From the IMG/VR virus record IMGVR_UViG_3300030329_004297, positions 1 to 36,057 of that record: DNA of 36,057 nt; one strand, written 5' to 3'. The position numbers and the translations under genes are program-made. Positions within the stretch are counted from its first letter, which is position 1. The number at the start of each line of letters is the position of its first letter. The notes under the pieces were generated by a model. That model was not told the origin of the DNA. It saw only the letters and a list, made by a program, of their open reading frames with translations, and made no database searches. This document shows, piece after piece, positions 1 through 36,057 of the stretch. The stretch comes from a virus.

Positions 1-38
1 GTATTCTTATCTTCTTCAAAATTTATCTTTAAGTTCAT
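1..38 (-). CDS. Partial leftward gene, 5' end only
   Basis: Only the first 12 codons lie in the window (reading MNLKINFEEDKN) before the left edge. The start is the first ATG after an in-frame TGA and has a GGAG Shine-Dalgarno sequence 9 bases upstream on the minus strand. It follows the direction of the other genes left of 1623, so it is probably the next member of that leftward unit. Nothing can be said about function. The opposite strand is also open from position 1 to 198 but has no visible start. Confidence 0.45.
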   Translation of the reverse strand, partial: MNLKINFEEDKN

Positions 39-312
39 CTTTATTTTCTCCGTAATTATAATGGGGACTCACATATTCCTTTGCCTGAACGATACGCATT
101 TATATGCTCTTGGACTTATTTTCCCTGTAGATGACTGGCCAAATTGGAAATATGTCATCTTTACCATACAGGAGGACCAGTTATTGGCTCTCATTTAATG
201 GTTTGGGAGTGTCAAACCAGGTGTAACAAAGGATAGTGCATGAATAACACTAAAAAAGTCACCTATGGTTGCGGTCGCCCTAACAACTCTCCACTCCCTA
301 AGTGATTAATAA
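39..312. other. Stretch without a confident gene, possibly structured
   Basis: About 270 bases between two leftward genes. Several short ORFs exist on both strands: plus 61-198 (45 codons, frame open from base 1), plus 198-236 and 240-305 in one frame separated by a TAG, and minus 69-194 (41 codons). None has a properly placed ribosome-binding site. An AGGAGG at 170-175 has no start codon at a useful distance that opens a real frame. The stretch is richer in G and C than its flanks and contains a nested set of inverted repeats (205-298). Confidence 0.4.
205..298. ncRNA. Candidate structured RNA or hairpin element
   Basis: GGGAGTG (205-211) pairs perfectly with CACTCCC (292-298). Inside it, AACC+AGGTG (215-223) pairs with CACCT..GGTT (260-270) leaving a two-base bulge. 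A further AGTG/CACT pair lies inside that. Nested pairing over about 90 bases in an otherwise gene-poor stretch suggests an RNA or DNA structure. It is not a tRNA: no T-loop sequence precedes the 3' arm. The strand is unknown, and chance pairing is possible because the arms are short. Confidence 0.25.
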
Positions 313-591
313 TTAAAATCTAGCTTTTTTAGACTCTTTTTTATGTTCCTCTGTCATACCTTCTATTATCTCTTTTTGATAGTTTTTAAACCAATCTAAG
401 ACATTTCCCCATGCTTTATTACCTTTGCAATGATATACTAACTCTTCATGATTGCCTTTTAATGAAAATGATGCTATTCCACCATCTTCTGTATTCACTA
501 ACTCATAGGCTGCTATTTGATTTAATATTATAATAGATTCAATCTCCTCTGTAGTAATAGTTAATACTCCTAAAATTATACTGAAATACAT
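313..591 (-). CDS. Hypothetical protein, 92 aa
   Basis: I do not recognise this protein. It starts MYFSIILG, with an AAGGGG ribosome-binding site just upstream on the minus strand. It has a hydrophobic beginning, a middle rich in Asn, Glu and Gly, and a very charged C-terminus (EEHKKESKKARF). It overlaps the end of the upstream leftward gene by 16 bases, which argues for one coupled leftward operon. The last gene before the 270-base gap at 39-312, it has no clear T-run terminator behind it. Small leftward genes beside a control region are typically early host-takeover proteins in phages, but nothing in the sequence gives a specific role. Confidence 0.65.
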   Translation of the reverse strand: MYFSIILGVLTITTEEIESIIILNQIAAYELVNTEDGGIASFSLKGNHEELVYHCKGNKAWGNVLDWFKNYQKEIIEGMTEEHKKESKKARF

Positions 592-770
592 TTTTTTCCC
601 CTTCCATCATTTCTGTTAGCATTAACAAATTGTTTCTTTATATCTACATATGTTGACATTGCATTATGATTATCAATAGCGTCATCTTCATTAAGTTCTA
701 CTAATTCATCAATAAACTCTATTAATCTTGCTGCTGTTCTTGTTTGTAATATTGTTTCATCTAAATACAT
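576..770 (-). CDS. Hypothetical acidic helical protein, about 64 aa
   Basis: The unannotated frame runs back to 842, but I place the start at the ATG ending at 770 (MYLDETILQ). An AAAGGAG lies 5 bases upstream, whereas the longer version would begin inside the large inverted repeat at 790-853 without a ribosome-binding site. A second ATG at 773 is also possible. The protein is mostly helical with an acidic patch (ELVELNEDDAID) and a basic glycine-containing tail. Function unknown. Its leader carries the stem-loop described separately, so its translation or transcription may be controlled there. Confidence 0.65.
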   Translation of the reverse strand: MYLDETILQTRTAARLIEFIDELVELNEDDAIDNHNAMSTYVDIKKQFVNANRNDGRGKKCISV

Positions 771-789
771 CATTTCTCCTTTATTTAGT

Positions 790-853
790 TTATTAGAGAG
801 GCTACAGCTTCTCCGTGACCTATCCGTGTGATAGTTTCTCACCTCTCTAATAA
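790..853 (-). promoter_or_regulatory. Structured leader RNA candidate (12-bp inverted repeat with inner hairpin)
   Basis: Arms 790-801 (TTATTAGAGAGG) and 842-853 are perfectly complementary over 12 bp and enclose 40 bases. Inside is a second hairpin, CTATC (820-824) with GATAG (830-834) and a 5-base loop. On the minus-strand transcript this lies just upstream of the ribosome-binding site of the gene starting at 770. No T-run follows the stem on that strand, so it is not a standard intrinsic terminator. A leader regulatory element, processing site or small RNA fits better. The class is not one I recognise. Confidence 0.45.
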
Positions 854-861
854 TTTAATTG

Positions 862-1017
862 TTAACTTAATTGAGAAGATAGTCCATCTTCCCAAACTTT
901 TACTCTACTATCTCCGAATATTACTCTTGCTTTGTTCATTGCTTTCCAATAGTTTTTTGCTATTACTAGTTGAATTGCACCACTTGCTATATTCATTGTT
1001 ATAAATCTCTTTTTCAT
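862..1017 (-). CDS. Small hypothetical protein, 51 aa
   Basis: It begins MKKRFITMNIASG and ends VWEDGLSSQLS. An AGGAG sits exactly 5 bases upstream of the ATG at 1017 on the minus strand, a strong start. The middle (AKNYWKAMNKARVIFGD) reads like a real folded mini-protein with an amphipathic helix and a following strand. It overlaps, out of frame, the last 110 bases of the gene starting at 1102. I trust this frame more than the tail of that gene because its composition is less biased. Function unknown. Confidence 0.6.
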   Translation of the reverse strand: MKKRFITMNIASGAIQLVIAKNYWKAMNKARVIFGDSRVKVWEDGLSSQLS

Positions 1018-1102
1018 GTTTACTCCTTTTAGTTAGTTTTATCATGTTTTCTGTTTCTATACCTATCTTATCTAGTAAGTATAATATGTCTTCATTTGTC
1101 AT
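908..1102 (-). CDS. Small hypothetical protein, 64 aa, overlapping the next gene
   Basis: The start at 1102 overlaps the stop of the upstream gene and has GGAG 7 bases ahead. The first 28 residues (MTNEDILYLLDKIGIE...) look like a genuine short amphipathic helix. The C-terminal half is Ser, Asn and Lys rich and lies under the out-of-frame gene 862-1017, so it may be carried along by the overlap. Function unknown. The alternative is that only one of the two overlapping frames is translated efficiently. Confidence 0.5.
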   Translation of the reverse strand: MTNEDILYLLDKIGIETENMIKLTKRSKHEKEIYNNEYSKWCNSTSNSKKLLESNEQSKSNIRR

Positions 1103-1244
1103 TAGTTATCTCCATAAGTACTCTCCTATTAGTCTTTATCTTATTATGCATAAGATTAAGCTCATCACTTAGTGCATTTATACGTTTAATTATGTAATAA
1201 ATACCTAACCATTTCTTTAGTTTATTTCGTATTAATCGCTTCAT
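1092..1244 (-). CDS. Small basic helical protein, 50 aa
   Basis: I chose the ATG at 1244 (MKRLIRNKLKKWLG) because GGAG lies 5 bases upstream. The frame extends to 1280 but that start has no ribosome-binding site. The protein is strongly basic at the N-terminus, followed by an amphipathic helix with regularly spaced hydrophobics (LSDELNLMHNKI). Its stop overlaps the start of the next leftward gene. It sits directly downstream of the terminator at 1297-1325, so it needs its own promoter or read-through. Function unknown. Confidence 0.6.
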   Translation of the reverse strand: MKRLIRNKLKKWLGIYYIIKRINALSDELNLMHNKIKTNRRVLMEITNDK

Positions 1245-1296
1245 TTTATCTCCATTGTTAATTACTACCACATTTACCATTATGTACTACTTATAT

Positions 1297-1325
1297 AAAA
1301 AAAAGGGGAGCGTATTACTCCCCTT
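1297..1325 (-). terminator. Intrinsic terminator of the leftward gene at 1342-1623
   Basis: AAGGGGAG (1303-1310) and CTCCCCTT (1318-1325) form a perfect 8-bp GC-rich stem with a 7-base loop. On the minus strand it is followed directly by a run of eight Ts (complement of 1297-1304). It lies 17 bases after the stop of the 93-residue gene. Confidence 0.88.
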
Positions 1326-1341
1326 AGATGATGAACTGCCA

Positions 1342-1623
1342 TTAGTCGCCAAAGGCTGCTAATAGGTCAGCTTCTGAATCTCCCACAACTTGAGGTCCCA
1401 GAAAGTATGATGCCTGTCGAGTGACTTTCTCGCCAGTGGTTGCATCGTACTTTGTGCTTGCCTCAAAGTGGGACAATCTCCAACCACATGATTCACATAA
1501 GGTTTCTATGTGCTTCTTGTGTTTGGCGATTGCTGCTGTATCATAACAGTTTATCCCAGTGCCTTTCTGGGATTGCTTTAACTGTGTTGTGATACTGCAT
1601 AAGAATTGAATTAATTTCTTCAT
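1342..1623 (-). CDS. Hypothetical protein, 93 aa
   Basis: It starts MKKLIQFLCS with an AAAGGA ribosome-binding site about 9 bases upstream on the minus strand, and has its own intrinsic terminator. The protein contains two nearby cysteines (ETLCESCGW, spacing CxxC) and a C-terminal acidic stretch (GDSEADLLAAFGD). A single CxxC is not enough to call a zinc finger. Codon choice (CCC, GGC, CGA) makes the gene visibly richer in G and C than the surrounding AT-rich genes, which may mean later acquisition. It is the first gene left of the divergent control region and probably the first transcribed leftward. Function unknown. Confidence 0.72.
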   Translation of the reverse strand: MKKLIQFLCSITTQLKQSQKGTGINCYDTAAIAKHKKHIETLCESCGWRLSHFEASTKYDATTGEKVTRQASYFLGPQVVGDSEADLLAAFGD

Positions 1624-1693
1624 AATGATGTCCTTTCATTGTTAATAAATTTATTTAATTATTACTACGCATAGCGTAAGGGGCACACCCCCT

Positions 1694-1714
1694 AAAAAAC
1701 ACCGGGTAGGTGTT
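1694..1714 (-). terminator. Terminator-like hairpin reading leftward
   Basis: AACACC (1709-1714 complement) and GGTGTT (1698-1703 complement) form a 6-bp stem with a 5-base loop, followed on the minus strand by a short T-run (complement of 1694-1697). It lies upstream of the leftward genes, so it could stop antisense transcripts coming from the late region, or act as an attenuator in the leader of the gene at 1623. Confidence 0.4.
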
Positions 1715-1792
1715 GTGTATATCTCACACACGCATTCTCAACCTAATTTTTCAAAAAGGGGGTACCCTTTCCGTCGTGAAGAAAAAAAAGGC

Positions 1793-1820
1793 TTGGAAAA
1801 TATATTTTTTGGTGTATATT
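1793..1820 (+). promoter_or_regulatory. Promoter-like site, rightward
   Basis: TTGGAA (1793-1798), a 16-base spacer and TATATT (1815-1820) preceded by TG. The 14-bp palindrome at 1827-1840 lies just downstream, in the place of an operator. AT-rich sequence makes chance matches likely, so this is weaker than the site at 1936. Confidence 0.35.
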
Positions 1821-1826
1821 TAAAGA

Positions 1827-1840
1827 ATAGCTATAGCTAT
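1827..1840. repeat. 14-bp perfect palindrome, operator-like copy 1
   Basis: ATAGCTATAGCTAT is identical to its reverse complement. A 12-bp core of the same sequence recurs at 1899-1910, and both copies are followed by a TTA/TTTA-GCAG-like sequence. Paired palindromes around promoter-like sites suggest a dimeric regulator or replication protein. Confidence 0.55.
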
Positions 1841-1898
1841 TAGCAGAGTATATAGCAGCGTATAGCCTCTTGCAACTTAAAACAAAGATTTCTTTAGC

Positions 1899-1910
1899 TA
1901 GCTATAGCTA
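1899..1910. repeat. 12-bp palindrome, operator-like copy 2
   Basis: TAGCTATAGCTA, a perfect palindrome, shares its whole 12-bp core with 1828-1839. The spacing between the two centres is about 71 bases, close to seven helical turns, so both would face the same side of the DNA. Confidence 0.55.
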
Positions 1911-1935
1911 TTTAGGCAGTGTATAAATAAAATAC

Positions 1936-1965
1936 TTGTTATTAATAACCTATCGTTTGTATATT
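1936..1965 (+). promoter_or_regulatory. Promoter of the rightward late genes
   Basis: TTGTTA (1936-1941), an 18-base spacer and TATATT (1960-1965) within TGTATATTAT. It lies 45 bases before the first late ATG. The same layout (TTGCTT, 18 bases, TATATT in TGTATATTAT) occurs at 31262-31291 before the other late unit, which supports both. Confidence 0.5.
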
Positions 1966-2010
1966 ATAAGCGTGTATGCATTTAAATTTTGATTAAAAGA
2001 GGTAATCGTT

Positions 2011-2607
2011 ATGTTTTTAGACCCTTTAGGGATAAATAAGTTATGGAATAATTTTATTGAGCCTTTTCTGCCTAAAAAACACTACTTTTTAGGGGTGTTG
2101 GCTACTGGATTAAAAGGTCTTGCTGGTAAGATTTTTGGTGGAGGAGCCAAAGGTTTACTAGGTAGAGCTTTTGGTAAGACAGGTGTAGGCTTATTTGGTA
2201 AAACTGGAGGCTTTATGAGCGGACAGGGTAAGCTAGCGGGTTTAATGGGAAGAGCGCAAAACATAGGTAAAGGCTCTTTCTTAGACCCATCTGACGATGG
2301 TTTATTTGGGCAAGGTAAGTTTAGAGATGCGTTTAAAGGTTTTGACTACAAAGGAGACTTAGGAGCTCAAGGAGGAGGCTATGGAGGTGAGGTTCCTCAA
2401 GATTGGCAGCCTCAGGCATTTATACAAAGCCCCCAATTAAATCCTATACCTCAACTAGGTAGATATGCTGGAGAAGCAGGATTAAGACAAATGGGGGGTT
2501 TAGGCGGACAATGGGCTTATAATCCAGGTCAATCTGGTATGGCAGGATTAAAGCAAATGGGAGGTTTACTAGGTAGATATGCTGGAGGAGGAGGCTACAG
2601 ATACTAA
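2011..2607 (+). CDS. Glycine-rich protein, 198 aa, possibly a virion-internal protein
   Basis: First gene of the rightward unit, with an AGAGG 8 bases before the ATG. After a short hydrophobic start (FFLGVLATGLKGL-like stretch around residues 20-40) it is dominated by Gly, Leu, Lys and Phe repeats such as GLLGRAFGKTG. The C-terminal third repeats GRYAG and GLRQMGG/GLKQMGG motifs twice. It has no recognisable enzyme domain. Glycine-rich amphipathic proteins of this size occur among internal or ejected virion proteins of podoviruses, but that is only an analogy. The next small gene overlaps its stop by one base (taATG). Confidence 0.8.
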   Translation: MFLDPLGINKLWNNFIEPFLPKKHYFLGVLATGLKGLAGKIFGGGAKGLLGRAFGKTGVGLFGKTGGFMSGQGKLAGLMGRAQNIGKGSFLDPSDDGLFGQGKFRDAFKGFDYKGDLGAQGGGYGGEVPQDWQPQAFIQSPQLNPIPQLGRYAGEAGLRQMGGLGGQWAYNPGQSGMAGLKQMGGLLGRYAGGGGYRY

Positions 2608-2774
2608 TGGATTGGAATTTTTTTGATTGGATAGGAAATAAAGTAGGTAAGAGCCATCAACCTAAAGTTGATACTCCTAAAGTGAAAAACACACAGAAAA
2701 TAGATGATTCTAACCCTTTAACTGCTGCATTTACAAATTCTTCAAACATGAAGATATCAAACAAGAGGAGATAA
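2607..2774 (+). CDS. Small hypothetical protein, 55 aa
   Basis: The ATG overlaps the stop of the glycine-rich gene by one base, the coupling pattern used throughout this unit. The N-terminus is aromatic (MDWNFFDWIG), the rest polar and lysine-rich, ending SNKRR. The frame is closed one base before the next ATG at 2776. Function unknown. It may be an accessory of the preceding protein. Confidence 0.6.
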   Translation: MDWNFFDWIGNKVGKSHQPKVDTPKVKNTQKIDDSNPLTAAFTNSSNMKISNKRR

Positions 2775-2775
2775 T

Positions 2776-3306
2776 ATGGCTAGCCCTACAAGAGTCAATG
2801 ACGCTATTGTTCTTAATTTAAGTGGCACTATGCTACCTTCTGAAATTTCTAAAACAATAAATGGAATAGCAGTCAAATATGCTCCAGCTTCCTCAGATGA
2901 AGGCTGGTATTTCAAAATAACAAATGTAACTACAACAAGTGGCCAATTACTATCAGAGGGTGCTTTTCTATCCAAAGGGGGGCAATCTAGAGGAACTGAT
3001 GTAGGTTCTAATACCGATGTCGTATCTGTTGCAGATAAAGTTAAATTCTTACTTATCATGCACATGGGCTGGAGAGACGATGGCACTACTAGGAATAATG
3101 AGAGTGTTTATATTTCTATAAATGGAGCTACTGCTGCTCATAATGGGACAAGTTGTGTAGAATTAGCAGACAAGGAGTTGTGGTATGCTAAGATGAATAA
3201 TACCACAGTAGGAGATATAAATGCTATAGTAGGCGACCCAGCAGGAGCTGGAACTGGAAGCCAAAAAGTGCAGTGTGTTGTTGCCGCTATATTGGAAGAT
3301 GTTTAA
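2776..3306 (+). CDS. Probable virion protein of unknown role, 176 aa
   Basis: A strong GAGGAG precedes the ATG (MASPTRVND). The protein is rich in Ala, Gly, Thr, Ser and Val, with alternating hydrophobic residues typical of beta-sandwich virion proteins and no charge clusters or catalytic motif. It lies between the glycine-rich first gene and another beta-rich protein, ahead of the lysozyme and terminase genes. A decoration protein or small fibre component is plausible; I do not recognise a family. Confidence 0.7.
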   Translation: MASPTRVNDAIVLNLSGTMLPSEISKTINGIAVKYAPASSDEGWYFKITNVTTTSGQLLSEGAFLSKGGQSRGTDVGSNTDVVSVADKVKFLLIMHMGWRDDGTTRNNESVYISINGATAAHNGTSCVELADKELWYAKMNNTTVGDINAIVGDPAGAGTGSQKVQCVVAAILEDV

Positions 3307-3806
3307 TGAATGTCTTAGCAGGTCAAAGTGAGAATGGATGGGAAAAGAGTATCTTAGATGGAGATTTAATCTCTTATCAAACGGTTTTAACTCATACCAG
3401 CAGTACAACTAGCAATCAATCTACAGGCCAAATACCTTCAGAAATTATAAATCATTTATATAAACAATTTTCTAACGTCCATATATACGTTACATGGGGC
3501 TCTGGAACTAAAAACACGACCTTTAATCTATTGCTACTTGAATTAGCGGGAGGTTCAGGTATAATTCAAACTAGAGAGATATTTTCTGCAGCTAGTAGAG
3601 CAGGTGATGTTAAGGGTGCTATGGTAGTCCCTAGAAACTTATATTCAGCTGATGGAGCTTTTGTTGATACTACTAATCTATTAAGTCCTTATATGATTTT
3701 TCAAGATTTAGCAGGCTCTGGGAGCGGGACTAATACAGTTACAATTAATCTTGTTTTTGCTTCAGATGTATTTACTGGGGTTAAGCAAATTGGAGATAAT
3801 GTATAA
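3306..3806 (+). CDS. Probable virion protein of unknown role, 166 aa
   Basis: The open frame extends a few codons further back, but the ATG at 3306 overlaps the previous stop (taATG) and gives a natural start MNVLAGQSENGW. The sequence is beta-rich (NVHIYVTWG, TVTINLVFASDVF) with Gly, Ser and Thr turns, similar in style to the preceding product, and the two may be distant paralogues. It overlaps the lysozyme-like gene by one base. No enzymatic motif is visible. Confidence 0.7.
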   Translation: MNVLAGQSENGWEKSILDGDLISYQTVLTHTSSTTSNQSTGQIPSEIINHLYKQFSNVHIYVTWGSGTKNTTFNLLLLELAGGSGIIQTREIFSAASRAGDVKGAMVVPRNLYSADGAFVDTTNLLSPYMIFQDLAGSGSGTNTVTINLVFASDVFTGVKQIGDNV

Positions 3807-4336
3807 TGGATATTAATAAACTTTATAGCGCAATTATGGCTGCAGAGCATCAAGGATTCTTGGGAAAAGAAGGCTATAACCCTTGGATTAGAACTAAAGC
3901 TACTGGAACTGGGTCTAGCGCTTTTGGCCCTGTTCAATTAACAGGTGGTAAAGGGTCTATGATGGCTAATGTTGCCGGTGGATATTCTGATGTAGGAGCT
4001 AGTCCTGAAGAGATAGAGTGGATAAAATCACGTTATCTACCACAAGCAAGTAATTTTCTTAAGTATGGTGGTGATGATATGCAAGAGGGTATGGAAAGGT
4101 TCGACTATGGTGGTACAGGAGATTTCACAGATAAAGACAAATCAATGTACGAAAGCGTTGCTAAAAAGATTATGCAATCAGAGTATGACAGAACTGGTGG
4201 TGCTAAAGATATAAATAAGTTTATACAGTCTTGGAGAGGTAAAAGCTACGAAGAAGACCCTGAATATTATGACTTTATAAAAGAGCAGACAATGATGAAT
4301 AATATATTGTCAGAACAGGGTTCAGAAGCTTTTTAA
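3806..4336 (+). CDS. Lysozyme-like peptidoglycan hydrolase, 176 aa
   Basis: The N-terminal part has the pattern of lytic enzymes with a lysozyme-like fold: an early helix with a candidate catalytic Glu (residue 14, in MAAEHQGF), then IRTKATGTGSSAFGPVQLT (about residues 28-46), which resembles the conserved Ser-x-x-GPxQ loop of phage transglycosylase or lysozyme domains. It would cut peptidoglycan glycan strands, either as the endolysin or as a virion-bound hydrolase aiding DNA entry. It has no signal peptide or transmembrane segment. At 176 residues it is normal for a single-domain endolysin. Which role applies cannot be told from sequence; no other hydrolase is visible in the window, favouring the endolysin. 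Confidence 0.65.
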   Translation: MDINKLYSAIMAAEHQGFLGKEGYNPWIRTKATGTGSSAFGPVQLTGGKGSMMANVAGGYSDVGASPEEIEWIKSRYLPQASNFLKYGGDDMQEGMERFDYGGTGDFTDKDKSMYESVAKKIMQSEYDRTGGAKDINKFIQSWRGKSYEEDPEYYDFIKEQTMMNNILSEQGSEAF

Positions 4337-5085
4337 TGTACACTATTGATATACATCACAAAGGGGATAAAGACCCTACTACGTATACTATATTTAAAAA
4401 AGAAGAAGCAAAAGATAAGGATATAAAGTATAAATACTGGAGAGAAGCAGATGAAGGAGAATATGGGCTATCGGATGACAACTACGTGGCTAAAGTCATA
4501 TCAAGAGCCAAATATAAATCTACTAGCGTTTATATTAGGTTTCCCTATGGTTATACTTTTTTTAATCCCAACTATAATAGCGTTAAACTTAATGCTTCTG
4601 GTAGAAAAGCAAATAATACCATTTCTGGTAAAACTCAGTGGGAGGTCCTCTCAAACGGACAAACTATGAAGAATTTAGCTATGGTTTATGCTCAAACTAT
4701 GGATTACGATAAAGCAATAGACCATGTGTTTAAAAACCCAAGTTTAAATAAAAGAAAGACTTGGAAACATAGAATGAAGAAGGAGAAGTTCAAAAACATG
4801 GTAAGAGACGAACTACAGAAGTTACTTCAAGAACATGGTATGACAGAAGGTTATACATTAGACTTACTTGAAGAAACTATTAAAAAAGCCAAAGATAAAG
4901 GCGATATTACTAATTTAATGCGTGCTGTAGATAATTTACAGGATATGCATGGAATGAAAGATAAACATCAAGTTAAGGTTACTGAACAAATAGAAGCTAC
5001 AAGTAATACTAAACTTATAGATGAATTAAGAGAAACTGAAGATAAATTAGTAGCTACAAGAACTACTACTAAGGAGGAAGAATGA
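4336..5085 (+). CDS. Probable terminase small subunit, 249 aa
   Basis: Position is the main evidence: it lies two small genes upstream of the large terminase. The N-terminal half is a mixed, Tyr- and Lys-rich domain. The C-terminal half is helical and charged (residues about 140-249), with the stretches MVRDELQKLL, GDITNLMRAVDNLQDMHGM and an acidic end, consistent with the oligomerisation and large-subunit-contact region of small terminases. It would bind the packaging site and load DNA onto the motor. No clean helix-turn-helix is visible, so the assignment rests on context. Its stop overlaps the next gene by four bases. Confidence 0.6.
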   Translation: MYTIDIHHKGDKDPTTYTIFKKEEAKDKDIKYKYWREADEGEYGLSDDNYVAKVISRAKYKSTSVYIRFPYGYTFFNPNYNSVKLNASGRKANNTISGKTQWEVLSNGQTMKNLAMVYAQTMDYDKAIDHVFKNPSLNKRKTWKHRMKKEKFKNMVRDELQKLLQEHGMTEGYTLDLLEETIKKAKDKGDITNLMRAVDNLQDMHGMKDKHQVKVTEQIEATSNTKLIDELRETEDKLVATRTTTKEEE

Positions 5086-5264
5086 GCGGGAAAAAGAGGA
5101 ATCCATTGTATGAACCAGCAAAAGTAATGCCGAGTCTGGAGGAGTTAAAACAACAAAGAAGAAAAAGAGAAAGGATGGGGAAGCCGAAATCACCTCTTAG
5201 AAAACCTTTTAATAGAAAAATGAACGCAAAAGGCTCTAATTACAGACCTGGTAAAAGGAAGTAA
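5082..5264 (+). CDS. Small, very basic protein, 60 aa
   Basis: A perfect AAGGAGG lies 5 bases before the ATG, which overlaps the end of the small terminase gene (atgA). The product is highly enriched in Lys, Arg and Pro (GKPKSPLRKPFNRK, YRPGKRK) with a short helical segment in the middle. It is likely disordered and nucleic-acid binding. Its last 41 bases overlap, out of frame, the open frame of the oxygenase-like gene. Function unknown. Confidence 0.7.
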   Translation: MSGKKRNPLYEPAKVMPSLEELKQQRRKRERMGKPKSPLRKPFNRKMNAKGSNYRPGKRK

Positions 5265-5673
5265 GGTACGAAGAGTAATTAGGTCTTTCATAAAAGATAT
5301 TATTTCTAAGGAGAAAGCAGAGAAGCTTATTCCTGGTAAACAAGATTTTACTAATCCTATAATAAAGGATATCTTATTTAAATTGGGGAGAACAAATGTT
5401 AGCTCTCCTAGTTATGCTATAGTAGAGCAGGGAATCAATGGGCATGATTGGCATACTGATATAGGGACAGATGGACATATGCAATGGTGTAATACAGGCG
5501 TAAGTATTTTATTAAAGAAATCTAAAGGTGGTTTGTTTAAATATAAAGAGCCTGATAAAGAATATACTCAAGATGAGCACTATTTAAGTGCTATAGTACA
5601 TTCAAATGACCAATGGCACATGGTAGAGAAATCAACGAAAGGAAGAACAGTTCTTTTAATGTTTTTAACATAA
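5239..5673 (+). CDS. 2-oxoglutarate/Fe(II)-dependent oxygenase-like protein
   Basis: The frame is open from 5224 to the stop at 5671-5673. It carries the marks of the prolyl-4-hydroxylase type oxygenase fold: an N-terminal helix pattern (VIRSFIKDIISKEKAEKLI), an iron-binding HxD (HTD, about 5452-5460), a distal His (QWHMVEK) and the following KGRTVLLMF with the 2-oxoglutarate-binding Arg. Such enzymes hydroxylate proteins, nucleotides or small molecules; the substrate here is unknown. The start is unclear. The first canonical codon is TTG at 5383, but this would remove the N-terminal helix. ATT at 5239 after AAAGG is my tentative choice; ATT 5278 and CTG 5248 are alternatives. It lies directly between the terminase genes and overlaps the large terminase start by one base. 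Confidence 0.6.
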   Translation: MTDLVKGSKVRRVIRSFIKDIISKEKAEKLIPGKQDFTNPIIKDILFKLGRTNVSSPSYAIVEQGINGHDWHTDIGTDGHMQWCNTGVSILLKKSKGGLFKYKEPDKEYTQDEHYLSAIVHSNDQWHMVEKSTKGRTVLLMFLT

Positions 5674-7175
5674 TGGATTACGAAGAACAATATGAACAGT
5701 TACAGGCTTTAAAAAAGCTTCGTAATAACATGGCTTTATTTGGAAAGCATTGTTTTCCTACTGCTTTAAAGAAGGCTACACCTCCTTTTCATAGTGAAGT
5801 ATATAAATATTTAGCAGATGATGAAAAGAGAAGAGTATTAATTGCTGCTCCTAGAGGTACAGCTAAATCTACAGTAACTACACTTATATATCCTTTATGG
5901 AGAGCAGCATTTAAATCTAGTGATGAAGAATTATTTATAGTTATTATATCTGAATCACAGGCTCAATCTATTAATTTCCTATCTCGTATTAAATATCATT
6001 TGACTTATAGTAACGAGTTTAAAGCTATATTTGGCAATTTAGGTCCTGAAACGGCATCTAAATGGACTCACACGGATATTATATTAGCTAATGGTACTAG
6101 AATGGTAGCTGTAGGTACAGGTCAAAGAGTTAGGGGTTTCCTACAGGGAGATACTCGTCCTAATTTAATCGTAGTAGATGACTTTGAATCAGAGCTTAAT
6201 GCATTTACACCAGAAGCTAGAGCTAAAAATAGAAAGTGGTTAACAGAAGCTGTTATACCTTCTTTATCTGATGATGGTAAAATAGCTATGATTGGAACCG
6301 TTATATCAGAAGATTGCTTTTTATGCTGGGCAAAAGAATCAAGTGCTTGGAATGTATTATGGTTTGCTATTTGGGACGACGATGAAAAGAGTATATGGCC
6401 TGAAAGATTTCCAAGAGAACGAATATTAGGGATAAAAGAAGAATTTAAATCAGTAGGTAATATAAATGGATTTTTCCAGGAGTATATGAATATAGCACAA
6501 TCTCCTGATGATGCTCCTTTTCAGCCTGCTTGGATTAAAATGCATAATTGGGAATATAAAAGATTACAAGGACAAAATTGTTTAGTACAAAACTATGGAG
6601 ATAAAGACAATGAAAAAATTAAACCTGTTGAATTATATACTGGAGTTGACCCTGCAAGCTCTTTGTCTGCTAGGGCTGATTATTTTGTTATCACCACTAT
6701 TGCTATTGATAATGAAAATAACAAATATATTGTAGATGTTTATAGAAATAGAATATCCCCAGCAGAACAACCTAAATTAATAATAGATACATTTAAAAAG
6801 TTTAGACCAAGAAGAATTAAAGTGGAAACTGTAGGGTATCAAGAAGCTTTAAGAACTGCAGTAAGAGAACTTATGAGAGAAGAAAGTTTATATATACCAG
6901 GTTTAGAATCTGGTGTAAAGCCAAGAAACAGTAAATCAGAAAGGTTACTATCACTAGTCCCTTTATTTGCTAAAGGTAAGTTTTATTTTAGACCTGAAGA
7001 TATAAAGGCACAGCAAGAGTTTTTATCTTATCCTAAAGGTAAACATGACGATATAATGGATTCAGTATGGACTGCATTAGATGGAGCTAAACCATGTAGA
7101 AGAGCTGATTTTACATTATTATCTAAAGATGAATTAAGGAAACAAAAGAAAACTCTTGACTGGTTGACTATGTAA
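5673..7175 (+). CDS. terL: Terminase large subunit, 500 aa
   Basis: The DNA-packaging motor: an ATPase that pumps DNA through the portal and a nuclease that cuts the concatemer. Visible motifs are the variant Walker A APRGTAKST (about residues 59-67), Walker B LIVVDD followed by an acidic residue (about 165-172), and the RNase H-like nuclease acidic residues in GVDPASS (Asp 326) and HDDIMDS (about 458-464). Length is normal for the family. The frame could extend back to 5613, but the ATG at 5673 overlaps the stop of the upstream gene and begins MDYEEQYEQL, so I chose it. It is followed after 16 bases by the portal gene, the usual packaging order. Confidence 0.95.
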   Translation: MDYEEQYEQLQALKKLRNNMALFGKHCFPTALKKATPPFHSEVYKYLADDEKRRVLIAAPRGTAKSTVTTLIYPLWRAAFKSSDEELFIVIISESQAQSINFLSRIKYHLTYSNEFKAIFGNLGPETASKWTHTDIILANGTRMVAVGTGQRVRGFLQGDTRPNLIVVDDFESELNAFTPEARAKNRKWLTEAVIPSLSDDGKIAMIGTVISEDCFLCWAKESSAWNVLWFAIWDDDEKSIWPERFPRERILGIKEEFKSVGNINGFFQEYMNIAQSPDDAPFQPAWIKMHNWEYKRLQGQNCLVQNYGDKDNEKIKPVELYTGVDPASSLSARADYFVITTIAIDNENNKYIVDVYRNRISPAEQPKLIIDTFKKFRPRRIKVETVGYQEALRTAVRELMREESLYIPGLESGVKPRNSKSERLLSLVPLFAKGKFYFRPEDIKAQQEFLSYPKGKHDDIMDSVWTALDGAKPCRRADFTLLSKDELRKQKKTLDWLTM

Positions 7176-7191
7176 TTCGTAAATTAAGCAG

Positions 7192-9402
7192 ATGGCATAT
7201 ACTAAAAAAGACGGCAAATCTAATAAATCTATAGTTGATGACACTCTAGATATCTTCGACAAGTACTCTTCAAAAAGAGATACTTGGGCTAATCAAGCTA
7301 AAGAAGATAAAGAATTTAGATTAGGAAAACAATGGACAGCAAGCCAGAAATCAACTTTAGAAAGTAGAGGACAAGCTCCTATAGTTATTAACAGGATACA
7401 TCCTGCTGTTGAATCTGCAAAAGCTATGCTTACTTCTAATAGACCTTCTTTTAGATGTGCTCCTAGAGAAGATTCAGATAATAAGACCGCTCAAGTCATG
7501 AGTGCATTATTATCTTATATGTATGATATTTCTGGTGGTAGAGATGTTATTAGACAAGTAGTAGATGATTATTATGTTATGGGAGTAGGATACATACAAG
7601 TATACCAAGACCCTATGATGGATAATGGGAAAGGTGAAGTATGTTTTCATGATATAGACCCATTAGATGTATATGTTGACCCTAATAGTCGACATAAGTT
7701 TTTTGACGATGCTGAAAATATTATAGTTTCTAAGTTATTTACCAAAGAACAAGCTAAGAAAATGTATCCAATGTATAATAGTGTCATTGATAATGCTGCG
7801 GATGCTTCAGGTAATAGATTTGACTTTAATGCTCCTTCTACGAACAGAGTTGATGATGGTGAAACTCAATTTCCTGAAGATGTAGGTAGACTTGATAACC
7901 AGGAATATATAAGAGGTTATGAGAGATATTCTATGGTTGATGTTAAGGAAATAAGAACATTTGAAAAGTTCTCTGGTGGAGAGGAAGTATTTGAAGAGGA
8001 GAATTTTGAGGCTTATATACAAAGACCAGCTTGGATTATTAATGGTCAAATATTAACTGATGGCGAGCAAGCACAACAGCTTTATCAGCAACTTTTAGAA
8101 CAAAGAGAAATGATGAAGCAACAACAAGCTAATCAAATGCTAGAATTAGGATATAGTGAAGAAGCACAAATTCCAGATACTGAAATACAGTTTGAAGAAA
8201 TAAATCATGGGATGCTTATTGACCAAGGTCAAATAGAAATTGTTAGAATAACTAATAAAAAAGTTAAACAATGTGTTATAGTAGGAGATAAATTGCTATA
8301 TAAAAGGATTCTACCTATAGGCAAATATCCTATTGTTCCTATAATGAATATTCATACAAGAACTCCTTATCCTATGAGTGATGTAAGAATGGTCAAAGGT
8401 TTACAAGAATATATAAATAAAACACGCTCTTTGATAATTGCACATGCAACTACAAGTACTAATACAAAGATACTTGTTCCTGAAGGAAGTGTTGATATGA
8501 AAGACTTTGAAGAGAAATGGGCACAGCCTGGAGTAGCAATACCATATGACCCTACTGATGGGGCTCCTATGCCAGTACAACCCACGCCTCTTCCAAATGA
8601 ATTATATCAGAATGAAACATCTGCAAAAGCAGATATTGACCATACTTTAGGTTTGTATGAAATGATGATGGGAAATTCGCAGGCTGCTCCTCAAACATAT
8701 AAAGCTACTATATCTATAGATGAATTTGGTCAAAGGAAAATGAAATCTAAATTAGCTGATATTGAAGCTGGACTTGTAAGAGTTGGTCAAATAGCTATTC
8801 CTTTAATGCAACAACTGTATAGCGAAAGAAAGGTATTTAGAGTTATTCAACCTAATAATTCTATTAATGAATATGTTATTAATAAAAAGTTAATTGATGA
8901 TAAAAGTGGAGAAATCAAAATTATTAATGATATATCGGTAGGATTATATGATGTTATTGTTGTAGCAGGGTCTACATTACCAAGTAATAGATACGCTGAA
9001 CTTGAGTTCTATATGGATGCATATCAAAAAGGATTGATAGACCAACAAGAAGTTCTTAAGAAAACAGAAGTATTTGATATGGAAGGTGTTTTACAGAGAA
9101 CTGATATGATTGCTCAATTAGAAGCACAATTGAATCAAGCATCAGAAGAAATTAAACGGCTAAAAGGTGATTTACAAACACGAGATAGAGAAGCCGTGAA
9201 TTTAAAGAAAAAAGTTGAAGTCGAAAAATTCAAAGGAGACCTAGACCAGGTTAGTAATAAAGCTAAAGCTGCAGGTACTCTTTATGAAAAAAGACTTGAT
9301 GATAGTTTATCCACTGTAAAAACGCAGCTAAAAGATGCTGCAAATAAAACAAGCTTACCTCCTTCTGGTGGAAAAGGAGCAGCAAAAAGGAGAAGAAAGT
9401 AA
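7192..9402 (+). CDS. Portal protein, P22-like, 736 aa
   Basis: Forms the dodecameric portal ring through which DNA enters and leaves the capsid, with docking sites for the terminase and connector proteins. The N-terminal region (RDTWANQAKEDKEFRLGKQW, then VINRIHPAVESAKAMLTSNRPSFR) is characteristic of P22-type portals of podoviruses. The size, over 700 residues, also matches that group rather than the smaller siphovirus portals. The C-terminal part (about residues 625-720) is a long charged coiled coil with a very basic end (GAAKRRRK), resembling the barrel extension of P22 portals. The ribosome-binding site is weak. It overlaps the scaffold gene by one base. Confidence 0.92.
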   Translation: MAYTKKDGKSNKSIVDDTLDIFDKYSSKRDTWANQAKEDKEFRLGKQWTASQKSTLESRGQAPIVINRIHPAVESAKAMLTSNRPSFRCAPREDSDNKTAQVMSALLSYMYDISGGRDVIRQVVDDYYVMGVGYIQVYQDPMMDNGKGEVCFHDIDPLDVYVDPNSRHKFFDDAENIIVSKLFTKEQAKKMYPMYNSVIDNAADASGNRFDFNAPSTNRVDDGETQFPEDVGRLDNQEYIRGYERYSMVDVKEIRTFEKFSGGEEVFEEENFEAYIQRPAWIINGQILTDGEQAQQLYQQLLEQREMMKQQQANQMLELGYSEEAQIPDTEIQFEEINHGMLIDQGQIEIVRITNKKVKQCVIVGDKLLYKRILPIGKYPIVPIMNIHTRTPYPMSDVRMVKGLQEYINKTRSLIIAHATTSTNTKILVPEGSVDMKDFEEKWAQPGVAIPYDPTDGAPMPVQPTPLPNELYQNETSAKADIDHTLGLYEMMMGNSQAAPQTYKATISIDEFGQRKMKSKLADIEAGLVRVGQIAIPLMQQLYSERKVFRVIQPNNSINEYVINKKLIDDKSGEIKIINDISVGLYDVIVVAGSTLPSNRYAELEFYMDAYQKGLIDQQEVLKKTEVFDMEGVLQRTDMIAQLEAQLNQASEEIKRLKGDLQTRDREAVNLKKKVEVEKFKGDLDQVSNKAKAAGTLYEKRLDDSLSTVKTQLKDAANKTSLPPSGGKGAAKRRRK

Positions 9403-10340
9403 TGTCAGATAATAATACGAATATGGATACCCCGGAACAAGCTAATACTCAGTACCAATCATTGGAAGAAGCAGTATTTGACTCGGGCTCCACAACGAAT
9501 GATGCTTTCACAAAAAACGTTCCTCAGGAACAACCTACTGAACCAGCTCCTGAACAAGGACAACCTGAAGTAAGTAATCAGGAAAATATTCCTATTAGCG
9601 AAAATAATGATGAAAAAAGATATCAATATTGGCAATCGCAAGCTGATAAGTATAAAAACGAGTTAAATGCTTTGCAAGAACAGCAGTCTCAAGCTTTTGC
9701 TCAGCAACAAACTCAAGTACCTCAGCAACAAACGGCTCAAGAGCCTCAACAGGAAACTTTTCCAGATGCACCTGAGAGACCTATTCAACCTCGTACTTTT
9801 AATAGAGAAGAAGCTTATAGTGACCCATCTAGCGAGAGTGCAAGGTATATGAATGAATTAGAAGATTGGCGTGATGATATGAATGAATATAATAGCATTA
9901 AAGCTCAATATCAAACTGCTTTAGTTGAAGAGAAACTTAATAACATGGAAGCTGAAAGGCAAAATGAAATTAAAAGACAGCAAGCCGCTGCTCAAGCTCA
10001 ACAACAACAGCAAGAGATAACAAATCATGTTAGAGGTAATTATGGCATGAATGAGGCTGAAGCTGCTGATTTTGTTCAAAAAATGTCAGACCCTAATTCA
10101 ATAACAGTCGATAATCTTGTTCAACTATACAGAATGCAACAAGGTAATGCAGCACCGCAGCAAAATCCTGCACCTGCACAACCTAGTTCTGCATTTACAC
10201 AAACTCAGAATGCGCAACAAGTTCCATCTCCGATGGGAGTTATGCCTTCTGGGAATACAAGCCATGACGGTAGAAGTATAGAAGATAAGATGATGGACAA
10301 AATGGTGGGGAATTTTAATGAAAAAAACCCCTGGAAGTAA
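9402..10340 (+). CDS. Probable scaffolding protein, 312 aa
   Basis: Lies between portal and major capsid genes, the standard place for a scaffold. The product is acidic and extremely Gln-rich, with long helical stretches (AQQQTQVPQQQ, QQAAAQAQQQQQ) and a short basic C-terminus (MVGNFNEKNPWK), like many phage scaffolds whose C-terminus contacts the capsid protein. It would guide procapsid assembly and leave before maturation. There is no protease signature in this or neighbouring genes. Low-complexity sequence prevents a family-level call, so the assignment rests on position and composition. Confidence 0.75.
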   Translation: MSDNNTNMDTPEQANTQYQSLEEAVFDSGSTTNDAFTKNVPQEQPTEPAPEQGQPEVSNQENIPISENNDEKRYQYWQSQADKYKNELNALQEQQSQAFAQQQTQVPQQQTAQEPQQETFPDAPERPIQPRTFNREEAYSDPSSESARYMNELEDWRDDMNEYNSIKAQYQTALVEEKLNNMEAERQNEIKRQQAAAQAQQQQQEITNHVRGNYGMNEAEAADFVQKMSDPNSITVDNLVQLYRMQQGNAAPQQNPAPAQPSSAFTQTQNAQQVPSPMGVMPSGNTSHDGRSIEDKMMDKMVGNFNEKNPWK

Positions 10341-10410
10341 TTTTAATTTAACACCCTACTTGAAGGCCTAACAAGGTAGCTGATAGAGGGATTAATAAGG
10401 ATGGTACGCA
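10341..10410 (+). promoter_or_regulatory. Leader of the major capsid gene with a weak hairpin
   Basis: One of the few real gaps in the late unit. CTACTTG (10356-10362) pairs with CAAGGTAG (10372-10379) with one bulged base and a 9-base loop. An AAGGA lies before the ATG. I see no match to the TGTATATTAT promoter layout here, so an RNA-level role (stability or translation) is more likely than a promoter. Confidence 0.3.
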
Positions 10411-11820
10411 ATGGCGAACACAACGTTTTACTCAGGTCAAGCTGGTAACGATGTTGCTTCTAGTGTTGATATTAACGATACTAGGCGAAAGTTTAATTTC
10501 GGCGACAGAGTAGCAGAGCTTGCACCAATGCAAAGTCCATTCTTCGTATATTTATCGAAGGTGGCAAAAAAAGCTACAAATGACCCTGTTTTTAAGTTCT
10601 TAGAACAGAGACATCAGTGGCAAAGACGTAATTTTGAAATAAAGACAGCGGATGTTTTAGCTGACGGCGGAGCAATTACAGCGAATGGTAGTGCAACTTT
10701 GGCAGCAGATGAAGATTTGCTACTAACTTGTAAATATGATTCATATGGAAGAATCTCTTCTGGAGATACATGTGACTTTATATTACCAGGAAATGTAATA
10801 GCATTAAAAGCTGATGATGGTGTTGTTTATAAGTTTAGAATTAAAGAAGATGCAGCTTTTACTTCTTCTACTTCTTCTTATAGTGCAACTTCTCCAGCAA
10901 CAGCTCAAGTACATCATGATACTGATAGTGCAATAACTACTATTAATGCTGAGGCTTGTATTCCTTTACAAGACATCCCAGTAGATACTTCAATGTCTGT
11001 TGGAAATAAAGGTCAAGTAATCGGTAGTGCATGGACTGAAGGAAGTGACTCTCCTCTTGGTTGGGAAGATAAATTGTATGACAGAGAAGGTTATACACAA
11101 ATCTTCAAAACTGGTATGAGCATTTTCTCTGGTACATCATTAGCTACTGAATATAGAGGTATTGGTAATGAGTTTCAAAGAATCTGGCAAGATAAACTAA
11201 TGGAACACAAGATGGACATAGAGCAAGCAATGTTATTTGGTGCAGGTACTACTTTAAATGACCAATCAACATCTGCTCCTGTTAGAACATCTTGGGGTAT
11301 TTTGACATATAGTGAATCTTATGGTAAGGTTTACAATATGTCTTATAGTTCATCTGGCTATGATGCTTTCTTAGATGCAATGGAAGATTTCTTTGCTCCT
11401 GAGTCTGGTAATAGTGGTAATAAACTAGTTCTAGCTTCTAGAAAAGTTATTACTTACTTGAACAAACTTGGAAGTGGAAGTTTCTTAAATAATTCTGTAG
11501 GTTCATCTCAATATCGATTAGATGTTAATACAGTTCCTGGTGCTTTTGGGCACACAGTAACAGTTGTTAACACTATATTTGGTAACCTTCATTTTGTTCA
11601 AGAGCCTTTATTAAGAGGTCCTTGGGAAGATTACTGTGTAGCGGTTGATTTGAAAAACTGTTCTTACAGACCACTTGTGGGTAATGGTGTGAGTCGAGAC
11701 ACCTTCATTGAAACTAATGTACAAGACAACGGTGTTGATGGTCGAACAGACCAAATCATCACAGAAGCTGGCTTGGAAATTCAGTTACCTGAAACTCACG
11801 CAATTCTTAAATTTTCTTAA
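10411..11820 (+). CDS. Major capsid protein, SU10-like, 469 aa
   Basis: The main shell protein, expected to adopt the HK97 fold. The N-terminus (TFYSGQAGNDVASSVDINDTRR..FNFGDRVAELAPMQSPFFVYLSKVA) matches the pattern I know from SU10/DUF5309-type capsid proteins of aquatic podovirus-like phages. The C-terminal region contains the typical late strand and loop sequence (VAVDLKNCSYRPLVGNG...DGRTDQIITEAGLEIQLPETHAIL). Length is normal for a capsid protein without a large inserted domain. It follows the scaffold and is followed by beta-rich virion proteins. No cleavage site or capsid protease gene is evident. Confidence 0.92.
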   Translation: MANTTFYSGQAGNDVASSVDINDTRRKFNFGDRVAELAPMQSPFFVYLSKVAKKATNDPVFKFLEQRHQWQRRNFEIKTADVLADGGAITANGSATLAADEDLLLTCKYDSYGRISSGDTCDFILPGNVIALKADDGVVYKFRIKEDAAFTSSTSSYSATSPATAQVHHDTDSAITTINAEACIPLQDIPVDTSMSVGNKGQVIGSAWTEGSDSPLGWEDKLYDREGYTQIFKTGMSIFSGTSLATEYRGIGNEFQRIWQDKLMEHKMDIEQAMLFGAGTTLNDQSTSAPVRTSWGILTYSESYGKVYNMSYSSSGYDAFLDAMEDFFAPESGNSGNKLVLASRKVITYLNKLGSGSFLNNSVGSSQYRLDVNTVPGAFGHTVTVVNTIFGNLHFVQEPLLRGPWEDYCVAVDLKNCSYRPLVGNGVSRDTFIETNVQDNGVDGRTDQIITEAGLEIQLPETHAILKFS

Positions 11821-11835
11821 GGGGAGGATAGTTAA

Positions 11836-12345
11836 ATGGCAGTAGTAGGAATAGCAAATGGTACTATAACTGAAGGTACTACTCACCCTAATGATTCAGA
11901 ATACAGTACTTGGGTAGAAAAAGATGAAGGTGGTATTATGTATCTAACTACACCTACCATCGACCCTACTGATACTGATGCTGAAATTGTTAGCCCAGGA
12001 ATACCTGGGGCTTTAGTAAATGGACAGAAGATTATCGTTGGTTTTAATACTACAACAGCAGGTGCTGATGTTACATCTGATTTTCATATAGATGGTTCTA
12101 TTGATGGTAAAAACTGGGTAATGATAGGCAGTTCATTAGACGATGACGTTGAACCTGATACAACAGGGGTTCAACTTTATACAGTTGATTTATCTAGTTA
12201 TACATTACCGTGGTATAGATTAGCATGGAATGATGGTACTGATAATGTAACTACTTGGCAAGGAGTTTTCTTTGTTGGTGGTTTAGCAGGCAATGCTAAT
12301 GTTGGTATGGATAACATTGGTGGTGTTGGTAAAGACCCATCGTAG
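11836..12345 (+). CDS. Beta-rich virion protein, likely head decoration, 169 aa
   Basis: Directly follows the capsid gene after a GGGGAGG ribosome-binding site. It is a beta-rich, acidic protein with the segment FHIDGSIDGKNWVMIGSS (about residues 75-92). The pattern GS-x-DG-x-N is shared with the gene at 12916 and resembles strands of jelly-roll or F5/8-like sandwiches. A decoration or capsid-stabilising protein is the best guess from position and composition. The C-terminus is a flexible glycine-rich tail. No membrane or catalytic features are seen. Confidence 0.75.
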   Translation: MAVVGIANGTITEGTTHPNDSEYSTWVEKDEGGIMYLTTPTIDPTDTDAEIVSPGIPGALVNGQKIIVGFNTTTAGADVTSDFHIDGSIDGKNWVMIGSSLDDDVEPDTTGVQLYTVDLSSYTLPWYRLAWNDGTDNVTTWQGVFFVGGLAGNANVGMDNIGGVGKDPS

Positions 12346-12366
12346 TAAGTGGTTAGTTTAACAATC

Positions 12367-12391
12367 GTGGAGGGGCCTTGTGCCCCTTCAC
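12367..12391 (+). terminator. Strong hairpin after the capsid/decoration pair
   Basis: GTGGAGGGGC (12367-12376) and GCCCCTTCAC (12382-12391) pair over 10 bp with a single G-U wobble and a 5-base loop. No T-run follows (ATTAACGG), so it is at most a weak terminator. It could trim expression after the capsid genes or protect the upstream message from exonucleases. The next gene's GGAG follows 8 bases later. Confidence 0.55.
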
Positions 12392-12406
12392 ATTAACGGA
12401 GAATGA

Positions 12407-12916
12407 ATGGCAAATTTAATAGAAGATAGTGGTAAATGGGGGCCTATAAAAGAAGGTAACGATATGTCTTTTAATGGAAGACAAATAGTTATAGACTTTG
12501 ATAATTCTGAAACTACTAGCATTATGTATACAAACCCATTTGGCGTCGCTATATCTACAGAAACAGAATTTATATGGAATACAGAAGCAGTTGATTGTGC
12601 TGATTCTGCTGACATGCAAATTATGTGGCAAGGAACAGATGACCCCTCTGTAGCAAATGCTGCTTCAGGAAGTGGTTCTGATATATCTGCTGAAGATACA
12701 GGTTGGACAACAGTTGAAATCATGGATTTAAATGGTAGTGCTAAATGCGATGCTAGAACAGCAGTTAATTTATCAGGAGTAGCTAATGTAGTTAATAAAG
12801 CTTACATGAGATTGAAGTTTATATTAACAGCTGCTAATCCTGGAGATGTAGATATAACTTGTAGACTAGTTAATCTTCCTGCAGTAGGAAGTATAACTCA
12901 TTCGGTGGCTTTATAA
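12407..12916 (+). CDS. Beta-rich virion protein, 169 aa
   Basis: Starts after the hairpin with a GGAG. It has alternating hydrophobic and polar strands (NGRQIVIDFDNSETTSIM, YMRLKFILTAANPGDVDITCRLV) and ends with a short strand, like its neighbours on both sides. It appears to be a member of a small tandem family of beta-sandwich proteins. Likely located on the virion surface. One-base overlap with the next gene. No specific function can be assigned. Confidence 0.72.
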   Translation: MANLIEDSGKWGPIKEGNDMSFNGRQIVIDFDNSETTSIMYTNPFGVAISTETEFIWNTEAVDCADSADMQIMWQGTDDPSVANAASGSGSDISAEDTGWTTVEIMDLNGSAKCDARTAVNLSGVANVVNKAYMRLKFILTAANPGDVDITCRLVNLPAVGSITHSVAL

Positions 12917-13383
12917 TGGCTGGCTCATCAAGCAAATGGACAACCTTAGGCAGTAATACGAACAGTACCATTAATACAGATTCGGCTGCAGAAGCTAACA
13001 TTGATATAAGTAGTAATGGCGGTATAAATGCACAAGTTAGACACGAATGCCATATGTGGCTAGTTGATGGAGCAGATACATCAACACAACCATTTGATTG
13101 GGCAATAGATACAGATTTTACAGTGGTCGTAAATAGTGCTAAACAAACTCTTTCAGACCCTGGTAATGTGGATGTAGATATAGAAGGCTCAGTTGATGGA
13201 GTTAATTATATTAAAATGGCAGATGTGATGACTTGGGATGCAGGTGCTGCTACTGTAGGTCAAGGAGTATATGATTATGAGGCAAGTGGAAGAATGCCTT
13301 TTATGAGAGTAACTTTAGATGGTGATGCTGTTGATAATTCAGATGCACCTATAAAGATTAATATTTTTATGCATGGGATATAA
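12916..13383 (+). CDS. Beta-rich virion protein, 155 aa
   Basis: Contains VDIEGSVDGVNYIKMADV (around residues 92-109), which lines up with the HIDGSIDGKNWVMIG segment of the gene at 11836, so the two are probably paralogues. It begins with a Ser/Thr/Asn-rich segment and ends with a strand pattern (PIKINIFMHGI). The start and stop overlap both neighbours by one base. A capsid-decorating or small fibre role is inferred from context only. Confidence 0.72.
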   Translation: MAGSSSKWTTLGSNTNSTINTDSAAEANIDISSNGGINAQVRHECHMWLVDGADTSTQPFDWAIDTDFTVVVNSAKQTLSDPGNVDVDIEGSVDGVNYIKMADVMTWDAGAATVGQGVYDYEASGRMPFMRVTLDGDAVDNSDAPIKINIFMHGI

Positions 13384-14354
13384 TGGCGATATTAGCGTCA
13401 AATGTTAATGGAGTAGCAGGCAAATGGAACCCTTATTATTATAAGCCTTTTGTTTTAGGTAGAATAAGCGATGGAATGGGTAGTAGTGATGGAACTGTTC
13501 ATATTACTCAAATTGATGGTGGAGCTGATGGAACTATAAAAAATGGTGTTTGTAATAGCTCTCATAATTGTGAGTTCTATTATATAGTAACTTTTAAAAA
13601 TACTAGTACAGATGCTTTTATAGTTAAAAAGTATGATTTAAATGATAATCTTGTAGATACTATAGAGGCTAGTGAAGGTTATAATTGGGATTTATCCGGG
13701 GGAACTGGCTTAGTAACTATAGATATAGGTGTTTCCATTTATTTTGGAAGTGCTACTACAGCAGAAGCAGATGATAGTTATAAGATAACTTTACCATCAT
13801 TTGACGCAATGGAAAGAAGAAAAATTTACCATGGAGGTTATTCTACTTTTATGAGAATGCCCCATTTCGAAGAGGTATCAGTTCATAGCGATATTATACC
13901 TTGTAATTTAAAAAATAAAAGTATAACTGTTTCTTTTAATCCTCCTGTATTAGATTATGGTGCTTCATTTGCATTGGAAGGATGTCATAGCGAAGAAGAT
14001 GCAGCTGGAAATTATGCTGTTAGTGCTATGTTAGAATGGAATATCAATCCAGATGGAGCAAATTCAAATGTAGCAGTAGGTACTTATGGATGGCATGCAG
14101 ATGAAACTTGGTCATTAGGTTCTGAAGCTGTCCATGACGTAAGTCCAGTATTAGATTTTCCAATGCATTCACAATTGCCAGCAAGTGATTTAGCTACAAG
14201 TAGTAGAGTTTCAGGTACAGGTCAGACACAAAATGTACAGGTAGCTGGAAGAGCTGGGCATGCAAAATTTAGATTAGAGTACGAAGAAGGAGTTGGAGGG
14301 TCAGCTCTAATGGCATATAATCAGTTTTGGCCCGTAATATTAACAATAGGTTAG
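13383..14354 (+). CDS. Virion protein of unknown role, 323 aa
   Basis: The longest of the beta-rich set behind the capsid gene. The N-terminal part (residues 1-150) is a beta-rich Gly/Asp/Thr region. The C-terminal part contains KSITVSFNPPVLDYGASFALEG and ends with strands around KFRLEYEEGVGG. It may combine two sandwich domains. Position argues for a head-surface or head-tail component. I do not recognise a family and no catalytic motif is visible. Confidence 0.7.
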   Translation: MAILASNVNGVAGKWNPYYYKPFVLGRISDGMGSSDGTVHITQIDGGADGTIKNGVCNSSHNCEFYYIVTFKNTSTDAFIVKKYDLNDNLVDTIEASEGYNWDLSGGTGLVTIDIGVSIYFGSATTAEADDSYKITLPSFDAMERRKIYHGGYSTFMRMPHFEEVSVHSDIIPCNLKNKSITVSFNPPVLDYGASFALEGCHSEEDAAGNYAVSAMLEWNINPDGANSNVAVGTYGWHADETWSLGSEAVHDVSPVLDFPMHSQLPASDLATSSRVSGTGQTQNVQVAGRAGHAKFRLEYEEGVGGSALMAYNQFWPVILTIG

Positions 14355-14367
14355 AAAAGGAGAAAAA

Positions 14368-14535
14368 TTGGCAAATAAAACAAGAACAAATATAAATTTA
14401 GTAGGTGCTAGCACAGTTGCTGCAGCTGCTAAGCCAAAAAAACGTAAATTAGCAGGTAAGAAAAATAAATCTAGAGGTAGATTAGCAGCTTCTAAAGTTG
14501 GAAGTAGAGGTAGAGGAAGAAGTTCTAGACCTTAA
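14368..14535 (+). CDS. Small basic RGR-rich protein, 55 aa
   Basis: Starts with TTG, with GGAG 5 bases upstream, and ends in an overlap with the next ATG. The product is alanine-rich in the middle and strongly basic: AKPKKRKLAGKK and the arginine-glycine string SRGRGRSSRP. Such disordered basic peptides bind nucleic acid and could condense packaged DNA or RNA, but this is inference. It is too short for automated ORF finders with a longer cut-off or requiring ATG. Confidence 0.65.
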   Translation: MANKTRTNINLVGASTVAAAAKPKKRKLAGKKNKSRGRLAASKVGSRGRGRSSRP

Positions 14536-14648
14536 TGGCTAAGAAACTTGCAAATAGATTTTCTGGTAGCTTTGGGAATCCTTGGCACGGTCAAGTAAAG
14601 CCTGACGTTAGAAGAAAATTAAACTTAAAGAAAAAAGGTAAAAAATAA
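14535..14648 (+). CDS. Small basic protein, 37 aa
   Basis: ATG overlaps the previous stop, and its own stop overlaps the next ATG (both taATG). The sequence has an aromatic N-terminal half (ANRFSGSFGNPWHG) and a basic end (VRRKLNLKKKGKK). Precise packing between two coupled genes supports translation. Function unknown. It probably binds nucleic acid or another virion protein through the lysine tail. Confidence 0.55.
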   Translation: MAKKLANRFSGSFGNPWHGQVKPDVRRKLNLKKKGKK

Positions 14649-15343
14649 TGGCAGTTAATGCTACTATAGCAAATAGAATTACAGATTTAATAGGGTCTGA
14701 GTACTCTACTATTCCTAGTAATAGTTACAAAGACCTTATTAACGCTGCATTTAATGAAGTTGCAGACACTATTAAACCTGAATTACTTTTAAAATATTCA
14801 CGTACACCTGGAGCTTTAACAGAAGCATCTACTTGGTTAGTAGAAGATAGAAAGATTCTAAAGGTAACTAGAGTTGATGCTAATAGTAGTGGGATAGAAA
14901 GAGAATGTAAACTTCTTAGTGTAACTGAATTTTCTCAAGCAAAAGATTCCGCTAGTATAAACTATGCTACAGCTTATAGTCCTGTATATACATTTGACGA
15001 TAATAATGACGGAGCGGCATCTTTATCAATTTTTCCTGTTTGCAATGATGGTGGTCAAACTGGAAGAATATGGTATTTTGCATATGCATTAGCTACTACA
15101 GATTTAACAGGAGTTACTACAGCTACTTTAAATAGTAGTTATTATATGCCTAGTGAGATTATGCACTCTATAGTACTTAAATCTTGTATTAATATATTAC
15201 AATCTTATATGAGTAATCAAATACAAGACGAAGAAGATAGTGAGATAGTTCAATTACTTCAGGCGCAAATACAAGGGTTACAACAAGATTACCAGCAGGA
15301 AGTTTCTAGATTTATGGCTGAACAACCAGGAAGTGGGGAATAA
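14648..15343 (+). CDS. Connector/adaptor-type protein, 231 aa
   Basis: Helices at both ends flank a beta-rich middle. The N-terminal helix region (IANRITDLIGSEY...YKDLINAAFNEVADTI) and the long C-terminal helices (ILQSYMSNQIQDEEDSEIVQLLQAQIQGLQQDY) match the general plan of head-tail adaptor proteins of podoviruses (T7 gp11/P22 gp4 type). It would attach below the portal and hold the tail nozzle. No enzyme motif. It lies just before a second protein set with the same helix-strand-helix plan. Confidence 0.62.
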   Translation: MAVNATIANRITDLIGSEYSTIPSNSYKDLINAAFNEVADTIKPELLLKYSRTPGALTEASTWLVEDRKILKVTRVDANSSGIERECKLLSVTEFSQAKDSASINYATAYSPVYTFDDNNDGAASLSIFPVCNDGGQTGRIWYFAYALATTDLTGVTTATLNSSYYMPSEIMHSIVLKSCINILQSYMSNQIQDEEDSEIVQLLQAQIQGLQQDYQQEVSRFMAEQPGSGE

Positions 15344-15636
15344 TGACAGCTAAAGAGATGATAGAATTAGTTCAACAACATCATGCGGATATGGGTGAGG
15401 TTGAGATAATTAAGCTTTTAAATAGAGCTAAGGATGATTTTTGTGCAAAAACAGAGATAGTAAAAGCTAAATATGTTGATGTATCTGGAGGTGAATCTGC
15501 TACAACAGCAGATAGAAGATATTATGATTTGTCAAAATATATATTAAAAATAAAAGATGTATGGTTGAATGATGTTAAGATATCTAGAATAATAGGTAAA
15601 CCAATTATAGATGATGATACATCGGAAAGTGATTAA
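15343..15636 (+). CDS. Connector-type protein, N-terminal part, 97 aa
   Basis: N-terminal helices (AKEMIELVQQHHADM, EIIKLLNRAKDDFC) are followed by the strand region YYDLSKYILKIKDVWLNDVKISRIIGKP. This reads like the first half of a connector or gp4-like protein. The following gene (15636) supplies the expected second half, beginning with RYWYIDTVDSVLRMGIVEK. The two are in different frames with a one-base overlap (taATG), so the connector is encoded as two coupled chains or has been split by a frameshift. See findings. Confidence 0.65.
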   Translation: MTAKEMIELVQQHHADMGEVEIIKLLNRAKDDFCAKTEIVKAKYVDVSGGESATTADRRYYDLSKYILKIKDVWLNDVKISRIIGKPIIDDDTSESD

Positions 15637-16031
15637 TGGCTAAAAAAGATAGATATTGGTATATAGATACAGTAGATAGTGTTTTAAGAATGGGAATAGT
15701 AGAAAAAGCTACTAATACTGTTACTAAAGATGGCTGGACTAGTCAATATACTTCTATAACTGAAGCTAAAGATATTACAATATATGCTATTATAAGAGAC
15801 ACAGATTTGGCAATAAATGCATTGACGGCGACATGGTCTCAAATACCTGAGCAGTTTCATGAAGCTATGGTATATAAAGTTATTTCTGAAGGTTATAAGA
15901 AATCTCAAGGTTTTAATATGGAGAGAGCACAGTTTTTTAATGCTGAATATCAGAATATTTTAAAAGAGGCTAAGAAATATTCTAGAAGCAATTATACAAC
16001 AACAGGTTTTATTAGGCCTCAAGAATTTTAA
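15636..16031 (+). CDS. Connector-type protein, C-terminal part, 131 aa
   Basis: Begins MAKKDRYWYIDTVDSVLRMGI and ends with helices (EQFHEAMVYKVISEGYKK, NAEYQNILKEAKKYS) and a short tail (TTTGFIRPQEF), which fits the C-terminal half of a connector protein continuing from the gene at 15343. It is followed by the sequence AGGAGA before the next gene. Head-tail junction role inferred from plan and position. Its own ATG overlaps the stop of the first half, so coupled translation is expected. Confidence 0.65.
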   Translation: MAKKDRYWYIDTVDSVLRMGIVEKATNTVTKDGWTSQYTSITEAKDITIYAIIRDTDLAINALTATWSQIPEQFHEAMVYKVISEGYKKSQGFNMERAQFFNAEYQNILKEAKKYSRSNYTTTGFIRPQEF

Positions 16032-16043
16032 TAGGAGATACAA

Positions 16044-16505
16044 ATGGCAACGATGAACGTGAGTCATACAGAAATTGTAACAATTAACAATACTCAATAT
16101 GGCGGGACTAATAGTTTTTCAATTAGTGGGATTAATGAGATTTCAAAAAGAATATTGACCATTACAACTACTGAATGCGTAATAGCTACTTTTAGTTCAG
16201 CTGCTGCTTCAGCTGGGCATTATGTTGCAGCTGATTGTAGATATATAAGATTTACTAATCAAGATGGTTCAAATTTCATTACATTAACATTTAGAAACCA
16301 AGATAATGATGAAGTTGCTATTAAACTTGATGCAGGACAATCTTTTACATGGAATGGTGATAATGCTAACGGTATGACAGCTGTCTTTAATGCAACTCAA
16401 GATGCTGATGCTGCTTCTAGTGCAAATTTCGGAAGTTTAACAAATATTCAAGCTGATGCAGATACTGGGTCTTGTGATTTAGAAGTACTTATAGCAAGTG
16501 TATAA
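16044..16505 (+). CDS. Beta-rich virion protein, 153 aa
   Basis: AGGAGA lies before the ATG. The whole sequence is an alternating strand pattern with Ser, Thr, Ala and Asn, including CRYIRFTNQDGSNFITLTF and EVAIKLDAGQSFTWNG, typical of small jelly-roll or sandwich proteins on the virion. Two cysteines are near its centre and one near the end. It has no charged helical or catalytic region. Probably a tail- or head-associated structural protein. Exact role unknown. Confidence 0.7.
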   Translation: MATMNVSHTEIVTINNTQYGGTNSFSISGINEISKRILTITTTECVIATFSSAAASAGHYVAADCRYIRFTNQDGSNFITLTFRNQDNDEVAIKLDAGQSFTWNGDNANGMTAVFNATQDADAASSANFGSLTNIQADADTGSCDLEVLIASV

Positions 16506-17191
16506 TGAAGTTAGGTGATTTATTATTATTAAAGGGCTACATTAATAAAAAACAGCTTACGTCTGCTTTAAGTAAACAAGCTGACGAAGCTATTAATTAT
16601 AATAGGTCTACTCCATTAGGAAAGATACTAATAGAAATGGACTATGTTAGTGTAGATGAAATTTCTGAAGTTTTAAATGAACAACAAAAAGAAATCAGAG
16701 AAGCAGTTATAAAGAAAGAGGAAAAAGTTATGAGTACAGAAATAGGTGAAGATAGTAAGTTTACATTTGACTTAAAATTTATAGTTACTATAGGAGCTGT
16801 TATAGTTTCAGCTTGTGCTACATATTTTAGTATACAAGGTTCTATAGATGAATTAAAATCAAATAATAGTCCTAATAGATTAGAATACGACTATCTTAAA
16901 GGTGAGGTAGATAATATAAAAGCTACTGGTGATTTAAAAATTATCACATATCAACTTGAAGAGTTTAAAAGCACATTCTCTGAGATAAAATCTTTAGCTA
17001 GTCAATTAACTCCCTTGGCTTCTGACTTAGAGTATATTAAAGCTGAGATGGAATTACTTAAGAACAAAAAAGTTCCTAAGGTTGATTTATCTGGTATTGA
17101 ATTTAAATTAGATAATTTATCAAAAGATATGATGAATATTGAGAGTAGAATGACTAAACTTGAAAACAAAAAAGACGGAGGGAGATTTTAA
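16505..17191 (+). CDS. MshEN-like domain, membrane segment and coiled coil, 228 aa
   Basis: Residues 3-25 (LGDLLLLKGYINKKQLTSAL) and 38-60 (LGKILIEMDYVSVDEISEVL) are two repeats of the motif that builds MshEN/T2SSE N-terminal domains, which in type II secretion and pilus ATPases bind c-di-GMP or partner proteins. A single transmembrane helix follows (about 91-110, IVTIGAVIVSACATYFS). The rest (about 112-228) is coiled coil, ending KLENKKDGGRF. An in-frame ATG at 16730 (codon 76) with AAGAGG 8 bases upstream could give a second product of membrane helix plus coiled coil. Possible jobs are lysis control, or anchoring of a phage protein in the inner membrane. The arginine often found before the first LG is absent. 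Confidence 0.65.
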   Translation: MKLGDLLLLKGYINKKQLTSALSKQADEAINYNRSTPLGKILIEMDYVSVDEISEVLNEQQKEIREAVIKKEEKVMSTEIGEDSKFTFDLKFIVTIGAVIVSACATYFSIQGSIDELKSNNSPNRLEYDYLKGEVDNIKATGDLKIITYQLEEFKSTFSEIKSLASQLTPLASDLEYIKAEMELLKNKKVPKVDLSGIEFKLDNLSKDMMNIESRMTKLENKKDGGRF

Positions 17192-17298
17192 TGCCAAAAG
17201 GAAAAGGTACATATGGAACAAAAAAAGGTAGACCACCTAAAAAAACAAAAGGCAAAGTTATTAAAAAGAAAACTACTAAAAAGAAAGGTAAGTATTAA
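17191..17298 (+). CDS. Tiny basic peptide with AT-hook-like core, 35 aa
   Basis: Encoded with a one-base overlap on each side (17191 taATG and 17298 taATG), so almost certainly translated. The product MPKGKGTYGTKKGRPPKKTK then continues with lysines and threonines. KKGRPPKK resembles an AT-hook core (GRP flanked by basic residues). An AT-rich genome would provide targets, but binding is not shown. Alternatively, it is a disordered chaperone of RNA or DNA. Confidence 0.65.
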   Translation: MPKGKGTYGTKKGRPPKKTKGKVIKKKTTKKKGKY

Positions 17299-18353
17299 TG
17301 CTATATGCGAGAATTATATGTAATCTGGTTGCGTATGTTGGTTTACTTTTTGGCGGTTTATTTGATAACTCGACTTTATATATCTCTGGCTCAATGGGTA
17401 CACCCTATATAAATGGCAACATAGAATTAAAAGACGATTACAAATATACTGTAGGTTTAAGGAAAATTGCTTTATTTCCTTATCAATCATCTAAGAAATT
17501 TTACAAAGGTGCAGAAAATGCACTTAGTGATAATGCACTATTTGGTGCAGTAGACGGCCTAGAATACCTTTTTTCGGCTAGTTCTGTTAGAAATAGGGGT
17601 CATGAATACATAGACCAAGAATATTGGCTTAAATGGTCAAATAAGCGCTTTATTACTAAATTTAAGTATTTAGAGAAAGAAAGTAGAGATTTACAATTTG
17701 CATCTATAGATAGTAGAGTTAAGTTTACATTAGGCTCAGTATATTTATCATTAGGTGCTAATATAATAGGACATCCTGTATATGGTCATCCTGCATATGA
17801 TAATTATGGATATCCTTGGTGGCAGTTGGCATATGAATATGGATATACTGATTATTTAGTTCCGTTAAATGATTTAAATGAAAATGGTGAAATAGATAGT
17901 TATTGGTTATGGGTTGAAACTGACCCTAAAACAGAAGAAGGTTTTTGGCAATATTATTATGAAGATTCTGATTATTACTGGGAAGACCCTGATTCTAATG
18001 CCGTTGCATATTCTGATTCAGAGTTTTTACAATATCATATGCCGTCTATTATAGAGCAATATAATAAAAATAACAAAGTCAAAGAATGGCAAGCTGAAGC
18101 TAATCTCGTATTGGGATTAGATTTTTATTTAGGGAATGACAGTTATTATTCCCATATATGGGTTAACGTCTTTCCATCGACTGTTGGTTTGACAGAGAAA
18201 TCGTATAATGGAGATGACGTACAATATGACGTTGGAACTCTGGTTGGAGCTAACCTAAGTGAGCATATTGGGGTTTTTATTGAGGGTATGAAACTAAGTT
18301 ATTATGGAAGGCAAGAATATAATATTAGCTTAGGAGTTAATTATAGGTTCTGA
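17298..18353 (+). CDS. Predicted outer-membrane beta-barrel protein, 351 aa
   Basis: The N-terminus MLYARIICNLVAYVGLLFGGL reads as a signal peptide or hydrophobic export segment. The mature part has repeated amphipathic strands (STLYISGSMGTPYINGN, YKYTVGLRKIALF, SVYLSLGANII, ANLVLGLDFYLG, SHIWVNVFPS) with many aromatic residues. The C-terminus is YNISLGVNYRF: alternating hydrophobics with terminal Phe, the signal recognised by the BAM machinery for insertion into the outer membrane. The middle has an acidic, Tyr/Trp-rich insertion (about residues 175-255), likely a surface loop. It lies in a late structural unit. Possible roles are modification of the cell surface (receptor masking) or lysis. 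I know of no characterised homologue. Confidence 0.65.
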   Translation: MLYARIICNLVAYVGLLFGGLFDNSTLYISGSMGTPYINGNIELKDDYKYTVGLRKIALFPYQSSKKFYKGAENALSDNALFGAVDGLEYLFSASSVRNRGHEYIDQEYWLKWSNKRFITKFKYLEKESRDLQFASIDSRVKFTLGSVYLSLGANIIGHPVYGHPAYDNYGYPWWQLAYEYGYTDYLVPLNDLNENGEIDSYWLWVETDPKTEEGFWQYYYEDSDYYWEDPDSNAVAYSDSEFLQYHMPSIIEQYNKNNKVKEWQAEANLVLGLDFYLGNDSYYSHIWVNVFPSTVGLTEKSYNGDDVQYDVGTLVGANLSEHIGVFIEGMKLSYYGRQEYNISLGVNYRF

Positions 18354-18442
18354 TGGGAGAGATAGGGGCATTTTTACTAGGATTTTTAATTGTCTTTGCA
18401 GGAGGGATTATTTTGATTTACGGAGACGAGTGGAAATTTTAG
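18353..18442 (+). CDS. Tiny single-span membrane protein, 29 aa
   Basis: ATG overlaps the previous stop (tgATG). Nearly the whole peptide is one hydrophobic helix, AFLLGFLIVFAGGIILIY, with a charged end GDEWKF. Such micropeptides can be holin-like or regulators of a holin. The role is unknown. The short length, exact coupling and position after the outer-membrane protein fit a lysis or envelope module. Confidence 0.5.
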   Translation: MGEIGAFLLGFLIVFAGGIILIYGDEWKF

Positions 18443-18516
18443 AGAAGATGGCCCATCCACCAAGAGATTTTATTGTTTGTAAAAGATGTAAAAATGAAGT
18501 AAAGGAAGTAAAATAA
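18430..18516 (+). CDS. Tiny CxxC protein, 28 aa
   Basis: GTG at 18430 with GGAG 4 bases upstream gives MEILEKMAHPPRDFIVCKRC and a lysine-rich tail. An in-frame ATG at 18448 would give 22 residues. The CKRC pair could form half of a metal site in a dimer. The gene overlaps the end of the membrane peptide and stops just before the next ATG. Function unknown. Confidence 0.4.
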   Translation: MEILEKMAHPPRDFIVCKRCKNEVKEVK

Positions 18517-18517
18517 A

Positions 18518-18688
18518 ATGTTGCAAGGAATTATCATTAAAAAAGTATTAGATTTAGTTATGAAACAAATCTTAAAAAAGTTTAATTTGGACAAGATTCA
18601 GAAATATGTAGATGAACCCAATGAGCTTGATAAGAAAGTTAAAAGTCTTGAGAAGAAACTCAAGAAATTAGAGAAACTAATCAAATAG
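18518..18688 (+). CDS. Small amphipathic coiled-coil protein, 56 aa
   Basis: MLQGIIIKKVLDLVMKQILKKF forms an amphipathic helix that could lie on a membrane. The second half (NELDKKVKSLEKKLKKLEKL) is a perfect short heptad coiled coil. It is one base from the previous stop and 10 bases before the next gene, which has AGGAGA. Small helix plus coiled-coil proteins of this type are found near lysis genes in several phages. Role unknown. Confidence 0.55.
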   Translation: MLQGIIIKKVLDLVMKQILKKFNLDKIQKYVDEPNELDKKVKSLEKKLKKLEKLIK

Positions 18689-18698
18689 GAGAAAGACT

Positions 18699-18848
18699 AT
18701 GATGACATTTTTAACAACTAACTGGGAATGGTGTTTGTTAGGTTTATATATAGTAGAAAAAGCTATCAAACTAAGCCCATCCAAAAAAGATGATTTAATT
18801 TGGGATATGGTTTTAAAACCAATAGTTGATAAAATCAAAGGTAAGTAG
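18699..18848 (+). CDS. Small membrane protein, possible holin, 49 aa
   Basis: AGGAGA sits 7 bases before the ATG. The N-terminal half is hydrophobic (NWEWCLLGLYIVEKAIKL) and followed by SPSKKDDLIWDMVLKPIVDKI. A hydrophobic helix, then a P-S/T-K-K-D-D motif and a charged tail, occurs in some short phage holins or holin-like proteins. It would act in the inner membrane. One span is too few for a classical holin, so the call is tentative. Confidence 0.45.
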   Translation: MMTFLTTNWEWCLLGLYIVEKAIKLSPSKKDDLIWDMVLKPIVDKIKGK

Positions 18849-19177
18849 TGTCTGAAAGTACTAATAAAATGATATTAGTAGTAGACTTAGTGGACAAACT
18901 AAGAGGTAATCTTGTTGAGCAATTAGTTCATAAGAAAGATTTGACATCTGTATTTGATGTTATGCCTGATGTTTGTCCACATTGTCATTCAGATGAAATG
19001 CGCGGTATCGAAATAATGGGAGCTAAAATGGGAGTCCTATTATGGGAATGTGGTGATTGTTTAGATGTCTATCTTAAGTTTGATAAAAAGAAGACTGAAA
19101 AGGAATTACAAGAAGCTTCAGGATATTGGACAAATACTAAAGACTGGGGAAAGGTTCCACGAGCCGACTTTAATTAA
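18848..19177 (+). CDS. Zinc-ribbon protein, 109 aa
   Basis: Starts with GTG overlapping the previous TAG. It has an N-terminal helix (MILVVDLVDKLRGNLVEQLV) and a zinc ribbon with Cys 43, 46, 68 and 71 (CPHC and CGDC), followed by a lysine-rich helix and an aromatic C-terminus. Four correctly spaced cysteines make metal binding likely. Zinc ribbons usually bind nucleic acids or proteins. It sits directly before the metallophosphoesterase gene, and the pair could function together, but no substrate is evident. Confidence 0.72.
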   Translation: MSESTNKMILVVDLVDKLRGNLVEQLVHKKDLTSVFDVMPDVCPHCHSDEMRGIEIMGAKMGVLLWECGDCLDVYLKFDKKKTEKELQEASGYWTNTKDWGKVPRADFN

Positions 19178-19188
19178 AGGCTTTTTGA

Positions 19189-19971
19189 ATGAGAAAAAAT
19201 AACAAGGGAGTAATAAAGAGAGCTATAATTACTCCAGATAAGCATGCACCTATACATGATAAAGCTGCTATAAAGGTTGTATGTAAAGCGATTGAACTAG
19301 TCAAACCTAATATATATGTAGACTTAGGTGACTTAGGAGAATGGGCTTCTGTTTCGCATTGGCAATGGAAACGCAAAAAGAAGCCACCTTTGGAATATAT
19401 AACACCAAGGGTAGAGGAAGATATAAAAGCAGTAAATGAGTTACTTGACATAATTGATGTCTCTTTAGATAAAGTTGGTTGTAAAGAGAAACATATTTGT
19501 GCAGGGAATCATGATGAGTGGTTAGATAGATTCGTAACAGAGCATCCATACTTAGACTATCGATTTGAAAAAGTATGTAAGTTCAAAGATAGAGGATACA
19601 AATACCATAAAGCAGGTGAGTATCTTAAAATAGGAAAGCTCTATTTTTATCATGGGCATCACTTTGGTGGACAATACCACGCAGCGAATCATCTTAAGAA
19701 ACTAGGTGCCAATATAATATATGGCCACCATCATTCCCTGCAACAAGATAGTGTGACTTTTATGGACGGCCCTAGGTCAGCCTGGTCACTCGGATGCTTA
19801 AAAGATATGAGTTCAGAAAAGAATGAATGGCTTGGAGGTAGACAACATAAATGGGCTCATGCATTTGCAATAGTAGATTACTACAAAGGTGGTAGATTTA
19901 CAGTAGACATAGTTCAAATAATAGATGGGAGAACGACAGTATGGGGAGAGCTACTAGACGGAAACAAATAA
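19189..19971 (+). CDS. Calcineurin-like metallophosphoesterase, 260 aa
   Basis: All signature blocks of the two-metal phosphoesterase fold are present in order: DKH (Asp 17, His 19), GDLGEW (about 47-52), GNHDEW (about 106-111), HGHHFGG (about 155-161) and GHHHS (about 179-183). These bind two divalent metals and hydrolyse phosphate esters, often in nucleic acids or nucleotides. Length is normal for a single-domain enzyme, without a signal peptide. It lies between the zinc-ribbon gene and the giant tail gene in the late unit, so it may act on nucleic acids or signalling nucleotides late in infection. The substrate is unknown. Confidence 0.85.
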   Translation: MRKNNKGVIKRAIITPDKHAPIHDKAAIKVVCKAIELVKPNIYVDLGDLGEWASVSHWQWKRKKKPPLEYITPRVEEDIKAVNELLDIIDVSLDKVGCKEKHICAGNHDEWLDRFVTEHPYLDYRFEKVCKFKDRGYKYHKAGEYLKIGKLYFYHGHHFGGQYHAANHLKKLGANIIYGHHHSLQQDSVTFMDGPRSAWSLGCLKDMSSEKNEWLGGRQHKWAHAFAIVDYYKGGRFTVDIVQIIDGRTTVWGELLDGNK

Positions 19972-20042
19972 TAATTCCTAATGATTATTGGGAGTCTTCT
20001 ACAGGACCTCTTGGTGTAAAATGGGTATATATAAATGCCTAA
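19941..20042 (+). CDS. Nested small ORF, 33 aa
   Basis: Reads MGRATRRKQIIIPNDYWESS and ends VKWVYINA. It overlaps the end of the phosphoesterase by 31 bases and the start of the giant gene by 8. A GGGAGA lies about 9 bases before the ATG. Compact packing and a sensible basic N-terminus suggest a real peptide, but it is short and could be incidental. Confidence 0.4.
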   Translation: MGRATRRKQIIIPNDYWESSTGPLGVKWVYINA

Positions 20043-23000
20043 AGAAGTACAAGAAATTCAAGACTTTAATCAAGGAACAGTAACTACACATTCAGAAAGA
20101 GATATAACCCCTGAAACTGCCGCTTATTCCCTTAATGTAGACCCTTTATCAGAAGATGGTAAGCTAGTAGGAGTTCCTGAAGACAGAATAGTTGCATCTT
20201 TATCTGAAAATGTTCCTTTTGAGCCTTTAAATTACGGACTTCAATGGGGAGCTGCTGCTATTAGAATAGCAGATTTAAGTAAAATACCAGAAGCTTCAAC
20301 AGATGGAGAAGGTAGTAGAGTAATATTTCAAGGAACAAGAGGTGTTTTTGAGATACTAAAATATACTTCATCATATTTTGATACCAGCCAAATAAAAGAT
20401 TCATTACTTAATATTGAAGGAGGTCTTGGAGATAGTACTGGAGAATTATCTAAAGATTCAACAGAGATTCACATTATTGATTGGCCTTATAAAAAATCAG
20501 GTCTTATTAATGTAGGTGATGTAATTGCTCTTAGTTCAGAGACTGATGTTGCCAATATTCCAAAGTCTATAGAGTGGATGCTTGTTACAGGAACTACTCA
20601 AACACTTAATATATTAGAGGTACAAAGAGGATATTATAATACAGAACCTGTTGAATATACTTCACTAGGGTCTAATACGAATATTTATAAATTAACAGGG
20701 CTATCAGGTTGGCTTAATGTCTCTGGATGGCAAACTAATTATAAAAATAATCATATAGGTCAAAATCCTTGTATTATATATGTTGCTAATGCTGGTGCTA
20801 GTTCTGCAGATAATTTAACACATGATGCCACCAATAAAACTATTACAATAACTCAAAATTCACTTGTCAATAATTTAGGGGCAAATGATGCTATAGAAGA
20901 TTTAGTTAAAAATAATGATGTTATAAAAATTATAAATGCTTCAGGTGGTGTAGCTACAGTAAAAGTAGATTATGTGACTGATGGAGTTATAAACTATTCA
21001 AGTATTAGTGGTAGCTTGTCTACACAAACATCAGGTAAATATTGGATAGATTGTAATAAAATAGCTAATGGTAACTTTAGAGCTTATGATACTAGTGCTG
21101 ATGGCAAAGCTCCATATGGATGGACTACTAGTATTAATCCTTCTGGAACTGCCACATATGATGATGTTTATGCTGATGATACTAAGAGTATAGGTTCTCC
21201 TCAATTAGCTACAACAGGTGGAATTACAGGACTCAAAGGCAATGAAAGAGATACTTCTAATAGTAACTATGATTCAACTGAGTCTCCATTCTTAATTTTG
21301 TCAAATGCTAGGGATGTTGCTTCTGCTGTAAATAGTATTACCTTAACTGATGCTTTAGATAAAGATGGCGCTAATACTAGATTTAGAGTTTCTAATCCAT
21401 CATTATTAACCGAAGGAGATACTTTAGTATTATCTCATGGAGTTGGAATTACATTAGTCAATACTAGTGGTAATGCTTATACAGGGACAGATAATAACCC
21501 TTATCTTCAGAATCATTATAATCCAGGATATGCATATGAAAGTATTAATGTTGCAAGTTTTACAGATAATGATGCAATTACTGTTACAGTCCCAACTTCT
21601 ATAGGTGGTACTGGAGTTGGACATATACTTAGATTAGAAGACACATCAAGTGCTTCTTTAACATCGACTGCAGCAAATGCCTATGTAAATATATCTAATG
21701 AAGATGCTGCTGGAGCTAATGCATCAGATGCACAATTAGCTTTAAATATAGTTGCTGCAATAACAGGATGTTCAGATACTGAAAGAGTTATATACGGAAC
21801 AGCTGCTGGTATTGGAGATGCTGAAAATGGAATAGCAGGGATTAGTGCTTCTGTTAATACAGAAACTAACACTAAAGTGGATATATGGCCTACTAATGGA
21901 TTAGCTGAAGAATATGTCAAAGTAACATCTATAGAAGTTAGTCAAGATGCTGGAGGTGATGCTCAACCTGGATTCATAACTGTACAGAGAGCTTATCATG
22001 GAAATCTTCAGGCGCATGCAGCTGGAGCTTCAATAAAAAGAATACTTAGAACTCAAATTAAACAAACTGTAGGAGCTTCTAATTTTGACGCTGTACAAGA
22101 AGGAAAAAGATATAAATTAACTTGGTGGGTAGCTGATATTACTAAAGCTTGGTTAGGTAATAATGATTACCATTTAAAGCCTAGATTGAACTTTAAAATA
22201 GGATGTGCTGGTGGCTATTTATTAGGAGAAGGAGATTGGAGTTCTGATAAAGGTATAGTAGGAGCAAATGGTGAAAAAGCTTGGTTAAATTCTACTAATT
22301 ATTCTACTGCTTTAGACAGTAATAAAAAGACATTAAAAGGTGATTTTGGTGGTAGTATTTACCATACCTTTGCTGGAAATAAAGATATATATAATAACAC
22401 TGCAACAGGATGGGTTAGAGGAAGTATAAGTGATACATATCAAGTAGGGACAGATAATTTTCCTCGTGTAGGAAATACCATGTCTTTCGTACAAGATTCT
22501 GGTACAACTCAAAATGGAAATTGGACATTAGGTGATACGACTGACGATAGTTTTGTTAATAGTGATAATTTCGATTTTTCTAATGGAGTAGCAAGTACTA
22601 GTCTTATCCATTTATCTGGAGCATTACACCCGAAATCTATATTTGGAATCCCAAATATGTTAGGCGAAAAAACTTATTTTGCTGGAGTGAGTGCAGGATT
22701 AGCAGGAGAAACTGTCCCAGCTTCTGATGGCAGCGCTCCTAAAAGAAGAGCTTATATAGAATTTGAAGATTTTGTAGGATGGAATTTATACGATAGAGAT
22801 ACTATATATGCTGTTGATATTTTTATATCTTCTGCTGATGGAAGATTTGCACGTTTTGTAATACCTACCCAAAAAAATCCTACTACTAATTTTGCAGATG
22901 GAAGGTATGTAGGTACACCTTATTATACCACAGTATCAAATGCTTCTGAAGGTTGGCTTAATAGCACCCAAGCTAAAGGGAGGATGTTTTATCTTGTCCC

Positions 23001-26000
23001 TACAGACGGTGGTGATATAGGATATTACCAAGATTTACCAACACAAATAGCTTCTGGAGGAACATGGGTAGGTGATGGTTCAGATAGTAAAGCTGGCTCT
23101 GTTTTAAATGATGGAACAGCTTGGGCTAATAGTTTAAAAGAATGTATAGAAACTGCTTTTAACAACTATCAAGGCGATGGAGTAACTAGATTTACAGTCA
23201 CACAAAATGGTGCTGCATTATGTATAGAAGATGCTATAGGAGGAGATATAGCTGATAATTGGACTGGAGAATATACTGATGCTGCGGGAACGTCTTATGT
23301 AAGGAATGAATTTATGCATTATAGTTACTATAATGTCGACCAATTCTCTACTGGTGGGAAAATGCACTTTACTATAAGAGTAAATACTAGAATGATAAAT
23401 AGTACAGGGTTTATGAATAGTTTTAAATGGGTTGATTCAGACTCTAGTAAAAACGGGCAAAGTCGTACAGATAATGGAACCACTGGTGACCACAAAGGAT
23501 ATCTTAAGGGTGATGGATTGGGTTTTAATTTAGGAAGTATAACATCTGGAGGAGGTTATGCTATTAGTTCTGATAGGGATGTTGTTACAGGATTTCTAAC
23601 ATGTTTTCATATTGGAGCTGACCCTACTGCAGCACAAGGAGTTACTAATTTAGATTTAGCTATAGAGCATGCAAATGGAATGAATGGACGTGTAACTGGT
23701 GCAGTTGCTAATACAGATGAATTAACCTTAACGTTAGTTGATGCAGAAACAGGAGGGCAGAGTCTTGATTTAACTAGAGTACCTGATAGATTAGAAACTA
23801 ATACATCTGAGAGTTTTTCTACACCAAGTTTAGTATCGCATCTTTTCGAATTTTATACTGGAGTCAACAATTCTGGAACAGGGTCAGGTAAAACTCTTAT
23901 TTGGCATAAATGTGAATTTGACTTCACACTACCAAAAGACAAAGATATATCTGAATTAGATGTATATTTTGAATCTGATGGTGAGGTATGGGGAACTAGA
24001 GATGGTTCAACAATAAATAGCGGAGTTGTAGATAAGTATTCATCTTTAATAGGCATAGATTCTATATCTTTAGTTGAAAATGTTGAGATATTACCTTCTA
24101 TAGAAACTGGAACAAATATTACTTCTTCTGCGAGTATAAAAGATTCTAATAATAAAGAATTGCTTTTATATCATGATAAAAATACTAGTTCTTTAAATGT
24201 ATTAGAAGATTTTGGTGACCCTTTAGATGGACATACCAATACATTTATGAGTGCTAATAATATACCTTATGAAGATGTTACATTAAATAAAGCACCTACT
24301 TTTACTAAAAATAATAGAGAGTTTCATATAGGAATGGGGCCTGATAATCCAGCAATATGGGCTGGGTTTTTAAATCATAAACAGTTTGGTACAGATTTTT
24401 CAAATCAATTTATAATAGATAAAAGTGAAGTTGAATCTTTTGATGCAGAGGGAGCTTATTCTATAGATAAATTATGTAGAGCTGGTTTTTGGTTATGCGA
24501 ACTTAATAATGGTGCATCATTTAGTTCTGATAGTACAAAATTAAATTTAAACATTCCTACATCAGAATTTACTGGTAGTGCAACAAATACTCAGGTTAAT
24601 ATTGAACTAGTAGGATTTGATAAACAACACGTAAAATCAGGTACACAAGCGACATTAGATACTAACACATATGAAGCGACATGTATGTATATGCATCCTT
24701 GGCATTATACTTACTCTAATAGTAGTGGTGGTACTGCTCATAAAAATATAAAACTTAGTGGAAGTCAGATATATGTAGATTCTATAAGTAATGATATAAC
24801 TACTGTAACTGGGAAATTTGCTTTCAAAGTGAGCCTCAATTATTCTTACGGAATAGCTCGTGGTACCAACTCTATATTTAGAATTAATGATGTTACTGGA
24901 GCAGTTGAAAAAGGAACTTTGCCTTTTAAAGCGCACAGTATCTGTCCTGCATATAGTCAATCTGAAAATGAAGTAGGAACTACTGGGTCAAGATTTTCAG
25001 GAGGAAGAGTTTGGATTCTTGATAAAGATGGAGGGCAAATACATAAAGTTAATGTAGCTAATGCTGCATGGGAGAATTTTACTGTAGATGTATCTATTAC
25101 TCCTAGATGGTGTACATGGTGGAGTAGTACTGATGCAGATGCAGCATCAAATGAAATTATTACAAAAGATAGACCTCCAACTGATGTAGGATATATGTCA
25201 GATATTGTTGAAACGTGGGGTCTCAAAGGAGATACCGGCTCTATATCTAATGATTCAGATACTAGATTATGGATTCAATTTTATCCAAAAACAGGAGATT
25301 CATTTGGTCCTTTAGATAATTTTATTTATTGTGGAAATACTGATAGTATATCAGGGCCTATAGCTAATGTTAATTTCTGTAATAGAACAATTCCATTAAA
25401 TCATACAGGAGGAGCGACACAAGACGAATTTGACCCAAATGCAAGATATGGGAAAACTTTATCACAACTTAAGGCTGAAAATGTTTCATCAGTTGGTAAT
25501 GCAAATGAAAACATTTCTCAAAGAGGTAGGTTGATTTCTAAAGTGAAATTAAAACCTATAGAAGGAGAATATACAAGATGGGCGTGGTTTAATCCTCAAT
25601 ATATAAATCATAAATGGGTAGCAAATTCATCAGCACAATATCCTACTGAAATACATTATAAAAGAGCAAATGGAAACTGGGATTATGATGACGTAACACA
25701 ACCTAATACATCTATAGGTCTTAGGAATTATGCTGAAAATATAGGATGGGATTCAGATGCTCCTTCATTTAAAATGATTAAATTTGGATTAATAGGATTA
25801 GGAGATAATGATTTTGATGGAGTAATAGATGGAACAGGATTACCAGTTTCTAGTGCGGCTAATGTAAATATAGGTTTTGAAAATGGAAAAGATTGTTCTA
25901 GTCATGCTGCAGCAGTATTAATGCAAACTGATGCAAAATGGATTTTAAATGGACAAGTAGCTTTTGGTCAGGGACAATCGGGTTTTTATGAAGGACAGGG

Positions 26001-29000
26001 TGATGGATATTCTGTTATGGGACTTCAACATTCAGGAGAGGGATTTACTGATAATCATTTTGGTAGAACTGCAGAATTATATAAACCTGATGCCTTTTTT
26101 ATGGTAACCTCTGATATATGGAAAATGGAAAAAGCTGATTCTAGTTCTAGCTATAATGATAATGCAAATGCAAATAGTAAAGGAGCGCATTTAATACCAA
26201 CGGAAAATAATAATCCAAAATTCAGTCATGCTTCTAAAGATACTGATTCTACGCATGATGGTTCAGGAGCTAGTGGACAGTTAGAGCATTGGTCTTCTAG
26301 TGACTGGACTGATTCAGATAGAAATCAATTTAAAGATAGAGTTCATGTATTTAGGACTGCAGATAAGCATCATTTGTCAATAGGTAATAATTTATTATTC
26401 GCTTCTCCCAACGAAGCAACTGGTCGTGGTAGTTTTATATTTGGACAAGAGAATTTCCATAATGCTACAGAATATGGTCATTTATGTCCTGTTGTAGGAA
26501 TTATTGATGATTATCATTTCTTAATGCAAGTTACTCATGGAGGAAATGGTAGGCAAGGACCTTATACTACAGTTGGTTTAGCTGGAGCAAGTGATTTTTT
26601 AGCGGCTGGTACTTTTGTAGATAATTTGACAGATGCATTATCAGGTGGTACTGTCACTCATAAAGGAACTGAAGTAGACTATTTAAATTGGAAAGTTGGA
26701 GGGTCTAATTTTGATGCAGCAAATTATATTAACCCTGATGGAGAATTATCTAGAAAAGATGGAGGTAGATATACTTTAGATGACACTTATATAGAAGGTA
26801 GTGGAGTAAAATTCTTTTCCGATGGTAATATGATTGGAACTTATTTATATGATGGGACAAATAATGATGCAAGCTATGGTAAGCCTCAAGGAGTTAGTGT
26901 TTTTCCAACAAGCTTATTAAGTTTTTGTCATGGAAGAATGATACGTCCGTTAGGAGATACAGATGTTTCAGGAGTATCTAATTTTAATATAGATAATAGT
27001 ATATCTTTATATATGGCTAGTTCTCCAGATAGACCTGTAGGATTACACGATTATAACGAAGGAGCTACATGTAATGCAGAACCAAGTAGTCATCTTTGTC
27101 ATACTAAATTATATATGACACAAATATCTGGTACTGGAACTCTTATGTATTCTTTTGATTGGGATAATATAATGCCTGATACTAATAGAGCTACTTATGA
27201 AGGAGTTGATTATTCAAATGAAGTAAGTTCTAAACTACGTTCAACTCACAGGCCGTTTGGAACATATGAATTAGGAGATAGAACATCCCGTTATCGTAGA
27301 GACACTACTTTGATGAGATTTTATAATATGCATGCTAATGATGACACACATTTATCAGCAAAAGGAAGATTTATATTAAATGGTTCACGTAATGCTCAAA
27401 GTGATAATGCTGGAAATGATGGAGACCAAGTAGGAAGTGGAGGTACACTTGCACAGAATTTCATGATACCAGGTGGTTTTATGATTAAAACTGGAGCTAG
27501 TCATTGGGATGACACTCAATTTCAGGCTCAAACAGAAGACTATGAATGGTTTGCTGCTGGACATGCAGGCATAATACTTGGTGGAGATAGACATAGTTTA
27601 ATTTGGAACGCTAATAATGGAAAGTTACATGAAGATGGTTCTCTTTTTTCTCCTTATGGAGAATATCATTCTCCTTTCTTAAGAAAAGGAGGCTTAAATG
27701 ATTTTATTGCAATTTGGTCTCATAACTCTCCAATAAGGGAAATTGGAAATAGTAATAACTCCTATCTCAACTTTGATGAAGTAGGATATAATACTACAAT
27801 ACCTGGTTTTTCAACTCAATGGTGTAGAGGAATAGGTAGAAGTGTTGCTAGAAAAATAATCAGTTCTTATGCAACATGTGGAGGGTATGATGACCAAGCG
27901 AGCATAACTGATGACAGCGGTACTTTAGTTTCTAAAGGTGGATGGCAAACACAGACTATATTACCATCTGGTAGTTCTACTGTACGTTCAGACTTTACAG
28001 ATTATGGCTTTGATGGAAACAATATGTTATTATGCAATGATAGTATAGAGAATAAAATGACTTTTGATGTAGTTAGAGGAGAAATATTCCTAAGAACTCA
28101 TTATCCTTTGCCAGGTACTCCTGGAGCAGTAGCTGGTGACTCTGTTACCTTTATACAATCAAGAGATGCTGCATTAGCGCCTGTTAGGTTAGATTTAGAA
28201 TTATTACCTGCTTATACAGGATATTATGGACCAGGCACTAAAGCACCTGTTAAGGTTACAGGTGTAGGGAACCAAATAAAGATAGTTTTAGGAAAACCTT
28301 GTAGAGGAGATGATGAGGGAGATTGGCAACCTTATGGACAAAATCCAGGTCTCAGAGGAGAAAATGAAACTGATAATGAACATAATCTTAAATATATTTA
28401 CGACCCCTTTGATAATAATAATAAAGTAAGAATATCAGGAACTGCTAGTTATAATGGTGATTATATATGTGGTGATGATGCTTCTTATGGAAGATTTGCG
28501 GGAGTCTATGAAGGAAATTCATCTGGACAGGAAATGGGTTTTATAGAACCCTTGGGGGGCTCAGAAATGTCTAATCCTGCTTTTATAGAAGGTTCACAAG
28601 GATTAAGTATTTCTGGAAGGAATTATGCTACGCATAATATAAATGGTATTTCAGGTAGAATTAATTTAAGTAGACATGCTAGTAATTTTTATACTCTATT
28701 TATGGGAGCATCTAAAGCTGGGAAATTTAAAACAGGACGGATTCAGAGGAGTTTGTCAGTATCATCAGGAAATAAATATAAATATAATCAATATAATGGT
28801 AGTTTTCCTGATGGAGATGTAGATAAGTCTCATAGTTTTTTACCTCATTCAAGTGAAAATCATTGGAATTTTACCAACAATCCTAATTATTTAATGCAAA
28901 ATGAAGATGCTCACTTATGGGAGGCTGATGTAACATTTCTTATAGAACCAGCATCAGCTGCAAATGCAGGAGATGCACATTTCGTAAGTACTATAGATTA

Positions 29001-30396
29001 TTTTTACAAAGTATCTCTTGTCTATGATGGATATCAAGAAGGCCCTTTAAGTGAAACATCTTGGGGTATTACTAATATAAATGGAACTAATACTTATGAA
29101 AAGTTTAATGTTACTTTATCAGTTAATAATCCTAATAAAAGACTTACTTCAATTTGTTTATATAGAAAAAATGGTACAAATAATTTATATAGACTTGTTT
29201 CTGAAGTATCTACAAATAATGCTTTATGGGAGGTGTCAGGAAATGAGTATAAAATTACAATACTTGATGATGGAGGACTTGGAGCTACTTTTGAATCTAG
29301 AGCAGGTTTTTCAGAAGTACTAACTAATCCTTTTGTCAAATATGGAATAGGTACTTCTATTGCAGGTTATCATTTTGTGACAGACTGTTCTCATCCTCAA
29401 ATAGAAGATGCATCTCACATGATATTTAGGTCATTACCAGGTCAATTTGATTTATTTAATTGGGCTAATGATTTTATGGCTTTACCTACAAAAGCAACTG
29501 CTTTAGCTAATTTTGCTGGAAGACTATATGCTTTCGATGAAATTAATACATACAGGATAAATCCTGAAACTTTAGTAATAGAAGATACATTCCATGGTTC
29601 TGGATGTTTAAATGAAAGAAGCTTAATAGTTACTGATTTTGGTATGTTTTATTGTGATAGGAATAATGCTTATATGCATGATGGACAATCTCCTAGAATA
29701 ATATCTCAGTCTATTAAAAAAGGAGGTGGTTCTGATATAAGTAATTTTAATATTTCTGATTTTAGCTGGGAAAAGACTGTAGGGGCAAAGGATTCTATGA
29801 AACCTTTCATATCATTTGACAATAAAAGAAATGCTGTTTTATTCTTTGTTGAGAAACCAGGAGATGAATTAGTTAATCATTCAAGATATTATTGCTGGGC
29901 TTATTCTATATTATTATCAAGATGGGATTTATGGGAAGTTTCTACAGGAGATAATGGTTCAGGAGTATTTGACTCAAGTAAAGTTGTAGCTCCAAGTAGT
30001 ATTATTTCTACTTTAGATGGCAAGAGTTTTATGACTATGGGAGATTATTTAATAAACTTCTTAGGAGGTACTAATAAAAAACCTTGGCAATTTCTAAGTA
30101 AGAAATTAACTGTAGGTACGCATAGTCAAAAGAAAGTTTGGAAAAACATACAATTAATAGGAAATGATGATGATGTTACAACCTCTGTTGGAGACCCTAA
30201 AGGGAGTATTTCAATAGCTATAGATGATACTGTTATAGGAAGCTCTGATAGAACATTTACTAAAGATACTCCTGATGGTAAAGTAACCATTAAAGGAACT
30301 TCAAAAACTGGCAGATATTTACAATTCTTACTTACAGAGATGACTGAATCTGTTGATGCTATAGGAATAGTATTTAGAAGAAAAGGAATTAAATAA
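20035..30396 (+). CDS. Giant tail protein, nozzle-like ends with very large insertion, 3453 aa
   Basis: The N-terminus (IQDFNQGTVTT...DITPETAAYSLNVDPLSEDGKLVGVP, residues about 7-47) and the C-terminal 450 residues (for example ALANFAGRLYAFDEINTYRI, then FYCDRNNAYMHDGQSPRIIS, ending in DAIGIVFRRKGIK) look like the beta-propeller of podoviral tail-nozzle proteins (T7 gp12 type). Between them are roughly 2900 residues of beta-rich modules with Asn, Gly, Ser and Asp turns, Trp-rich carbohydrate-binding-like segments (RYKLTWWVAD), and an FN3-like segment just before the C-terminal part (about residue 2980). A normal nozzle has about 500-800 residues. Likely the tail nozzle or a tail hub bearing an enormous receptor-binding insertion. 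Membrane segments and catalytic motifs are not visible. It follows the metallophosphoesterase and overlaps the next gene by one base. Confidence 0.75.
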   Translation: MPKEVQEIQDFNQGTVTTHSERDITPETAAYSLNVDPLSEDGKLVGVPEDRIVASLSENVPFEPLNYGLQWGAAAIRIADLSKIPEASTDGEGSRVIFQGTRGVFEILKYTSSYFDTSQIKDSLLNIEGGLGDSTGELSKDSTEIHIIDWPYKKSGLINVGDVIALSSETDVANIPKSIEWMLVTGTTQTLNILEVQRGYYNTEPVEYTSLGSNTNIYKLTGLSGWLNVSGWQTNYKNNHIGQNPCIIYVANAGASSADNLTHDATNKTITITQNSLVNNLGANDAIEDLVKNNDVIKIINASGGVATVKVDYVTDGVINYSSISGSLSTQTSGKYWIDCNKIANGNFRAYDTSADGKAPYGWTTSINPSGTATYDDVYADDTKSIGSPQLATTGGITGLKGNERDTSNSNYDSTESPFLILSNARDVASAVNSITLTDALDKDGANTRFRVSNPSLLTEGDTLVLSHGVGITLVNTSGNAYTGTDNNPYLQNHYNPGYAYESINVASFTDNDAITVTVPTSIGGTGVGHILRLEDTSSASLTSTAANAYVNISNEDAAGANASDAQLALNIVAAITGCSDTERVIYGTAAGIGDAENGIAGISASVNTETNTKVDIWPTNGLAEEYVKVTSIEVSQDAGGDAQPGFITVQRAYHGNLQAHAAGASIKRILRTQIKQTVGASNFDAVQEGKRYKLTWWVADITKAWLGNNDYHLKPRLNFKIGCAGGYLLGEGDWSSDKGIVGANGEKAWLNSTNYSTALDSNKKTLKGDFGGSIYHTFAGNKDIYNNTATGWVRGSISDTYQVGTDNFPRVGNTMSFVQDSGTTQNGNWTLGDTTDDSFVNSDNFDFSNGVASTSLIHLSGALHPKSIFGIPNMLGEKTYFAGVSAGLAGETVPASDGSAPKRRAYIEFEDFVGWNLYDRDTIYAVDIFISSADGRFARFVIPTQKNPTTNFADGRYVGTPYYTTVSNASEGWLNSTQAKGRMFYLVPTDGGDIGYYQDLPTQIASGGTWVGDGSDSKAGSVLNDGTAWANSLKECIETAFNNYQGDGVTRFTVTQNGAALCIEDAIGGDIADNWTGEYTDAAGTSYVRNEFMHYSYYNVDQFSTGGKMHFTIRVNTRMINSTGFMNSFKWVDSDSSKNGQSRTDNGTTGDHKGYLKGDGLGFNLGSITSGGGYAISSDRDVVTGFLTCFHIGADPTAAQGVTNLDLAIEHANGMNGRVTGAVANTDELTLTLVDAETGGQSLDLTRVPDRLETNTSESFSTPSLVSHLFEFYTGVNNSGTGSGKTLIWHKCEFDFTLPKDKDISELDVYFESDGEVWGTRDGSTINSGVVDKYSSLIGIDSISLVENVEILPSIETGTNITSSASIKDSNNKELLLYHDKNTSSLNVLEDFGDPLDGHTNTFMSANNIPYEDVTLNKAPTFTKNNREFHIGMGPDNPAIWAGFLNHKQFGTDFSNQFIIDKSEVESFDAEGAYSIDKLCRAGFWLCELNNGASFSSDSTKLNLNIPTSEFTGSATNTQVNIELVGFDKQHVKSGTQATLDTNTYEATCMYMHPWHYTYSNSSGGTAHKNIKLSGSQIYVDSISNDITTVTGKFAFKVSLNYSYGIARGTNSIFRINDVTGAVEKGTLPFKAHSICPAYSQSENEVGTTGSRFSGGRVWILDKDGGQIHKVNVANAAWENFTVDVSITPRWCTWWSSTDADAASNEIITKDRPPTDVGYMSDIVETWGLKGDTGSISNDSDTRLWIQFYPKTGDSFGPLDNFIYCGNTDSISGPIANVNFCNRTIPLNHTGGATQDEFDPNARYGKTLSQLKAENVSSVGNANENISQRGRLISKVKLKPIEGEYTRWAWFNPQYINHKWVANSSAQYPTEIHYKRANGNWDYDDVTQPNTSIGLRNYAENIGWDSDAPSFKMIKFGLIGLGDNDFDGVIDGTGLPVSSAANVNIGFENGKDCSSHAAAVLMQTDAKWILNGQVAFGQGQSGFYEGQGDGYSVMGLQHSGEGFTDNHFGRTAELYKPDAFFMVTSDIWKMEKADSSSSYNDNANANSKGAHLIPTENNNPKFSHASKDTDSTHDGSGASGQLEHWSSSDWTDSDRNQFKDRVHVFRTADKHHLSIGNNLLFASPNEATGRGSFIFGQENFHNATEYGHLCPVVGIIDDYHFLMQVTHGGNGRQGPYTTVGLAGASDFLAAGTFVDNLTDALSGGTVTHKGTEVDYLNWKVGGSNFDAANYINPDGELSRKDGGRYTLDDTYIEGSGVKFFSDGNMIGTYLYDGTNNDASYGKPQGVSVFPTSLLSFCHGRMIRPLGDTDVSGVSNFNIDNSISLYMASSPDRPVGLHDYNEGATCNAEPSSHLCHTKLYMTQISGTGTLMYSFDWDNIMPDTNRATYEGVDYSNEVSSKLRSTHRPFGTYELGDRTSRYRRDTTLMRFYNMHANDDTHLSAKGRFILNGSRNAQSDNAGNDGDQVGSGGTLAQNFMIPGGFMIKTGASHWDDTQFQAQTEDYEWFAAGHAGIILGGDRHSLIWNANNGKLHEDGSLFSPYGEYHSPFLRKGGLNDFIAIWSHNSPIREIGNSNNSYLNFDEVGYNTTIPGFSTQWCRGIGRSVARKIISSYATCGGYDDQASITDDSGTLVSKGGWQTQTILPSGSSTVRSDFTDYGFDGNNMLLCNDSIENKMTFDVVRGEIFLRTHYPLPGTPGAVAGDSVTFIQSRDAALAPVRLDLELLPAYTGYYGPGTKAPVKVTGVGNQIKIVLGKPCRGDDEGDWQPYGQNPGLRGENETDNEHNLKYIYDPFDNNNKVRISGTASYNGDYICGDDASYGRFAGVYEGNSSGQEMGFIEPLGGSEMSNPAFIEGSQGLSISGRNYATHNINGISGRINLSRHASNFYTLFMGASKAGKFKTGRIQRSLSVSSGNKYKYNQYNGSFPDGDVDKSHSFLPHSSENHWNFTNNPNYLMQNEDAHLWEADVTFLIEPASAANAGDAHFVSTIDYFYKVSLVYDGYQEGPLSETSWGITNINGTNTYEKFNVTLSVNNPNKRLTSICLYRKNGTNNLYRLVSEVSTNNALWEVSGNEYKITILDDGGLGATFESRAGFSEVLTNPFVKYGIGTSIAGYHFVTDCSHPQIEDASHMIFRSLPGQFDLFNWANDFMALPTKATALANFAGRLYAFDEINTYRINPETLVIEDTFHGSGCLNERSLIVTDFGMFYCDRNNAYMHDGQSPRIISQSIKKGGGSDISNFNISDFSWEKTVGAKDSMKPFISFDNKRNAVLFFVEKPGDELVNHSRYYCWAYSILLSRWDLWEVSTGDNGSGVFDSSKVVAPSSIISTLDGKSFMTMGDYLINFLGGTNKKPWQFLSKKLTVGTHSQKKVWKNIQLIGNDDDVTTSVGDPKGSISIAIDDTVIGSSDRTFTKDTPDGKVTIKGTSKTGRYLQFLLTEMTESVDAIGIVFRRKGIK

Positions 30397-31256
30397 TGCC
30401 GCCTACAGGAGGGACATCATTAAGTAAATTTAAAAAGATAAAAAAATCAGGATTGACAGCTCCTAAAGTTCAAAATCAAGAAGTTCAAAGAGCTATTGAA
30501 AAAATCTATGAAGATTTAAATAAATTAAAAGACGGAACAAACACTCCAGGAGAAACAGATAGCGAAGAATTTGAAGGCAATCCTGGGGATATAAGAGTTA
30601 TTAAAACTGGTAAAAAGGTTACAGGCGGTGGTTATATCTATAACCTAGAAGTAAAAGGGGAAGATGGTTGGTTTGCAGCTAGTGTAGCTGGTAAACCTAT
30701 TCCATACTATACTGTAGGTTCTAAGAAAAAATATGAAACTACAGAGGTTGTTGTAAATGAAGAAGGTGATTTAGAAACAAATGAAACAACATATTTAGAG
30801 CAATCTGATATACAAGAATTAATAAACGAATCAATAGGCAATATATCTATTCCAAGTATAGCTGGACTTTTAACAGCACAAGATTTAGAACCAGATTTTG
30901 ATTCTGGATGGATAGACTTAGACCAATTGAATAGTGGAAAAAGGAATTATGAATTTAATCATAATTTAAATTTTGGTAATGGAGTTCCTAAGAGGATAAT
31001 GGCTTTTGTGAGAGACGATTATGGAGCTAGTGTTCCTGAAGGCCAACCAGCTACGAATAAAATATATCCATGGAAAAGATTCGCACATGATATTGGTGGG
31101 TGGTCAGGAATGGATTGGAGCATTGATAATGAAAAATTATATATGAGATGCTATGATGGTTATTTTGTTTTTTGGACTATGCAAACTGACGTTGATGTTG
31201 CTCCAGCTCATCAACATTGGAATAGAATAAGTGGAAGAATACTTATGTGGAAATAA
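30396..31256 (+). CDS. Tail-associated protein, possible fibre, 286 aa
   Basis: It has a short basic N-terminus and a helix (QEVQRAIEKIYEDLNKL, about 30-50), a beta-rich middle with VTGGGYIYNLEVKGEDGWF, a second short helix around QSDIQELINESI, and a C-terminal domain (about 170-286) beginning DFDSGWIDLDQL and ending RISGRILMWK. This layout, coil then globular end, fits a trimeric tail fibre or a tip that contacts the receptor. It is translated in one-base overlap with the giant tail gene, supporting a tail role. No family is recognised with certainty. Confidence 0.65.
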   Translation: MPPTGGTSLSKFKKIKKSGLTAPKVQNQEVQRAIEKIYEDLNKLKDGTNTPGETDSEEFEGNPGDIRVIKTGKKVTGGGYIYNLEVKGEDGWFAASVAGKPIPYYTVGSKKKYETTEVVVNEEGDLETNETTYLEQSDIQELINESIGNISIPSIAGLLTAQDLEPDFDSGWIDLDQLNSGKRNYEFNHNLNFGNGVPKRIMAFVRDDYGASVPEGQPATNKIYPWKRFAHDIGGWSGMDWSIDNEKLYMRCYDGYFVFWTMQTDVDVAPAHQHWNRISGRILMWK

Positions 31257-31261
31257 AAATG

Positions 31262-31291
31262 TTGCTTTTAAATAACAAATATATGTATATT
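31262..31291 (+). promoter_or_regulatory. Promoter-like site of the second late unit
   Basis: TTGCTT (31262-31267), an 18-base spacer and TATATT (31286-31291) inside TGTATATTATGATAC. The same TGTATATTAT string and spacing occur at 1936-1967 before the first late gene. It fills most of the only sizeable gap downstream of the giant gene. The next ATG is 29 bases further on, after GGAG. Confidence 0.5.
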
Positions 31292-31319
31292 ATGATACTG
31301 GAAACTATGGAGAATTTAT

Positions 31320-31895
31320 ATGTCAAATTGGGCTAACAGCCAAGAATATTTAAATCAGTTGAATCAAGGTGAGAAATTTGGAAAATTCGTTAATCCTCAG
31401 CAGATTCAACAAATTATGCAACCTACTCAAAATATGATAGGTCAGCAAACTGGCATAGCCAATCAATTAATGGACCCTGAATCTGCTATGAATGTTCGTA
31501 TGAATATGCAAATGAGAGACCTTATGCAACAAAGAGCAGCAGAAGCTGGTCAGCAACAAATGAGTAGTATGCAAAGAATGGCTGCTCAAGGCGGCATAGG
31601 TTCTGGTCAAGCTATGATGAATGCTAGAATGGCTATGAATCAGGCTATGGGAGGTGTTAATCAACAAGCCGCAGCTCAACAAATAGCAGCTGAACAAGCT
31701 CGATTTGGACAAGGATTAGGGGCTTTCCAAAATATGGCACAAATGCAACAATCATTAGGGCAACAATATTCTAATGCTTATCTGCAAAGAATAGCTCAAA
31801 ATAGACTTGTTAGAAAAAAAGCAAAAAAGAAAAAATGGTATCAGAAATTATTAGGACATGTAGGTAGTAATATAATGAAAGGACTGGGTGTATAA
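31320..31895 (+). CDS. Gln/Met-rich internal virion protein candidate, 191 aa
   Basis: GGAG lies 7 bases before the ATG. The protein is composed largely of Gln, Met and Ala in long helices (QQIQQIMQPTQNM, AMMNARMAMNQAMGGVN) and ends with a cluster of lysines and an amphipathic tail (RKKAKKKKWYQKLLGHVG). Its length and helical nature resemble T7 gp14 (196 residues), the smallest of the three ejected core proteins, and it is followed by progressively larger proteins as in T7. No homology is claimed. It probably belongs to the internal or ejected proteins. Confidence 0.68.
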   Translation: MSNWANSQEYLNQLNQGEKFGKFVNPQQIQQIMQPTQNMIGQQTGIANQLMDPESAMNVRMNMQMRDLMQQRAAEAGQQQMSSMQRMAAQGGIGSGQAMMNARMAMNQAMGGVNQQAAAQQIAAEQARFGQGLGAFQNMAQMQQSLGQQYSNAYLQRIAQNRLVRKKAKKKKWYQKLLGHVGSNIMKGLGV

Positions 31896-33188
31896 ATGGC
31901 TGAACCTTACGGATTATTTGCTCCAACTCAAGAAGATATAGAAGCTACACAGTATAATCAAGCTCAAGATGTAATAACAGGAGCTATTGGTAGTACTATC
32001 GGTGGTATTATTGGACAACTACCTCAGATGAGGAAAAGTAGAAAAGTTAATCAATACTGGCGAGATAAAGATATGGCTATTAATTCTCCTATAACTGTAG
32101 GTGAAGATGGTAGTTTAAATCTTGACCCTATAAGTAAAGACAATATGAATTTTGGGTCTTTATCAGAGGAATGGAATAATTATAAAAACTATCTAGAGTC
32201 TAATAGAATTAGAGTTACAGATGAAGATTATGTTACATTTAGAGAAATCTATGAAGGTAAATCAACAGAATATGGTAATACTTTAGCTAATAAGTTTTCT
32301 TCTATGAAAATGAGAGGGGTTTCAGATTCTAGCATTAGAGATTTAGTATCTACTAATAGAGGACTTTATGATACTATGTCAAGAATTGGAATGGTATCTC
32401 CTGAAGCAGATGCGCAATTTGCTCCTTACTTAAAAGCTAAAGGAGGTCTTTGGGGTGGTTTGAAAAAAGCCGTTCCTGAGGCAGCAATAACGGCTGCTTC
32501 TTTTGCTGCTCCTGTTCTTGGATACCAGGCTGGAAAAACTGGCTATCAAAAACTTACAGGTGCTAAAAAGCAACCAGGTTTTTTTAAAAATTTAAAAAGT
32601 GCTTTTGATTTGGGCACTGGAAGAAGATTTAAAGAAGAAGCGATTAAATCTGATGCTTTAAGAAAAAAAGTGCCGTGGACTACTAAAGATACAAAGCTGA
32701 TTAATCAAAAAAAAGCAGCTCTTAAAAGAGCTCAAACAAAAGTAGACAAGTTACAAACTAAAGCTGGAAAGCTTAGAAAAGGCAAATCTCAAAAAGCTTT
32801 AACTAAAGCACAAACAAATCTTAAAAAAGCAACTACCATTCTTGATACAGCTAAAGGAAAAACAAAACCAATGTCTAAAAGTAGAATTACTAGTACTTTA
32901 ACAAATGCTCTTAGGAAAAAAGGAGTAAGAGGAGTATATAAGGAATTAGTTGAAAGAGTAGGTAGAAGAGCTGCACTTGGTTTAATGGCTAGAGTTGGTT
33001 TAGGTACTGCTGCTTCTTTCACTGGAATAGGTACTGCATTTGGAGTAGGTATGAATGTTTTAGCTGCATACCAAATAGCTAGAGCTTTAGCAGGTGCTTT
33101 AAAAGAAGTAGAAGGAGATTCAACTTTCTCAGAAAAAATGTTTGGTAAAAAATCAGGCTCATCAACATTAAAAGGTTCTCAATTCTAG
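31896..33188 (+). CDS. Internal/ejection protein candidate, 430 aa
   Basis: Starts directly after the previous stop. A glycine-rich hydrophobic segment near the N-terminus (ITGAIGSTIGGIIGQL) and several alanine/glycine helices (AAITAASFAAPVLGYQAG, and LGTAASFTGIGTAFGVGMNVLAA near the C-terminus) suggest membrane interaction. Between them lies a long lysine-rich coiled coil (LINQKKAALKRAQTKVDKL, about 275-330). Amphipathic, membrane-active stretches with coiled coil are typical of proteins that podoviruses inject to build a channel. Second of the three-gene ejection-type set. Confidence 0.65.
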   Translation: MAEPYGLFAPTQEDIEATQYNQAQDVITGAIGSTIGGIIGQLPQMRKSRKVNQYWRDKDMAINSPITVGEDGSLNLDPISKDNMNFGSLSEEWNNYKNYLESNRIRVTDEDYVTFREIYEGKSTEYGNTLANKFSSMKMRGVSDSSIRDLVSTNRGLYDTMSRIGMVSPEADAQFAPYLKAKGGLWGGLKKAVPEAAITAASFAAPVLGYQAGKTGYQKLTGAKKQPGFFKNLKSAFDLGTGRRFKEEAIKSDALRKKVPWTTKDTKLINQKKAALKRAQTKVDKLQTKAGKLRKGKSQKALTKAQTNLKKATTILDTAKGKTKPMSKSRITSTLTNALRKKGVRGVYKELVERVGRRAALGLMARVGLGTAASFTGIGTAFGVGMNVLAAYQIARALAGALKEVEGDSTFSEKMFGKKSGSSTLKGSQF

Positions 33189-33189
33189 T

Positions 33190-36057
33190 GTGGCAGTCGA
33201 AAATCAAACACAATTTCAACCTCGAATAAGCGCAGAACAAACTCGTAATTTAATATCTGCGTACCAAGAATACCCTAAAAGATATCAACATGTTATAGAT
33301 GACTTAAGGCAACATGCGTCTTATCATAATGTTCCTTTCTATGAAGGTGACTTTTCTATCATAGATGCTGTTAAACAAGCAGGAGGGGGCTTTTTAGAAG
33401 GTTTTACTACTTTAAAGGTAGTAGACCCTCCTGACAACGAATATGAAGCAATAGCACGTAATATAGGCCATTTAGCAGGTTTTGCACCTGGTATGCTAGC
33501 TGGACCAGCAAAAGCTCTTAAGCTTACTGGTATGGCTAAAGCAGCAGGATTTTTAGCTGACAAATCTGTACCTATGGCAGTTGCAAAGTTTGCTACTAAT
33601 AAAGCTAGAGGATTAGCAGGAGGTTTAATTAAAGCTAGTCAAGGCAGCAGATTTTCTGCTATGAATACTGCTAGTAAGTTTTTACTTGGCAATAGGGCTA
33701 AACATATAGCAGAAGGAGCATTTCATTTAGGTGTTGCTAGTTCTGTGTCTTCTATATGGGAAGGTGTAGATACTATGCTTGAAAGTTTCTTTGGAGGAGC
33801 TATAGCTGGTGGTGTATTTAGAGGTATAGGTAATATAATACCTGGAGACAAAGGAGCTGATAAATTTGTAAGAGGATTAGCTGGTTCTTTGTTTATGGGA
33901 ATACCTGCTAGTCAAAGAGGAGCTACTACTCCAGAACAAGTATATGAATATTTAATGGGTGCTTACTTTGGTAGTAAAGAAATGCCATGGTATAGAGCTA
34001 GTGCAGGTAAATTCCTATCAAAAATGGAAGAACAAGCTAGAAAAGACCCTAAGATAGCAGTAGAAAGAAATCCAGCTGATATGGAAGGATTCTCTGAGTT
34101 GCCTGAGATAGTACAAAAGCATGTTAAAAAACAAGCTGAAGATATATATGGTAAGTGGGGAGAAAATGCAGGTAGAGCTCATGAATTAATGAAAGAGCTT
34201 GGTATATTAGAACAAATACCAGCTGATGCTCCTATGGAAATGGGCTATCCTATTTTACAAAAAGTTGTTGAAGGTGTTAGAGGTCAATCTGGTGCTAAAC
34301 CTAGTGAAATACTAGACTTTGGCGTTAGTGGAGGTACTAAAGGAGCTTCTGCTACATGGGCTACATATTTAAAAAGAGCTGGAGTACCTACAGTTCATTA
34401 TGTTTCACAAGGACAAAGTGGAAGATTAGCTAAAGATAGAACTGCTGGCGTTCCTAGAGAAATGTCAAAGAAAGAACTTTTAAATAACTTAGAAGAAGTA
34501 GATAGAGCAGCTTCTAACCTTAATAAACAAACTCCATCTGATGACTATACTTTAGATTTACAACTTAGAAATGCTGAAATAGTGAAGAAATCATCTAAGA
34601 TATATGCAGTAGGCAATATAATGTCTCCTACTTCGGGTAACAAACATACCAAAAAGAATCCTCAATTACATGGAAGAGCAGTAGAAGGTGGAACTGGATG
34701 GGGAATCCAAATGGCTATTAATGCAAGAAAGCCTATATTTGTCTTTGACCAACCTAGTAAGAAATGGTTTGCATTTGACTATGGAGTTAAAGGTGGTGGA
34801 AGATTTAGAGTTATGGAAGGCATTCCTGATTTAGTTAAAAGGCCTGGATTAATAGGCTCTAGAAAGCTTACTAAAGCTGGTAGTAAAGCTATTAAAGATG
34901 TTGTAATGAAAAAGTTTCCAGAAGCCTATAAAGGAGAAAAACCTGACGAATCTCAGAAAGGTATTAATGTAAAGATATTAGATAAGCATCCTGAGGTTAT
35001 TAAAGAAACTGTAGAATTAGCAGAAAAACAAAGGCAATTAACTAGAAATATAAATGAACTTGAAAATGCTATAAAAGATAAAGAATTAGATAAGAAAAGT
35101 ATTGCTAAAGCTAAAAAGGAAATAAAAGCTAATAAAGCAGAATTTAAAAAGAATGAAAAGAGAATATTTAAATTAAATAAACTCTCCCCTACTCAACATT
35201 TTGACATTGAAGGCAATATAGTTGATGAATCTGCTCCTTCTGTAGATACAGGGATGGCTAATACTAATACAGGGAATAAAGCAGAATTTTTTGTTAGAAG
35301 ATTTATGAGAGACTTATATAAAGGAGATGAACTTCCTCAAACACAAAACGCTAGAATAACTAATGTCTCTAAACAAATACATCAATTATTTACAAAGCAT
35401 TTTGATAAAAACTTTAAAATAAATAATTCAGAAGAGTTTGCTGCTGATATACAAAAGATATGGCCTAGAGATTTATCTAGAGAGGCTAAAGGTTATTTAA
35501 GAGCTTGGTTAAGGTCAGCTAATAATGGCAAATCTAATACTTATTTAATGGTATCTGATAAAAGAGTAAGACTAAGCAATCCTAATAATCCTAGAACTTA
35601 TGCTGGTAAAAGAAAGAAAGTACAAAGAGCTCCTTCTGTACTAGAGCTATTTTATGAGGCTAATAGACCTAAAAATGATATAGGTGAGCCTATTGTTTTA
35701 TTTGACGAAATAACAGTTAAGAATAAAAGAGGAAGTAATATAGATGTTCCTTTATATAAACTTAAAAAGCATTGGGCTAATGAAAAAATAGGTCCTAAAA
35801 ATCTACGTAGAGGAGAAAAGAAAGCAGAAACTAAGTTTAGGGCTTTGCAATCAAAGATTATAAATTATATGTTTAAAAACCATAATATGATTCCTTTAGG
35901 TGGGGTAGGAGATAAAGCTAGAATGATGTTTGTTAAAGTTCATCCTAATGCTAATTTAAAACCTGCTAAAATTAAAGCTGAAGTTGCTACTATTAGAAAC
36001 GAAATTAATAAGTTTAAATATAAAGACAAAAATGGTAAGATTAAAAAGCTAGATAGT
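33190..36057 (+). CDS. Large polyvalent-type virion protein with SLOG domain, partial (956+ aa)
   Basis: Runs in frame off the right edge without a stop. Start is GTG at 33190 (MAVENQTQFQPRISAEQ); an in-frame TAA at 33169-33171 allows no earlier one. Residues 1-370 hold Ala/Gly-rich, probably membrane-active segments (GGAIAGGVFRGIGNIIPG, about 205). Residues about 372-530 read as a cpYpsA-type SLOG domain: SGGTKGASATWATYLKRAGVP (start about 380), RNAEIVKKSSKIYAVGN, GGTGWGIQMAINARKPIFVFD (500-520). SLOG domains bind nucleotide-derived ligands. A strong coiled coil follows (about 595-660), then a mixed basic domain to the edge. As the third of the ejection-type set it matches T7 gp16 in position, so it may be delivered with the DNA. 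Confidence 0.75.
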   Translation, partial: MAVENQTQFQPRISAEQTRNLISAYQEYPKRYQHVIDDLRQHASYHNVPFYEGDFSIIDAVKQAGGGFLEGFTTLKVVDPPDNEYEAIARNIGHLAGFAPGMLAGPAKALKLTGMAKAAGFLADKSVPMAVAKFATNKARGLAGGLIKASQGSRFSAMNTASKFLLGNRAKHIAEGAFHLGVASSVSSIWEGVDTMLESFFGGAIAGGVFRGIGNIIPGDKGADKFVRGLAGSLFMGIPASQRGATTPEQVYEYLMGAYFGSKEMPWYRASAGKFLSKMEEQARKDPKIAVERNPADMEGFSELPEIVQKHVKKQAEDIYGKWGENAGRAHELMKELGILEQIPADAPMEMGYPILQKVVEGVRGQSGAKPSEILDFGVSGGTKGASATWATYLKRAGVPTVHYVSQGQSGRLAKDRTAGVPREMSKKELLNNLEEVDRAASNLNKQTPSDDYTLDLQLRNAEIVKKSSKIYAVGNIMSPTSGNKHTKKNPQLHGRAVEGGTGWGIQMAINARKPIFVFDQPSKKWFAFDYGVKGGGRFRVMEGIPDLVKRPGLIGSRKLTKAGSKAIKDVVMKKFPEAYKGEKPDESQKGINVKILDKHPEVIKETVELAEKQRQLTRNINELENAIKDKELDKKSIAKAKKEIKANKAEFKKNEKRIFKLNKLSPTQHFDIEGNIVDESAPSVDTGMANTNTGNKAEFFVRRFMRDLYKGDELPQTQNARITNVSKQIHQLFTKHFDKNFKINNSEEFAADIQKIWPRDLSREAKGYLRAWLRSANNGKSNTYLMVSDKRVRLSNPNNPRTYAGKRKKVQRAPSVLELFYEANRPKNDIGEPIVLFDEITVKNKRGSNIDVPLYKLKKHWANEKIGPKNLRRGEKKAETKFRALQSKIINYMFKNHNMIPLGGVGDKARMMFVKVHPNANLKPAKIKAEVATIRNEINKFKYKDKNGKIKKLDS

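Follow-up and report, generated by a model that had tools for sequence, protein, structure and literature searches.

The open reading frame (ORF) that runs off the end of the window (an IMG/VR virus record, analysed over its whole length of 36,057 bases) very likely encodes, judging from predicted structures, the front part of a giant single-polypeptide two-barrel RNA polymerase, and residues ~365–577 of its product are predicted with high confidence to fold as a cpYpsA-like SLOG domain. The explanation that we consider best, and to which we would give about an even chance, is that a giant virion-type polymerase bearing this domain is injected into the cell and that the SLOG pocket binds a nucleotide-derived molecule. 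The ORF and its parts are as follows:

33190–36057, + strand: ORF of 956 aa in the window, with a GTG start and running off the contig end; very likely the N-terminal portion of a giant RNA polymerase chain of the virion type.
33190–34281, + strand: N-terminal region, residues 1–364 (conservation profile and regional identities).
34282–34920, + strand: predicted cpYpsA-like SLOG domain, residues ~365–577 (AlphaFold2 model, 3imk match and tblastn).
34327–34350, + strand: SGGTKGAS, residues 380–387, first SLOG glycine loop, in frame.
34567–34614, + strand: RNAEIVKKSSKIYAVG, residues 460–475, SLOG helix and strand, in frame.
34687–34749, + strand: GGTGWGIQMAINARKPIFVFD, residues 500–520, second SLOG glycine loop and the next strand, in frame.
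34921–36057, + strand: region linking the SLOG domain to the polymerase core (alignment with the relatives L002 and L003).

The sequence blocks quoted in an earlier note on this DNA, SGGTKGAS among them, are real and lie in frame within the 956-aa ORF, and the cpYpsA-type SLOG fold that the note proposed was recovered by structure prediction. Built from an alignment of 17 family members, the AlphaFold2 model of the domain (mean pLDDT 88.4, pTM 0.85) has a Rossmann-type SLOG fold, and the cpYpsA-type structure 3imk is its single outstanding match in the PDB (Foldseek E = 7.6 × 10−4; VIA Z = 13.3 over 146 of 158 residues, model residues 15–227; Z = 5.2 for the next match). A 46-residue fragment of 3imk itself scans as Pfam cpYpsA (E = 1.2 × 10−18). 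The fold comparison alone set 3imk apart from other PDB matches: in HMMER searches of the PDB, the SLOG alignment matched mostly dehydrogenases at E values of 0.1 to 2, with 3imk at 0.68, and the whole ORF gave no usable HMMER match in either Pfam or the PDB. A cysteine synthase match of the ORF (E = 0.024) falls outside the SLOG domain and was taken as chance. The matched fold includes the final strand (GLIGSR...) and helix, so that the domain, correctly located in the earlier note, runs beyond the end given there, to ~residue 577 (34920). A chance match to the motifs is ruled out by the fold result; the motif pattern in order was also found in 0 of 20,000 residue shuffles, a weak control because the pattern was drawn up with the sequence already known.

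The glycine loops, the R(N) and the terminal Asp all occur in order in the window, and the corresponding positions are conserved in the family (G382 in 15/15 sequences, G385 in 14/15, R460 in 15/17, G500 in 15/17 and D520 in 16/17). The acidic residue of the GAD motif is missing: most relatives have GGxxGAD, whereas the window phage has GGTKGAS, with Ser in place of Asp at residue 387 (Asp in 9 of the 15 family sequences covering the position). Pfam cpYpsA (PF12694) gave no match to the window ORF, and the best family member scored 13.7 bits vs. a cut-off of 26.2. Thus, the new domain shares with the cpYpsA family (PF12694, 3imk) the fold, the permuted order of elements and the GG-G and GGTG loops, but, being below the Pfam cut-off and having the GAD Asp replaced in the window, it is labelled only "cpYpsA-like"; it also differs in being embedded in a giant polymerase.

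In searches of phage records by tblastn, residues ~374–606 matched phage SLOG or DprA-like proteins (best E = 10−15), and PHROG 768, named "DprA-like", matched the window ORF at E = 0.015 and its 90%-identical relative at E = 4.6 × 10−7. The naming of these phage relatives lends something to an alternative that we consider unlikely, namely, that the SLOG domain is a DprA-like module for handling single-stranded DNA that aids the incoming polymerase with its DNA or promoter and thus serves transcription, not counter-defence. The charge of the domain fits such a role, in that its net charge is more positive than that of the complete ORF in all 8 of the other members compared and in Klebsiella phage Pylas (3.4–9.9 vs. 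1.8–2.9 per 100 residues in the family), and in the window as well (+6.8 vs. +5.5 per 100 residues). The virion RNA polymerase (vRNAP) of N4 uses single-stranded hairpin promoters, and single-stranded DNA handling would explain why SLOG domains joined unrelated virion polymerases. However, the one fold match that stands out is to cpYpsA rather than DprA; DprA chains, as well as those of ThsA, are absent among the fold-search matches listed, which excludes neither; family members that lack the SLOG domain keep the polymerase motifs; and names such as "DprA-like" are transferred annotations.

The polymerase core lies past the contig end, which is why the earlier note missed the identity of the protein. 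In L002 and L003, which are 90% identical to the window ORF in the best segment, the same frame extends to at least 1,789–1,818 aa and contains GGADLDGDE, detected there without using the motif; the core occupies residues ~1065–1675 of L002, with DxDGD at 1524. A 610-aa model of the L002 core (AlphaFold pLDDT 78.5) has the two-barrel fold. Foldseek ranked the virion polymerase of crAss phage phi14:2 first (6vr4, E = 1.8 × 10−8), followed by QDE-1 and RDR2, and VIA gave Z = 18.4 over 328 residues for QDE-1 (2j7n), Z = 12.6 and 12.5 for the P23-45-type non-virion polymerases 8f72 and 8f5m, Z = 12.2 for 6vr4 and Z = 10.6 for P23-45 gp96.

A scan with GGADLDGDE returned 67 stretches, of which about 60 belong to a single family, and 47 remained after the removal of near-copies. 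The motif, carrying the catalytic DxDxD, is present throughout the family, and RVPxDSxSGA is a further motif that speaks for a polymerase; the invariance of DxDGD is partly by construction since the motif served as bait, which does not apply to the KQxG and RxPxDxxSG positions or to the lysines that are invariant. More than 40 distinct contigs carry a protein of this family (L012, L020, L072, L052 and L047 among them), and the recurrence of the same architecture in many contigs rules out an assembly artefact. Complete or near-complete ORFs measure ~3,050–3,270 aa (3,186 aa in L012, 3,251 aa in L020 and 3,108 aa in L072). The case for a polymerase rests on fold and motif layout because comparisons of the core with known two-barrel enzymes by HMMER and HHalign were not significant; against crAss polymerases, HHalign aligned only the catalytic region, RVPMDSASGA...GGADLDGDE with RIPNQGQSSN...TGSDFDIDK (probability 4%). 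Known two-barrel families likewise show no similarity to each other outside the DxDxD region (PMC10770324). The core was recognised by no Pfam or PHROGs model, the polymerase region had no tblastn match in 50,697 phage records, and a core scan of 84,980 species genomes found no relative, so that no host is assigned. These proteins of ~3,050–3,270 aa apparently constitute an undescribed family of virion RNA polymerases. With the virion polymerase of phi14:2 they share the single-polypeptide two-barrel core, the RxP...G-D-x-D layout and the place after tail and ejection genes, but there is no usable sequence similarity, no SLOG domain was seen in the phi14:2 polymerase (gp66), the remainder of the chain differs and the lineage is a different one. 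P23-45 gp96 is likewise a giant virion protein that contains a two-barrel polymerase (PMC10770324), but it is a siphovirus tape measure protein, with no SLOG domain reported.

The + strand of the window forms a tailed-phage structural block, as read from ORF calls and PHROGs matches:

5613–7175, + strand: terminase (PHROG 38).
7192–9402, + strand: portal (PHROG 156).
10411–11820, + strand: major capsid protein (PHROG 1328).
20035–30396, + strand: 3,453-aa tail-type ORF, with a match in neither Pfam nor PHROGs.
31320–31895, + strand: 191-aa ORF, putatively of an ejection cluster by position only, kept in L002 (193 aa).
31896–33188, + strand: 430-aa ORF, an ejection-type candidate by position only, with a counterpart of 421 aa at the corresponding position of L002.

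Three ORFs lie between the 3,453-aa ORF and the SLOG-bearing ORF at 33190, the 430-aa ORF being immediately 5′ of the latter, and this structural gene order is common to the relatives. The polymerase gene closes the block or comes very near its end (one further + strand ORF follows it in L010), and the genes past it are on the opposite strand and include ORFs that, by their sequence, resemble primase-helicase and HNH genes. The nearest kinds of polymerase, those of crAss phi14:2, N4 and P23-45 gp96, are virion-borne, and the record of phi14:2 annotates gp66 as detected by mass spectrometry. The placement of the gene has parallels in both crAss-like and N4-like phages. Taken together, the two-barrel polymerase identity of the full-length relatives, the position of the gene at the close of the structural block and the virion-borne nature of the nearest polymerases make it likelier that the protein is ejected, as the earlier note had supposed: the giant protein is probably packaged in the virion and injected with the phage DNA. 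The N-terminal region (residues 1–364), which is Gly/Ala-rich and hydrophobic, carries a conserved EYLxGAYFG motif and is the best conserved part apart from the polymerase core and the C-terminus, may have a role in ejection. Its first 45 residues (33190–33324) are 56–58% identical to those of L002 and L003 and the following 255 residues 94% identical, suggestive of a fast-changing N-terminus.

As in polyvalent proteins, very large size is combined with several unrelated effector-type domains (SLOG and RNA polymerase, with DUF7831 in L073 and L031); injection with the genome, which also defines that class, would follow from the gene order and the kind of polymerase. SLOG domains were said in the earlier note to have been described in large polyvalent phage proteins, but we found no such report in the open-access literature.

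The best listed identities of the window's terminase to those of cultured phages are below 30%, which places this lineage far from cultured phages. Within the structural block, the ORF at 19189–19971 (GDLGEW...GNHDEW...GHHH) resembles a calcineurin-type metallophosphatase in sequence; such genes are present in crAss phi14:2, too. Positions 1624–2010 are a non-coding gap that separates divergent gene blocks, and here TAGCTATAGCTATT occurs at 1828 and 1899 (+ strand) and 1826 (− strand), with 0.06 occurrences expected. It is a candidate regulatory element; when checked as a promoter candidate, this 14-mer repeat was shared with no fetched locus.

Sequence comparison across the family indicates that the SLOG domain is an accessory cassette that most members keep intact, that has eroded in one clade and that is missing at two or more well-supported points of the tree. 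The cassette measures ~190–250 aa and lies at residues ~370–620 in most members covering the region; 6 covered members are without it, and the distance from GAYFG to DxDGD is 1013–1085 aa in members without SLOG vs. 1132–1343 aa in those with it. In a tree of 41 cores, the members that lack SLOG fall in three places (L072/L048, L043/L073/L067 and L023): the first two groups each lie inside a well-supported clade that includes SLOG-bearing sisters, whereas the placement of L023 is unsure. Most pocket motifs have been lost in a single well-supported clade (L026/L042/L047/L049/L052). An inserted DUF7831 domain directly follows the catalytic barrel in L073 (E = 1.7 × 10−29, residues 1402–1508), which is without SLOG, and in L031 (E = 1.1 × 10−29), which has it. 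L048, also without SLOG, has a DUF4326-like piece after the catalytic barrel (E = 0.019, below the Pfam cut-off) that forms the last ~35 residues and is cut by the contig end; DUF4326 and SLOG are predicted to operate in shared ADP-ribose networks (PMC9503650).

The erosion in one clade, the absence of the domain elsewhere and the change of GAD to GAS in the window could indicate that, in this phage, SLOG has no ligand and is left as a relic in decay or as a structural spacer, a possibility that we regard as rather improbable. Intact members indeed share on average 33% identity in SLOG, below the 45% of the core and the 57% of the N-terminal region. Among close relatives, however, the domain is 90% identical, near the 93–94% of the rest of the protein; most members retain the GG, R, GGTGW and terminal Asp positions; and repeated acquisition by unrelated polymerases is not expected of a spacer.

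Such acquisition is suggested by SLOG domains in other giant phage proteins. The vRNAP of Klebsiella phage Pylas (3,819 aa) has SLOG, its motifs retained, at ~985–1160 and N4-type domains from ~1600, and that of Alteromonas phage vB_AemP_PT15-A5, also of the N4 type, has it at residues ~1098–1259; as in the new family, SLOG is N-terminal of the polymerase in a giant virion-type polypeptide, but the polymerase is of the N4/T7-like single-subunit kind, with a different fold. The giant crAss proteins cr113_1, cr130_1 and cr272_1 combine, in one polypeptide, SLOG with a gp66-like two-barrel polymerase region (GSDFDID), and differ from the new family in that SLOG is C-terminal and the chains measure 4,300–6,400 aa (in cr113_1, GSDFDID at 3222 and SLOG at 4072 of 4329 aa; in cr130_1, ~4198 and ~5008 in the stretch read). 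In the SLOG tree, cr130_1 and cr272_1 fall in one group with standalone phage proteins (support 100/99), apart from cr113_1, so that at least two acquisitions in crAss are likely; for the new family, one or two origins appear to be needed. These comparisons suggest that unrelated virion RNA polymerases recruited SLOG more than once. Polymerases are not its sole partner, given that BFVD has SLOG-like models also in a protein named helicase and in unnamed large proteins; we accordingly make no claim that SLOG fusions are confined to virion polymerases.

Viral SLOGs are typically standalone (PMC9503650); those that we examined measure ~180–245 aa, with 304 aa in Phosso, and such DprA-like/SLOG proteins (of Cr30, Atu_ph07, RaK2 and others) have the same domain but are separate small proteins without a polymerase. 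In Caulobacter phage Cr30, the standalone SLOG/DprA-like gene (L006, 3007–3549) comes directly after T4 gp47-type recombination endonuclease genes, a placement that argues for some phage SLOGs, at least, acting on DNA. Both viral SLOGs and virion two-barrel polymerases have been described before, whereas we found no account of their fusion in the text of the open-access literature. As a related precedent, a NAD-dependent ART domain is known in the vRNAP of the N4-like Roseovarius Plymouth podovirus 1 (PMC5512222).

The covalent joining of SLOG to the polymerase in all fusion cases could also mean that the domain is an allosteric sensor whose reading of a host nucleotide (NAD, ADP-ribose or AMP) would turn the injected polymerase on or off. 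A sensor role is established for SLOG domains, e.g. in ThsA (PMC11204291, PMC7272460), and SLOG-gated phage enzymes have been proposed (PMC9503650). Nevertheless, we judge this quite unlikely: SLOG is N-terminal of the core in the new family and the N4-type enzymes but C-terminal in crAss, the polymerases differ in fold, the linker between SLOG and the core is the least conserved part of the protein (24.5% mean identity in the family comparison), and SLOG has been lost in several lineages.

That SLOG has been gained and lost on different chassis fits a passenger function better than a catalytic role. Under the explanation that we prefer, the polymerase and its SLOG passenger would enter the cell together with the DNA; the polymerase would begin early transcription on entry, and the SLOG pocket would bind, and perhaps cleave, a nucleotide-derived molecule, most likely a NAD/ADP-ribose-type immune signal of the host. 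A first anti-defence dose would thus be delivered before any phage gene is expressed. Virion-delivered handling of such a signal is our leading reading of the SLOG role, held at somewhat less than even confidence; it draws on the superfamily (PMC9503650), on the other domains of the predicted network and on the gain and loss on polymerase chassis. Points that weigh against this reading are the Ser that replaces the GAD Asp in the window, the loss of most pocket motifs in one clade, the position of the polymerase core outside the window and the variety of SLOG ligands. Members of the superfamily bind diverse molecules, including DNA. More tentative is the broader proposition that SLOG has been taken up on repeated occasions by injected polymerases with unrelated folds, as an anti-defence device that arrives with the virion and neutralises a NAD-derived alarm signal ahead of the first phage transcript.

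Virion RNA polymerases are among the earliest phage enzymes active in the cell. If the proposed function is correct, phages would meet nucleotide-signalling immunity at time zero, not after early gene expression, when sponges such as Tad1 and Tad2 would act. Given the repeated fusion of SLOG to unrelated polymerases, cultured phages, Klebsiella phage Pylas and Alteromonas phage vB_AemP_PT15-A5, may serve as models.
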